Assembly: GCA_018902385.1 (NCBI GenBank)
Contig: JABSSW010000033.1
Coordinates: 310,001 to 374,000, forward strand
Direction: 5' to 3'
Length of the DNA: 64,000 bases
From: Physcia stellaris
Lineage: Eukaryota; Ascomycota; Lecanoromycetes; Caliciales; Physciaceae
Program-made: the position numbers and the translations under genes
Notes under the pieces: model-generated
The model's input: only the letters and a program-made list of their open reading frames with translations
Told to the model about the DNA's origin: nothing
The model's database searches: none
In this document: one piece after another, positions 1 to 64,000 of the stretch
Position numbering within the stretch: the first letter of the stretch is position 1
How the letters are laid out: every line of letters starts with the position of its first letter

Positions 1-128
1 TCAATTACTATGGATTGATGTGCCAAGTCAGGAAGTATGGAGTAAGCCCTTCCGAAAGCTCGGCATAATTTCTAGGGCGACGTGACATTGCCCACCTGCT
101 CAAAGTGCTGGCTTCCATGGTCTTGCAA

Positions 129-272
129 TCAAGTGTCACCGATCTTGTAAACCAGTTTCTCGCCTCTAACCCTTGCATTGCGCATTTCATCGAAGCCTTT
201 GCCAATGCCACCGGATATCAATCTGTGCTTTACTGATATCACCTTGCCTTCTTGCAACAATGTGTAAAACAT
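129..272 (-). pseudogene. MDR-type dehydrogenase C-terminal remnant
   Basis: On the minus strand an ATG at 270-272 opens a 47-codon frame ending with TGA at 129-131. Its peptide (LLQEGKVI, GGIGKGFDEM, VRGEKLVYKIG) resembles the last about 45 residues of zinc-type medium-chain alcohol dehydrogenases and quinone reductases, where a segment of the form GEK-[IL]-VY closes the protein. No catalytic or nucleotide-binding part is visible upstream, so this is probably a broken 3' remnant. It could also be a chance resemblance. No intron signal was found that would link it to an upstream exon. Confidence 0.33.
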
Positions 273-697
273 ACAGCAATCTCTTTCCTCAATATTTGAG
301 TAATTCAGTCGGTTTTGTGTAAGATCAAGATTTTACCAACGATATATCAGTAGTGGGATTGAGAGAACGCCGAGTTGTATCATCTTCTTAAGCAGGGGAA
401 GTTGCTAAATCCTAGGGAACCTGTACAGCAGCGAAAGACTGCAACGCTTAAAATGGGGATGGTAAAAGTGACATAACAGATGCCACAAAGTAAAAGCGAT
501 TTGGTCAAGGCTGACATGGCAGGTTAGAATATTGGTGTTTGAAAAAGAATGCTTTGTGGTTCATACAATCATGCCCTTGCATCTCTTGAATATCCCTCTT
601 CACTTCTGCCAACTTTCTCTACAGATTTAATCACACCAGGCTATGGGAGCACAGAAGCGACAATAGACGAACGCAGGAAAGGCAGCTGCATGACTCC
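273..697. other. intergenic, nothing recognised
   Basis: Ordinary-composition DNA between the dehydrogenase remnant and the 3' end of the SDR gene. I see no reading frame, tRNA or repeat that I can support. Confidence 0.5.
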
Positions 698-1677
698 TTA
701 CCACGGAGGAATCGAACCATCATACTGATTGTTTCCCTCCGCCTTCTCCCACCCTTTAACCAGGACCTTCGGGAACTGCCCATTCAGCTCCTGCCCCGGC
801 TTGAAAATAATATCCAGCGAAGCCCTAGCGCCCTCGTCAGGGGTCAAATCCGCCATGTCACCGCCGCCCAGATCAGTTTTCATCCACTATTCACATCCGA
901 CAATGTCAGTAAACAGCGCTTTCCCGAAGTTTAGGGAGGAGCGAGGGGAAATGGGACAGGAGAGCGAAGCAGGGGTGACATACGCCCGGACTGAGCGCCA
1001 TGAATGTGAAGCCCTCCTTCTCGTAGTCGAGCGCGTATTGCACCGTCAGGGCGTTCATGGCTGCTTTGGAGATCTTGTAGGCTGGCGCTGGGAGGTAGTG
1101 TGCTGCGCGGGATAAGGTGATGGAGCCTAGAGTAGTGGAACTTGGGCTGGTAAGCGCTGAAGCTAACTTGAGAGAAGATGGACTTAGGCGGAGTAGGAGC
1201 AATACATGTTGACGACTTTCTTCTGGGTGCCCTTATAGAGAAGGGGGAGGAAGGCGCGAGTCACCCAGTGCACGCCGAGGACGTTGATGGTGAAGCTTTC
1301 TGCGAGATTGTCCCTGTTGGTGTCAGTGAATCACGGTATCCGGTATGTTCGCGGGGGAAGGAAGCTCACATGCTTTTGACACCATCACTGGCATATTGGC
1401 ATACTCCCGCATTGTTGATCAGCACGTCTAGCCCCTTGCCGGACAGGTCTGCTTCGACTTCGGCGGCTGCTTGTTTTATAGAGGCTTCGTTGGTGACATC
1501 GAGGTTAACGATCACGACTCGGTCGGATGACTTCTTGGCGAGCTCCACTAGCTCTGGAGCGTCGCTTCGGGCCGTTGCGAAGACCTTGGCCACTTCTGAG
1601 GCTGGGAGAGAGATGAGTTGGCGAGCGAGTGCAAGACCGAAGCCTCTATTGGCGCCAGTGATGAGATACGAGGCCAT
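698..1677 (-). CDS. short-chain dehydrogenase/reductase, 4 exons
   Basis: NAD(P)-dependent SDR oxidoreductase, probably cytosolic; the substrate cannot be read from sequence. Exons on the minus strand: 1677-1370, 1313-1206, 1146-984, 886-698. All introns are GT-AG and the phases fit, giving 255 residues, a normal classical SDR length. The Rossmann signature TGANRGFG is at residues 7-14, NNAG follows strand 4, and the catalytic pair YKISK places Tyr162 and Lys166, with a Ser near 147. SPGWMKTDLGG is the usual segment after the active site. An in-frame GTG lies six codons upstream, but the first ATG (MASYLITG) directly precedes the Rossmann strand and is preferred. It resembles the C-factor/sniffer-like SDRs. 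No lesion is visible, so the gene looks functional although it lies only about 360 bp from the AT-rich block. Confidence 0.93.
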
Positions 1678-2041
1678 TGTGCTCGTGGGTTTCACTGAGA
1701 GATAGAATTTGAAGCGTTGTAGCTAATCGAGAGCGAAGAGTGAGAGGGAGGGAAGAATCAACTTGTTCGACACCAGCCAGATGAAGCTGGTATCACCTTC
1801 GACAAGGGGGTAAAGGCCGCGGTGCCTGAAAGTGACGCAACACCCTCGTGCCCACGTTATTATTTGCTGATTAGTGAGCCATTAATGTGCGCCATGAGGG
1901 TGATCAGCCTCAGGGGCTGTCTTGAGGCTGAAATCGGCTTTAGATCAGCACCGGTCGGCCGACACTTTGACGCTGGGATTGCATGCATGTTTTACTCCAC
2001 CTTCGTGCAGTTTCAGTCTAACTATGTTGGTGTTTTTGTAC

Positions 2042-2264
2042 AGAAAAGAGAATAATTAGCACAGGTGTAGATCGTACGAAATCGAGACCCAATGAGATCA
2101 ATTATCAGAATCAATGAAGCAGATGTAAGATGATTTCAATTATGATTAAACAAATGATTGTTACAGATGATTTTGTAAAAGATCGAATGTCAAACATATA
2201 AAATTAATCACGTGCAATTTGTCAATTGATTTTTCAATCAATTTTTTGTTATTTTTTTTCAACA
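2042..2264 (-). repeat. LTR of element A (3' LTR)
   Basis: A 223-bp direct repeat of 17153-17375. The first about 90 bp keep normal sequence, whereas the inner part is converted to AT-rich sequence. Preceded by the target duplication TGTAC at 2037-2041. Confidence 0.88.
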
Positions 2265-2899
2265 GTTTTTTTACACAACAAATCGCTGTTTTCAACGACA
2301 ATTTATTAAATTATTTTCGAATGACAACGTCGATATTCATATGTCATCGTTATTTTGACATCGAATTTCAAACAAATTAATAAAATGTGTGATTGTTCAA
2401 CAATTTTCGAAACATCAAAATGATCAAAAACGCATATATCAAATAAAAAATAAAAATTCAAATTGATCAATGAATTTCACATACGAAATATCGTTTCGCA
2501 AATTCGAAATGTCGAAATCGTATGTTAATTCGAAAATTTCGTTTTTGAACGATTCGAAATTTTGCAATATATCGATGACGTAATTTCGATTTGTATGACA
2601 ATTAAATGAATTTTTTATCGATATTTGATCGAAATCGAATTATATTGAATAAATTGTTCAAATGATTTTTTGATTTTTCGTTTTTGTTTCGTTTTTTTCA
2701 TCGTTTTTTTTCTCGTTTTTTTCAAATTTTTCATGATTGATAAAATTTTTTCGTTGATCGATCGCAAATATTTTTCACGAACAAAAAAAAATCGTAAATG
2801 ATCATCGTGAAATTGATTCGAAATTTTTTTATCATCGAATTTCAAAAAATGATAATTGAATTCGTGTTCGTTTGTTGAATTAACGATAACAAACGATTC

Positions 2900-3677
2900 A
2901 CGTCATCGAAATACGTTTTTGTCAAAAATGAAATTGATGTCACGAAAAAACACGTATTGATCGAACACGAATAATTTGAATTTGATTTCACGATCGTAAC
3001 GTTTTTTCATGCGTTGTTTAATTTTCGTCATGCGTTTTATCACATTTTTATGAATTTTTTCGCGTTTAATCATATGATTTCATATCAGCGATAACATTTC
3101 GTCAAAATTGAAAAACACTATTTTTTCGAACAACTGTAAAAGTTGTACAGATCGAACGACGACGAGATTGAAGAATTCGATATCATGCAAAATCTGATTG
3201 AAAATGTATTCAAAATGTTTTATGTGACGATCGTTACAAACAAAAATTGTTCGTCGAAAAATATCAAAAAAATTCTCGTTGAATTTTTTCATTTTGTTCA
3301 TAACATGTTTGAATATTTTATTGTTTCGTTCAATCATATCGACGAATTTGTGAAATTGATTTGAAACAAATATACAAACAATGTCACGATTATCAAACAT
3401 ATTTTTCATTTTTATCGATTTGAACGTCGAATTTGCATTTCAATACATCGTTGCAAACATAAAATGTTCATTATTTTGATAATAATCAAACGTTTGTTTC
3501 ACGTCAAAAACGAAAATATCGAATGTTGAATACGCAAATAAAATTTTAACGAAATAATCGATCATATTCAAAATATTTTTGTATTCGTGTTCGAAAAAAT
3601 CAAATCAATCGATGAAATCGATATCGAACAAATCGTAAAATTGATACGTTTGAATTAAATGCAAAAAGATTTGACGT
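2900..3677 (-). pseudogene. integrase catalytic core and C-terminal part of element A, broken
   Basis: Read on the minus strand just inside the insertion point of B, a frame with stops gives IQTYQFYDLFDIDFI followed by ILNMIDYFVKILFAYSTFD, the first-Asp region of retroviral-type integrase cores. Further on, FHKFVDMIERNNKIF contains the Glu region and is followed by a segment like the integrase C-terminal linker. Pro, Gly and Trp positions are replaced by Phe/Ser, Asp/Asn/Glu and stops. It continues the zinc-binding half found at 11043-11200 on the other side of element B. Confidence 0.8.
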
Positions 3678-3682
3678 GCAAT

Positions 3683-4074
3683 TGTAAAAATTTAGACGCG
3701 TTGACGTAGAGCAAATTTCAATAATGTATTAACTTTACGATAGCGCATCGAGCTATTGAAAGACGTGAAATTTAATAAATTTCAATTATTAACTATCAGC
3801 ATCGTATGAATATTGTAAATGTAAAATTAATCGTTGAAATTCAACGAGAAAGAAAGTGAACAATTTATTTATATTCGTATTTGACGTAATAGTTATGACG
3901 CTTTGATTAACGTCATGATTATGACATCAATTCATGACGTTTCTATTAGACGTGCGTTTATAATTAAATTACATTTGAATTACATTCATTATTAATGTCA
4001 AACACTTGCGTTACGCAAACGCGTATTCAAAACTAACGCATGAATTAATTGTTCGATAACGCGAACGTATTACA
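3683..4074 (-). repeat. LTR of element B (3' LTR)
   Basis: 392 bp, the same length as 10646-11037, with TGTAA/TTACA ends and GCAAT duplicated outside. The two copies differ mainly by C/T and G/A at CpT and ApG positions. Each copy is the less mutated one in a different part. Confidence 0.92.
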
Positions 4075-5929
4075 ATTGCTTTTTTTTTTTTCAATGCGTT
4101 GATTTTCAGTGCATAAAAACAATATCAATGCAATAAATAAAAACAACATGTAGATGTTTTGATTGTAAAGTTTCAAAAAATTCATTGAAATTCGTATCAA
4201 AAAACTTTCAAAATTTCGAAAACAAACGAAAAAAAAAACTTTCAAGAAATATCATGTGCGATATCATTTTGCGTTTATGTATCGTTTGCTCAAAAACTCG
4301 TTAAAAATTTTTCAGATTTTTGTTCAAAAAAAAAGTTTTCAATGTAATTGCGCAATCGTAAAGCATGTTTTCAATGCAAATTTTGAATGACAATGTTTCA
4401 AAATCGAGAATCGAAATGTCAACATCAAAATTTGAATGACGAAATTCAAGTTCAGTTTTATCGAAACGTCGACGCGAATTTTTTGTTGATAAACATGAAA
4501 TTTCGTCGATTGCGAAAACAACGTGTCGATAGTTTCACGATGTTGTTTATCAACAAATTTTTTGTTCGTTTTTTTTTTTTTTTTTTTTTTCATATTTTTT
4601 TTATCACAATTTTTTTCGCGTAAAGTATTTTTCAACGTTTGCGCAACGTTTGTTTATGTATATAATTATCAATACGACAATCTATTTATTTTCAAATCAT
4701 GATCGATTTTCAAAAAAATCGACGTAAATATCATGAAACGCGCGCGTCACGAACGCAAACAACAACAACAAATTAATTTGTCATAATTTGCGAAAATTTC
4801 GCATGTATGACGTGTTTTGATCGTCATGCGTGCGTTCGCGATGCTTTGAAAATTTGCGAAAAATGTCGCTTTCAACATCACGATTCAAATTTCTGTCATT
4901 CGATATGTATTTGATTGCGCACGCGATGCGACAACGCTAACAATTCACAGTTTTCAAAACGATTTCGACGACGAATGAAAAAAATCGTGCGCGAGTTCGC
5001 AAAAACTCAACGACGCGATCAATTCATTTTCGCTCGCATCGAAAAACGAAAAAAAAATGCGATTGTTGATTTGAAACAATGACGTCACAATCATGAATAC
5101 ATTTCGATTATCGCAAATCGCGCACAATCAACGATCAATCGTGTCACGATTTTGACGAATCAATTTGACGAACGATTGACGAAAACGAAAAAACAAATTT
5201 TTGATTTGCAAAATGAAATTGAAAAAAAAAAACGAAAAAAATGATGTTGACGAAAAAAATGAAAAAATTGAAAAAAAAAAAAAAAAAATTGATGAATTTT
5301 TTGATGAAAAGAAATGCGCAATTGACGATAAACAAACGAAACATTTTTTATTTTCATTTTCGCATTAATTGAATACAAAAATTTCATTCAGAAAATGATG
5401 ATTCAAAAATCAAAAATTTCGAAAAGAATTTTTTTTGCGATTTCGATCGACGAAATGAATTTCGATGAAACGAATTTTTCGAACATTTCGAATTTTTCGA
5501 GTTCGTCGAATTTCGATTCGTTCATTTCGAGCGAATTTGATTTCGATTCGAAATAAATATGCGATGAATAAACGATTTCTTTTCTGTTCATAGATTTTTT
5601 TTGTTTGACGTTTGACGTTTGTTTATTTTTTTTTGTTCGTGATCATATGTTGATGTTGAACGATTTTATCGTTTTTATCGCTTTAAACGATAAAACGAAA
5701 AAATCAAATCATTGTTGACATTGAAACAAAATAAATTATTTTGAATTGATTAATGACGTCGTTTGCGTTTGCGCGACGCGCGTTCATTGTATTTTTTCAT
5801 CAAATTTGAAACATTTTTGAATTCATTTTCATGTAATCATTGATTATATTTCGAATTTCAATCAAGTCATTTGATTTTGTATCAAATATTTTTTTTGTCA
5901 TTCATTTTGTCAAAAATTTTTTCAATTTT

Positions 5930-7150
5930 TTATTGTTTTTCGTCATCAATGAGTTTTGAAATTTGCATAAACTGTTTCGCATGCTTATCGTTTGCTTTAT
6001 GATGATACTTTTTCAATAACGAAACATGAAAAATATTATGAATGCGATAAATATTGAATAAAATAAAACGATACGTTTGCGCATCGACTTTATTTTTCAC
6101 ACGAAAAAGTTCAACAAATTTGTGCGACATTTTTTTGCTAAAACGTCGCTGCTTAAAATTTTTGATATTGAACATTATTAAATCATTCACATTGAACTTT
6201 TTTGATTCGTGATTTTGATTGTAATATTTCGCTTGTTTTGCGACAGCGAATTCTAAACGTTCTATCAACGTTTTTTTTATTTCATTCAAGTGCTTGACTC
6301 TTTTTTTTGCAATGAATATTCTCTTTTCATTGAAATCGTTCTCGATCACATAATGAATTTCTGAATGATAATCATACATAAAATAAAAAAACGAAACATT
6401 TGCAAAGAAATGCGTAACGTTATTATAAACAAATTCAATCATTGAAAACATATTTGTTCATTTCGTCTGTTTCGCGTCGACGAATGTACGCAAATACGTT
6501 TCAAAATTTGATTTTGACGTTCGATTAAATCATTCGTTTGAAAATGAAACGCAATGTTTAATCGTCGTTTAATGCGAACGTGATAACACATCGAAAATCA
6601 AAATGCATTCGTGAAAACAAAATTTCTGTCATTCATTATATCATTCGAAACGTCAAATCGAAAAACAATTTTTTCATAAAAGATTTTCGTTAATGCAACG
6701 ACATCGATTTTGATCGTAATCGAAATGTATTTGATCATTTTGATATAACGATTCATTATCATTAAGATCGAGTCATAGACGACATCGCGACGCTTGCTGA
6801 AAAACAAGTCGATGATAAAGTTCATGATGATTTTTTTTCAAGAAATATTCGAAACAGATAAGAATTTGAGCTTTTCATAAAGTTTATGTCGATGAACTTT
6901 GATACGTTGACATATGTCACAAATTTTGACATATGAACGAATTTGTTTCGCGCAAACGAATCAATAAAATTTTCGTTGAATCAAATTCACAGTTTTATCA
7001 ACATCAAAATGTTTTGTCAAAAAATCATCGTGATTTTTGTTTATGAGTTTTTTTTTTACTGTTGCATTTTCAAATACATAGAAACGATTTTTGAATTTAA
7101 AAAAATTTTCGAAATTCATTTTTCAATAAAATTTGTTGCGTCGACGACGA
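5930..7150 (-). pseudogene. integrase of element B, broken
   Basis: Near 6900-6960 the minus strand reads IRSYVKICDICQ, the CxxC half of the integrase HHCC zinc domain. At 6825-6598 comes a core segment like MNFIIDLFFSKRR with YDSILMIMNRYIKM and NDRNFVFT. The first catalytic Asp is Asn here and the usual DRG is DRN. DLIERQNQ near 6520 holds the Glu. The 173-residue open frame 6451-5930 is the C-terminal part (FVYNN to FHVSLLKKYHH) and contains no Pro, Gly or Trp at all, although family members are rich in them at these places. The protein cannot be functional. Confidence 0.87.
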
Positions 7151-7949
7151 AATGATTTTTTGCTTTTTTCAACAAATTTTTTAATCGTTTTATCGATAGT
7201 TTGAAGTTTTTTAATCAAGAATTTCATTGATTTTTGCGACTTTTCGTAGAATTTCTCAAATAGATTTCGCATTTTTTTTTTAGAAATGACAATTTGTATA
7301 TCAGTCAATTAAAACAATGAATTTAGATTTTTTAACATTTCGCGTTTGTTTTTCGCACGCGTATTGTTTTTGAATAGCTGAATATTTGTTGCGATATTCG
7401 AAACAAAATTTTGATTTTCAAAATCGATTCGTTTTTGACGATAGCGCAAGTTTATTTTGCAACGTGAACAAAAGTTTGATATTGAATGACGACGTTTTTT
7501 CGTAATTTGAACGTCTCGACGACTCATTTGTCGAGTTGATTTTGTTTGTACGATGAAAAATTTCGAAATCATAAACAGTTAATTTAAAAATTCATCTGAT
7601 TTGTTTTGAATTAAATTTTTTTGTTTCATAAATTTTTTTTAAATTATTGTGATCAAATCACATCTCTATCGCGTGCGCAGCGTTTTCGAAATAATGTCGT
7701 CATTGTTGAAAAATCATAATTATAATTAATAATTTCTGATCATGAATTTCGTAATTCATTTTTGTCGATATCATTTTTCGCGATCAGAACGCGATCGAAC
7801 GTCAATGATTTTGTTCATCAAATTGACTAAAAATATTTGAAATTTCGAAATTCGAAACATCGATTTTCATTTTGATTTTTCTGACTGAATCATAATGATG
7901 AAAAATGAAAATCGATGTAAAAATATCGCGCAATCGACGAAACGTCAAT

Positions 7950-9005
7950 TTCGACTTTTTTTTTCAAACAAAAAATTCAAATTTTTTGTTTTGTTTATTG
8001 TTTTTCAACAAATCAATAAGTGATGCAATCAACTTTGAGTAATCATGAATAAAGCGACGATAATAATTGACGAAATTTAAAAACATTTGTAATTCGCGAT
8101 AATTTTTAAATTGCGATCATTTTTCAATGATTCGAATTTTTTCTGAATTCATTTGTACATTTTCAATGAACACAATGAAATTTAGAAATTCGATTTGATC
8201 GATGACAAATTCGCATTTTTTTAAATTGACATACAGTTCGTATTGTTTCAATCGCTCGAGCACAAAACGCACATGTCGTCAGTGTTGCGTTGAATCGTTA
8301 CTATATATCAAAATATCGTTCAAATAGATTACACAAATGACGTCGACAAGTTTTCGCAAAGTTTTATTGATATAAGCTTGAAAAATTGTTGAAATATTGA
8401 TTAATTCAAAAGACATGATTTGATACTCAAAATGCTCATATCGCGTGCGAAACGTCGTTTTTCACTCGTCGCTCTGCTTGATGCGAATTCGATGATAAGC
8501 ATTTTTCAAATCGATTTTGATGAATTTCTTGACATCATTAAAACGATTCAAAATTTTGTGATTAGAAATAATGAATGACGATTCTTGATAATCATCGCAT
8601 TCAAATCTCGATAATTCACACAAAGACGAAAATTTTCATTTTTTTTCGATACAAAAAGTATCGACGCGTCAACGAAAAAAATTGAATGTTTAATTCATTT
8701 TTGATCAAGACATTTTCGATGTAACGTCGAAGTTTCGCTAATTCATTCTGTGATAAATTATACAGCGACATAAACGACGATTTTTCGCTTTTTTTCAAAT
8801 CAATAGCATGATCACTTTTATTTAATTCGAGTAAAATATTTGTTTTGATGTCGTCAAATTGATTTTCTAAATTCTTTAGTTGCTTTGACATTTTCGTAAT
8901 TTTAAATTTTTGTTTTCTCGATTGTTTTTCGATTTTTGCACACATCAACGCGAATATCTGCTCGTGACTTTTTAAATTTTTTTGCAAATTGTCTAGACGT
9001 ATCAA
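7950..9005 (-). pseudogene. reverse transcriptase of element B, broken
   Basis: Minus-strand relics follow the usual gypsy RT order: DHAIDL and LSQNELAKLRRYI (8600-8850), [16 protein letters not shown] after an apparent frameshift in the homopolymer at 8674-8681, then QAYINKTL and the catalytic box YLNDILIYS at 8300-8326, followed by HVRFVLERLKQYELYVNLKK and FLNFVNYYRRFI near 8.05-8.1 kb. The box should read YLDD. The first Asp is Asn (AAC), exactly what a GpG to GpA change of TTG-GAC would give. The enzyme is dead by this substitution as well as by stops. Confidence 0.9.
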
Positions 9006-9499
9006 TTTGAAGTTTTTTGAATTTGATTTTGAAACGTCAATTGCTTTTCGTCGAATTCATTAATATGTTTTCGACAATCAACATAAACATACTCAAAATA
9101 AAATTCGATTCAATATAATCAATTGCATAAAACAAAATTTTGCATTGACGATGTTGATTTCACGAATCTATTATGTTGTAAATGAATTCATGCGTTTCAT
9201 AACAATAACGATTTTGTTCATTCAGAAAATTCGATAACGATAAAATAGTTTCGTTTATCGATTGCATTTTTTATTGAATGACAAAAGTTTGATTGATAAA
9301 ATTGATTTTGATTTTAAAATTTACGAACGCGCGAACAAGTCGTTCATTTTTCAAAAATCTGATTCAGTTTTGAATCACGATAAAATTTCGAATTTTTATT
9401 GATTTTTTTTGTTTCGCTTGCGAGACGTTCGCGAAATTTGATTTTTTTTTGACTCAGATGTGACGTTGACGACAGCGATAATATGTTGATTATTCGATT

Positions 9500-10500
9500 C
9501 ATTTACATCAGTTTTACAATCGAAAATATAGTGATTTTTGCGATGACATCGATAACACGTTGATTTTGTATTTTGATCATTTTCATTGCGTTTTCGCTTG
9601 CTTTTCGCATGCGTATTGCGTTCAAAATCGTGAGAAATGTTTTGATTGAAACGATTTTGCGATTGATTTTGTTGTTGATTTTGTTGTTGAAATTGTTTTT
9701 TATTTTTGTTTTTGTTTCTTTTTTGCTTGAAAATGTTTTGATTATTTTGTACGCGAATTTGTTCGTCGCTCGCGTTCGAGAATTTTTTTCAACATGACGA
9801 TTTTCGCAAACAAGTTTTTCTTATTCGTCGATATTTTTTCGATATTTAACAACTTTTTTTTCAACGATGACAATAATTTACAAAAAAAAAAATTGATCGA
9901 ATGAATTTCATCAAAAAACGACAAATGAGTTTCGTATTTTTCGAATTCATTTTTGAAATTAAACATTTTTTGATTCGCGCGTTGACGAATTCGTTTTCAA
10001 TTTTCGTAAACGACGAATCGACGATTCACTGAATTTGCTATCAAATTCAAAAAAAAAAAACTTATAATAATCATAAAAAATATTTTTCAAGTCTTTATCG
10101 TTATCGATGCGATTGAATCATTGAAATTGAAAATTTTCTCGCAACGATGACATGCATCAAAGAATTTTCGATCGATCATTCATAAAATAACTAAAGCACG
10201 TCAGAAATTCGAGTTCGATTTCGCGAAATCAACGAATATGTTCATTTTCATTCTCGCTTTTGTAAAAAGACTGTTTTTTGAATTTTCGTTTTTTAAAATG
10301 AACGATAAATACAATTGATATTGATTGCGTTTGCGATGCGATAACGAATTGCGTTGCATTTTGATTTGTTCGAATTTGAATTCGCAATTGAACAATTTCA
10401 TCGTTAAATTTTCGAAAAGCAATTGTCATTTGTTTCAAAATGCGTTGCGTCGTCGCATTGTCAATAATAAAATCGTTTGATTGAAATTGATTCACGTCGT
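9500..10500 (-). pseudogene. gag-like region with CCHC zinc knuckle, element B
   Basis: The minus strand at 9557-9516 encodes CYRCHRKNHYIFDC, an exact C-x2-C-x4-H-x4-C knuckle as found at the C-terminus of retrotransposon Gag. Upstream (9.6-10.5 kb) lie short Asn/Phe/Lys-rich frames interrupted by stops, in the position of the capsid part. The protease would lie between 9.5 and 9.0 kb, but no active-site triplet could be recognised. Confidence 0.8.
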
Positions 10501-10645
10501 TTCAATTCGAAAAAATAATATTATTTGAAATATTTGTAGTATCATCAAGATTTTTTATTTTGAAATTTGAAATGTCGATATTGAGTTCAATCATAATGTT
10601 AATAAATTTCGAATTTTTCTTTTCGAAAAATGAAACGATTAAAAT

Positions 10646-11037
10646 TGTAAAAATTTAAACGCGTTGACGTAAAGCAAATTTCTATAATGTATTAATTTTA
10701 CGATAGCGCATCGAATTATTGAAAAACGTGAAATTTAATAAATTTCAATTATTAATTATCAACATCGTATGAATATTGTAAATGTAAAATTAATCGTTGA
10801 AATTCAACGAGAAAGAAAGTGAACAGTTTATTTATATTCGTATCTGACGTAATAATTATGACGTTTTGATTAACGTCATGATTATGACATCAATTCATGA
10901 CGTTTTTATTAGACGTGCGCTTATAGTTAAGTTACATTTGAATTACATTCATTATTAATGTCAAGCACTTGCGTTACGCAAACGCGTACTCAAAATTAGC
11001 GCATGAGTTAACTGTTCGATAACGCGAACGTATTACA
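10646..11037 (-). repeat. LTR of element B (5' LTR)
   Basis: Direct repeat partner of 3683-4074, equal length of 392 bp, same TGTAA/TTACA ends, followed by GCAAT at 11038-11042. Confidence 0.92.
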
Positions 11038-11042
11038 GCAAT

Positions 11043-11200
11043 CACGATTCATTGAACACATTGTAAACAATTAAATATGTATGATTTCACATTTGAAATC
11101 ATGAAAAATCAATATATTCGATTTTTAATGCGATTAAAAACGATATTTGACGAAAAATGTTTTGTTTCGTCATGAATTTTTTGCAACAACGATGCAATTT
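11043..11200 (-). pseudogene. integrase zinc-binding domain of element A, cut by element B
   Basis: Minus-strand frame reads IHDETKHFSSNIVFNRIKNRIY, then a TGA, then MISNVKSYIFNCLQC. The two His and the CxxC form the HHCC domain of retroviral-type integrases. The TGA stands where the family has Trp, as expected for TGG to TGA. The frame runs straight into the insertion site of B, and its continuation is at 3677 downwards. Confidence 0.8.
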
Positions 11201-11846
11201 TTGTTTTTGTGATACAAATACATCATTTTTCAACGTAAATATGCAATAATCGATTTGTTGATTCGTTTCATCGATAATTGTTGATTTTACGTTTGAATGC
11301 GATCATCGTTGTTTTGTTCAAATTTTTCGATGATTTTTTTTGTGCGTAATATGTGTAAATATTCGAATATCAAATTTTTTGAATGTAATTCGATTTTTTT
11401 CATTGATTATATTTTTTGTTCGAAAATTTTGAATTATCGCATGTAATTTCGAGTCATTTTTTGCATCATATGACGTAAAATCGAACAAAAACATTGTTTT
11501 TTTACACAATAAAACGTTCAATTCATTCGAACAATGATTTTTTCATCGTATTTTTTTATTTTTCGTTTTTCGTTTTTTGCAAACAATCGTTTCAACGTAT
11601 CGCGATATTCGTTTTTGTCAATTTTTCAAAATCATTCGATATCGTTTTTGTGTTTCGTGATTTCGTGATGCAAATTTTTGATCAATTGATCGAATTCGCA
11701 ATTTTTTTTATTGAAAATCACACGTGAAAAATCGTCGATCATTTTATTTTTTTTGTTTTCAATGTATTTGATTTGAATATTGTGATTTCGAAATTTGTTG
11801 ATTTAACGAACATAAATATTTTCGTGTTTTTGCGCATTCATGAATT

Positions 11847-12153
11847 TCATGAACGATTTGTAATCGATGTGAATTGTGTTTCGATTTTTCGAATCAAAAA
11901 TGTGTTCATATTTTTTAATAAAATGAACAATCGTGAACAATTTTCGTTTGTAAATATCGTAATTACGTTAAATTGAATTGAACGAAACGCAATCATATAA
12001 AATTGATTTGTTTTCATCGTTTTGCAATTGATTGATGTAAATGTCATTATCGTATGTTGAAACGTCAATATAAATTTCACAAAACAACGTAAAATCATGA
12101 TCAAACATGTTCATTACGTTGAAACATATTTTTTTCAAAATTTGAAAAAACAA
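11847..12153 (-). pseudogene. RNase H relic of element A
   Basis: Two overlapping minus frames give IYIDVSTYDNDIYINQLQND, ILYDCVSFNSIQF and FIRKIETQFTSIT. This is the layout of gypsy RNase H: an Asp-containing first strand, a YDSxSF-like block, and the TDHK strand here changed to ITNRS. A frame change separates the pieces. Confidence 0.72.
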
Positions 12154-12385
12154 ATTTTCGAATTCGAATCATCGTCATTCGATTTTGTTGTCGCAAATAC
12201 GTTGTAATGATTTCGCGATTTCATCGAAATTGAGCATTTAACGTCTAATAAATTGTATCGTTTCTAAAAAGTTTCGTATTGCAATGACATTTTGAAAAAT
12301 TGATCAATTGCGTATTTTATTCATGAATTTTTGTTTGATGTTCAAAATTTTATCGATTCGATGTAATTGATCGAATGTTTTGAAT

Positions 12386-12900
12386 TCAATGATTTCGATT
12401 TTCAATTTGAATAAAAAAATTCGCATTTGAAATCACAATAATCGAAAAAAAAAAATGATTTTTCAAGAAACTGTATTGTTTTTCGAAAATACGATGTGTT
12501 TCGAAAATGTCATCATTGTAAAAAAATATGTCAGAAAACGATGTTTTTCTCAATGCATGTAATAGTGACGATTCTGCATTCGAACTGAATATAAAATCGA
12601 ATATTATGTTGATTAATTCGATAAAAATAAATGACGAAATTTTCGTTTTTTGAAACATGCGAATAAATTGCAATTGATCGATATTTGATACATAAAAAAT
12701 CAAATAATGACGATTTTCAAAATGTATCAAAACGTTTCAATAATCATGTTTTATATCAATCGAAAAATAACAACGATGATTTGAACGTTTTAAAAAATCG
12801 TGAATACGTTGTGCGAATTTTATCATATTTTCGTCGAATTTTTCGTATACGAAATGATAATTGAACGTTAATTTTGATTTTATTTGTTTTGTTTTAAATA
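12386..12900 (-). pseudogene. reverse transcriptase relic of element A
   Basis: The 114-residue minus frame 12730-12386 holds QLQFIRMFQKTKISSFIF, ELINIIFDFIFS and the catalytic box FYNDDIF at 12509-12520 in the place of F/YxDD, followed by EKQYSFLKNHFFF. The order matches the palm domain of a fungal gypsy RT subfamily. Pro and Gly positions are replaced as elsewhere in the block. The fingers domain upstream is scrambled by stops. Confidence 0.72.
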
Positions 12901-15089
12901 TTAAAATAAATGCAACATTTCATTGAAACGTGCGATCATTGACGATAACGATACGTTCGTACATGTCGATTTCAAAATCTTTTTGTATGATTGTCTGATA
13001 TCATCATTTTTTTCAGACGTAAATCGATGTTGTTTTGCATTGTAAAATTTCAAATCAAAACGAAAACAAATTCGATGTATAATAAAATCAATAATCGATA
13101 TATTTTTCAATTTTTTCGCATTTACATTACGAAATATTCAAATAAATTGCAAAATTTTCAATCGCATATTTGCATTCGATATGACGTCATTCAACGTGAT
13201 TTTTTCATTTTTGATTCACTTTTTTTAGAAAATTTGAAAACATTGTATCGTCAATGATGCGACGAGTAATGCGACGAGTAATAAAAAATTCAAAATTTGA
13301 TTTTTCGTTTATGAAAACGTTTCTTGAATAAATTATCGAAAATTTTGATTTCAATTTATTTTGTTGTTCGTTTCAATGAAATATGCAAACGTATTCGAAC
13401 GAACAACGACATTTTGATTCATTTGTTTGATTGACAAAAATTTTGTAAATGCGATTTTTTTTTGACGATTTCAATGAAATATACAAACGAATTTGATTTC
13501 ACATTTGCATTCGAATTCGATATCGAAATCATTGAACGATTGTAATGTTGCGTTATTGATTTTGAATGTTGTATTTTTCGTTTCTTGTCAACGAGATGAC
13601 GATTCACAAATATCGACGTTTTTGTTCGAATAATTTACGCATGAATTTAGATGCTGATATATCGTTTTTTTGAGTCGATTGAGATTTTTTTTATTTTTCA
13701 TTTTCATCGTCGAATTTTCTTTAAAATCGTCAGCAAAATCTATTGAAAATTCGCGTTTTCTGAGTCAGAATTTGAAGTAGAAAACTCGCTAAATTTTTCA
13801 TTCGAATTTTTTGATTTCTTTTCGAATTCGAAGTCATTGAAAACGATTTTTTTGATGATAATACGTTCGAACGTCTTTTGTACGTTGATTTTTTTTCGTT
13901 CAAATGAAATATTCGAATTATGAACGTGTTTCATTTTTGTCAAGTCAAAGATTTTAATTTTCGAATTGATATTTTTGATCATTTCATTTTGAGCGAAATT
14001 CTCTATTTGAATTTTTTTGTTTTTGATGTCAATTTGTGCGTGCATCGATTGAAATCAAAATAAATCGAATAACAATTTCGTATTGTTGTCATTGTGATTC
14101 GAATTGACGAAAATTTAAATTTGACGTTTAATGTTTTCAATTTCGATATTCAAAATAATTCAAAATTTCAATTCATGACGATTTTCATTGATTATCATCA
14201 TGCGCATTTCGTTGAAATTTAACAATTTCGATGAATAAACGTTCAATTTTATGTTCGACGCGAATTTCGCATTGATGATAATAAAATTCGAATTTTGATT
14301 TGTTTTGATCGATTCAAACGATAAATCGATGCGAAAAAATTTCGAATTTTTGTAAAATATGCAGAAAATTTCATATGCATTATTGATGATTTTCACGATT
14401 TCATAATATTTTTTGATTATTCATTGCACGCGTTTATTTTTGTTCGAACGAACGAATGTGAAATTGATTTTGAACATTGACGTCGTTGTTTGATTGATTT
14501 TTTCGATTTTTTTTTTGCGAAATTTTCGAAATGCATTAATAAAACGTTTCGTTTCATCGCGAAAATGAAAAAATAATTGAAATAAATGTAATATCGACAG
14601 AATAATCGTTTGATTCAACAACAATTTTTCAATCGAAATTTCTTGTCGATCAATCATATTCGCAATAAATTTCAGAATTTTTTTAACGTTTTTTTGTTTC
14701 AATTTTTTTTTTCGATCGTTTCGAAATTGTTGCAAAAAATTTCGCGAAAAATTTGATTGAATTTTCATTCGATTTTTTATCATTATTTTTTTTGATTTTT
14801 TTCTTGATTGCGTTTATCGCAAAATGTTGAATTCGAACGATTGAATCGATGATATTTGACTGAAAAAAACAAAATGAATTGCAAAAAAAAAAAAATTTTT
14901 TAAATCGATATTCGCAATGTAATTCGTTGAAATGTCAATTGTGAAAAAACGAAACGCAAATTCGTAACAATTGATAAAAATATTGTCGTTTTCATACATA
15001 TAATCGATGAAAAAAAATGATACGACGAAATTTGCAAAAAAATGAATTTCGAATATTTCGATATAATATGTGATTGATTTCGCAAAAGA

Positions 15090-16103
15090 TTAAAATACAT
15101 TCGATTGCGAAAATGATATTGTTGATTCGTTTGATTTGTATAATCTTGATTGATATAATGTAAAAACAAATAATATATTTGAAAATAATTGTTTTGATTG
15201 TATAAAAATCGAATTGTAATAATTTTTTTTACGTGATTTGTATGCAATGATTTGTTGTAAACGACGTTTTGCGATCGAAATAAATTTTTGATGTTCGTTA
15301 CATGTACATTTTTTGAAAATATGATCACAATCGTCGCATGTATGACAACAAATATCGTGTTTTATTTTGTTGTACGTCACATTTTCGTTGATAAAACGAT
15401 TGAAATGAATTTGAACGTTGAATTTTCGATTTGTTTTTTCACGTTGTTTTTTTCATTTGATTTCGTCACGAAAAAATGATATAACAATTTGTGATTGATT
15501 TCGAAAATTTTGAAAAAAATATTTTGAATATTGTTGCAATTTTGAAATATTTGAAATAAATGATTTTATGTATTCGACGAAATTGATTTTTGAATACGTT
15601 CGTTATTCGAAATTTTGATTGATTATCGTTGAAAACGTCGATTGTTGTTGTATATCACGTCGATAAAAATTTTTTGTCAATCAACACATTTTGCACGATT
15701 TTGATTGTTTTTGTTTTGACGTTGAAATCGATCGAATTCAATTGTTTCAAATAAAATTCGAAAATTTTAAATCGTTCGTTTTTGATTGCTTTTTGTGTTT
15801 GAAATTTTAAACGTTTTTCGAATTGCATAACGTTGAACATTTTTTTGCAAAAACGCAAATTTTTGTCAAATTTTTCATTTTTGCGATCATGTTTTCGATA
15901 TATTTAACATAAATTCGTTGTCGTAATTTCAAATTTCGTATATCGTTGATGAATTGTTTGATGAAAAAAATCAAAAATATGCGTTCATTTTTTGTCAATG
16001 TGTTGTTCACGATGTAATTTTGATCGTCGTTTTCGACAAAAATTTTGTTGAATCGTTCATAATATTTTCGAAAAATTTCATTTGTTCGTTGAATTGTATT
16101 CAA
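15090..16103 (-). pseudogene. gag-like region with CCHC zinc knuckle, element A
   Basis: At 15347-15306 on the minus strand CHTCDDCDHIFKKC fits C-x2-C-x4-H-x4-C. The Lys/Asn/Phe-rich frames 16103-15807 and 15858-15655 lie upstream, where Gag capsid is expected. The knuckle also fits other CCHC proteins, but its position between the 5' LTR and RT makes Gag the natural reading. Confidence 0.65.
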
Positions 16104-17152
16104 AATTCGATCGATGCGTTCGTCATCAATAAAAATGAATTTTTTTTTGACAAAATATTTATCGCAAATAATTTTTTTGAATTCATTTTTGTCATTTTCA
16201 ATGACATTTTTTTGTTAATCAATGTTTGAATTTTTTTATCGTTGTTAATTCAGTTTTTGAGCGTTTCAACGAACAAAATTCAAAATTGCAATATGTATTT
16301 TTCAGACGTTAAATTTTCATGTTTGAATTCGTGATTGAAATTCACGAATCATTGAAATTTTTGCATGAAATCGTCAAATTTTTTAAACATTTTGCGTGAA
16401 AATTTGCGAATAAAATAAACAGACGTTGTTGATTGAAATTTTGAAAAAAAAAATATCGATTGCAAATTGCGTAAATGTTTTCGAAATGAAATGAAAATAA
16501 TTTTCATTGATTGTATTTCTCGTTGATGTAATTCAAAATTTACAATCGTTGCAAAAAATTTTGAAGTCGTAATATATGTGTGATCGAGAAATTTCGCAAT
16601 TCGAACAATTCGTTGTGATTTTCAATATGATATTTTTGAATTTTTTGATCATTAACGTAAAAAAAAAATGTTTTGATCGTTGAACAATACGTAATGTTCG
16701 TGTTGATATCGTTTATGAATGTGCGTTTTGATTGAATCGTTTCAAAAATTATTTTGTTCAATAATAACAATTTTTCGTAATCGTTTTTTTTCATTATTCG
16801 TAATGAAAATTTCAGCAATCGATTTGAAAATATGTTTGATATTTTGTTTGCAAACGATGCAAAATATCAAATCAAAAAAACAATTCGAAAATATACAAAT
16901 TTAAATTCGAAAAATTCAACAACGAAAAATGCAACGTGTTGATTTGAATTTCGTCGTCAATTCAAATCGTATGCAATTGAAATTTCGAAATTCGATAATA
17001 ATGATATAAAAAATTTCGTCGTTCGAAAAGATAAACAAACGATAAAATGATTGTCGTATAATAAAAAAGTTCGATTTTGTTGTTTTTAAAAAATAAACAA
17101 TGAGCGATCAACGACGATTTTTATTGTCAATCGTTTTTCGAGAATGAGCATC

Positions 17153-17375
17153 AGAATAGAAAATAATTAACACAAATGTAAATCGTACGAAATCGAAATT
17201 CAATGAAATCAATTATCAAAATCAATGAAGCAAATGTAAAATGATTTCAATTATGATTAAACAGATGATTGTTACAGATGATTTTGTAGAAAGCCGAATG
17301 TCAAGCATATAAGACTAGTCACGTGCAACCTGCCAATTGGCTCTTCAATCACTTTCGTGTAACTCTCCTCCAACA
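17153..17375 (-). repeat. LTR of element A (5' LTR)
   Basis: 223 bp, pair of 2042-2264. Here the outer (right) about 90 bp are unmutated and the inner part is AT-converted, a mirror image of the other LTR. Read on the minus strand it begins TGTTGGAGG. Followed by TGTAC at 17376-17380. Confidence 0.88.
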
Positions 17376-17380
17376 TGTAC

Positions 17381-18056
17381 AACGTCGCGTCTGCTCTTCT
17401 GGCTCCATTAATGCGTCAGTCAAGTGATCGTCGTCCTCCCACATAGCCATCCTGCCGATAGGATCCGCGCCGATCCTGCACTTCGGGCCTGATTCGTCTG
17501 CAGTCGCATCCGTCATTCTTACCCATTCTTTGATTTGGCTCTCCTGGTACTAAGCTGTCACAAACACCACGTTTCTTTTCTGACCCACTTGTGGTTTCGG
17601 TGTCTATCAATTCCTTGTAGTACGTGCCAAGAAAAGTCTGAACAAGCGAGTGACACTGTCAGGGTTGACAAATCGTCTTGTCTGCAGGGTCTATTCGGAG
17701 CAGTTGTGTTAGGGAGAAGGAACAAGAAACTGGTAATTGGTCAATAAGCGAGGCGTCACGTGACGCACCTTAATTGCTTGGCAATAGGCCTACTAGAAAT
17801 CCGCCCATAGCACACCTACAGAGCAACAAGATTATGACCCCCCAGAATCATGATATCAGAGCCAGATTAGACCCCTTATTAGTGACCTATTGTGCAGCCC
17901 CTGCGTATCGCTAAGAACCCCATTTTCTAGTTGCTGCACAGTAGGCGCAAGCCCCATTGTTAAGCAAGCCGGAAACCGTCACGGCGTCTTGGGCCAGCGA
18001 ATACCCTCCATGTTCTCCCATACAATCTACAATGTAGCGAGCAGCGGAAACAAGCT
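17381..18056. other. intergenic, 5' flank of MFS gene
   Basis: Normal-composition DNA between element A and the MFS transporter. A 64-codon minus frame (17610-17416) has no recognisable family. Nothing else supported. Confidence 0.5.
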
Positions 18057-19787
18057 ATGGAAAAGCCGCCCATTGAATCTGAACGAGAGTCGGTAGAGAG
18101 CGAAGCTAATACCCGCCCGAGTGGCGTTATCCGAAGAAGATCCAAGGAAGCTTCCAAGTTCGACCATCGAAATGATAATATCGATACTCTCCAGCCAGCA
18201 CCTGAAATAGCGGGGTCGGAAGAGCAGTACTACACGGAGGGTTGGCGCCTATTTCTCATCCTCTTCTCTCTCCTCCTTTCTCTTTTTTGCCAGGCACTCG
18301 ACGATACCATTATTGCAACCGCAATTCCCCGTATAGCCGACGATTTCAAACATCTAGACGATGTTGGTTGGTATGGGAGTGCTTATCTGCTCACCAACGC
18401 AGCTTTTCAGCTTTTCTACGGCAAGCTATACCAGATCCTGCCGCTACGATGGGTCTTTCTGTGCGCATTGTTGCTCTTCGAGGTGGGTTCCTTGATTGCT
18501 GTCGTTGCGCCGACAAGCCAGACCTTGATTGCAGGCCGCGCTGTGGCGGGTACAGGGGCTGCTGGAATCACCAGTGGGGCACTGAACATAATGGCCCACG
18601 TTACACCAATTACTCAAAGGCCATTGTTTATGAGCTTGATCGGTGCTGTATACGGAGTTGCCAGCACTGTAGGACCTGTCCTTGGAGGAACTTCACGGAA
18701 AGGCTTACATGGAGGTGGAGTTTCTATATTAATCTGCCTATTGGTGTTTTCGCGGCCATTACTCTTCTTCTTACACTCAAACGCCTTCCGCCCAGTGCCC
18801 AAGGGCCTCGTCTCCCCTTCAAAGTGGTGATGACGCGGCTGGACCCTGTGGGCACGTTATCGTTTGTCCCAAGCATCGCCTGCCTCCTCGTGGCACTTCA
18901 ATGGGGGTACTACGTATGCTTGGTCTGACAAGCGCATAATAGCACTCTTAACCGTCTTTGCTGTGCTTCTTACGACCTTCATCGTCGCCCAACTCGTGCA
19001 GAGCGACGAAAATTCCACCATTCCCAAGCGCATAGCTCGGAACCGCAACATGGCTTTCGGCGCCCTCTTTGCCTTGTGCCACGGGGCCGCCTTCAACCTC
19101 TTCATCTTCTACATCCCGCTTCATTTCCAAGCCGTCAAAAACGCCAGCCCGATAGCTTCTGGCATCGACTACCTTCCTCTCATCCTTACAATTACCGTAG
19201 GTATCCTCATTGCCGGCTCACTCACCTCCAAAATCGGCTCCAACATGCCCTGGATTTGGGCCTCGAGCATCCTCATGTCCATCGGCGCTAGCCTGCTGAC
19301 GCTCCTCCGCGTGGAAACCGAGACCGCACGCTGGGTCGGCTATCAAGTGCTCTTCGCCGTCGGCTCGGGCCTGGGCCTGCAGCAGCCATTTTTGCTGGCC
19401 CAGATCGTGCTACCCCTTGAGGATGTTGGCCCCGGGACGGGCGTCCTGATGCTGGCTATGCTTGGCGGGGCGGCGATTTTTGTCAGCGTCGCATTGAATG
19501 TTTTCACGCGGAGTCTCGTCTCCGGCATCGCGGCGCTGGGGCTCGAGGGTGTGGGTACGCGTTCGATTATCCAGCTGGGTGCGACGCAGCTGAGGCGGCT
19601 CGTGCCGCCGCAGGATGTGGAGCAGGTGCTGCATGTGTATAATGCTGCGCTTGTAAAGGCGTATCAGGTCGGGCTTGCCATGGCGTGTGTTTCCGTTGTT
19701 GGGCCAGCGGGTATGAAATGGATTAGGTTGCAGAAGAAGCATGAGAAAAGGATGGAGAGTGAGTCCCAGAACGATGAGGAGAAATGA
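18057..19787 (+). pseudogene. DHA2-like 14-TM MFS drug/toxin exporter with two frameshifts
   Basis: Membrane proton antiporter of the major facilitator superfamily, of the type that exports fungal toxins and drugs. ATG at 18057 starts a hydrophilic N-tail, then ALDDTIIATAIPRIADDF and YGSAYLLTNAAFQLFYGKL (TM1-2), and GAVYGVASTVGPVLGG, the antiporter motif C of TM5. Directly after LGG, at about 18686-18695, the homology jumps to another frame (ERLTWRWSFYINLPIG). At the GGGGG run 18903-18907 it jumps back (GTTYAWSDK), then stays open to the TGA ending at 19787. About three bases are missing overall. There is no room for an intron at either jump, since coding continues within a few bases. Either the gene is inactivated or the assembly has two indel errors; both breaks lie next to G runs or repeats. 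Read in the first frame alone it would stop at 18830. Confidence 0.85.
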
Positions 19788-20876
19788 GAAGATCGAGAGC
19801 GAACTTTCTGTGATTTCAGTCAGGATGAAAGACAGACAGGATCGATTGGTTCAATATCACGATTCTTAGTCAGGTAATTAGAGATTTGGAAATCATTTAG
19901 ATTATTGGCGGGGTCCATTTTGTGCCACACTTGTAATCAATGGACATGCTTCCTCCTTCAGGATCAATATGCATGTCCGTCGATCAACAAGCCTTTTAGG
20001 TTTATCCCCCAGTCATGCCCAGCGTTCAGATGGACGATCTACCACAGCTTCCATATGGCATATATAGTTCTGGTGAAGCCAATGCATAAACAGTAAATAC
20101 CGATTTTATTGGCCGTGAAAGCGTCACCAAGCAGCAGGAAACAGAGTCTCAGGATCCTTCCAGTCTTTGTCTCACTCCCTTCAGCATTTATCATTGGTTC
20201 AGCCACGAAGAACAGGATACACCGGGATTCATCACCAAGTCCGGCGTTCAAGATTCTTTTATTATATCATCAAGCATCATCGATGTTACTGTCTACTGTT
20301 GCCCAAGATGGCCCTTTAAACCATAGGAGGTCCCAGAATGGAGAGAGATCTTCTACAACCGCTTCACTTGCTGCTCTGTCCAGCTTAGCCGCCCCTCGGG
20401 CAAGGCGATTGGGATGGCATCATGCTCTGGCTGTGTGAGTCAGCGCACGTTTACAGCATTGCCGCCCGATGGGGCTGCTTGGTTATGATATTTAAAACAA
20501 TAACGTAAGCTAGGGACTTCTTGTACATGAGTAGATCTGCAGATAATGGATCACACCATTAAAAAGGCATGGACGTGCATGGAGATCCAAAGGGAAAAAA
20601 AGGGTGGGGTCAGCTTCAAGCACGTGGTTATTCCAAACGAGGGTGCCATAGTGAATCTCAAGAATTGATGCACAGGAGTCTCACACGAATCAATGCGAAG
20701 GAGACTGACACGCGATGAGCTGTGCCCAACCTTCCAATAGAAGTTGTACAATCCGCTTCCCCCGGCCATGCATTATCCAAGCGCATCAACGGAGAAATGC
20801 GCTTGACCAATTCGCAAGATCTGACATATGTCATTTGCTACATTGTGTCATTGTCTCTCCACTGAATGACTCGATA
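19788..20876. other. intergenic, nothing recognised
   Basis: No supported gene. A 109-codon plus frame (20109-20438) has no recognisable family or start context. Confidence 0.5.
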
Positions 20877-21091
20877 TCTCACGGCCTGATACTTAGTAAT
20901 GCTAATTTTCATACTTTTGCCCTGACGGACCTGCGATTACCCAACTTGAGACGAAATCAGAAAATGATGTCTCTTTCTTGTTATATTCAAATATTTTGTG
21001 TCAAGAACGGGTACACGTTTTGTCATAATAATAATGGGTATATCAGTGATGATGCATAAGAGGCAAGATAGCATCACACCAGACCATGGGA
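20877..21091 (+). mobile_element. MITE-A copy 1
   Basis: About 215 bp matching the dispersed family: degenerate left end (TATCTCACGGCCTGA), inner block GATTACCCAACTTGAGACG, AACGGGTACACG, and right end CACACCAGACCATGGGA. The right TIR is intact, the left diverged. Confidence 0.75.
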
Positions 21092-21261
21092 AACAGAGAT
21101 AAGTGTTCACATCAGACCACGAATACAAAGATAATTGGCAGAATTGCGGGACTACCTCGGAAAATCGTGGTTTCTTGCCACCATATCTGATTGCCTATGA
21201 CTATGAGTGCAACAAATCCATCTTGGATAGCGTGGTCAGTCCTCGTCGAAGCCTAGCGGCA

Positions 21262-22262
21262 TTATCTAGCGGGTGACACTTGCGATCCCCCCTCAATGGC
21301 CAGGTTCCCGATTTCCTTCCGTCTAAACTCAATCACAGCTTCCAGTCCCCCAAACTTCCCTCCCATCCTGAACATCCGCCAAAGACACGCGATTGCCTGC
21401 AACACCTGTCCATACCTCAACTGCCCACTGGACTCAAAAACCTCCGCAGTATCAATAATCCCGATCAATGCATACGAAGACTGTGTATCTCCAAAACTGA
21501 TGGCGTTAATGGGCTCAGCGGCCTTCTGTAGCGAGCCATGTACGGCTGCTTGAGCCATCGCGTTCAGGCTCGCGGTAAACAGCTTTTCGATGGGGGGATT
21601 GTCACCGGTGAAAGTCCCATGTATGCGGAAACTGCGGTCGTATGGGTCGGACATGGCGAAGATGTCGCCTCTTCTCGCTGGCAGAGGGGTGCTGAATACG
21701 CCTAGATCCCGGGACTGCACTCGGTCGATAGTGGCGTTGGCATCGACAGTTGACGCCCTTCTCTCGATCAGTACCTTTCCAAGCAGTTGATCGTCCACGG
21801 AAATGTTCGCGAGAGCACGATAGTATGACGGCCCGCCGGCCATGAGGATGCCCATGTCGTACATACCTCGGATGAGATGTTTTGTATGTAGTTGATTTGG
21901 TCCTTCTGTAGGGGAGTCAGAGGCGAATAAGACGGTAGGGTTGTCAGCAGTGCTGATTCCTATGTTGTCTGTGATTGGGAATTCCCATGGCAGGTGGCCG
22001 ATGTGATTCATCGCTTGTACGAGGACGAGGTAGAGTTCCCATGAGTTGATTGCGGAGTGTATGTCGTATTGAACGGCAACGGAGAGGCCGTCGACGGTGG
22101 GCGGATAGAAGCTCGAGAGCGATGAGGAGTTGGATCTAGGTAGGAATTAACCTGTCGGTGGGAGAGGGGATAGGATGTGGAGGTTTACATAGGGAGCGAT
22201 GCTGCTTTGACGAAGCCCGAAGTTGAAAACACAGCGAAAAGACACCAGCTAAATTTCAGCAT
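21262..22262 (-). CDS. predicted secreted protein, function unknown, 2 exons
   Basis: Exons on the minus strand: 22262-22189 and 22135-21262, joined across a GT-AG intron (GTAAAC...CCTAG) with fitting phase, giving 315 residues. The first ATG opens a clear signal peptide (MLKFSWCLFAVFSTSGFVKA, cleavage probably near AASLP). The mature part is soluble with no further membrane segment. It includes DGLSVAVQYDIHSAINSWELY, HIGHLPWEF and a C-terminal half rich in Ala and Gly. I do not recognise a family or catalytic motif. The frame shows no damage, and signal peptide plus intron make a real gene likely. MITE-A copies lie on both sides. Confidence 0.82.
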
Positions 22263-22877
22263 TCCAAATATTCGTCTTCGACTCAACATCACTGGTATAG
22301 TAAACTCCTGGGTCAGTATGAACTTCGAGCTCTATTTACTTTAAAGCCTATTCGTCTTTGAAGCTGCGAGTATTTCGTGGCTCGACCTCCATGACCTCTA
22401 TTTTGCGGCATGAGCGCTTATCACGTCGAGGTCGGACCACTGCCAACTGGACGATGAGAGCAGAATAGAAGCGCGACATGCGAAGCGCCCGAGCGATGAC
22501 GTACTCGTGCAGGAGACATTTCCTTCTAATATATACTGGAAACAAAATGCAAGGGTGGAAAGAGGATCACAAACCTTTCTCTATTTGTATTCCTTGCACT
22601 AGTGGAGGATGGCACCTTTTTCTTAGCGCCCGAAGGCCGCCTAAAAATTAGCGCCCGGGGCTCCTCCACGGCGGAGGTGGGGGCGGCCTCAGGCGGCGGC
22701 TCACCTGGACCCTCGACCAAAAAAACTTGAAGGTATCATACCAGTGCAAGGCATAGTCGAGAGCAAGATCCACCACATACTTCCTTTCGCGCAGCTATAG
22801 ATTCATATACTCACCAGGAGCTAGTACAGATGTCTCTCTCCTTATTATGGAACTGTACGACACACGTTATTGGGGTG
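22263..22877. other. intergenic with a GC-rich patch
   Basis: Upstream region of the secreted-protein gene. At 22620-22720 a GC-rich patch repeats TAGCGCCCG twice and can fold small hairpins (CCTCC...GGAGG). No gene is supported here. Confidence 0.45.
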
Positions 22878-22879
22878 GC

Positions 22880-23114
22880 TATCCCATGGTCTGGTGTGGT
22901 GCTATCTTCTCCCATGCATCGCAATCGATACACCCAATATATATGATAACACGCTTACCCGTGTTTGGCACAAAGAATATGAAGACGGCATGAAGACAGT
23001 ATGAAAGTGACATGAAGACAACATCATCTTTTTGATTTCGCCCCAAGCCGGGTAATCGTGGATCTGTCGGTCGTATCTTGAAATTAGCACCACTTGTTAC
23101 CAGACCATGGGATA
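22880..23114 (-). mobile_element. MITE-A copy 2, best-preserved ends
   Basis: Begins TATCCCATGGTCTGGT and ends with its exact reverse complement ACCAGACCATGGGATA. The ends behave as a 14-bp TIR TCCCATGGTCTGGT flanked by TA. Perfect TIRs plus a TA target suggest a non-autonomous Tc1/mariner-type element. No coding capacity. Confidence 0.88.
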
Positions 23115-23375
23115 GCAACAGAGTGTTCGACATCTCTCATCGCCTGTTACAGTAAAGCGAATCTCCATGTATTAACAGACGCAATATACTGGAAACTGTA
23201 AAGATAATCGATATCATGAATCTTGATCCATTTTGCATGATACGCTCCACGAGCACTGTAGAGACTATCTCGGATTTTCGTCTGGAGAGAATCGAATTGC
23301 GGACAATCTGGAAAACAAACACTAAAAAGTCTAGAAATACATCTTCAAAGTGTGTTGATTATTCCCTAACCTTTC

Positions 23376-23870
23376 TCATTCCCTCATAGCGTACTTGCGG
23401 GTCCAAAATCTAGCAGTCTCCTCAAAAGCAGCCCTATCATCCATGTACTGTTGTGCTATGGTCGAATCTATCGCATGATGTGGGTTTGGAGCAGCTAGCA
23501 GCGCTTGTATAGCCAGCAGCACTTCCTCGACGGTCACGCACGGGGTCCAGTCTTTGTCCTTCTGTGTAAGAGAAATTCCGATGCTCAATTCAAGATCCTC
23601 CATATGAAGAACGCGAACATCGCCTGAATTCTCCACGTTGGGGTGGTAGATGGGTGTACGTGAGAATACCAGGGGCGGTGAGAATGGGTAACCCTCAGGA
23701 AACTTAATTCTGAGATGGAAGTTGCCACCCTCGTATGGTGAATTGGGGGGCCCTTCGATAGTTGCTTCCCATTGGAATAGATCTCCATACACTGGTTCTA
23801 CTGATATAAGCGGAGGTGGATTCGTGAGCATCTGTGCGAGCTCCTTTTGGATGCGGACCGCTGCAGCCAT
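23376..23870 (-). CDS. E2 ubiquitin-conjugating-like protein lacking the catalytic cysteine
   Basis: A single-exon 164-residue UBC-fold protein, closest in feel to the Ubc4/Ubc5 class: N-helix MAAAVRIQKELAQM, PYEGGNFHLRIKFPEGYPFSPP, HPN at 76-78, and the C-terminal helix ETARFWTRKYAM. In Ubc4/5-type E2s the active Cys lies ten residues after the His of HPN. Here that residue is Arg86 (GDVRVL), a change one T-to-C step from Cys. About ten extra residues (LELSIGISLT) follow before DWTPCVTVEEVLL. Removing them as a 57-nt intron would not restore a Cys at the site. It should therefore not form a ubiquitin thioester and may act as a UEV-like partner, or it is a young pseudogene with an intact frame. 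Confidence 0.85.
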   Translation of the reverse strand: MAAAVRIQKELAQMLTNPPPLISVEPVYGDLFQWEATIEGPPNSPYEGGNFHLRIKFPEGYPFSPPLVFSRTPIYHPNVENSGDVRVLHMEDLELSIGISLTQKDKDWTPCVTVEEVLLAIQALLAAPNPHHAIDSTIAQQYMDDRAAFEETARFWTRKYAMRE

Positions 23871-24475
23871 TTTGATGATCTGCTTTCAAGCAGTTATCGT
23901 CTGATGATGTGTCTGGAAGTAGTTGACCTGTCTTGTTTCTTTTGCAATTGGTCGATTGATGTTTGCTTTCTGCGATCGGTGCTTCAATGGAGTCTGGATT
24001 CGTTATGCTGCAGAGTCCTATGTATTGGTATAGGCTAAGGCAATCATTCAGCTTAATTTACCATACGCATGGGTACGACCACGATAACAAAGAAGCACCG
24101 GAAACAAAAATGCATTGTGAGCGACTTTTTCAACGAACAATGACTTGGGCAAGAGGTTGGGAATTGTGATGAATAAAGAAGCTTTTTACAAAAGCAATGT
24201 TGAGATTCAGTCCATGATGGTTGGCCAAAGCTTATAACATTCAATATTTAGACCAAACCACCGATGACCCACAATTCAACCGCACATTATCACTCAACGT
24301 CTCTCCAACTTTTCCATAAGTAAATCCATTTCTCTCACTCTTTCTCCAGTAGCACTTTCGGAACACCGCACCATATTGAGTATATACCTTGCGACTTAAA
24401 GTTCACCCGATATTGACAGCTATACCAAAACGACAACTTACCACATTCAACAAGCAACAAAGCGGTTACCCAAGT
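23871..24475. other. intergenic
   Basis: Divergent spacer between the minus-strand E2-like gene and the plus-strand unknown gene. Nothing beyond possible promoters; no clear element recognised. Confidence 0.45.
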
Positions 24476-25128
24476 ATGGACACCATGATGGATCTTGAAC
24501 AAGCGCTCGACTTCATTGAGCAAGAATTAACCTTCGAGTTCGGCACAGAGTGCAACTCCAGAACCTCAACCATCCCAAACACCCTCATGATCGAGGAGGC
24601 AGAAAGCGAAGAAGATGGCCCAGCCACAGCCGATCTCTACCAAAAGATGTACAAAGGCATGACAAAACGAGATTTCCTCGCCCTAATCCTCACCGAAGGC
24701 GTCGCTATCGACCGCATCGTCGTCCGCTCTCGCCAGGAAGTCTGCTTAGCCTGCGAGTATCCTCCGGAAGACTTGCTCGGCGTATGGCGACACGAAAAAC
24801 GCATATACAAGCACAAAGGCCGCTCCGTATCCCCTCAACATCAGAAAGGTCTGGACATCGTTGGCCTCCCATCGCTTTTTGGCCCCCAGGATCCGCAGAG
24901 CAAGCAAATCCTCCGCCTTGGGTCTGGGAGTGCGTCTGGGCTGTATATATGGAGGAGCATGACCAAGAGGATTTTAGGATCGTGAGGGACTTTCTCGAGG
25001 CCCATGTTTGGCCTCTTGCCGAGGAGAGGGAGAAGGAGCAGGAGACTCAGCCTGGGCTCGATCGGATGATGGCGGTAGATGATCCAAGTCCTGGAAGGGA
25101 GACGGATCTCATGATAAGGGGGGGTTAG
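24476..25128 (+). CDS. hypothetical protein, possible 2-exon gene
   Basis: ATG at 24476 starts MDTMMDLEQALDFIEQEL and an acidic 124-codon stretch. A 41-nt GT-AG intron (24849-24889) joins it in phase to a second frame (SAEQANPPPWVWECVWAVYM to RGG), giving 203 residues. The second half is acidic and Glu/Asp-rich. The intron is short and its donor (GTCTGG) is weak. Without it the first frame would run on to 24985 and end in an unrelated-looking tail. No domain is recognised. Codon use and the long open frames suggest a real gene, but the model is uncertain. Confidence 0.45.
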
Positions 25129-25699
25129 AAGCTGTGTCCGTAGGACTGGGTTTACGAGCTGTAAGAATGGTTGAGAGAAGGAGATGAGACAGCGGTCACC
25201 CGAGGCGGGTCCTTGGAATAATAATCAACTATCAGCATCGAAAGGACGACGACGGGGCTCGGAACGGTAAGCACCCGACTACAGCCCCGTCAGGTAGGAC
25301 GATGCTGTGAAGAGAGAACCCAAGAGGGTAGATCGGGGCGACGCGAAAGGTATCCAACGTCACTGGGGTAACCGGGTGGTGGGGAAGGTATCCTCCGCAT
25401 AGTGATCCCCTAGACCAAATCTCGTTAGAACGAGTTTGATAGCGGAACTTACCGCTTCATATCCCACACAAAGCCCTGCTATGTGGTTACGACTCAAAGT
25501 AGATCCTCCCCAAATATCCATCCCTCTCTTTTCGAATCTTACTTCTCACTACTTTCTATAACGAGCACACGCTTCCCTGACTTGGTATAAGCCTATTCCC
25601 AATATCCGTATGATGGCCGTTATGATGAGCAACATGCCTTATGAGGGTGTTTCAAGAGAGAAGCTGTGATCGAGTACCTGAATAACAACATTTCTAGTA
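25129..25699. other. non-coding stretch with GC hairpin
   Basis: No reading frame. GACGGGGCT at 25251-25259 pairs with AGCCCCGTC at 25283-25291 (9-bp stem), inside a stretch of short G/C-rich tracts (25200-25460) that looks like structured RNA or the end of an old element. I could not assign a family. Confidence 0.35.
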
Positions 25700-25723
25700 T
25701 TGAATAAATCAGCACCGGGACAT

Positions 25724-27329
25724 ATGGCAATGATCAAGCAATTAAGCAGACTCCCTCGTGAGATAGTCCACGTCATACTCAATGACCTACCACTGGCAGC
25801 TATCCTCCATTTAGTTCAAGATTACCTAGATCTTGATGATGATGATAAACTCAACATCGTTAGCTATCGACGACTTCCAGAAGATGCTATCGCCGAAGCC
25901 GCATATTTCAATCAGTGTATCCTCAGCCATCTTAAGCTCGGCGATGTTTTCGCCTCCATAGCTGACTTGCATAGACTCGCCTCAATTTGGTCCGTATACA
26001 GCACGATTCAACATGTCTATGAGAGAGGGTACCTGGATTGTTGGCCAACACACTTTTTAAGCGAGAGTGTCTGGTCCAACCTCGGTCTTTCCACGTCGTT
26101 ACTTCGAGGGGCACCAGCAGCACATGAGATTTCCTTGGAGCTGGTTGATTATATTTGCTCTTTCCTGAAAGCATGGGAGAGGCCTTGGATGAAGTACTTA
26201 GCTGTAGGTTTTACGAAACAGCTACCATCACATCTATATTCGGAGAGCACCCTTTTACAAGTTGGGTAAGTAACTTTATTCTTACACTCATGCTGGCTAT
26301 TTCTCAGCGTATCGACGATTCCGACAGTCTTCATTTACAGAAAAAACCATTATAAATGCTAAAATTTAAATTTATCAATAGAAAGTTGAACGAACCGTGG
26401 AGCAATGTAGTCGAGGCAACGGAGCGGTTCAACGCCCTACGCTGTCAGCAACTATATCGTATGGCCGAGCTGTTCGAGTTGTATCCAACATATCTGAAAA
26501 AAGGTACGTGATGTGAGGCTAGCTTCGAGACGGAACGCATACCCGTCAGTGGGAATACTGATTGCTTTATATAGCCTCCGATCCATCACAGCTGCCACGT
26601 AAGAACGTCAAACATATAACGGACGGATTTCGTAGGTGTGCAAGAAGGATTGAAAAGAGTGACCCGCTGTACTGCTTCCGATATCTCCGGAATCAATTCG
26701 AAAGTGATAATCTTCCTATAGTGCCTTTCGACCATCTCCTGGAGCTGTTCGTCAAAACATTGGACCGACATCCACTCGTGTCGGGTCTACTCGTGAGCAA
26801 AGTTGAAGGGATAGGACGTCATATAATAGATCTATCAATAATTCCTGCAACAAGTCCGAATTTGCAAGAACAACGCTATCCAGCGGAAGTCTTTAAAGAC
26901 ATCGAAATTGCGCTGAAAGGTCTTCCTTACATTTACACTGGCTCTAATACGCCTAAAGTTCTTAGAACAATGGTTCGTCTACAAGAGGCTGATAACCATA
27001 ATGACAGTTTGTTGTATGGGTATTGCTGACTCAGGGATCCTTCCTAGTACACACCATATTCTCACACGCCATATTCACTCCTGCACCGCAGCCTGGAAAG
27101 CAGGACTCTATATCCCGCCACCCCAAAGGGGGTTTTCATGACACCATGGTATCGGCATTTTCTTAAGCAGATGACAGAATCTCGTTTTGCGGCTCAGCCT
27201 TTTCACACGACATTTTGCGATCGCAGAGCTCAGCCTTATGACGACCGAGAACTGGAGTGGCTAGAAGCTTTCTTGAAGGCGTGCGATTTTATGATCAAGA
27301 CGGACACAATGACGAGAGCAGGAGACTGA
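25724..27329 (+). CDS. F-box-like protein, 3 or 4 exons
   Basis: The N-terminus LSRLPREIVHVILNDLPLAAILHL (residues 7-30) resembles an F-box helix pair, which would link a target to SKP1-cullin ubiquitin ligase. The remaining sequence shows no repeats I recognise. Exons 25724-26265, 26382-26503 and 26575-27029 join at GT-AG introns with correct phases (372 residues). Alternatively a fourth exon 27104-27329 can be spliced in phase from a GTATTG donor at 27020, replacing the last three residues and giving 444 residues. That extra frame (FLKQMTESRF to TRAGD) looks protein-like, so I give the wider span. The start is the first ATG (MAMIKQLSRL); a second lies two codons later. Confidence 0.68.
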
Positions 27330-28690
27330 TCGGGGATGACCAAGGAATAAGTGCAGACATAAGTTAGGGTTCTAGTTCCTCGAAGAAAATACGATGTTGA
27401 CTTTGTTTAAGGGGAAGAAACATGAAGCATGCTAAGCGGACTAATAAGCAGACGCTTATGCAATTTGCATCCACTTCATTGACCTCTGATTTTTTGTGTT
27501 CGTCGCCCTTGATGCCATGAAACCCCCATACACCCGCTGCGTCAGATCGTTTCTGCAGGCCTTTCAAGGCCCGAATTTCCATGGTGCCTCGTGTTTATGC
27601 AATAAAAAACATTGCCACTGGTCATATCATCGTGAGTCAGGAGTCAGGACCACACTTAAACTCAGGGCCTGTCTGCTAGAACTGAAGCCGTTCAGCATAG
27701 CTCGACGTTCTCCGCTCCACACAATGATATGGGTGTAGTAACCAGTCAGCCTCACTCCCCCCTAGCTGGAAAGTACTAAGGATCGAGAATGTTTGAGGGA
27801 ACTCGAAGTGTGTGACGAAATTTGACCCCTAGCTTGATCAGCTGTCCATTTGTTATGAGAAAAGGGTAAGAGACAATAATCTTGCCTGTCAAGCGTAGAA
27901 GGGTCATCATGGTGAACGTCACCTGAAAACTTCTCTAATTACTCGGGTCAGCCGAGTATAGTCTCATCGTGAGTACTTGCTTGTGGTTTCGAGCTTCTAC
28001 TAATTACTTTAAAACGTCCGGAGGAAGAATTAGATACGAGGTTATACATTCAGCCACTTCGGCTAGCCTCTTCTCCCCAGACTCGATTAACCAATACCAG
28101 ATGTCAACGGCGCCTTGCATGGAGGGCTATATCTCACCAGCTATGAATAATTGATAGGTTTAGCTGTCGGATCTCGTCAACTGGGTCTCGCAAGAAACTG
28201 GATAGTGGTAATGGCCTCCATGCGATAAAGTGCAGTTCAACAAACGAAATATGCTCAAACGCTCATTGACATAGTAAGCGCAGCGGCGTTGAACAAGCGA
28301 GAGCCTAGACCTTCGGCTCGTGTGCGAAAACAACTGAGATCCAGTTGATGAGCGTCGAGATCGGACTGCTGAACCTGTCAATTAGCTTGGCTATCTTGGC
28401 AGAAGCTGTGGCTTGCATCTTGGCGTTTCCTTTCGGACCTTTTCGCTTGGAACCACTAGAGTTGGAAAGCTTCATGTAAGTATCATGTCACATTCAAGTT
28501 CCGATGGTCACGTTCCAATAGCATGGTCTGATCAGGATGCAGGTGGGGAAGTCATTGCGAGAATGGGATGGTATGGGGTAAAAGGTATATAGCAAGGCGG
28601 TCCCATCATAACTAAAACAACCATCAAGGTCAGTCGATCTCTACTTTGTCTGAAATCTTCCTGCAGAGCACTTTTTGAATATTTCGCAAA
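27330..28690. other. intergenic, nothing recognised
   Basis: About 1.36 kb without a supported gene. Short frames on both strands have no family resemblance. The last about 100 bp are the likely promoter of the secreted-protein gene at 28691. Confidence 0.5.
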
Positions 28691-29345
28691 ATGAAGTTCT
28701 CTCCCCACACCGTGCACCTCGCCCTTGGAGCCTTCCTATTCCAGGGCACCACAAACGCAGCAGCACCAGGCTGTAACGCGGACAAGTAGCTTCCCCTTTC
28801 CCCTCCTTCCTCTCGTAATCTTCCCCACATTTTCTTTCTAAACCCCTATGACCAACAGCTGCCTCCGTGCCCTCTTCCCCACCGCCTCCCCCACCGCTGT
28901 CTCTTCCGCCTTAGCCTTCTGCTCCACCTACACCACCACCACCAACACAGCAACAACCGGCTTCCCCACCCGCGCTTCCGCCGCCTGCGGTACTGCCCCC
29001 TTCCGTTACTCCTCCGCCTGCTCCTGCAAGCCTAGCCCAACTGCACCCGCCTGCACACCGGTAGTAGCTCCCAACAACCTCGTCCAGAACGGTGGCTTCG
29101 AATGTAACGGCCTCGCGCCCTGGACGGCTGGCGATATATTCAACACCGCGCACAAGCTTTCCACGCCTGGAGAAGGTGGAGTGGGCGTGGCGTATGAATT
29201 TGATCAGACAGGCCCTCCAGCACCGGGGGCCCGGATTCCACCTTTTCTCAGCCAACAGATAGTTGGCTTGACGGCTGGTGCGACGTATGAGCTCGGCTAT
29301 AGTTTGAGTTTTGATGCCTGTACCGCTGATACGGGCTTTGTTGGG
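28691..29345 (+). CDS. secreted carbohydrate-binding-like protein, 3' end lost or unresolved
   Basis: ATG at 28691 opens a signal peptide (MKFSPHTVHLALGAFLFQG). Exon 1 (28691-28785) joins exon 2 (from 28859) over a GTAGCT...AACAG intron in correct phase. The mature protein starts with a Cys-rich module containing DNCLRALFPTAS and a Thr/Pro-rich linker. It is followed by NLVQNGGFECNGLAPWTAG, typical of the opening strand of CBM4/9-like (CenC) jelly-roll domains in fungal secreted proteins. Homology fades after DACTADTGFVG at 29345, where a GTGAGG could be a donor. No matching downstream exon was found. The frame runs on into TATA- and CT-rich sequence to 29600, so the domain appears truncated, perhaps by a repeat insertion. 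Confidence 0.65.
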
Positions 29346-29367
29346 GTGAGGATTATAATTCATCCCA

Positions 29368-29620
29368 TGATTCACCCCCCCAGTTACCCAATCATTCACG
29401 AGCCAATGCCAAGCTTTGCTACATATATAAGCCCGTCTCCCCTCCGCTCTCTCTCTCTCCGTTACATACCACGCCACTCCACACTACTACCACCGCCTCT
29501 CCACCCTACCATCATCACCACTCCACATCATCACTGCTCCACTGTACTTATATATATTGCATTACTTATTCATAGATCTATCTCCAGTCCTAAGTTTTGA
29601 ACTTGTATTGTCACCCAGAG
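29368..29620 (+). other. possible LTR-like or promoter segment
   Basis: Starts TGATTCAC, has a TATA-like CATATATAAG at 29420-29440 followed by CT-rich tracts, and a TG/CA-like end near 29613. It sits where the gene at 28691 loses homology. No partner copy exists in this window, so a solo LTR or insertion is only a guess. Confidence 0.22.
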
Positions 29621-29799
29621 AAACACAAGATAAGTCTGAATAAAATCTTCTATTTCACTATCTGGAGCAAGATGCTGAACTCCAACGTCTATATCGAAGA
29701 ACGCAGCACTTTCGTTCAATTCCACGATAGCCCTATTCTCAGCACATAGTTGAATTTAGATGACATCAAGTGATAATTATATTTCTGGGAGATAGAGAG

Positions 29800-30620
29800 A
29801 ATATTGCAGAAAACAGTGAGATTAGCGGAGATGAGGTGAGAGATGACTTCAGGTGAGGATTATAGTCCTGGGAGATGGAGAAAATCCTGCAGAAAGAAAG
29901 TGAGTTAAGCGGAGATGAACTCAGTGATTGAGCTAATAGATTTTCAGAAAGATAGTGAAAATCCGGAAAGATTCGCCGGACATAGTGAGAATTTCTCATA
30001 GGATGATGAGTATGGTGAGAAAGAGCTCGGAAAATAGAGGAAGTACCAGGAAAAGTCGCCGAAGATAGTGGAAATTCCTCACAGAATGATGAACTAAGTG
30101 AGAAAGAGCTCGGGAGATAGAGATAATACCAAGAAAAGTCGCCAAACATAGTGGAAATTTCTCACAGAACGATGAAGTAAGTGAGAAAGAGCTCGGAAGA
30201 TAGAAAAAATCCAGGAAAATCCGCCGGATATAGTGAGAAAGAGCTTGAAAGATAGAAAAATCCGGGAAAATCCGCCGGATATAGTGAGAAAGAGCTCGGA
30301 AGATAGAAAAAATTTGGAAAAATCCGCCGGACATAGCAAGAATTCTCATCGAGATTGAGAAAAAGCTCGGGAGATAGCGAAAATACCGGGAAAATCCGCC
30401 GGACATAGTGAGAATTCTCATCGAGATTGAGAAAAAGCCCGGGAGATAGAGAAAATCCCGGGGAAATCCGCCGAACATAGTGAGAATTTCTCAGTGAAAA
30501 ATAGCTCGGAAGATAGAGAAAATACCGGGAAAATCCGCCGGACATAGTGAGAATTCTCATTGAGAAAAAGCCCGGGAGATAGAGAAAATACCGGGAAAAT
30601 CCGCTGGAGATAGTGAAAAT
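29800..30620. repeat. degenerate minisatellite array
   Basis: Tandem units built on CCGCCGGACATAGTGAGAA and AGCTCGGAAGATAGA. CCGCCGG-like anchors occur at 30221, 30272, 30324, 30396, 30468, 30535 and 30601, spaced 51-52 then 66-72 bp. Earlier units near 30055 and 30140 are 85 bp apart. The plus strand is purine-rich, so the minus strand stays open in several frames at once (up to 170 codons). I read this as a by-product of composition, not a protein. Confidence 0.8.
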
Positions 30621-30764
30621 CGAGGAAAGTTGGGAGATGGAAGTGAAGTGAGCTGAGATGAGCTGAAAGAACATATTGTCATTGGTTGTTCAGAGATCAA
30701 TGTCTCTGACTAAAGTCACTCGACATCGTCATCTCACTCGCTATCCTACAGCGGTTACAGCGAC

Positions 30765-31590
30765 GCGGACTTCAAACACCGACCAAGCGGCGCACATTGG
30801 CAAAAGTGTGACCCAGACTGGGTGAAGAAAGCGCGGACTCTAAGCACCGACCCAACGGTGCACAATGGCGAAAATGTGACCCAGACTGGGTACAGAAAGT
30901 TTACCTGTCACTGCAACCTTCAGTGATTTCCTGGCAAAAGCTGAGGACTGTTCTGCATCCAAATCTCATGGATACTTGACGATCGCGGACTCTCTCACCA
31001 TAGTGATTGGAATCCAATGACAGCCGAGCTGTAGCCATTGAAAGGAATGGCCACTGTTGTTGAAGGGCAGCTCTACTGAGCTCGCTTTGCTGCTCTGAAG
31101 CGAGGTATAAGCCAAGCAGATAAATACACGGCTGGCCTTCTAAAGGACCCTCACTTTGCCTTTTTCTGCCACCAGGACTCAGTCTTCACTGAAAAGAACT
31201 TCAAGGACTACAAAGACATAGGACGTGGCGGCAACGAGATTCCCCAGCCATAAGCCAGTTTGGACGAGGGTCGATGACGATGTATCACCTCACAGACAAT
31301 CCTATGATCTTGTCACCGCTCTCATCTCATCTACACTGTACGGACACTCATCATCATTACCCCTACTTAGTGCTATTTCACATACATCATCCCCCTAATC
31401 CTAGACACGCGGATAAGCGAGATTGGAAATCACCTCTACATCCATTGTACTGCAAAGATGATTCCCTGGCTGAGAACCAGGTACAAAAGCTCATGTGTCT
31501 TTGAGCTGGGATCCTTGGACACTTCGCTGTTGTCTTTACTGTGGAAGAAGAAGTCGGCCAATTGGGACAACTTAGCCTTAGGCTATATAT
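30765..31590 (+). pseudogene. decayed coding sequence with 68-bp tandem duplication
   Basis: The segment 30765-30832 is repeated at 30833-30899 (shared GTGACCCAGACTGGGT). Reading the plus strand with stops and shifts gives protein-like pieces (HWQKCDPDWVKKA and, near 31130, AGLLKDPHFAFFCHQDS and FKDYKDIGRGGNEI). I cannot assign a family. An old transposon or gene relic is likely. Confidence 0.35.
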
Positions 31591-32389
31591 GTGATGCAGT
31601 CACCCTTTTCCACACCTAGCTTCCATCCTTCCATCATCTTGAAAGAAGAAGAGCTCCTTGTGAGCCGGATGTCGTTACCGAGAGCTGAAATCCGGAGATG
31701 CAATTTTTCAGCTTCCATCATCCTGGAAGAAGAAGAGCTCCTTGTGAGCAAGGAACTCATTAAGATCGGTTCACATGTTCTACCGGAAGATGGTCATTAT
31801 TCATCTCATATCAGCACATGCTTCTCGAAGCGGCCAGGCGTCAAACACCTCTTCGAGTCTTCCGATCTACGTCAAACAAATTTGGGACCTACCTGCCGAA
31901 GAAAGGTATCCAGTATCACATATTATATCTTTGTTCTCACTATCTATCTCATGTCCTGGCAATTTCAATTCAGTGTCTGTTCTACCACTCACTCCCCAAA
32001 GTTTCATGACTCTTCGACAGATGTTCGTCCGTTGATGAAGGTGTTCAGATACGGTATCAGATTCTATCATATCTCTATATATATCCTTATCACTTTCATC
32101 CACACCAACACTCACATCGCCTCTCACATGCTACGGCATTCATTCAGGGAAACTTACCTAGTTCTAGGCTTCTCGAGACAATTGATAAGCCATTTGAGCT
32201 GAACATTAATAGAAATCAGAGCAGATATCGACTCGACAGCTCTCCAATAAATTTCCTCCCTTCGTCCAATATCTGCTAAGTCCTACAAAGGACATGCTGG
32301 ATCAAGGCGGGTATCATGACATACTCTGTATCGCACTGCGACTATGTTCCGCCAATCGCGAGAGGAACCAGCTTTTGGCTAACGACACT
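31591..32389. other. low-information region with an 84-bp duplication
   Basis: CTTCCATCATC(T/C)TG(A/G)AAGAAG recurs at 31628 and 31712 with its following sequence. A 203-codon plus frame spans the duplication, but its composition and lack of any family argue against a gene. Confidence 0.35.
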
Positions 32390-33275
32390 CTATCTACACA
32401 ACCATCATGGATAGCCACCCTCTGTTGAAGCTCTTGCTAGAGAAGCAGCCGGCCTTTCATTTGCTTCAAGTCACAGCGACTTTTTCGTCTCAACAAACAT
32501 CCAAGCCAGCTCTTGTCTCAAAACGACTCTATATACACAACCATCATGAATAGTCACTTTCTACTGAAGCTTTTGCTAGAGAAGAGCAGCCGATCTTTTC
32601 ATATATTTCAAGTCACAACGACTTTTTCGTCTCAACAGACATTCAAGTCAGTTTTTGACTCAAAACGACTTAATATACACAATCATCATGAATAGTCACT
32701 CTTTGCTGAAGCTTTTGCTAGAGAAGAGCAGTGAACCTTCCATATATTTCCAATCACAGCGACTTTTCGCCTCGACAAACATTCAAGCCAGCTCTTGACT
32801 CAAGACAACTCTATCTACACAACCATGATGAATAGCCATTCGAGACAAAGTCGGGAAAAATCACCGACGAGCAGAAAGAGAGAATCTCGACTCTTTCAAT
32901 CCAATTGGAAGTTGCGAACCTTCCAGATGAGCGATTTCCGAAACTCCAAACCGATCTGAAGACAGAAAAGAAGCAGAAAATACGTCTCGAAATTCTCAAC
33001 AGTAATCTCGAAGCACGTCTCGCAGAGTCCCAAGCTTCATGCAAAGATCTCGAATCAAAACTTGATGCTCTTCACGAACTCCGTTGACCCTTTTGCTAGA
33101 GAAAAGCTGTCGACCTTTCGTATGTTTTAAGCCACAGTTTCTGTTTCATCCCGACAAACATTCAAGTCAGCTCTTGATTCAAAATTACTTTATATACACA
33201 ATCATCATGAATGATAATATTCTATTAAAGCTTTTTGCTAGATAAGAGCAGTCGCCCTTTCATATGCTCTAAGTC
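32390..33275 (+). repeat. 139-142-bp tandem repeat, at least 5 units, with inserted segment
   Basis: Units are marked by ACACAA(C/T)CAT(C/G)ATG beginning at 32396, 32535, 32677, 32817 and 33196. Spacings are 139, 142 and 140 bp, then 379 bp where a foreign segment (about 32840-33087) is inserted. Each unit carries GCTTTTGCTAGAGAAG and an ACTTTTTCGTCTC-like block. Several units start with an ATG frame of about 50 codons ending in TAG, but units differ by indels. Confidence 0.8.
32842..33087 (+). pseudogene. coiled-coil protein fragment inside the tandem repeat
   Basis: An open frame with no ATG reads KITDEQKERISTLSIQLEVA, TEKKQKIRLEILNSNLEARL and CKDLESKLDALHELR, a heptad-like Leu/Glu/Lys pattern. 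It ends with TGA just before the repeat resumes. No family assignment is possible from 80 residues. Confidence 0.4.
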
Positions 33276-33911
33276 ACAGCGATCCTGTTGACAGGAAACC
33301 CAGACCTTCCAGCAAATCTCATGGATGACTTATATGATGACCTTCTGGACTTCGTCAGCCAATAGTCGATTTGCTACAGGTAGCTCATCCTTCATCGAAC
33401 ATCTACGAACGTCTGGACTATATTCATACCGTTGGCTTTCGCTTTTCGTGGAAGTAGCTGCGGCGATCTTATCCTCGTTTGCCAACATAGACTGTGCTTG
33501 GAGCCCATGGCATGATTCATGCTACCGTCTCAATCAAAACCATGAGAAGTACAAGCTCTCCTTATCTTTAATCTCATTGTCTACCGCTAGAAGATTGACC
33601 CTTCAAACGTTTCTAGCGTCTGTCTTTCCAGAAGACTTGCGTCAAATACAGCTTTCTCTGCATGAATCTTTTGAGCTAAGTTCTAGCAATCGTTCGTGAG
33701 AAGTCATGTCATAAAGTCATCAAGAAACATGCATACTATTCCAGTCTCTCATGAAATAAAACCTTAGCTTCGGAACGTCAGCAAAATTAAACTGACTATC
33801 AGTTTCGAGTTCAGATGAGAAATTTTACTTTTAACCCAGACAGCAAATTATATTGGGATTAGTAATTATCTGAGCATGGTTCTAAGACTAAATTTGTTGC
33901 ATTCTGTAGCA

Positions 33912-34245
33912 GGCATTCAGTCTCGAAAGCTTCGGATCGTCCGGTTCAAGCTTGTGAGATGCGAAGGACAGAAAGATATTGATCTTAGTCGGCCGAATCG
34001 GAAGGAAAGGGAGATTGCGGATACGCTGAAGAATGGGGCGAGAGTGTAATAGATCATCAACTCAGGCCAGCCATTTTCTCAAACCCTGCATTTCGTATCA
34101 GGCATTCAGTCTTGAAAGCCTCACATCGTCCGATTCAAGCCTGTGAGATGCCAAGGGCAAAAAGATATTGATCTTAGTCGGCCGAATCGGAAGGAAAGGG
34201 AGATTGCGGATACGCTGAAGACTGAGGTGAGAGTGTAATCATCAA
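33912..34245. repeat. 189-bp tandem duplication
   Basis: GGCATTCAGTCT at 33912 recurs at 34101. The stretch AAAGATATTGATCTTAGTCG continuing to GATACGCTGAAGA is nearly identical in both copies (about 140 bp matched). Differences are mostly transitions. A frame with RPNRKEREIADTLK is shared but interrupted by stops. Confidence 0.8.
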
Positions 34246-34251
34246 TTCGCC

Positions 34252-34859
34252 TTGGTAAATGGTGCTAAGCTGACCAATTACGCTAGTCCATGGAAGCCGT
34301 CATCAGGCGGCTGGGGTTTTCAGTATATCCCTACCCAAGGGCACAACTTCGAGGTCCCTAAGGGATTAGATCTGGTGATCACTCATGGACCACCGAAGGC
34401 ATCATGGACTATACCAACTCTAAGCGAAGAGCCGGATGTTCAGACCTTTTCCGAGCTATTGCTCGATCTAGACCACGGATGCACTGTTATGGACATATCC
34501 AAGAGGGTTGGGGAGCAAGGCTGGTGACCTAGTGTGATTAGATCACTGTGACCCCCTCGCACTTTACAGACATCGTCAATGAGAAAACCTACCTCGTGAA
34601 AGAACTATCGGGCTTTAAGCAGTCGAAGTTTGATACACCGGAGGCTAAAGAGCAGAAGTCGAGGAAAAAGGGGTATTATCGACGGGAACGGTGCTACGCT
34701 ACGAGCCACTGCTCGGGAGATTCAAATCCCCCTGAATTTGGAACACAAACCTTGTTCGTAAATGCCGCCATCCAGGGTATCGACCAAGATACACTACAGC
34801 TGCCATGGCTTGTGGATCTTGAAATTCCGAAGCTGCTAAGGCCTCCTGAGGCTCATTAA
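34252..34859 (+). pseudogene. calcineurin-like metallophosphoesterase, C-terminal half, broken
   Basis: GGWGFQYIP and LVITHGPPK match the metal-binding GGxxF and THxPP region of fungal metallophosphoesterases. The match then moves to the next frame (GIMDYTNSKRRAGCSDLF, RPRMHCYGHIQEGWG), consistent with loss of one G in AAGG(G)CATC near 34400. GHIQ is the last metal-binding His motif. A TAG after RLVT stands where a Trp is usual. Beyond it TLFVNAAIQG and LPWLVDLEIPK give the familiar C-terminus. The N-terminal half with the first Asp and His ligands is missing. Inactive. Confidence 0.82.
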
Positions 34860-35004
34860 TCATACAGAGGAGCACCGAGAAAGGGGGCTAAAATCAATGG
34901 GGACTTACTAGGTGGTGACTACTAGGATTAAGTTCTGTCTCAGATGTCCGGTCTTATTCGTGGGTTCTCCTCATTGAATGCACATGATTCTGTCTTTGCA
35001 CAAG
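34860..35004. other. spacer between two decayed genes
   Basis: Short convergent spacer between the metallophosphoesterase remnant (plus strand) and the flavoenzyme remnant (minus strand). No feature seen. Confidence 0.4.
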
Positions 35005-36386
35005 CTAGAGCAGCACACAAGAAGGTTTCCCATCTTCACCTTTCCGCTCCTGCTCGTCTTCTTCCTCCTGATACCCCTTGGTATCCTTCAACTCGCTCGG
35101 GATATCTCGCTTTACCTTGTCCATTTTCCGATTCCAATCCCACCTACCTTTCTCTTCTTCGCCTAGATTTCCATCTAACATGTTGACAACGTACTTGCCC
35201 AGTATGGGTAGGAACTTCCACGAATGCCAGGTACCCATCGTCGCGAAGAACAAATGCGGAACTCGAGGATGAGGGGAGATCATAAAATTACTGTCCGGCG
35301 TGCCAGCGTCCCTAGACGGTCAGCTGTGGTGAATGTAGCTGGCGCCTGGCAGCTACAAATATGCCGGCACGTTTGGGACTCACCAGCAGAAGCGGTATTT
35401 CGCTGGGGTTAGATCAGTACCATGTTTACCATATATCCCCTCGATCACCGTTCCGATCTCCTCCCCAAGCCCCAACGGAACTTTATCGGGATCTGTCCAT
35501 TGACTGGTGTGTTTGCCAATTAACGGCACCAGCATCTGCTTGCCGCTCTTCTCATCAGTCAAAGTGTTCGTGAACTTAATGTCCCTTGTGAATTTCAACT
35601 CTCCCTCCGGCGTAGGCGGTATTGTTTCGCCTCTGGTCTCATTGGCGTCCAGCACAAACACTGGCACCTCCTGGAATATTGCTCGCTGCTCGTCACTGAG
35701 CTGGACAGCTGCTTCACATACTCCCGCGGCGATTATGCGCTTCCCTGCTTGAAGGTCTAGGTCATCCGGGAAGCTATCAGCAAGGAATTTAGCCGTGTGC
35801 CCTTGTTGAAAGTATTACATGGTCGGCGGTGAACACGTTGCCGGTCTCGGTCATGACGTCTTGACATACATCTCCGTCTCGAAGCAGGCTTACCGCAGAC
35901 TCGGAGACATACACGACACCATTCTCGACCGCAGCCTGAATGGTGGCTTCTAGAGCTTTGGCAGCCTCCGCCCAACCGCTCTCCGGATTCCAGATGCCAT
36001 CTTTGATATCGGTGCAATCGGCATCTGCGTACAAACCGTCCCATCGCTCCCTGATCTGTTGGGTTGTTAGCACCTCAGCATGGTGCTTGATGCCGAGCTT
36101 TTCGAAGTTCTCCAAAATCCTGCTAGCACTACTGGGTTCTTCGATCGTTAGCATCCCGGCTTGGTGTTAAAACGGCTTCCAGATTGGATCGTGCCGCCAG
36201 TGCTCAAGCGTCTCAAGGCCAAGTTTGACGTAGGATATCGTGAGATGCGGCGATAGGGTCTGGGAAGGGCAGCCGGTCCAGTAAAGTGATCCTTGCGCCA
36301 TGCTTTTGGCGAGACATATGTAAGGCTGTCGAGGCATCAAAGAACCCTGCACCGACGATAAGATAGAAGTCCTTGGAGTCAGCCAT
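35005..36386 (-). pseudogene. FAD-dependent fructosyl-amine/sarcosine-oxidase-like enzyme, broken
   Basis: Would oxidise glycated amino acids or N-methyl amines with an FAD bound by the N-terminal Rossmann fold. From ATG 36386 the minus strand reads YLIVGAGFFDASTALHM (third Gly of GxGxxG is Asp) to PIAASHDI. A short deletion and frameshift follow, then YVKLGLETLEHWRHDPIW, an in-frame TAA where family members have Phe, and GMLTIEEPSSASRIL to ADHVILST. A further shift at about 35800 leads to AKFLADSFPDDLDLQAGKRI. The long open frame 35667-35380 continues to PAKYRFCW. After a decayed intron the last exon (35283-35005) gives FFATMGTWHSWKFLPILGKYV. With at least three lesions it cannot make the enzyme. 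Similarity is highest to fungal amadoriase-type proteins. Confidence 0.87.
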
Positions 36387-38457
36387 GTTCATGCTGTGTT
36401 GCGAACTCAGCCTGACTTGCTCTGCCGTTGCTCGGACGCTGAGAGTGATTGAGGAGATGGCAAAGAACGTTTGGGTAAGGCACGCGACATTCATTTTTCC
36501 AAGGTGAATGCTGCGTCGCTTTACAGATCGGCCTGCTGGACAGGGGTGCTGATGCAGGGAAGGCGCATGAAGACTCAACCGTCAGGAAAAATGTTCGGAT
36601 CTTTTGCTCGTTATATTGCAGGCGATCGCTCATTGTTTTTTTTTTTTTGTTTTTCATTTTTCGAAACGTTTTTGTTTGTGATATATCGAATTTCTGTATA
36701 TCAATTTGCTGCTGTTTTGATGTTGCAATTTCAAATATTATTTTTTCGACGTTTTCATATCAAATTATCGATTTTTCGTTTTATACACGCGTCGCGTATT
36801 CATGTCGTCGTCGTCATGATCAAACAAAAAATCAACAAAAAAAAATCGAATGTCAAATTTCTCAAAAAATTCAATATTATTTTCGATGATTTCACGTTTC
36901 GTTAAACACGTTTCGTCGACGTCAAAAAAATCATTCATTTGACGTCAAATTCAACGTCGCGATTTCGATTTCGTCAATCGTTTTTTTTTCGTTTTTTCAA
37001 TGTCGATGTGAAAAAATTCGTGAAAAACGAATTCATCAAAACAAACAAACAAAAATTTTTCGTTTTTAAACGAAAAAACGATATCGACGCGACGAAAAAT
37101 CAAATAAAAAAAAAATGCAATTGAAACGAAATCGTACGATTTCGTTGATTTTTCACGTGTTTTCGTCGTCGATCAACGATGATACGTTTTTTTTGATGTC
37201 AAACGCGCATTTTATTTTTTTCGTTATATCACAATTTTTTTTTTTTCACAATTTTTACGCAATTGCGATATTCGCGAAATTTCGAACGTTTTTTATTGAT
37301 TTCAATCAACAAATCGTGAAATTCGTTTTGTTTGTCATTTTTTCGATCATTGATCGCAAACATTTCGAAAATATTCGAATCGACAAATTCAAAATCAAAA
37401 ACATGTTGAAATTCGATAAAAATTTTGTCGTCGCGTCAAATAAAATCAATTTTGTCGACGACGCGATTCAAATGATCAAATTCAAAAAACATTTTTTGCG
37501 TTGTTTAATAATTTATTTTTAAATTGTTTTTTTTATCGCGACGTCAACGATGCGATACGATTTGTCAATGATTCAATCAACATACATGCGAAATCTGTTG
37601 ACGATGATAAATCAAAAAATTTTCGTTTTCGTGTTGTTGTATCACGAGAAATTCGTGATTCGTATCATATTCATAAATCAAAACAATTTCAAATTTTGAA
37701 TGAAATCGTATGAAAAAACGCGTTGAAAATTGATAAATTTGTCATCAACAATGTTAACGAAACGAAAAAAACAAACGATTAATCAACAAAAAACACGTTC
37801 ATCGTCGTTCGATTTTCAATTTCGAACGACGACGTTTCGTCGATTTTTCGACAAAAATTTCAACGATTTTTATAATCGTTTCAACGACGATTGTGTCAAT
37901 TTTCAAATTATCGAAAATTGCATCAAATCGAATTGCAAATGAATTCACGTTTGTTTCATGTGTCAACAATCAAATCACGACGAAATAACGTGTTTTATTC
38001 GTCGTCGACTTTGATTCGTGCGAAAAAAAAAAAATTCGTCGCGAATTACGAAATCGTTTCTTTTTTCGTGACATGAAAATATTTTTTTTTTTTGATATGA
38101 ATTTCGAAAAATTTTTCATATAACATTGCATCAAAAAACGAAAAAAAATTAAAAATCGAAAATTCGTTGATTCATGATGATTGAAAAACAACGTTGCGTT
38201 AACATTTCGATAAATTTTTCGTCAAAATTTTTTTGCGTATAATTCGTTTCGATGCGAAAATGAATTACGAAAATTTTTCACAATGTTTCATATTCAAAAA
38301 TCACGTTTCGATCGAGAAAATTTTTGACGTTTTCATCGTCGATATACAAAAACAATTAACGTTAAATAAATTGTTGATCGTGAAATCACAATTGAAAACA
38401 AATTCGTACATATGTTTTTCATTGAAATTGATATCGAAAAACGATGAAAATTGAAAA

Positions 38458-39201
38458 CGAATTCACGATTTTTCGCATTTTGCAAGCTCGTCAATCAATC
38501 ATTACATACGAAAAAAGTATGAAATTTTTGAATATATCGTTGTGAACGATGTTATAATCGCAATAATGCGACGAAATCGTTATGTCGAAATGTTCAAAAA
38601 AAATCTCGTTGACGTTTTCAAACACGTATCGTTGATCGTATCAATTCGTTGATTGTTTGATTTTTATTGATTGAATATTTATTATTTGAAATTGTTTTTA
38701 TTTTTCGAATTACGCATTGCGCTTTTTTTATTTGATTTGTTTAGTAAAATTTTCAATTACATATTCATCAAATTGTTTCGATGTTTGACAATTTATCATT
38801 ATTTCGATGATTTTTTTTTCGTATTGTTATTCGACGCAAATACGAAATCGTACAAAAAAATGTGAATTCATATTTGTAAAAAACTAAATTTTCGCATCAA
38901 CGCAAAAAAAAAGCAATCGAACATCGTGATGTCGTTTTTGAACATCGAATTGAATTCGAATTTCATAAAAATCAAATTATTTGTAAATAAATTCGAACGC
39001 GTCAAAAAATTGATTCATGACGTCAACAACGAATTTTTCAATTCGATTAATCATCAAAAACTCGATGAATTCGTCGATTTTCTTTTTTGCGCGAAAATGA
39101 TTGTGTTTGAAAAAAATTTTTTGATTTCGTTTTACAGAATTTTCGATTCGAAAACACGATTAATACACATTAACGACGACATGCGAGTCGATTTGATTTG
39201 A
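38458..39201 (+). pseudogene. reverse transcriptase relic of the DIRS-like element
   Basis: Reading the plus strand across stops: RIHDFSHFASSSIN (38458 on), YIRKKYEIFEYIVVNDVI, LFFELRIALFLFDLFSKIFN, and the catalytic box HYFDDFFFVLL with the Asp pair at 38806-38811. The segments LNIELNSNFIKIKLFVNKF and KMIVFEKNFLISFYRIFDS follow. This is the layout of the HYLDDFL-type RT of DIRS-like fungal elements. Pro and Gly positions are replaced and Trp positions are stops, but the YxDD pair survives because its G follows a C. Confidence 0.8.
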
Positions 39202-39929
39202 TGAATCGAATTTCTATCGCAATGAAACGAAATCAAATTGATACAAAAAATTGAAACACGTTTCGAATGCTTGATGTGAATCGACGTTTCAAAAAAATGA
39301 AATATTGATAATTATCGATTTCGTCATCGACGTGATTTTTTTGACAAAATATTCAATTAACGTTTCAACAATCGAAATCGCAAAAAAAAACGAAACATAC
39401 AAATCAAAAAAATGCAAATCGTATTGCATGTCATGCGTATTTGATTCAAAAATTTCAACGATTACAAATTTATCGTTCATTATAACAATCAAACGATTTG
39501 CGCAAATTTACGTTCAAACATTATGCGAAATTTTGTCATGAAAAATTTACGCAAAATCGTAATGTTGTTGACGATTCACGACATCGAAATTCAAATCGTT
39601 TAAATCGAATTCAAGAAAAATCGTTTTGTTGATTTGTTGTCACGAAATAAACATGATATCATTGTTAACGAGTTTGAACAATTAATTTACTTGACATTTT
39701 CATGATTTCAAATTTTTTTCGTAATTTTTATGCGATTCGAAACTCGTTCGAAAATTGATACGCAAAATGTTTTTTGTTCAAAAAAACAACGAATCACATT
39801 TGATGAAATTTGATTTTCAATACACGTCACAATTACGAAATTGCGATGAACAATTACAAACGACATTGTTCGATAAAATTGATCGCGTTGAATTTTTGAT
39901 CGATCAATGAATGAATATTGCATTATTGA

Positions 39930-40700
39930 ATGATTTTCATGAACATAAATCGTTTGAAATTCAAAATCATCAAAACATACGTTGATGCATTGAAATTTGC
40001 ACACATTGATCGCGATTATTCAAATTTTTCGATTTTCAACTCGTCGTTGTTGCAACGTCATATACGTGAAATAAAAAAAAATATCAAAAAAACGATCGTC
40101 GAAAACGTAAACTCATTATTCGTGATATTTTGTTGAAATTGTTAACAAAATTCGATATCAACATTAAGTGAAACGTCACGATGCACGTTGTTTTTTGTTT
40201 GATTTTCGCAAATTTTTTTCGTGTAAAAAAATTTACGTATAAAACGAACGAACAAAACGAATTCGATTTTGTTCAATGACACGTTATTCGTTTTTTCGTT
40301 GTTTTACAAATCGATTTTTTGAAATTGATTTTATTTTTTTTCAAAATGAATTTTTTTCGTCACGACGTTATCATTATTATTGTTGCAACGAACGATACGA
40401 ATTGTTTTGTCAATTTTTTGCGTTATTTTTTCATCAAATATTTTGCGACAACGAATACGTCATTGTTCGAAATTAAATCGTACAAGTTTTTCAATGCACA
40501 AATGATCACGAATGTGTTACGCAAAAAACTTTGCATCGTTAAAAAACGTGAACATTATTCAAAGCATTTTTTTCGTCGAAAAATCGTTACAAAAATCAAA
40601 ATTCAAAACGTTATCGAAATCATGATTCAAATATTGAATCGTTGATTATTCAATTCGTATTTGTTATACATTGACGTCAATAAAACAATCAAATTAATTG
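39930..40700 (+). pseudogene. tyrosine recombinase relic of the DIRS-like element
   Basis: The N-terminal part (TYVDALKFAHIDRDYSNF) resembles the core-binding helix of fungal tyrosine recombinases. At 40553-40579 HYSKHFFRR gives the H-x-x-R motif. Then MIQILNR precedes a TGA at 40643-40645 exactly where GRW would have its Trp. After the stop the sequence continues SYLLYIDV, which supplies the candidate catalytic Tyr. The frame is otherwise coherent for over 100 codons. Confidence 0.78.
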
Positions 40701-40855
40701 TTTTTCGATGTTTTCAAATTTTTCGAATTCGTTGAACGCACGTCGTTTTGTTTGCAACGATTTTTCGTTGCGCGACGTTGTTTTGAAATTTGAAAATTAA
40801 TCGACGATATTATTGTTCAACAAAATTTTTGTTGTGAATGTTTTTTGCATAGACG

Positions 40856-41663
40856 ATGCTCGCTGGCCGGGCCAATCACCAAAGTCTCTATACAAAAGCC
40901 TTCAGGGGCATTAGCTTGTATGATTAGTGGGAGCTCAAGGGGTTACTCAGAGTAAACTCCTTGGATTACCGGCAAAGTTGAAGATGCTGGTAATTACCGT
41001 CACGTAACCACGTCTATGCGTGTAAAGACTTCGATTGGCTCAATTCTCTGTCAAACTTTCTTCAGGATTCTCTTTTGTAGGGCCGAATAATTACCATTTT
41101 TGCATTTTCTACACATCCATTTCATCAAACTCACACGTCATCATTGAGCATACGAATCACCGAGAACACTACTACCAATAGCTAGACATGCTCTGTGATG
41201 GCGAAGATCACTGGTAATCACCTCTGCGTAATTACCGTCACCATGGGAAACGTTATCCCTACCAGTGACGACGACTGCTCGATAAACTCAGACGCAGAAA
41301 CACGAGAAACCCTATAAACGCGATATCTCGGGCTGCACCAACACTCACTCGCCCCGGACAGAATTGAGTGGGGATAAGGATAGAAAATCACCTAACAACT
41401 CATGCTTACCCCTCTTTGGAATTCGGAACTGAATGGAGTTCTAAATTGGCCGTATTTTCGAGTTCAAGCTATCGTTGGTTCGTTCGGTTTGGTTAGCATC
41501 TGAGATGAGACTCGCACTCGATTTTGCCGGAGTCGAGTGGCTGAAGGCTTCGCGAGGGAGGATCAGCTATGGCCATTTCAGGAAAATACCAGGCGTGGGA
41601 GGGGATATCAGCTTTTGACCAGGGGTGGCGTAGAGGTAGATTATGATGTTTCTTTGTATTGGG
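40856..41663. other. intergenic, possibly unmutated end of the DIRS-like element
   Basis: Normal-composition DNA right of the AT-rich block. AATTACCGTCAC recurs at about 40993 and 41231. No gene or clear terminal repeat was found. Confidence 0.35.
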
Positions 41664-41814
41664 CGTGGAAAGGATCAATATACAGAATATGACGAGACGC
41701 GTACCCGTGTTTGGTAGAAAGTGTATGAAGGTGATATGAAAATAACATGGAGAAAACATCATCTTCTTCGTGAATCTCAAAGATTAGCATCACTTACTGT
41801 CAGACCGTGGGACA
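41664..41814 (-). mobile_element. MITE-A copy 3, inside the 3' end of the rhodopsin-like gene
   Basis: Read on the minus strand: TGTCCCACGGTCTGACAG, GATGCTAAT, AAGATGATGTT, ACCAAACACGGGTACGCG. The left TIR is recognisable and the right end is lost or diverged. It follows directly on the coding sequence of the gene at 41777-42687. Confidence 0.7.
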
Positions 41815-42687
41815 GACCTCTGATCCCTCGACGCCGCTGGAGAAAGAGAATCATTCGGATGAGGCTGGTAGTACAACCACTAAAAGCAAGAATTAGTCTT
41901 TGCGAACTCCTTCCTGTCACGCTTCCCTAGAAATGGTGAGGGCAACTCGATTCATGAGAGATTGGCCGGGGAATGGAGACGCTCACAGTAAACCTGTTGC
42001 GAAGATAGCCATGGTCCCTACTTTGGCGGCCTTCTCTATTTTAAGGGTTCGAACGGTGTTTATAGGTAAGATGAGAATGACAAAGTCTGAGGCGGTGTTC
42101 CATACAGCTGCAGTAATCTGTGCTGCAATCTGATTAATGCATCTACCCTCGACCCAGGTAAGCCAGATCTTCTTTCTGGGCTTGCACTGAAAAATCTCAA
42201 CGAAGACAGCGATGAGATAAAAAGCGATGTTGACTAGCATTACAGCAAGGATGGCAGAGCGTACACTACGAGCTGGCGAAAACACCCGGAGATAGAGTAG
42301 CAGGATAGAGACCTTAGCGAAGAGAATAGTGAGGGAGTAGACCACCTGGGAAGCATTGATCAATATGCCGTACTGAATAAAGTCCCGGACCGTGACATTC
42401 CAAAGATGCCTTCCATCGCCGTGATGGTCTGTCGCGAAGAATATGGCCCCGTACGAGATGAGGCCTAAGAAAGCCACGATGGAAGTCCAGTCATCTCTTC
42501 CTAGAGAGTGAAGTACGCGAGACTTGGTGTAGAGGCGGATACATAGAAGAGTCGTTGCGACAGTAAGACAGATGACTTGACATAAGATATCATACTTTTG
42601 AAGAGAATATGGATTCTGTAAATTAGCATGTACACCTGGAGGAGGGTTAAGGATAGGGTCGTCCAGGCTTTTGTGTCTTGAAGCCAT
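41777..42687 (-). CDS. fungal rhodopsin-like 7-TM protein, C-terminus replaced by MITE sequence
   Basis: Integral membrane protein of the fungal rhodopsin-domain (PTH11-like) family; ligand and role unknown. Exon 1 (42687-41987) encodes five clear hydrophobic helices (LCQVICLTVATTLLCIRL, VVYSLTILFAKVSILLLYLR, AILAVMLVNIAFYLIAVFVE and others) and FQCKP plus GRCINQ, hallmarks of the family. A GTGAGC...TTTTAG intron joins exon 2 (41879 down) in phase, adding GCTTSLIRMILFLQ. After about 20 codons the frame enters MITE-A copy 3, which supplies about a dozen residues (SHGLTVSDANL) and the TGA at 41777-41779. The predicted protein is 267 residues, while relatives have about 350 or more with two further helices. 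Probably impaired. Confidence 0.8.
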
Positions 42688-44911
42688 CGGAGACAGACTC
42701 GATTAGTCGTCTGCGTATTTTGCTGAATAGAGTAGTCGCAGCAAAGCAGCAAGGACCTGACCTGAGAGGGAGGATTTCGAGACTATGTACGGCGGAAGCT
42801 GGCCCCCGCGGATACTATGGGACGGTCCTTGGTAACCCGCGAGCTCACACTACAAGCACTTCAGTAGCAGATCGTAGCCAATGAGTGAACGCCATTGGAT
42901 TTCGGCGAGACTCGTTCTGTCACATAAGGTGTTTGTGATTGGATCGATGGCACAAAAGATCTTGGCCTTGCAGGTCTATTGATATCGGGTGTTGGTCCGC
43001 GCAGCAATCATACATTACATCGCGAGATAGGCAAGCTTGTCGGCTTTTGTGGCGTGTCTGTGGTGGTGTGGGGTCTTCGCGTGCGGTTATTTTTCATCAC
43101 CCAGCAATCAAGCCTGGCGGCTTAGTCACTAAGGAGGGCTTAAGGGTATTTTCTCAACAATGCTGTGCTGAGTTGATGGCAAGTACCAGGTGCAGAGCGC
43201 GGACATATCTATAGTCTTGCTTGAATTTATATAAAGCGGTATTCGAAAGCAATACTACTATCGAGGAAAAACACAATTCCCGACGAAGACTTGAGAAAGA
43301 GAAACAGCCTGGTTTACGGATTTTGCGTTTCGATTAAATGGGACGGACTAACACACTGGGGGCCATGTGGCTCCTGCTCCCCTGGCGTAGGCTAGCAATA
43401 ATGAGCTCGCTGAGAGCCGAGACCTTTGCGGAAATTTGCATCTATTTCCAGATGCTCTACCAGGGGCGATCATGATAGCGGACATAGTCATGAATGTTTT
43501 CCGAGGTCGACCACCAACTTCCAAGAGTATCCTGTGCGGAAATGCGACGAGGTATCGAGAGTGAAGCCAAAAGGGTGCCCGAGATGCTCGAAGCGTTTGC
43601 TCGCACGGACCAGCAGGGGTTGACGTCAGTGTGCCTCTCGCTATTTTAAGCATGGGGTTGGCCCGAGCTTGCGATAAGGAGCCGAGGGAGCCATCGGTGG
43701 GGGCTGAAACCTCTGAAGACAGCCTGAAACGCCGCTCGTGGGCAGGTCAAAAGTTCTAAACTTCCAAGGAGCTTGATGATCGATATCCATGCTAGCCATT
43801 TCACATTCTAGTCGATATCCATTTCCATCGCATTCTGCGATGTTTTTCCCAATCATGCTTCGCAATTATCTTGAGAATAAGCATCATCCAATACCAGAGC
43901 ACAGGATACTTACAACGACAGTCAGGAGACAGCACACGATAATAGACCAGCCGAGGGCCAGAAAAACAAATGTTTCCCATCTCATTTCCATGTATACGCG
44001 ACTCTCTTTAAAGCTTTCAGTTGTAACTAGGGATTCAACACCGTCATGTTAAGAGCTAGGTCTGGACGAGAGTATAGATACTGGGCCGAGGCGGATTAAG
44101 GTACGGCCGTATCATGGAAGACAAACAGGGTTCGAAGAAGCCCTTTCTTCCACAGCGCACACACTACATATTCAAAATCATTTATTGTAGCAGTCAATTA
44201 CCGAGATATGATCGCGAGAAAGGATGGAGCAGTTTCATGCGTTACTGATGTGTCGCAACGGGCTCTTAATTCATCTCTTGTCCGGACAGGACGGGATGCC
44301 ACTACGCCTTTTCAGCCTTAGAAATCACAGGATTCCGTAGGATTCGAGATCTGCAGGATTCCAGCCAGCAAATTCAAAGTTTCTCTTCTCACATATCGTG
44401 GGTCAGAATCTCACTAAGACTCGGGGCCTCCCTTTAACGGGAGGCCCCGATGTCCTGACTCTGGTCTACTGGGCACAGTCATCTTTGTGGAAGCTCATAA
44501 CGGCAGCTCGACTTTTCCCGCAAAACTCATCGTTACCTGACCATGTTCGGGACTCTGCGTTCTGATCTCAGCAACGATTGTACCGAGTTCTTGGACCGCA
44601 GCGGTACATTTCGGATGAACGGCCAACATGCGGCTTGCAACTTGTGTCGGGCAATACAAGCATATCGAGGATATATCTCTCTTGATTGGAAATCAAGTGT
44701 ATAATCATCCTGCCGAGGCATGATGCTAGCAGCACTTTTTGGGCTCCCATAATAAAGGAATCTTGCCCGAATCGGTAATGACCCGAAGTGGCTTGATTAT
44801 CCCGAGGTAGTACACCCCGATCGAAGTCAATAATTAGATCGTTCTGTCTGTCGCACGGGTCACTAAAAAGGAGCATACCTAGCCAACTCGTGCGAAAATT
44901 GAGGTTTCGCT
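42688..44911. other. long intergenic region, no gene recognised
   Basis: 2.2 kb between the divergent rhodopsin-like and P450 genes. Frames of up to 102 codons occur but match no family known to me. Contains the perfect hairpin at 44421-44450. Confidence 0.5.
44421..44450. other. perfect GC-rich 12-bp hairpin
   Basis: TCGGGGCCTCCC, a six-base loop TTTAAC, and GGGAGGCCCCGA. About 460 bp upstream of the P450 start. It could be a binding site, a short inverted repeat or an RNA hairpin; no function is established. Confidence 0.6.
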
Positions 44912-46692
44912 ATGGCAGTGACCATTGGATTCACAATTGGAGCCTTGTGTCTCTTTCTAGTACTGTACAAAGTCGTCAACCTTGTCAAATATGTCAGAGA
45001 GGCAAAACAGACGGGACTACCCTATATACTCGTCCCAGTGCTCGAAACTGAGGTTTTGGGGAAGCTATCCACACCGATATTACGAAAGATATACCACGAC
45101 CGTCTCTCCCGAAACGAGGGATGGCCACGATGGTGTCGATTCGCCATGGCGGACTGGCACTGGGAAGAAAAACGACGAGCACATGAAGAATATGGTGAAG
45201 TCTTTTTGGTGGTATCTCCTGAGGGAATAATCTGCTACAGTGCAGATGCAGATATGTCTTGGGATGTGATGAATCGGCGAAATGAATTTACCAAACCAAG
45301 AGATAAATATAGTAAGACAAAAAAACTCAAGATGAACCCATGCTGATATTTTCTATAGAGGTGCTTGAACCTTATGGACCGAATGTAGTTACCGCAGAGG
45401 GCAAAGAGTGGACGTTTCACGTGAGGATCACAGCGCCCCCTTTCAATGACGGTAGCGGAGCCAATGACCTTGTGTGGAACGAAACCGGCCGCCTAACGCG
45501 TCAATTGATGGATGCTTGGTCTAAAGAAGGCTCGACCAGAGATTGGTCGCTTGACGTCAACAGGCTTACTCTAGGGGTCATCTGTTATACCGGGTTTGGG
45601 CAAAGGCTGGAGTTCCCAGACAAAGCCTCCAATTCAAAAAGCACGCCCGCTCCTGGGAACAAGACCAGCTTACTGGACGTCTTTCAAACGGTGGTGATAC
45701 ATTTGGTTAAAATCTTTATCATCCCAAAGTGGTTTATGCAAATGACCCCCATGGCGGGGATAGTCCATGCTAAAATGGAACTGGAAAACTACATGCGTGC
45801 ACTGATCAAATCTGAGACCGCTAAAATAGAGAAAGACGCCGACTATCAATCATCAGATGCAAAAGGCAATCTTCTTACCTCTGTTCTTCGAGCGTCCGCA
45901 AAAGAAGGAGCAGAACTTGGCCGAAGCCGGAAACATGCCTTCAGCGAAGACGAAGTCCTGGGAAACCTCTTTATATATCTGCTTGCCGGCTACGAAACCA
46001 CTGCCAACGCCATTACTTATGGTCTGATAACCCTCGCTCTGCGGCAAGACCTGCAGGACAGAGTCATCGCTGAGATTGATCGCGTGCATGATGAAGCTGA
46101 CGCTGCTGGCCGAAAAGCTTTATCCTACTCCGAAGATTTTGAAAAACTAGAGTACACATTTGGGTTCATGTACGAGACTTTCCGGCTGTACGCTGGGGTC
46201 CCCATCATCACGAAAATGGTCTCGAAGCCCACAACAATAACAGTGTACTCTGCGAACGAACAGCCTCGGCAGCATACTCTGCCTGCGCAGTGCAGGGTAT
46301 ACCTCAACACCCACGCTGTGCACTATAATGAGCGTTACTGGCCAGAGCCGTGCAAGATCAGGCCAGAGAGGTGGATGAACGAAATTAGAGTCAAGGCGCA
46401 GGACGCGGAGCCGGGTAGCAGGAAAATTGATGCTTCAGATAAGACGAGACAGGTCAGGGGTACACTAATGACATTTTCTGGCGGTGCAAGGGCATGTTTG
46501 GGTCGCAAATTTGCGCAATCGGAGTACATTAGCATGCTGGCAACTTTGCTGAGGGAGTATCGACTTGTGCTGGGTGAAGGTGTGGACGCGAGCATAGCGC
46601 AGCGTGAGACTGATACCTTGGCGTCGGGTGGAATCACTCTGTCGCCGCTGAACTATGTCAAGTTGGCATTAGAGAAGCGGATAAAAGCATGA
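44912..46692 (+). CDS. cytochrome P450 monooxygenase, 2 exons
   Basis: Haem-thiolate monooxygenase, likely anchored in the ER by the N-terminal hydrophobic helix (TIGFTIGALCLFLVLYKVV). Exons 44912-45311 and 45359-46692 join over a 47-nt GTAAGA...CTATAG intron in phase (DKY|KVLEPYG), giving 577 residues. Signatures are all present: I-helix AGYETT at 343-348, ExxR as ETFR at 406-409, PERW region near 470, and the haem loop FSGGARACLGR with Cys513 (codon 46495-46497). Without the intron the first frame stops at 45346. No lesion seen. Substrate unknown. The P450 fragment 1.2 kb downstream is of a different subfamily. An O-methyltransferase 6 kb away could act on the same product, but that is speculation. 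Confidence 0.93.
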
Positions 46693-47849
46693 GCCTTGAT
46701 GGAATTTGGGAGCGACCCAATTGGAAGGCACAGCTTGTCTCTGAACCAGTTTCCAATGGCAATTCCACCGTCAAAAACTCTGTACCTTATGGAATAGAGC
46801 ATTATCCCACCTTGATGAATTTCTATAGGTCCTTCCTGCAGCAACAGAATTTGCTACCCTCGCAGGGCTGTCTCATACCAATTGGAGTCGCATCGCTTCT
46901 AGAATAACGTTTTTTGTGTGTTTTGAGCGTCCCATTTGGATGATTGACGTAGGTCCATCCTGCAACAACAGGACTAGCTACCCTCGCAGGGTTGTTTCAT
47001 ACCAATCGGAGTCGCAGAACTTATGGAATGACGCCTTCTGCATGTCTCGGGCGTCATTGCGTCATCGAGGATCAAGACCATCTCTGTAGCGAATAGCGTA
47101 AAGATAAATGTTTGGGCAGAGCTGGTCAGTGGTTGTCTAGAACCCATCGAGCATGCTCTCAGTCCATAGCTGATATTACTGAAACAGTCGAGAGATAAAA
47201 CACATCACTAGTTCTACGAGACCGTCGGACCGAGTCATAATGATCGAAGCCAACGTGATCAAGCGTCTCACTCGAGCACCATTTAGCAGCATCGCTATGC
47301 TGTTGTTCAGCTCCATGTTAGCAAGCCCCTACATCGTTGTTCGGAATGTAAGAAAACATTGCGAGCCGATCTTTGATGCGCCAAAGCTCTACGAAGAATG
47401 AGGGGCTTAAAATCTGGCAAGGTTGCATTCCATCGCGAAGACACAATTGCGAAATATATGATAGCCCTGTTTCGACCTGAAAAGTGGGCATGTCGACTGA
47501 TGTCCAACAGTTTCGAGGGAGGTCCTTCAAACTTGGAGAGGCCCATGGTGAATGCGTAATCCTACCGACCAGTTTCATGGAAGAACTCAAAGCTCTTCCT
47601 GACGACCTGTTGAATTTGGACGACGAAATAGATGAGGTGGGCTAGCCAAAGTGCCTATCATGCTTCTCACTTCTGACGCTCTGCTTCTCCAACATAGAGA
47701 TTCCTTGCGCAGCACAGCATGATGACGACGACCTCGGTAGGAGGAAGGATTGGAACAATGGTCTCCAGTGAAAAATGAGCTCACCAGGAGTCTTGGTGCG
47801 TACGGCACTGCCTTGAACCTAGGGCGTGATCTCCTTCCGCGAGGTATCA
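46693..47849. other. intergenic with tandem pair of 124-bp repeats
   Basis: Downstream of the P450. Holds the duplicated segment described at 46827-47060. The rest (47100-47850) has short protein-like pieces that may be the N-terminal end of the P450 remnant, too decayed to support. Confidence 0.4.
46827..47060. repeat. tandem duplication, 124-bp offset
   Basis: AGGTCC(T/A)TCCTGCA at 46827 and 46951, each followed by GCTACCCTCGCAGGG and CATACCAAT(T/C)GGAGTCGCA. The copies differ mostly by single bases. Confidence 0.78.
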
Positions 47850-48622
47850 CTGAAACATCACCGGAGTCCCTATGAAAGATATCTACGAGGAGGTGGTTTA
47901 CGACTTCGACAAAGAACTGCCGTCGTGCGATGTTGCGTCGAACTCGAATTGAGGAAGTCGGTTGTACTAATACCCCATGGCAGATTCGACCGAAGTCGAC
48001 ATACAAAATATCCTCGTTCGCGTCATCGCTCTTGTTTCCGGTCGTGTCATCGTTAGACTGCCCCGGAGTCGCAACCAAGAATACGTAGACTGCATCATCC
48101 TCTTCACCTCGAACGTCTGGTACTGCGTCCCGGATATTCGATGGTACCCAGAATCTCTTAGGAAGCTCACCAAGTACACCTGCCCCAAAGTTCGTAAAGT
48201 GCATCCATCCCTCAATACCATGGAGCGACTTCTAAGGCCCATGAATGAGGAATCTCGCAAACATCTTGACTCGGATGAAGCGACCGCTCCACAAAACATC
48301 TGCCTCTCGAACCTGAAAAACAACCAGCAGCAAGGAGCGCAAGAGCCTGGAGATCCAAGCCCAGATGCAACTTAGTACCAGCATGGCCTCTATCCACATA
48401 ACCCCTATGTCTGTGATCAATGTTCTATTCGATATCGCAGCTAGACCGGAGTACATCCAACCCTTACTGGTAGAGATTAGAGCCGTCAAAGCAACCAAGT
48501 CAATGCCATATTTCAGCAAGAGGTCCATGCCCATGCTCAAGAAGCTTAACTCTGGTATCAAAGAATCTCATCGCCCCGGTTCTACTTCACTGTTCTACTT
48601 CACTCTCCTATTTCACTCCTAA
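47850..48622 (+). pseudogene. cytochrome P450 fragment (ent-kaurene-oxidase-like subfamily), truncated
   Basis: DIYEEVVYDFDKELP is followed, after a stop and in another frame from 47977, by ILVRVIALVSGRVIV, RNQEYVDCIILFT and LRKLTKYTCPKVRKVH. The fold continues in a third frame from 48365 as TSMASIHITPMSVINVLFD and AARPEYIQPLLVEIRAVK, the I-helix to J-helix region, then KESHRPGS. The ExxR and haem loop are absent, and the sequence ends in a short TTCTACTTCAC repeat. These blocks match the middle of a fungal P450. At least two frame breaks and loss of the C-terminal third make it dead. Confidence 0.78.
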
Positions 48623-49027
48623 ACATGTTTGCAAATACTTGGGACTTTTTGGCTTCGCGAGAGAGAGCAAAAGTCAATTTTTTTTTGATGTCAAGGATTC
48701 TATAGTTTTGTGCATCTCGATATTGACATTTGCACCCAAAAGTGCTTCCATCTGTCTGTATCTCCGAAACTACACGCTCTTCATGCAGTCATTGTGTTCA
48801 TGTCTTTCAACAAAAGCGCAATTTTGCGAACTGAAACGCGTGAAAGATTGTTTTATTCTTGAAAATTTTGGACGCATTAGCAAATGAAGTTCGACAACCA
48901 TGTTCACGATCTCTAGACTGAATTTTGATCTTCTAACTCTCGGCTTCGTCGGGAGGTCGAGCGGTGAGAAATGGACGTTTTTCCATCCCTGAAGCTTGAA
49001 AGGTAATGATATTTCCCCCCCATTTTT
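48623..49027. other. intergenic, nothing recognised
   Basis: Between the P450 remnant and MITE-A copy 4. No gene or repeat supported. Confidence 0.45.
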
Positions 49028-49202
49028 CTAATACATCGACAGATCTACGATTCCCCGAGTCAGGATGGAACCAGAAGACGATGTCCTTTCCATGTCGTCT
49101 TCATACGCTTTGTACCAAACACGAGTACGCGTCTTGTCATATTGGGTGTATCGGCGACGACGCATGGGACGCAGAATCGAACCACGACAGACCATGTGAT
49201 AG
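49028..49202 (+). mobile_element. MITE-A copy 4
   Basis: ATCTACGATTCCCCGAGTC, CCAAACACGAGTACGCGTC, TTGTCATATTGGGTGTATCG, and right end GACAGACCATGTGATAG. The left TIR is missing or diverged. Confidence 0.72.
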
Positions 49203-49425
49203 GGAGCGGAGGGGCAGATGGATAGAGCCTAAGTCCCGAACCGGATTTTCCTCAGAAAGTATGTCGATATCATCATTCATAACGTTGTCAACTCGCCTAC
49301 AAACTCCCATCTCCTCCGCAACCAGCAGCATCCCAAACTCCCGTACCAAACCCCCTATCGCCATCATGTCCAAGCGCACCACCTTCACCCATTATGCTCC
49401 TCCACTCAACATCAACCCGAACCCC

Positions 49426-49921
49426 CTACCTGCATCCTTCTCCACTCTCCACCCCCTTCCCACACCCACCACCTCCCTCAGACTTCGAAACATCCCTATT
49501 GCCCGCCTCTCTAGCTTTCTTCGCAGCCTGCACAGCCCGCTCCCGACGTGCGAGGTAGATCGTCTCTGTGTCGCGCGGGGTGACCCAGACAGGGTAGTCC
49601 GTGTCGTGGGCGCGGTCGCGGCCTGGGAGGGCGAATTCGGGGAGCATGGCGGAAGTGGCTGGAGAAGGGGGTGTTTAGCTATCGGTGCGGAAAATGGGGA
49701 TAAGAGGAGAAAGGGGTGATAGGGGGGGAGGTACGGTTTTGCTTGGATATTTGGGCTTGGGAGCGCGAGGTGGGTGTTTGTTGGTTAATGGGCTTAGATG
49801 ATGATATGGTTTGCAGAGATGGGACTGTGGATTCGGAAACAGAGAGAGAGGAGATGGATTTGAATGGTTTTCTGGGAAAAGCAAAGAGGGATGGTAGAAA
49901 GTGAGGCGGGCGTAAAGCCAT
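49426..49921 (-). CDS. small protein of unknown function, possibly mitochondrial, 2 exons
   Basis: Exon 1 (49921-49735) and exon 2 (49658-49426) join over a GTACCT...CTCCAG intron with correct phase, giving 139 residues. The N-terminus MALRPPHFLPSLFAFPRKPF followed by Ser-rich sequence resembles a mitochondrial targeting peptide. Exon 2 carries a compact, conserved-looking block LPGRDRAHDTDYPVWVTPRD and TIYLARRERAVQAAKKARE, then a Gly-rich tail. I cannot name the family. The opposite strand is also open for 237 codons here, but its peptide is low-complexity Pro/Arg/Ser and starts inside a MITE, so the minus-strand model is preferred. An alternative in-frame start lies 13 codons upstream. Confidence 0.6.
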
Positions 49922-51009
49922 AGAACAAAGTCGGAGTTTAAGCACTTGAGGTAGCTTCATCTCGCGCGATATGGCTCACGTGTATGTTTATGTGTTGGGC
50001 GATATGGATTCCTCCTTGGAAGCCCCGAAAACATGTAGTGGTGGTCCTGACCCAGGTTTTCGCCCTGGCCACCAAACAGGACCATTTGTCCACCTCAAGC
50101 CGCAAAAAGCAAATGTGTTTGAAAAGTGAGGCTCGGAGCATGTGAGAAGCCTGAACTCGTCCCCATTTGTGGAATGCGGGAGGAAATCAGGCAAAGAAGG
50201 CAACCGGTTTTGGGTCGCGACCAACTTGTTTTCTGCTTTGCCTCACTCTTCGCTTCACCCTCGAATCATTACTAGCATGGACTCAGGTTTGCTATTTTTG
50301 GATTGGTCTATCATTTTTATCGCTCCCTCCAATGTGATTTTGCTGCTGTGAAGGCCATTAGTGCTATAAGAGTCTAAACACAGAAAGACCAAGGACAAAG
50401 ACTTTACTTGTCGCTTAGTGACCTCTTTGGCGGGTCTAACTGAACCCGTGTTTTGGTCCCTACTTCTCTTATGGTTGATTTCTTGCGCCACGGTCATTTG
50501 TCTTGATCATCCGGCTGGGATGCTGTACTTCTACTTTTTCCTGTTCGGACTTTCGTCAACAGCTTGCGTCATTAAGCCATGTCCGTCCTCGTGCTATATA
50601 GTCAAATGTAACAGGGCTTTGATGGCTTCTATCGCTGCCTCTCGTGGAGCTCCAGACGCTTGAAACGACATCTTGCATGCAAGTTTAGACCGTCAGGTTA
50701 CCCATTGTCGACTTCGTCCTATGGCAAGGAGTGTCGCTCTAGGTATCGTCCTTTGCAGGCGCGTATCTCTGGGCATGGATTTCCATGAGCTCGAGGCCTA
50801 CAACAGAAGCAGTCTCTTACTCGGTACCGTATGCCGTCACGCCCGTTGTCTTCAACTTCGAATTGGGTCGCGCCCTACGATCTCGTCATTTCAGGCCTTG
50901 CGTTCGCCTGGGAGTCTTCATCACTGGCGCTGTTTTGACAAGAAACCTCATGAATATCAATTGGAGTATTCCCTCGATAGAGACTCTGCCTCGTATCCCA
51001 TGGCCTGGT
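49922..51009. other. intergenic, nothing recognised
   Basis: Frames of about 70-112 codons on the plus strand (50142-51015) overlap each other and match nothing known to me. No repeat or RNA gene seen. Confidence 0.45.
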
Positions 51010-51206
51010 AACTAATTAGTGCGAGTTTGGGACATATACGCCGGCCAACCTGCGATTGCCCGACCTGCAAACAAATCAGAAAAAGAGTTTGAACTGATAT
51101 CATATTCATATGCATTGTGTCAGATAAGAGTCCGCGTCTTGTCAGATGAGGTACATTGATGGCGATGCATGGGGAGCGAAATCGCATCACACCAGATCAT
51201 GGGATA
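51010..51206 (+). mobile_element. MITE-A copy 5
   Basis: CCTGCGATTGCCCGACCTG, GAGTCCGCGTCTTGTCAG, GATGGCGATGCATGGGGAG, and right end CACACCAGATCATGGGATA. The left end is degenerate. Confidence 0.75.
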
Positions 51207-52735
51207 GAACATCATCTACAAAATTATATAAAAGCCTCAGGATCTAGAAGCCGATGCAAAGGCTGGTATTGGATAGATGGCAGTAAAATACAGCGTCCAA
51301 ACCGAATGGACTACGAGCGGGACAGCAGTGGCGCATTTCAGTTGCCCTGAGCTTGCGGGTCTTCTCATGGCTGCAGGTAAATTGTATCATGTGGGATCTT
51401 GTGGCGCAGTCATGTTGTGACAGTGATCATCGTTAATGTGGACTTCAACATGCCGAACGACTTTAAGTGGTGCTTCAAGAACGGTATATGGATGATGGGT
51501 AGATCCACACTCATTGATTTTCTCCTGGAGTATCTCGAATTGGCTGTGTGAGCTTACTCAATCGGTCTTGGACCACTTCGCAGGCGTATGCTTAGAAGCT
51601 GACTCGTGCCTGAGCATGGCATACAATGATGTTGCAAATCGTCAAAGACTTGGGCATAACAGAAGTCATCAGCTCCTCGAAATGCTAGAGTCACGTCGAT
51701 GAGCTAGCTCTAGACAGACACGCGATAAATCAACACCTGGTGCAGAACAATTGTACCAGTCAGCTATTATCTCATCGTAGCGAGGCAGGTACCCGTTCCC
51801 AGAAGAGAGGGTAGGAATGTAACACGATGGAGCCTTCGCCTCTTTAATAATACCCAAGTTCGTCGGTAAGCACAGGTTCGCGCAGGGACATCGGTCCGAA
51901 TTTGACAGTTCGTCGCAACTTTTGGGAGTCAAGAATGTTGGTTGGCTATGTTCTATGCGATTCCTGGGTGTGAGTGGTGCTAGAAGATGTGGTTCAGGCT
52001 CGGGGCTGGAGTAAGGGTGTCTCTAGCTCTTTGAGCCCGAATCGTTATAGCGTATTCTGGAGATGGTGTGCGCGCTGATCCTTCACAGAATCAATTGACA
52101 CTAAGTAGCTCGGGGCTTGGTGGCGCTCTCATTGAATACTCCGAGTCCTAAGAAAACTTGGCCCTCCTCCAGAAAGGCCTCAGCAACGACTTATGGGCAG
52201 AGGTCGTGACAGATGTCAGCTTTGGTGGTGTAGTTTACTCCTATGTCGAGGTTGTGATTGGAAGGTAAAATTTGTGGCGTACAGCCAGGTAAGCCAATGC
52301 TGGGAAATGTGTGCATTGGGGGCTGGACATTGTCCAATGAAATCCAATCTCGAAAAGATGCAATGACAACTCCAGCCGGGATTCGTCGATCCACTGTAGC
52401 TCCGTAGCTTAAGAGACCTCTGATCAGGATCGACAACGCAGAGATGCGATGGCGGACTAAAGCCATGCAGGATCTGCCAGTGGAATTCCGATTCGGTTCA
52501 GCCACATATCCGGCTGTCCTACATAAAACCATGGAGTGGAGCGGAGCCACAACACAGCAGTATATCAGGGGATAGAGCGTCCGATTAGAGTGAGGGGGGC
52601 GGACTTCATCACTCGAGGCCGTTTCCATTGATTCAACTTTGTGTTGTATAAACTTGGCTGAACTTCTCTAATAGTTACCTGAATAAAATTTATTGTCGAT
52701 TTTTATACTCATCAGAGGCTTCCTTACTCAAGAAC
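51207..52735. other. intergenic, 5' flank of O-methyltransferase
   Basis: No supported gene. A 145-codon minus frame (52628-52191) is the longest open stretch. It has no recognisable motif, so I leave it uncalled, though a small unknown gene there is possible. Confidence 0.4.
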
Positions 52736-54159
52736 ATGGAGAACACAGTCAATGTCTCGCCCAGGCTAGAATCAATCCTAGCAAGATTTAGTAGCGGTGG
52801 GGATGCATTGAGACAGGGAGAAGCGGATGCGCGAAGGAACTTGCTAGATGCGGCTCGGTCGTTGATAGCGGAGCTTGAAAGCCCCATAGAGACCATTACC
52901 AGGATTGCATGGGCCGAGGTCTGCTGAGTCTTCCAATTGCTCTACTCACGCTATAACTTTAGTAGCCCACGTTATATGCCGCCTTGAGAACTTCTATCGA
53001 CCTGAAGGTGTTTGAGGCTTTGGGAGCAGATGGCGATATGTCGAAGGATATTGACAGCTTAGCTGCCTCCACCCGCTCAGAACCAAAACTACTAGGTCAA
53101 AGTGGTCTCTACACACATAACCTGAGGCTGCTAAACACTACCAGGACGCCTTATGAAGCATCTAGCCGCTATGAAGATTGTGGCTGAGCCGAGGGCCGGC
53201 TGCTTTGCTGCTACCAAATTGTCCGAAGCCCTAGTGATTCCAAAGTATCGCGATAGTATTTCTTTCAAGTAAATGCTAACCCTCATCTTTCTTCATGACA
53301 ATGCTTTGCTTCGAGGCACATCCGCTGACTTGTGGTAGCTTTGATGTCAATCTTCGCATTGTAGCCAGTCTACCGGCATTTTTGGCAAAAACTAGGTATC
53401 GGAACCCCGACAATGCTGCGGACTGTCCACTCCAGTACGGCCATGGCACGTCGAAAGTCTTCTTCGAATGGTTAGTTGAACGTCCAGAGATGTCAAAGTG
53501 TTTCAACAATCATATGGCCGGTTATCGGCAAGGACAAAAAAGTTGGATGGACCAAGATTTCTTTCCCGTTAATGGTGCACTTGAGAACTCTGACCCGAGT
53601 GATTCAAGTCCCCTCCTGGTCGATGTTGGAGGTGGCATTGGCCATGACGCTGAAGAATTCAGGGAAAAGCATCCTGGCCTAAAGGGACGGGTCATCGTCC
53701 AGGATCTACCAGAAACAATACAACAAGTATCCAAGACGAGTCAAAGCATCGAGCTAATGGCTCATGACTTCTTCACCCCGCAGCCAGTTGATGGTACCAA
53801 GCCACACAGTCGCTTGTTGTGGAATTACTAACATTCCGTTAGGCGCGAAATTCTACTACCTGCATTCCGTTCTGCACGATTGGAGTGACGAAAATTGCCA
53901 GACAATATTAACCAAGCTCGTTCGTGTCATGAAGCCAGGATTCTCGAAGATTCTTATCAATGACATTGTCGTTCCGGATCAGAATGCACACTGGCTTATG
54001 ACAGGGTTGGACCTGATCATTATGGGTCTGACCGCTGCTTCGGAGCGCACAGAGAAGCAATGGGAGAATCTGCTTGGTTCTGTCGGGCTCAGGATCGTGA
54101 AGATATGGCGGCATCCAGAATCAACGAAGTCTCTCATCGAGGCAGATCTGATAGAATGA
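52736..54159 (+). CDS. SAM-dependent O-methyltransferase, 5 exons
   Basis: Transfers methyl from S-adenosylmethionine to a hydroxyl, as in fungal polyketide pathways. Exons 52736-52918, 52966-53095, 53145-53268, 53339-53793 and 53843-54159 give 402 residues; all four introns are GT-AG and every phase fits. The N-terminal dimerisation region runs through PTLYAALRTSIDLKVFEALG and LLGRLMKHLAAMKIVAEP. The SAM loop LVDVGGGIGHD is near residue 240, with VIVQDLPETI after it, and the catalytic-base segment YYLHSVLHDW near 303-309. ERTEKQWENLL and LRIVKIW close the fold. Family length is about 400. No lesion seen. Unlike its neighbours this gene looks intact. MITE-A copy 6 starts 24 bp after the stop. 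Confidence 0.92.
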
Positions 54160-54182
54160 GTTCTTCAGAGTAGGATAGCTCC

Positions 54183-54412
54183 TATCTCATAGTCTGGTAG
54201 CAAGGGGCGCTAATTCTTTGAATATATCGCCAAACCTACAGTTACCCGACTTGGGACGAAATCAAAAGATGACTCTTTTTAAATGTCGTTTTCATGTCAT
54301 CTTTATATTATTTCCATATGTTTTGTGCCAAACACGGGTACGCGGCTTGTCATATTGGATATATTGGTGGCGATGCGTGGAAGAGAAATCGCACCACATC
54401 AGACCATGGGAT
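54183..54412 (+). mobile_element. MITE-A copy 6
   Basis: Left end TATCTCATAGTCTGGTAGC, inner GTTACCCGACTTGGGACG and CCAAACACGGGTACGCG, right end CACATCAGACCATGGGATG. Both TIRs are recognisable. It follows the O-methyltransferase stop closely, so it probably lies in the 3' UTR or terminator region. Confidence 0.82.
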
Positions 54413-57400
54413 GATACCTACGGGAATGCTAGCACCTTTCTTTTGTTAAGCCTTACCTCCTAACAGAAAGACGAGGCGGTCTGCGTAGTACCATCTATCA
54501 TCGAGCAGTGAAAAAATTATTGTTCACCACTCAGTGCAGAATTGAGCGAATTCCTCGAGTGGCTTGACGGGCTTGTATGTAATAGGACCAATCCTCGAGC
54601 GTAAATGAATGAGCACCACAACCAACATTAGAGAGTAATCTGAAGGAGAGGATAAACGGATGGACTTGTCAGAGGTTGCAAAGAGTCCACTACACCAGGC
54701 ACAGGAATGATGGCACACAATGACCAATACAGGAAACCGGACGATTCTCTTGTACCCGTAGGCTGTTCAGTCGTCATCAACATTCCTCCACGGTTACCAG
54801 ATCTGCCATCAGACTTGTAGGTTCCGTCACAAATAGCGCTTCGCAACCCTCCACTGATCCCCCTAAAGGTAATCATCTGTGTAAATTAACCTCAGAAGCC
54901 GAGAACTAGAACCAAGGGCAATTCGGACCTCGTTCTACCTTGGTATTGTTAATTCTGCCTTACTGCATACTGTATGCATGAGAGCGAGGAGGCGGAAGGA
55001 GCTAGGACACTACGGCAGAGACTACGGCAGAGCGGCACGAGTACCCGGAAGTAGCGTGGACAAAGCCGCTATGACTCCTTAGCGTTAGGTACTCTAGGAA
55101 ATTACATTAGTGTACAGGTTTCCAAAATTTAACAACCGATCAGACATCGATTATCATCGACACCGTACTCGTAAGCTCGAAGGTTCCCTTGCACAAGGAT
55201 TAATTAGCAAGGTCTACCTAACTTAGCTCTCTCGTTGAGCAACAGTAGTATGCGGGTGCATGCTCTCTCCCTCCACTTCAATCGTGCTATTCAACCACCG
55301 CCATTAATTTCCCATCCACCGGAGTGTGTACTCGAAGGTGATATAAAAGTAGTGTCATCATCTCGTCCCAAATCCGTTCACTGAAGGACCTCCCTTGAAA
55401 AGGGGCATCAAGGATCACGAAGCCACGGGATAGATTGAGGATAGAGCTAGCAGCCAGAGAAAGCACAAAGAGATCGAAAGGAAAGATGAAAAATTCTGAA
55501 TAACACAGCTGTCTGGACTTACACACTAATTCGCGCCAGTGTCAACCACTGAGCCCGCCGCTATCATACTACTCAGTTGAATACCTGATTCAAACGTAGA
55601 AATAGGCAAACCGACTAGCTTCATGAGCATCATCATATCACGTCCAGAAAGCAACGTACATATCACCGGATTAAGTACCATCTTCATTCTGCCGTTCATG
55701 ATCCTAGTAAACATGATTAGGGGGATACTGACTAGACAAGCAAAAAGAAAAATGCCAAATGGTCCACCCAACGAGTTGAACCCACGTCTCCAAGTGACGT
55801 CTTCAATGATGAACATGCAGCAACACTAAGTTCGTCCCTTTCCTATTCCAGACATCTGTCCCACGGACAGCTCTAAGGTGTGGTGCGAACTTCCACATCA
55901 TTGGCCATGTGACAAAATCAACAATTTTCGGATATGTACCAACGTACAATAATGTCTGTAGTCGCTACATCCCACACCATTACTAGTCCTTTCCTCAACA
56001 GCATGAACCTAAGACTCATTTTGCAACTTGAAGCAGTCTTTGTCTAAATAAGTGTTGACGTCAAACTTTCATCCCGGGCGCATTAAATCACGATCAAATC
56101 GCATTCCATATATTGCACTGTAGGCGGTGTGGAGCAGGATGAAGCACTCCTGCAGACCGCAATATTGCGACAACGAGCCGATTTACAGAGGACAGTAGTC
56201 GATTGGGGCCAGTCTGGAGCGGGCTTTAGGAAGGCCATACCCTTCTTCACCTAGGATACCTTCTATAATTGCCGTCTTATGATCTACACAAATCAACACT
56301 CCATCCTCCAAAACATAGCTGGAGAGCCTAATCTTGATCCCTGGATTGGTCCCGATGCATACGCCATTATGTTCGGCTTCAAAGCGGCAAACTTCAAACT
56401 GGTATTGGTTACCTAAGATGAACTTCCGGTGTCCGTATCTATTACCGCCGTGGCGGCAAACGTCGGACTCATTTTGAGAAGTGCGATTCTCGTACGGGCC
56501 AATTCTTATCCCTCGCGCCATCTGGAAACCTTGAAGTGGAATATCTGCACCAGCCCGCCCTCTTCATGGGTCAATCCTACCGGCCACGCCGTCCCGGTGG
56601 GGAGACGCAGCTCACGCTCCTATTCCCGGCCTGCGAGTAAAATTTCCTACTTGTCACCTTGCCAGCCACTGTGCCTCCAGATCAATAAATCCAACAAACA
56701 CCATCAATATCGCTGTGGCCAAGGCGCTTCCTCAACGCTTAAAGATGCTCCAATGCTAGTCACTCTGTTCGTACAGCTCGACGACCCACGAAAAGCTCAA
56801 AAAATAGCCTCCGTGTTTTCTTGAGGCAGCGACGCAGATGCGGAATTTCAACCATCTTGTCGACGGACCGGCGCAGCAAGCCAGATATGCAGAGCCGAGA
56901 GCTAACGCTTCAAGGCGTGGGTGGCAGATCGTGTATTGTTTTTCTAAGCTCCAGCCGTGGATGTTTGGGACCGATGTATGTGGAGGACGTCAAGCGATTG
57001 TGCGAGAGCAGAGGGGATCGATTGTTTATTGAAATGAGTCGCATGTTGGCGACAGTCGCCTAAAGTTTCAGAGCATTGCTGACTGACTAGCGTGCACAGT
57101 CAGCTTAGCACAAGTTTCCAAAGCAAACTGATAATTGCCTTCGTCCAGAAACATGATGCCTTCGGTCATGCATGATCACAGGTAGAAGGGGTTAGCGGGC
57201 GATGATACTGCCCAGCGGATCTCATGTGGATGTTTCTTGCATACCGATAAAAGGGCGTGGCAATACAGCGAAGGATTTGAACGAGGTGGTGATGGCTCCA
57301 AGAATAATTTGAATGGAAAGACCTGCTGTGAGGACTTTGTTCTTCCACTAGTCGAGGCTGCACTATGAGTCTTCTAAAATGTTGCTACCTTTTCGGTGAA

Positions 57401-57711
57401 TCAGTACAGCTAACACATCAGATTGTTCCTTCAATGAATAATACGGGTGTAGGTCATATTCAACCTAGTCTCGGACAGGGCGCTAGACGCTATCTTAGAT
57501 AGGTGCTACCTTGAGTGTTAGCGATGTCGAGGGTGGTCAAATTGGGAGGTTCTGGGGACGCTTAATCAACTGCGGCTCTACTGAAAGTTCAATCATCATT
57601 GTACGGGAACGGAAGGTAACTGTAGAAAAGCTATTGTTTTCTACAGTCGCAACACTATTCTAGCGGCTCCGAGCCTACTGCTCCCTGCCTGGTTGCACCA
57701 AAGAATTCCTC
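54413..57711. other. 3.3-kb region without recognised gene
   Basis: Several minus frames (55816-55526 with a hydrophobic helix FGIFLFACLVSIPLIMF; 55526-55287; 56521-56183) might be pieces of decayed genes. None shows a family motif or a convincing exon chain. No tRNA or repeat array recognised. Confidence 0.4.
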
Positions 57712-60700
57712 CTAACCCGATGTATCCATCGCGTTGTCTTCTTGCTGGCCGCCAGCACCAGGTCCACCTCGTCCTGGGTTACTCCCAGATCCGCTACCTC
57801 GATTTGATCCACGAGCTCGGTGATTTTGCCCGTAACGTTGCCACGATTGACCTCGCTGAGATTTGCCTCCCCGGTCAAGCTGGGACTGTCCGCGGCCTCT
57901 CTGTCCTTGGCCACCTCGATATTGCTGACCACGACCTCGTTGCTGCAGCTGCTGCTGTTGTTGGTGCTGCTGCAAGTCGAATTTTGTCCGCGGCCTCTGG
58001 ACGAATTGATAGAAATCGAAGCGAGAATTAATCGCTTGTTGCTTGTCTAGATCCAACTTCTTCTGATCCCAGCCGGCGCGCTCCGCGTTGGCTTGGTCAC
58101 TAGTGTCGAAGTGTTCGAAGTCCTCATACACGCATCCAGCATTATGCAGTCTAGTAAGGAACCGACCCAGATCTGTCTTGGCGCTAGCCTCATGCGTCCT
58201 GTGGAATTGGATCCCCTGGAAGAATATGAAGAGACCATACTGTGGGCGACTCAGGCCCATGCAGAGTCGATGTACGTCCTTCAGAAATGCAGTGACGTCC
58301 GTGAAGACTTCGCCTGGGGTGATGTCTTCTTCAGCGATGTCGTCAATCTCGTATTCGTCGACGTCCGCGAACGCGTCCTTGTCGCTATACCTCTTCTTTC
58401 TAGCTGAGACAAAGTCAAGCAAGATGACCTTGTTTTGTTTGCCTTGAAACGCGTCAAGGGTGGAGATTTCACGGAAGTGGTCGTGATTCAATTTCCGATA
58501 CCCGAGTCTCTTGTTGCCAGCATAGTATGGCAGAACAGTGATATATTCTCGGGGAACGTGCTCGTCTGCGAGACGCTGTAATACTTGACCCATGGAGTCG
58601 ATGTTTGCATGGTTCTGGAGCGACGAGCCATTTGGTTCGCCTCGAGAGACGCCGCGCACAACGTCAATAGCAACGACCTCAGATCCGTCTTTGCTACGGT
58701 AGAACTTCTTTGATATTGCTCGTACGGCTTTGCGGACGTCGTTGTCCTCTAACACAGACGGATGGTCGTCGAGACCTCCAGGATAGAAAGGCCTTACAAG
58801 ATCTGCAATGGCTGGTGCCATTCTGTACTGCAGCCGGAATCTAATGTGCTGGCAGCCTTTAGTTTCGGCAATCTCCAAGGCTGAGACTTTCGACACATCG
58901 GCTACCTCGCTTACGCCATCTGCCATGATTGAAGGTCGGAGCTGTCGTATATCTCCGGCTACATAGGCGGCTTCTAGACTGCTGAAAGTCGTCAACGGGA
59001 CGGCCAGAGAAGGAACAGTAGCATGCCCGCCTTCGTCAAAGTACGCCACGGAGGGTTGAAATCCGCTCTTGGCAAGATCACTGCCAGCATTGTTGAGGGA
59101 GCAAACCACCAGTCGAATGTAGTCAGTCATGACCCGAGTAGTGAGTGCCTCACGCTCCCGGAAAAACTCTTTCCGCTGCTTACTGTTCAGTCGACCTTCT
59201 TGATCAAGGAATATTCCTAGAAGTTCCTTGTACCGGTACGACGGATTGAGCTCGCTGGGGGAGGCGATATCTCCATCCGCAATCATTTTAGTGACTTCTG
59301 GGACGTCATGTTCGGCGAGCGCAGCCTGTTTCAGAGCTTGATGTCTTTGCTCCGCGTCCGCTGCGTCACGTTTCATGAGTACGGAGATATGATAAGGCAT
59401 CCTCATCTCGAGAGGAACGTCTGATTGCTCAATCGTGTGTTTGACGACATCGATTCCTTGTTTGAAGTCCTTGCGGTGCGCTTGAAGCTGTTCGAGTTTG
59501 GCTTCCTTCGCCTGAATCGCTTCCTCCGTTTCTGCCATCTCGGTGATCAAGGCATACAAGACCATTCCGTAGTTCTCCGGCTCGGTTGGGTGGTTCTTCG
59601 AAGTGGGAGCTCCGTCGCCACCACTGAAGTCTAGCGTGGATTGGATGTCCTGGGCTCCAGTCTCCAGACGTAGCATCGGGGTGTCGTCATCCGCACGATC
59701 ATTCCAGATCGCAATGGCATTGCTATCAACAACGGCATTGGAAGGGGCACAGACCAGCACTTTGTGCCCCACTTGAAGACTCTTGGAGGTCATTTCTTTG
59801 ACGGTCTTGGTTTTGCCTCCTCCAGCATTGCCGATGATAGCCATGAATCCGCCCTGAATGTTAGCAGCCGATCGAAGGACGTCAATCTGCTCCTTGTTGT
59901 CGTTCGTCTTTGCGCGAAGTTCAGTGTCCTCGGCCCAGATCCTCCTGTTCACTTCGGCTTGCTCGGCAGATGTTCCTGCCGGACCTGCAGTAATGTCGAC
60001 GCTCGTTAAATTAGTGGGCCATTGACGTGCAATGAGTCCATTATAAAATGTTGTGGCTGGCGTAGAGAGCCCGTCTCCAGAACAAAGCTTTTGGATGGCA
60101 TTCAGTTCTCTCTGCGAAGATGTGTGGTCCACCTTCACAGTTAGATAACCTCTAACTGGGATCTCGTTCTGGCGTCGTGTGAAGTCCAGGAACTTATGGA
60201 CCGTAGGTAGCTTTGGCACATTTTTATTAGGCCTACGCAGGAGCATGCAGAAATCGGTTCCAGTAAGCTGGAACTCAGAAAGCTGTCGTTCAACAACAGT
60301 CCCGTACCAAGAATACTCGCGGCCCTGTGGTAAAGACTGGCCGGTTCCCGCGCGTAGAACGCTCTGTGTGAAAGAGATGCGTGTGCCTGTGACAGGCTTG
60401 ACGGAGTCTTTGCCCCCTCTGCCGCCTTTGATTACAGGAAGCTTGACGTAAAAGTAGTACGACTCAGCGAATTCTTTCTCCACGGGGTTGACAACCGCTT
60501 GATGCTTGAGTTTGATTCCCGGAATTTGAAAGTCCGGGACTGACATGACGAAAACCTCGAACTCCCTGTACCGTAGCGCCGAGACTGCACCTTCCATCCA
60601 TTGTCCTTCGCGTATCGGAGCAAGTGCTTCGTAGAGCTTCATCTCCTCCGCATAATCAAAATGAATCTTTTTAGGGAGCTGGAAGAAGTTATACCGAGTC

Positions 60701-61794
60701 GTGTTCTTCCCCTTTTTCACGAATATCCCGTTGCCAAGATCATTAATAGTCGGGGTATCCATTATACTCATGTACAGCTTGTTGTCCTTGTAGTAGGGGA
60801 AGTACTGAGGTATATCCTGATCAAAGGCATTCCTAAGATATCTGAAGGTGTTGTCTTCAGCTTTCCTATGTTCTCTCCAGTTGAACCAAATGGTCACAAC
60901 TTGAGGACAATGTTCAGTTAGAAGTCCAATAGACTTGACTAGCTCATAACTTTTCGTCTTCACCAGAAGATTCAATGGTGGGATGTCACCCTCGATCAAG
61001 TAAAACTTATTCACGGTCAGCGTGATCTTTGTAAGGGCGTTCTTCTTCTCATCTGGACAGTCCTTGATTGCCACGATGTTATCAGTCCCGGCCTGAAGGA
61101 AGTCGATATACTCATGCTGGTACTCCATGATGGATCGTTCTCTATCCTGTTCTCCCATTGGTATGTTAAAAAGAAACCGCAAGGTGAACCGGTAGGAGTT
61201 TTCATCTTCATTGGCGGGTAGGTCCATGAAATCAGGTTTATTGATTATAAATCTTAAGGAGATCGAGAATTGACCGAATCTCCCAGCGTCCCAGATGACA
61301 GATATTTTATATCCATTTATGTCCTGAAACTGGTTTCCAGCCACTCCTTCGTTTGCAACTCTGATAGCTGCCCTGATCCAGCGCGTAGGATTCACCACAT
61401 CTTTGTAATCCAACTCGGGCTCCTTTTCTTCCATCTCTACATCCTGTGGGAGTGGTGCCACGCTTGGTCGCTTGGCGACAGGCATAGCCTCAGCTTGACT
61501 GGCTTCGCGCTTCCTTTTTTGTCTCTCTTCCTCCATGGCATACGCCTGCTGCATTTGCTCAGGGGTGATTGGACCTGCCACCTTTGGCTTAGGCTGTCTA
61601 GGCTGTTTAGGTTTCCGTGGCCCAGCAACTTGCCACTCCTGTTTCGTATCCGGAAGAGCACTCGATAGGCCCGATAGATCGACATCAGACTCCCGATTTT
61701 GGTTTTTATTGTGATCCGCCGAGTACGAACTGCGGGGATTTGATGACCCTGAGGTCTGAACATCCTTTCGAGGATGGGATGTCGGTGAAGACAT
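57712..61794 (-). CDS. SF1 (Upf1-like) helicase with RGG-rich tail, single exon
   Basis: ATP-dependent nucleic-acid helicase of superfamily 1. The single minus-strand exon of 1360 residues starts at the first in-frame ATG (MSSPTSHPRKDV); the frame is open 51 codons further up but without ATG. A charged N-tail with RKPKQPRQPKPK is followed by a roughly 450-residue unknown domain. Then come Walker A GNAGGGKT (59809-59832, about residue 656), CAPSNAVVD (motif Ia), FDEGG (Walker B, about 920), GDIRQLRP (motif III), FRLQYRMAP (IV), STLDAFQGKQ (V) and GLSRPQYGL (VI). The C-terminus is Gln-rich then RGG/RGQ-rich, typical of RNA binding. It could act in RNA surveillance or silencing, but it is larger and more divergent than UPF1 itself and lacks a visible Cys-His zinc domain. 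No lesion seen. Confidence 0.88.
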   Translation of the reverse strand: MSSPTSHPRKDVQTSGSSNPRSSYSADHNKNQNRESDVDLSGLSSALPDTKQEWQVAGPRKPKQPRQPKPKVAGPITPEQMQQAYAMEEERQKRKREASQAEAMPVAKRPSVAPLPQDVEMEEKEPELDYKDVVNPTRWIRAAIRVANEGVAGNQFQDINGYKISVIWDAGRFGQFSISLRFIINKPDFMDLPANEDENSYRFTLRFLFNIPMGEQDRERSIMEYQHEYIDFLQAGTDNIVAIKDCPDEKKNALTKITLTVNKFYLIEGDIPPLNLLVKTKSYELVKSIGLLTEHCPQVVTIWFNWREHRKAEDNTFRYLRNAFDQDIPQYFPYYKDNKLYMSIMDTPTINDLGNGIFVKKGKNTTRYNFFQLPKKIHFDYAEEMKLYEALAPIREGQWMEGAVSALRYREFEVFVMSVPDFQIPGIKLKHQAVVNPVEKEFAESYYFYVKLPVIKGGRGGKDSVKPVTGTRISFTQSVLRAGTGQSLPQGREYSWYGTVVERQLSEFQLTGTDFCMLLRRPNKNVPKLPTVHKFLDFTRRQNEIPVRGYLTVKVDHTSSQRELNAIQKLCSGDGLSTPATTFYNGLIARQWPTNLTSVDITAGPAGTSAEQAEVNRRIWAEDTELRAKTNDNKEQIDVLRSAANIQGGFMAIIGNAGGGKTKTVKEMTSKSLQVGHKVLVCAPSNAVVDSNAIAIWNDRADDDTPMLRLETGAQDIQSTLDFSGGDGAPTSKNHPTEPENYGMVLYALITEMAETEEAIQAKEAKLEQLQAHRKDFKQGIDVVKHTIEQSDVPLEMRMPYHISVLMKRDAADAEQRHQALKQAALAEHDVPEVTKMIADGDIASPSELNPSYRYKELLGIFLDQEGRLNSKQRKEFFREREALTTRVMTDYIRLVVCSLNNAGSDLAKSGFQPSVAYFDEGGHATVPSLAVPLTTFSSLEAAYVAGDIRQLRPSIMADGVSEVADVSKVSALEIAETKGCQHIRFRLQYRMAPAIADLVRPFYPGGLDDHPSVLEDNDVRKAVRAISKKFYRSKDGSEVVAIDVVRGVSRGEPNGSSLQNHANIDSMGQVLQRLADEHVPREYITVLPYYAGNKRLGYRKLNHDHFREISTLDAFQGKQNKVILLDFVSARKKRYSDKDAFADVDEYEIDDIAEEDITPGEVFTDVTAFLKDVHRLCMGLSRPQYGLFIFFQGIQFHRTHEASAKTDLGRFLTRLHNAGCVYEDFEHFDTSDQANAERAGWDQKKLDLDKQQAINSRFDFYQFVQRPRTKFDLQQHQQQQQLQQRGRGQQYRGGQGQRGRGQSQLDRGGKSQRGQSWQRYGQNHRARGSNRGSGSGSNPGRGGPGAGGQQEDNAMDTSG

Positions 61795-61886
61795 TGAGAA
61801 AAAATGCACCTCGCACGAGCAAGGCACAATTTGAAACGCGGTCGACGACCACGGCCTTCCTATGAAAAGGAAGGGCTTTGTTGGTG

Positions 61887-61919
61887 CTAACTGCTCTTTC
61901 GCAATGAAAGAGCAGTTAG
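61887..61919. other. perfect 14-bp hairpin in helicase leader
   Basis: CTAACTGCTCTTTC, loop GCAAT, then GAAAGAGCAGTTAG. Lies 93-125 bp upstream of the helicase ATG, so it may be in the 5' UTR or promoter. Confidence 0.65.
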
Positions 61920-61947
61920 ATTTGTATGGCCACCAGCCAATAGACAA

Positions 61948-63335
61948 GGAGTAGAAAGAGAATTTACAGTGCCTGTAGAGTTAGCGTGGTCATTACAGGA
62001 GAAGGCCAGAAAGAAAGGCGAAAGACCACTCTGAATTGTGCTCGAACGCCAAGGCTCGCTTAAACGGCAGATTCCGGCAAACGGAAGAGCATCCCGTCCC
62101 GGTCAAAAGTCGCGACGACGTTGAAACGTCAGAGTGGGATTGCACATTACAAGCGGACATGTAGGTGAGTCAGAACAAACCCAGAAATTCGGCAGCGATA
62201 CTAAAACGCCAACTCAGGGGTCGTGATCGATCAAAGAGCCCTCCTTTCTGGATCACCTTGTCATCAGCCGTTCAAAATCCAGACGGACCTGGAACGCTCA
62301 GCATGGGGAAAAATTTACCACCGCCGCACTCTGTGCCTGAATCATTCCCATTCGATGCGGGGCCCACCCAAACAAGACTTTCCGTTTCTGAAAGTGTATC
62401 TTCAAGTAATATCTTACCTCACGCTCTGTCAAATCTGTGATGCGATGTAAACCATGTGCCCACCATCTCGTGATACTGAACCATTGGCCTTCGGCACACT
62501 CACAGGCTGGCTTCCCAAGGGTCAAAAAGCGTTCCATACGCGCGGTGATTCTCCTGAAAACCTGGGTCACTCTGTGCTATTCCTGTACCTATCAGCCTCT
62601 GAGAATTTTATCTCGGTTTCCTCTTCAGGGCCCGGCGAAATCTTGTAGTCAAGAGGTAAGAAACAAAGAGGCCGCTCGTCAGTTGTTCAAGCTGCGGGGA
62701 CCAAGGCAAACTGTGCCTATTCCAAATTGACCGTCGGAGACTGCGACCAACGGTGGTGGACAACACCCTGCTGCCAATTGCTTGGAAGAATCTCGAGAGT
62801 TTTTGGATCTCAATCTTGAGCCTCCTCCAAAGATCTGCCGCAGACAGTAAATGCCGCGCTTGTCGTATACCATTCATCAACCATACGATTCCACGATCAC
62901 AAGCTGCAACGTTTTAAATCAGGATGGTAACTCAATCTACAATAGTGTAATTACCATCGTCGTCACACGCCCCAATATAATAAATTTGTCGCGCACAAAA
63001 ATTCCGTGACTCTGGACAAGCGACCTCGAAAATTGCTGCATTTACACCAACTCGTAATATCCTTCCGCAACTCTGCAAGTCGAACCTATACTGAACAAGA
63101 AGACTGGATATCTATCGCTTTCGAAAAACAGCCTTTTGGTCATATATGAAGAAGGAATAACAGAGGAGCAGATGAGGGCTCGACGAGTAGGCTCACGACC
63201 CGGGGGCTGATGGGTGGTTCGCCGTATCTACAGTTGTCACAATTTCGGTAAGAGTTGATCCAGGGACTTGCCAAATGCACATTTAGCCGGAGGTTATTCG
63301 GGAACCATAGGCATACATGGGCTGCATACTTAGCA
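61948..63335. other. intergenic, nothing recognised
   Basis: Upstream flank of the helicase. Short frames on both strands (62165-62880) have no family resemblance. Confidence 0.45.
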
Positions 63336-63450
63336 ATATGATATGGTCTGGTACGGTGAGATCCCGTCTCTCATGCATTACCATGAGCACTTTTGTTATG
63401 ACATGATGAGTATTCATTTTTGGCGCACAGCATATGAAGATATGACATAG
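63336..63450 (-). mobile_element. MITE-A copy 7, partial
   Basis: Starts GATATGGTCTGGTACGGTGAG and keeps CTCATGCATTACCATGAGC and TTGGCGCACAGCATATGAAG, matching the left half of copy 2 read in the same direction. The other half is not recognisable. Confidence 0.55.
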
Positions 63451-63622
63451 ACCCTGTAGAGATAACACGAGGAAGAGCGACAAGCTATGCAGTAGCACAC
63501 TGGGGATTATATGTAACATGAGATGGTACAGGTGGATTCTTGTAGGCTAGTTCGAACACACGATTACCGGAAATACGATTACATGGGAAGATAGTTAGGT
63601 ACAAGTCGGTCTGATGCAGGAC

Positions 63623-63870
63623 TCCCATGGGCTGGCAAGCACACCCTATCGAACTCTACACACCATCTAATACCGTACAACAAACGTCAAAACTTGATTT
63701 CAAGCTTCAAAAATTTGACATCATTAAGGTTCGCATCCGAATTGCACATGAAGATTTTGATGTTATGTTCTATATGGAAATATAAGTGTTTTTGTTCTTG
63801 TTGGACTGTGGTGGGTGTACAGAATGTTCGGGGTGCACCTCTGAAAAGTGAGCCACGCCAGCCCATGGGA
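63623..63870. mobile_element. MITE-B, single copy with 14-bp TIR
   Basis: Begins TCCCATGGGCTGGC and ends with its exact reverse complement GCCAGCCCATGGGA, 248 bp apart. The first nine bases of the TIR (TCCCATGG and one more) resemble MITE-A, but the interior differs. No clear target duplication is visible. Confidence 0.6.
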
Positions 63871-64000
63871 TGCTCATGTCTGCTAGGATGAAGGATTCCC
63901 ACATTCTCGTAGCGCACTAAAGCAATCATCTAATACGTCAAACATTCGATCCTCAGCTTGAATGGCCTCCTTGTCCTTTTCCTGTTCCACTTGCTCTATC

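Follow-up and report, generated by a model that had tools for sequence, protein, structure and literature searches.

Two blocks of repeated DNA in the lichen fungus Physcia stellaris contain no CC or GG dinucleotide, and very probably carry the scar of a RIP-type, homology-triggered genome defence that targets cytosine before a pyrimidine (CpY) rather than CpA. Both lie in a 64,000-nucleotide stretch of contig JABSSW010000033.1 (positions 310,001 to 374,000), hereafter the window. An earlier note on the letters alone had proposed a RIP-like process with a different sequence preference, and our results support that proposal, with a pattern stronger than the note had described.

Two blocks lack CC and GG

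Dinucleotide counts gave CC = 0 and GG = 0 at 2090-17293 (block 1) and 36622-40864 (block 2), whereas 200 base shuffles per block, at the same composition, averaged 549 CC+GG (minimum 484) for block 1 and 169 (minimum 135) for block 2. The corresponding CC/GG-free gaps span 15205 and 4244 bases; the third-longest in the window has only 146. GC content is 27-28% in both blocks. CpT is depleted, with odds ratios of 0.20 and 0.09 in blocks 1 and 2 vs. 1.07 in the remainder of the window, as is ApG (0.25 and 0.07 vs. 1.06). TpA is also low (0.41 and 0.35 vs. 0.72), while CpA (1.32 and 1.28 vs. 1.10) and CpG (3.35 and 3.78 vs. 0.86) are not depleted. The note's hand count of 2881-2940 and 37381-37440 proved exact (19 C, of which ten are CpG, nine CpA and none CpT or CpC; 17 G, ten after C and seven after T; TpA and ApT at 4 vs. 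13), and so did its reading that CpA is spared and TpA low. Over the spans that it had marked, CpC and GpG were 0 and CpT was strongly depleted. The absence of CpC thus holds blockwide, but that of CpT does not: 150 CT and 183 AG remain in block 1, and 20 CT and 14 AG in block 2.

Standard RIP indices call both blocks unmutated, as had been predicted from the hand count. TpA/ApT is 0.41 in block 1 and 0.36 in block 2, and (CpA+TpG)/(ApC+GpT) is 1.45 and 1.20, vs. RIPCAL-paper cut-offs of ≥0.89 and ≤1.03, respectively (PMC2621366); in that paper the second cut-off appears with a different numerator, in our view a misprint.

The mutated tracts end near the edges of repeats

Block 1 belongs to an outer LTR-type element at 2042-17394 (minus strand, ~15.3 kb including a nested element), delimited by alignments and by terminal direct repeats at about 2042-2283 and 17153-17394. 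Its sole domain signal is a sub-threshold gag match (E 0.05), and a 701-base piece of it has six matches of ~700 bases in the genome, the window copy counted. Nested within it is element A, a heavily mutated Ty3/gypsy-type LTR retrotransposon at 3680-11038 (minus strand), with LTRs placed by alignment at 3680-4074 and 10646-11038. A search of the polymerase region against IMG/VR for relatives returned no match. The 23 differences between the two LTRs of A are 22 C/T before Y or G/A after R, and one transversion. Tract 1, mutated on both strands, covers 15,204 bases (2090-17293) between flanking CC/GG, with visible mutation beginning at about 2132. In the outer LTRs, mutation is confined to the inner side of each: the outer edge of the left LTR (2042-2131) is unmutated where its right-LTR counterpart is mutated, and the reverse is true of the outer edge of the right LTR (17294-17394). 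The outer pair shows 48 differences including ten transversions and two G/A after Y, some of them in the alignment tail past the LTR end.

Block 2 lies within element B (36525-40916), an unclassified repeat with 13 genome matches to a 601-base piece, the window copy counted; a Pfam search of four mutated pieces found nothing above threshold. The earlier description of three unrelated retroelements is only partly borne out: the inner element is of Ty3/gypsy type, the outer one is bounded by LTR-like repeats with a gag match below threshold, and B has no assigned class. Tract 2, free of CC and GG, runs from 36622 to 40864, and CC/GG are kept in the outer 96 and 51 bases of B. In ten of the 11 copies whose left B end could be placed, the last CC/GG is found 7-174 bases into the element; the exception is a partly mutated copy (L037), and in two copies the sparing is small (7 and 13 bases). 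On the right, the sequence without CC continues for 214-344 bases beyond the element in four of six copies, and further B-end pieces adjoin there. Ten of the 11 other B loci examined contain an uninterrupted 3.0-8.0 kb without CC or GG. When two mutated B copies are compared with each other, more C/T differences fall at CpA (739) than at CpT (469), since hardly any CpY is left in either.

The DNA between the blocks (17294-36621), which served as a control, is unmutated, and the kilobases flanking both blocks are normal in composition. Four short tandem arrays retain CC, including those at 29949-30620, 32387-32835 and 33898-34239, where CC makes up 0.25, 0.10 and 0.21 of C contexts. Within the window, to which this sampling refers, both mutated blocks are multi-copy, while the flanks and the tandem arrays keep CC.

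Cytosines before a pyrimidine became thymine

An unmutated copy of element A in the same genome (C52:252957-260314), whose LTRs are identical at 398 of 400 positions, served as the reference for the direction of change. In six mutated copies, which share ancestry and are not independent samples, C-to-T changes affected 4045/4135 CpC, 3877/4488 CpT, 241/4186 CpA and 111/4121 CpG sites. Pooled, 7922 of 8623 CpY sites changed (91.9%) vs. 352 of 8307 CpR sites (4.2%). The note's claim that C turns into T when a pyrimidine follows, on either strand, is thus borne out, and the result is the opposite of a process acting mainly at CpA. Approximately 98% of original CpC cytosines, 78-95% of CpT by copy, ~6% of CpA and 3% of CpG were changed, and in all six copies CpA was changed at a higher rate than CpG. 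Twelve A loci (~2.5 kb each, including the window's own copy and other compared mutated copies) gave 3598/3704 CpC, 3378/4008 CpT, 220/3671 CpA and 120/3748 CpG, with 0-3 CC/GG left inside A per locus. When CpY changes are set aside, residual identity of the A copies is 95.5-98.5%.

In the window copy, every CpC whose neighbour is unchanged is mutated (337 of 337). Its differences from the reference comprise 1093 CpY-type and 43 CpR transitions, 29 reverse transitions and 16 transversions, and are therefore almost exclusively C:G to T:A transitions. Both strands are affected, with CpC changed at 317/330 and 269/278 sites on the two strands, but CpT is unequal between them (302/371 and 197/278). 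The 3' neighbour is decisive and the base on the 5' side matters little, both for CpC (ACC 162/168, CCC 97/99, GCC 153/164, TCC 174/177) and for CpT (ACT 91/119, CCT 164/197, GCT 131/191, TCT 113/142). We also looked for strand-wise processive tracts and claim none: unmutated CpT sites are clustered in five of six copies, equally between and within strands.

Stop codons and loss of glycine, proline and tryptophan

Genome-wide, 137 Copia and ten DDE_1 transposase matches contain 445 TGA, 104 TAA and 3 TAG stops; such family matches, which are lower bounds, and individually examined copies make up the genome-wide evidence. The dominance of TGA fits CpY rather than CpA mutation, and with TAA at 104 of 552 stops, and CpA changed more often than CpG in the A copies, the specificity is not absolute. 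In an in-silico trial on two unmutated polymerase pieces, a CpA rule produced only TAA and TAG, while a CpY rule produced only TGA, always from TGG. With CC and GG gone, a sequence cannot encode Gly (GGN), Pro (CCN) or Trp (TGG), and since the CpY rule in the trial yields only TGG-to-TGA stops, elements would be disabled largely by missense. A mutated reading-frame piece used as a query retrieved 34 database proteins, 20 of them devoid of Gly, Pro and Trp throughout 97-193 residues; as the query was itself mutated, this set is biased and is no guide to the frequency or species of the signature, and some members may be from P. stellaris.

Candidate enzymes and alternative explanations

The search for RID/DIM-2-type methyltransferases suggested in the note yielded a single DIM-2-like gene and two of the RID family, with catalytic motifs recognised by eye. 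The RID-type genes are on C5 and C6 (RID-b at C6:790900-792559). In a tree of 98 of the 240 collected proteins plus RID-b, built by a quick method and with long branches and an unsure deep order, RID-b was placed in a 19-row clade with a long stem and RID-a grouped with other lichen RIDs. Because of this position apart from RID-a, we rejected RID-b as a recent Physcia duplicate. The most likely mutator is a RID-family cytosine methyltransferase with a CpY instead of a CpA preference. Long repeated DNA would be recognised as repeated, and such an enzyme would then act on cytosines before pyrimidines on both strands, in a single intense episode or a few of them, as the burst-like pattern suggests.

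It is rather unlikely that the DIM-2-like enzyme, encoded by a reading frame of 1118 residues, is the mutator instead, with heterochromatin directing methylation and mutation to sites other than CpA, in the manner of Neurospora's second RIP pathway. A 2026 review does ascribe CpT preference to DIM-2 methylation (PMC13297926). However, the DIM-2 pathway in Neurospora hits repeat-flanked single-copy DNA, and RID the repeats (PMC12543289), whereas in P. stellaris the window flanks are normal and repeat edges mostly spared. Slow decay, by non-CpG methylation of repeats and long-term spontaneous deamination without a mutator burst, would likewise restrict C-to-T change to methylated repeats, and could give the CpY bias if the methylase were CpY-biased. 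We regard it as improbable: one A copy (L040) has 1254 CpY transitions, with 97.0% of CpT and 99.7% of CpC changed, vs. transversions at 8 of 3,729 other aligned sites, and such near-complete change beside so few transversions points to a burst. Intermediates are also missing: when a 701-base piece of the unmutated copy was used as query, its 16 best matches were that copy itself and fifteen at 70-78% identity.

C-to-T hypermutation of mobile elements is also the typical activity of DNA cytidine deaminases, and the genome has eight deaminase-fold matches. Known deaminases of the AID/APOBEC or bacterial-toxin kind read the 5' neighbour, but the preference expected of AID/APOBEC-type hypermutation is absent in the window copy of A, where the 3' base decides. 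Action on retroelement cDNA or single strands also fits poorly with mutation of both strands, and with a stop spectrum shared by DDE_1 transposase matches, which are not retroelements; we rate this explanation lower still than slow decay. Base-composition drift or an assembly artefact would account for AT-rich blocks, but can practically be dismissed given the shuffle averages, the 3.4-fold over-representation of CpG, edges located within LTRs, and the long CC/GG-free runs at other B loci.

Comparison with known systems

The RIP-type process that we favour resembles Neurospora crassa RIP (RID pathway) in its C:G to T:A transitions on both strands, in mutating repeats while sparing adjoining single-copy DNA, as seen within the window, and in the presence of a RID homologue. 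Unlike in N. crassa, mutation strikes CpC and CpT, TpA is scarce compared with ApT, TGA predominates among the stops and standard indices are negative; the CpA preference and TpA gain of classical Neurospora-type RIP are absent. In the portions of the literature searched, contexts were CpA, CpT or CpG, and none combined CpC and CpT while leaving CpA alone; the survey of Clutterbuck 2011, reportedly a main one on dinucleotides, lay outside that search. Among ascomycetes with RIP, CpT mutation alongside CpA has been described in Botrytis, Sclerotinia and Magnaporthe (PMC4352252), Anisogramma (PMC10998396) and Neurospora Tad1 (PMC2621366), and CpT was the dominant context in one alignment study (PMC7882544). 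In these cases CpT is paired with CpA, whereas in P. stellaris CpC exceeds CpT and CpA is almost spared. In the available text of the ascomycete CpT reports we did not find CpC as dominant context, and that of PMC4352252 does not mention CpC. RIP-like mutation in Microbotryum (TpCpG) and Tuber likewise has a non-CpA context, CpG (PMC4352252, PMC2621366), which in P. stellaris is the least mutated of the four. Another lichen fungus, Cladonia rangiformis, has sharply bounded, strongly AT-shifted retrotransposons attributed to RIP, along with RID and DIM-2 homologues; the main text of that report has 0 occurrences of CpA, CpC, CpT or dinucleotide, so the process there may be the same or a different one (PMC12542154).

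Implications

A survey published in 2025 and covering 1,239 fungal genomes concluded that RIP-like defences share a CpA preference; the 130 species that it listed with strong recent signatures belong to four classes, and Lecanoromycetes is not one of these (PMC12543289). Its main text does not name Physcia, whose genome may or may not be included. A CpY system leaving almost no CpC departs from this shared preference, and heavy RIP can escape index-based surveys. Tentatively, RID-b may have evolved, in Physcia and related lichen fungi, into a repeat mutator specific for CpY. The resulting parallel system of RIP would disable genes chiefly through the loss of Gly, Pro and Trp codons, not through stops, and would have been overlooked as standard indices assume CpA; we consider this possible rather than probable. 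The natural contrast between CpA and CpY offers a way to find the RID residues that read the base after the target C, useful because RID catalysis has not been detected in vitro (PMC13297926).

Results

Neither CC nor GG occurs in two tracts of the window, 2090-17293 and 36622-40864. Base shuffles (n=200) gave mean CC/GG occurrences of 549 and 169 for these tracts, respectively, and the third-longest CC/GG-free gap within the 64 kb is 146 bases. CpT/ApG falls to 0.07-0.25 of expectation in the tracts, while CpG stands at 3.35-3.78 of expectation, CpA at ~1.3 and TpA at 0.35-0.41; all are ordinary in the remainder of the window. The two sequence lines counted by hand in the earlier note were exact on recount, and the pattern it had read from them (CpC absent, CpT low, CpA not low, TpA low) held for the whole tracts against the remainder of the window. 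As it had predicted, standard indices of repeat-induced point mutation (RIP) fail here: both classical indices are negative for the tracts, by the cut-offs in the available text of PMC2621366.

Tract 1 is an outer LTR-type element of ~15.3 kb (terminal repeats ~2042-2283 and 17153-17394), into which element A is inserted (3680-11038; LTRs 3680-4074 and 10646-11038). Reverse transcriptase, RNase H, integrase and Tf2-1 SH3 domains, detected with Pfam in an unmutated relative, make A a Ty3/gypsy-type element. Tract 2 is enclosed by element B, an unclassified repeat (36525-40916). Among the best candidates, pieces of A had at least 17 and at least 16 genome matches, B had at least 13, and pieces of the outer element had at least 6 long and at least 10 short ones. 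Host genes recognised by Pfam in the window are ordinary: an MFS transporter (18057-18830), a ubiquitin-conjugating enzyme (23376-23870, minus strand), a cytochrome P450 (45340-46692), an O-methyltransferase (53295-53831) and an AAA_11/AAA_12 helicase (57712-61947, minus strand).

An unmutated copy of A (contig C52, 252957-260314) has 51.6% GC, LTRs identical at 398/400 positions, and C before A/C/G/T at 0.247/0.252/0.243/0.259. With this copy as reference, six mutated copies (window, L039, L040, L041, L042 and L044) carry C-to-T changes at 4045/4135 CpC and 3877/4488 CpT sites, vs. 241/4186 CpA and 111/4121 CpG, upholding the claim that C changes to T before C or T (CpY) with CpA spared. A wider comparison of ~2.5 kb of A at each of 12 loci (L013-L024, with the window as L013) gave 3598/3704 for CpC, 3378/4008 for CpT, 220/3671 for CpA and 120/3748 for CpG. 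All 12 loci retain only 0-3 CC/GG inside A; the numerous CC at L015, L018 and L024 lie outside it. At surviving CpC sites the second C has mostly itself become T, and 16 of 22 such sites in the window copy are CCC; where the neighbour is unchanged, that copy has T at 337/337 CpC sites. The 5' base of the target C has a small effect (lowest for GCT, 131/191, vs. 164/197 for CCT). CpA slightly exceeds CpG in each copy (pooled 5.8% vs. 2.7%; the copies are not independent). Leaving CpY changes aside, the A copies share 95.5-98.5% identity with the unmutated copy, and L040 has 1254 CpY transitions vs. 8 transversions.

Mutated copies were also compared with each other. When the window B is set against 11 further B loci, C/T differences number 739 at CpA (both C at 3217), 3 at CpC (0), 251 at CpG (4492) and 469 at CpT (41). 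CpA leads in absolute count because few CpY sites are left in either copy; the difference rate is far higher for CpT (0.92) than for CpA (0.19) or CpG (0.05). In the inner LTR pair, 22 of 23 differences are C/T before a pyrimidine or G/A after a purine. Each outer LTR is mutated on its element-facing side and unmutated on its outer side, and the two therefore serve as mutual controls. Their 48 differences, part of which lie in an alignment tail beyond the repeat, comprise 32 of CpY type, 4 with mixed neighbours, 2 G/A after a pyrimidine and 10 transversions.

The 1 kb flanks of both tracts are normal. The left end of B could be placed in 11 copies, including the window, and in 10 of them CC/GG last occurs 7-174 bases into the element, with just 7 and 13 bases spared in two; the exception, L037, is incompletely mutated. 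Of six copies with a placed right end, the window gave 51 bases and L034 no value, and in L029-L032 the CC-free stretch continues 214-344 bases past the end of B, where B-end pieces adjoin. These short pieces, found next to the right end of full-length B at L029, L030, L031, L032 and L034, consist of B's two ends alone (window 36534-36677 and ~40792-40916) and look like a tandem derivative that has lost its interior. In four tandem arrays CC persists, making up 0.10-0.25 of C contexts (lowest, 0.10, at 32387-32835). These four are among several minisatellite arrays at 29949-34239 and 46826-47055, which have units of 51-189 bp in 1.8-4.9 copies, a size that may be below that triggering mutation. 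Edges, flanks and arrays together are the trace that a process recognising long homologous stretches would be expected to leave, short of proof. Among the best candidates for a 701-base piece, 15 of 16 matches are 70-78% identical to the unmutated A copy. The recognition threshold in Neurospora is roughly 80% identity; since ~75% lies below it, old A copies may have diverged too far for a new copy to be matched with them.

Stop codons were scored genome-wide. Copia reverse-transcriptase matches (n=137; 150/165 candidates scored) contain stops in 133 cases (401 TGA, 101 TAA, 3 TAG), as do 9/10 DDE_1 transposase matches (44 TGA, 3 TAA); the signature thus reaches beyond gypsy-type elements. Simulating the CpY rule on two unmutated polymerase pieces produced 11 and 7 TGA and no other stops, and the CpA rule TAA and TAG only. 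On a host gene the CpY rule gave 15 TGA and one TAG, most likely the gene's own stop because it is present under a CpT rule too. The TAA share may come from weak CpA activity or ordinary mutation. A cytidine/dCMP-deaminase-fold match (contig C64, 178666-179121; 81 bits) contains 4 TGA, explained either by introns or by CpY mutation of a duplicate gene.

With a 175-residue piece of mutated reading frame as query, 34 database proteins were matched at 49-84% identity (38-69% to the unmutated copy), a sample biased by this query. Gly, Pro and Trp are wholly absent from 20 of the 34, vs. 10.2% in the unmutated copy, and the remaining 14 contain 1-20 of them; contigs >140 kb carry three of the 20 proteins that lack them. 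His, Gln, Cys and Met are retained at 19/19 positions in the closest protein, P0241, and at 5/14 in P0267, so other change is mixed in among distant proteins. The signature is perhaps present beyond the P. stellaris genome, although some of these proteins may stem from P. stellaris itself.

The search for RID/DIM-2-type methyltransferases proposed in the earlier note yielded, by PF00145, four stretches in three genes: a DIM-2-like gene (C3), RID-a (C5) and the short RID-b (C6; locus L025, 2401-4060). P. stellaris G7Y79_00005g016670 is 99% identical to a RID-like protein of the examined genome. By sequence, RID-a and RID-b each match structures of the DNMT1 and HhaI types; PPCQ, E-[QE]-T and PQ-x-R-x-R, which we take to be catalytic motifs, are present in both. 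In a quick tree, whose deep branching is unsure, RID-a groups with other lichen RIDs and RID-b falls in a separate long-stemmed clade with a homologue from Heterodermia, among others.

Discussion

The genome examined here (43.97 Mb, 147 contigs) differs in extent from a published P. stellaris draft of 46.57 Mb in 184 scaffolds (scaffold N50 594.86 kb), whose paper, in its available text, is without RIP analysis of the species (PMC7513301). Available portions of the RIP literature give CpA as the shared preference in a 2025 kingdom-wide survey (PMC12543289), CpT beside CpA in Botrytis, Sclerotinia, Magnaporthe, Anisogramma and Neurospora Tad1 (PMC4352252, PMC10998396, PMC2621366), CpT as dominant in one comparison of RIP-capable fungi (PMC7882544), and a CpG context in Tuber and Microbotryum (PMC4352252, PMC2621366). 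The CpT half of CpY is not new, since CpT is already reported in RIP fungi; for a CpY context led by CpC, in which CpA is almost spared, we found no report in the literature searched, mostly non-subscription papers.

Confinement of mutation to repeats, as seen in the window, would fit a RID pathway better than a DIM-2 pathway, as these are described for Neurospora in the accessible part of PMC12543289. Classical RIP is marked by CpA preference, which the P. stellaris process lacks. We conclude that the CpY process works like RIP, with a putative timing, trigger and enzyme.
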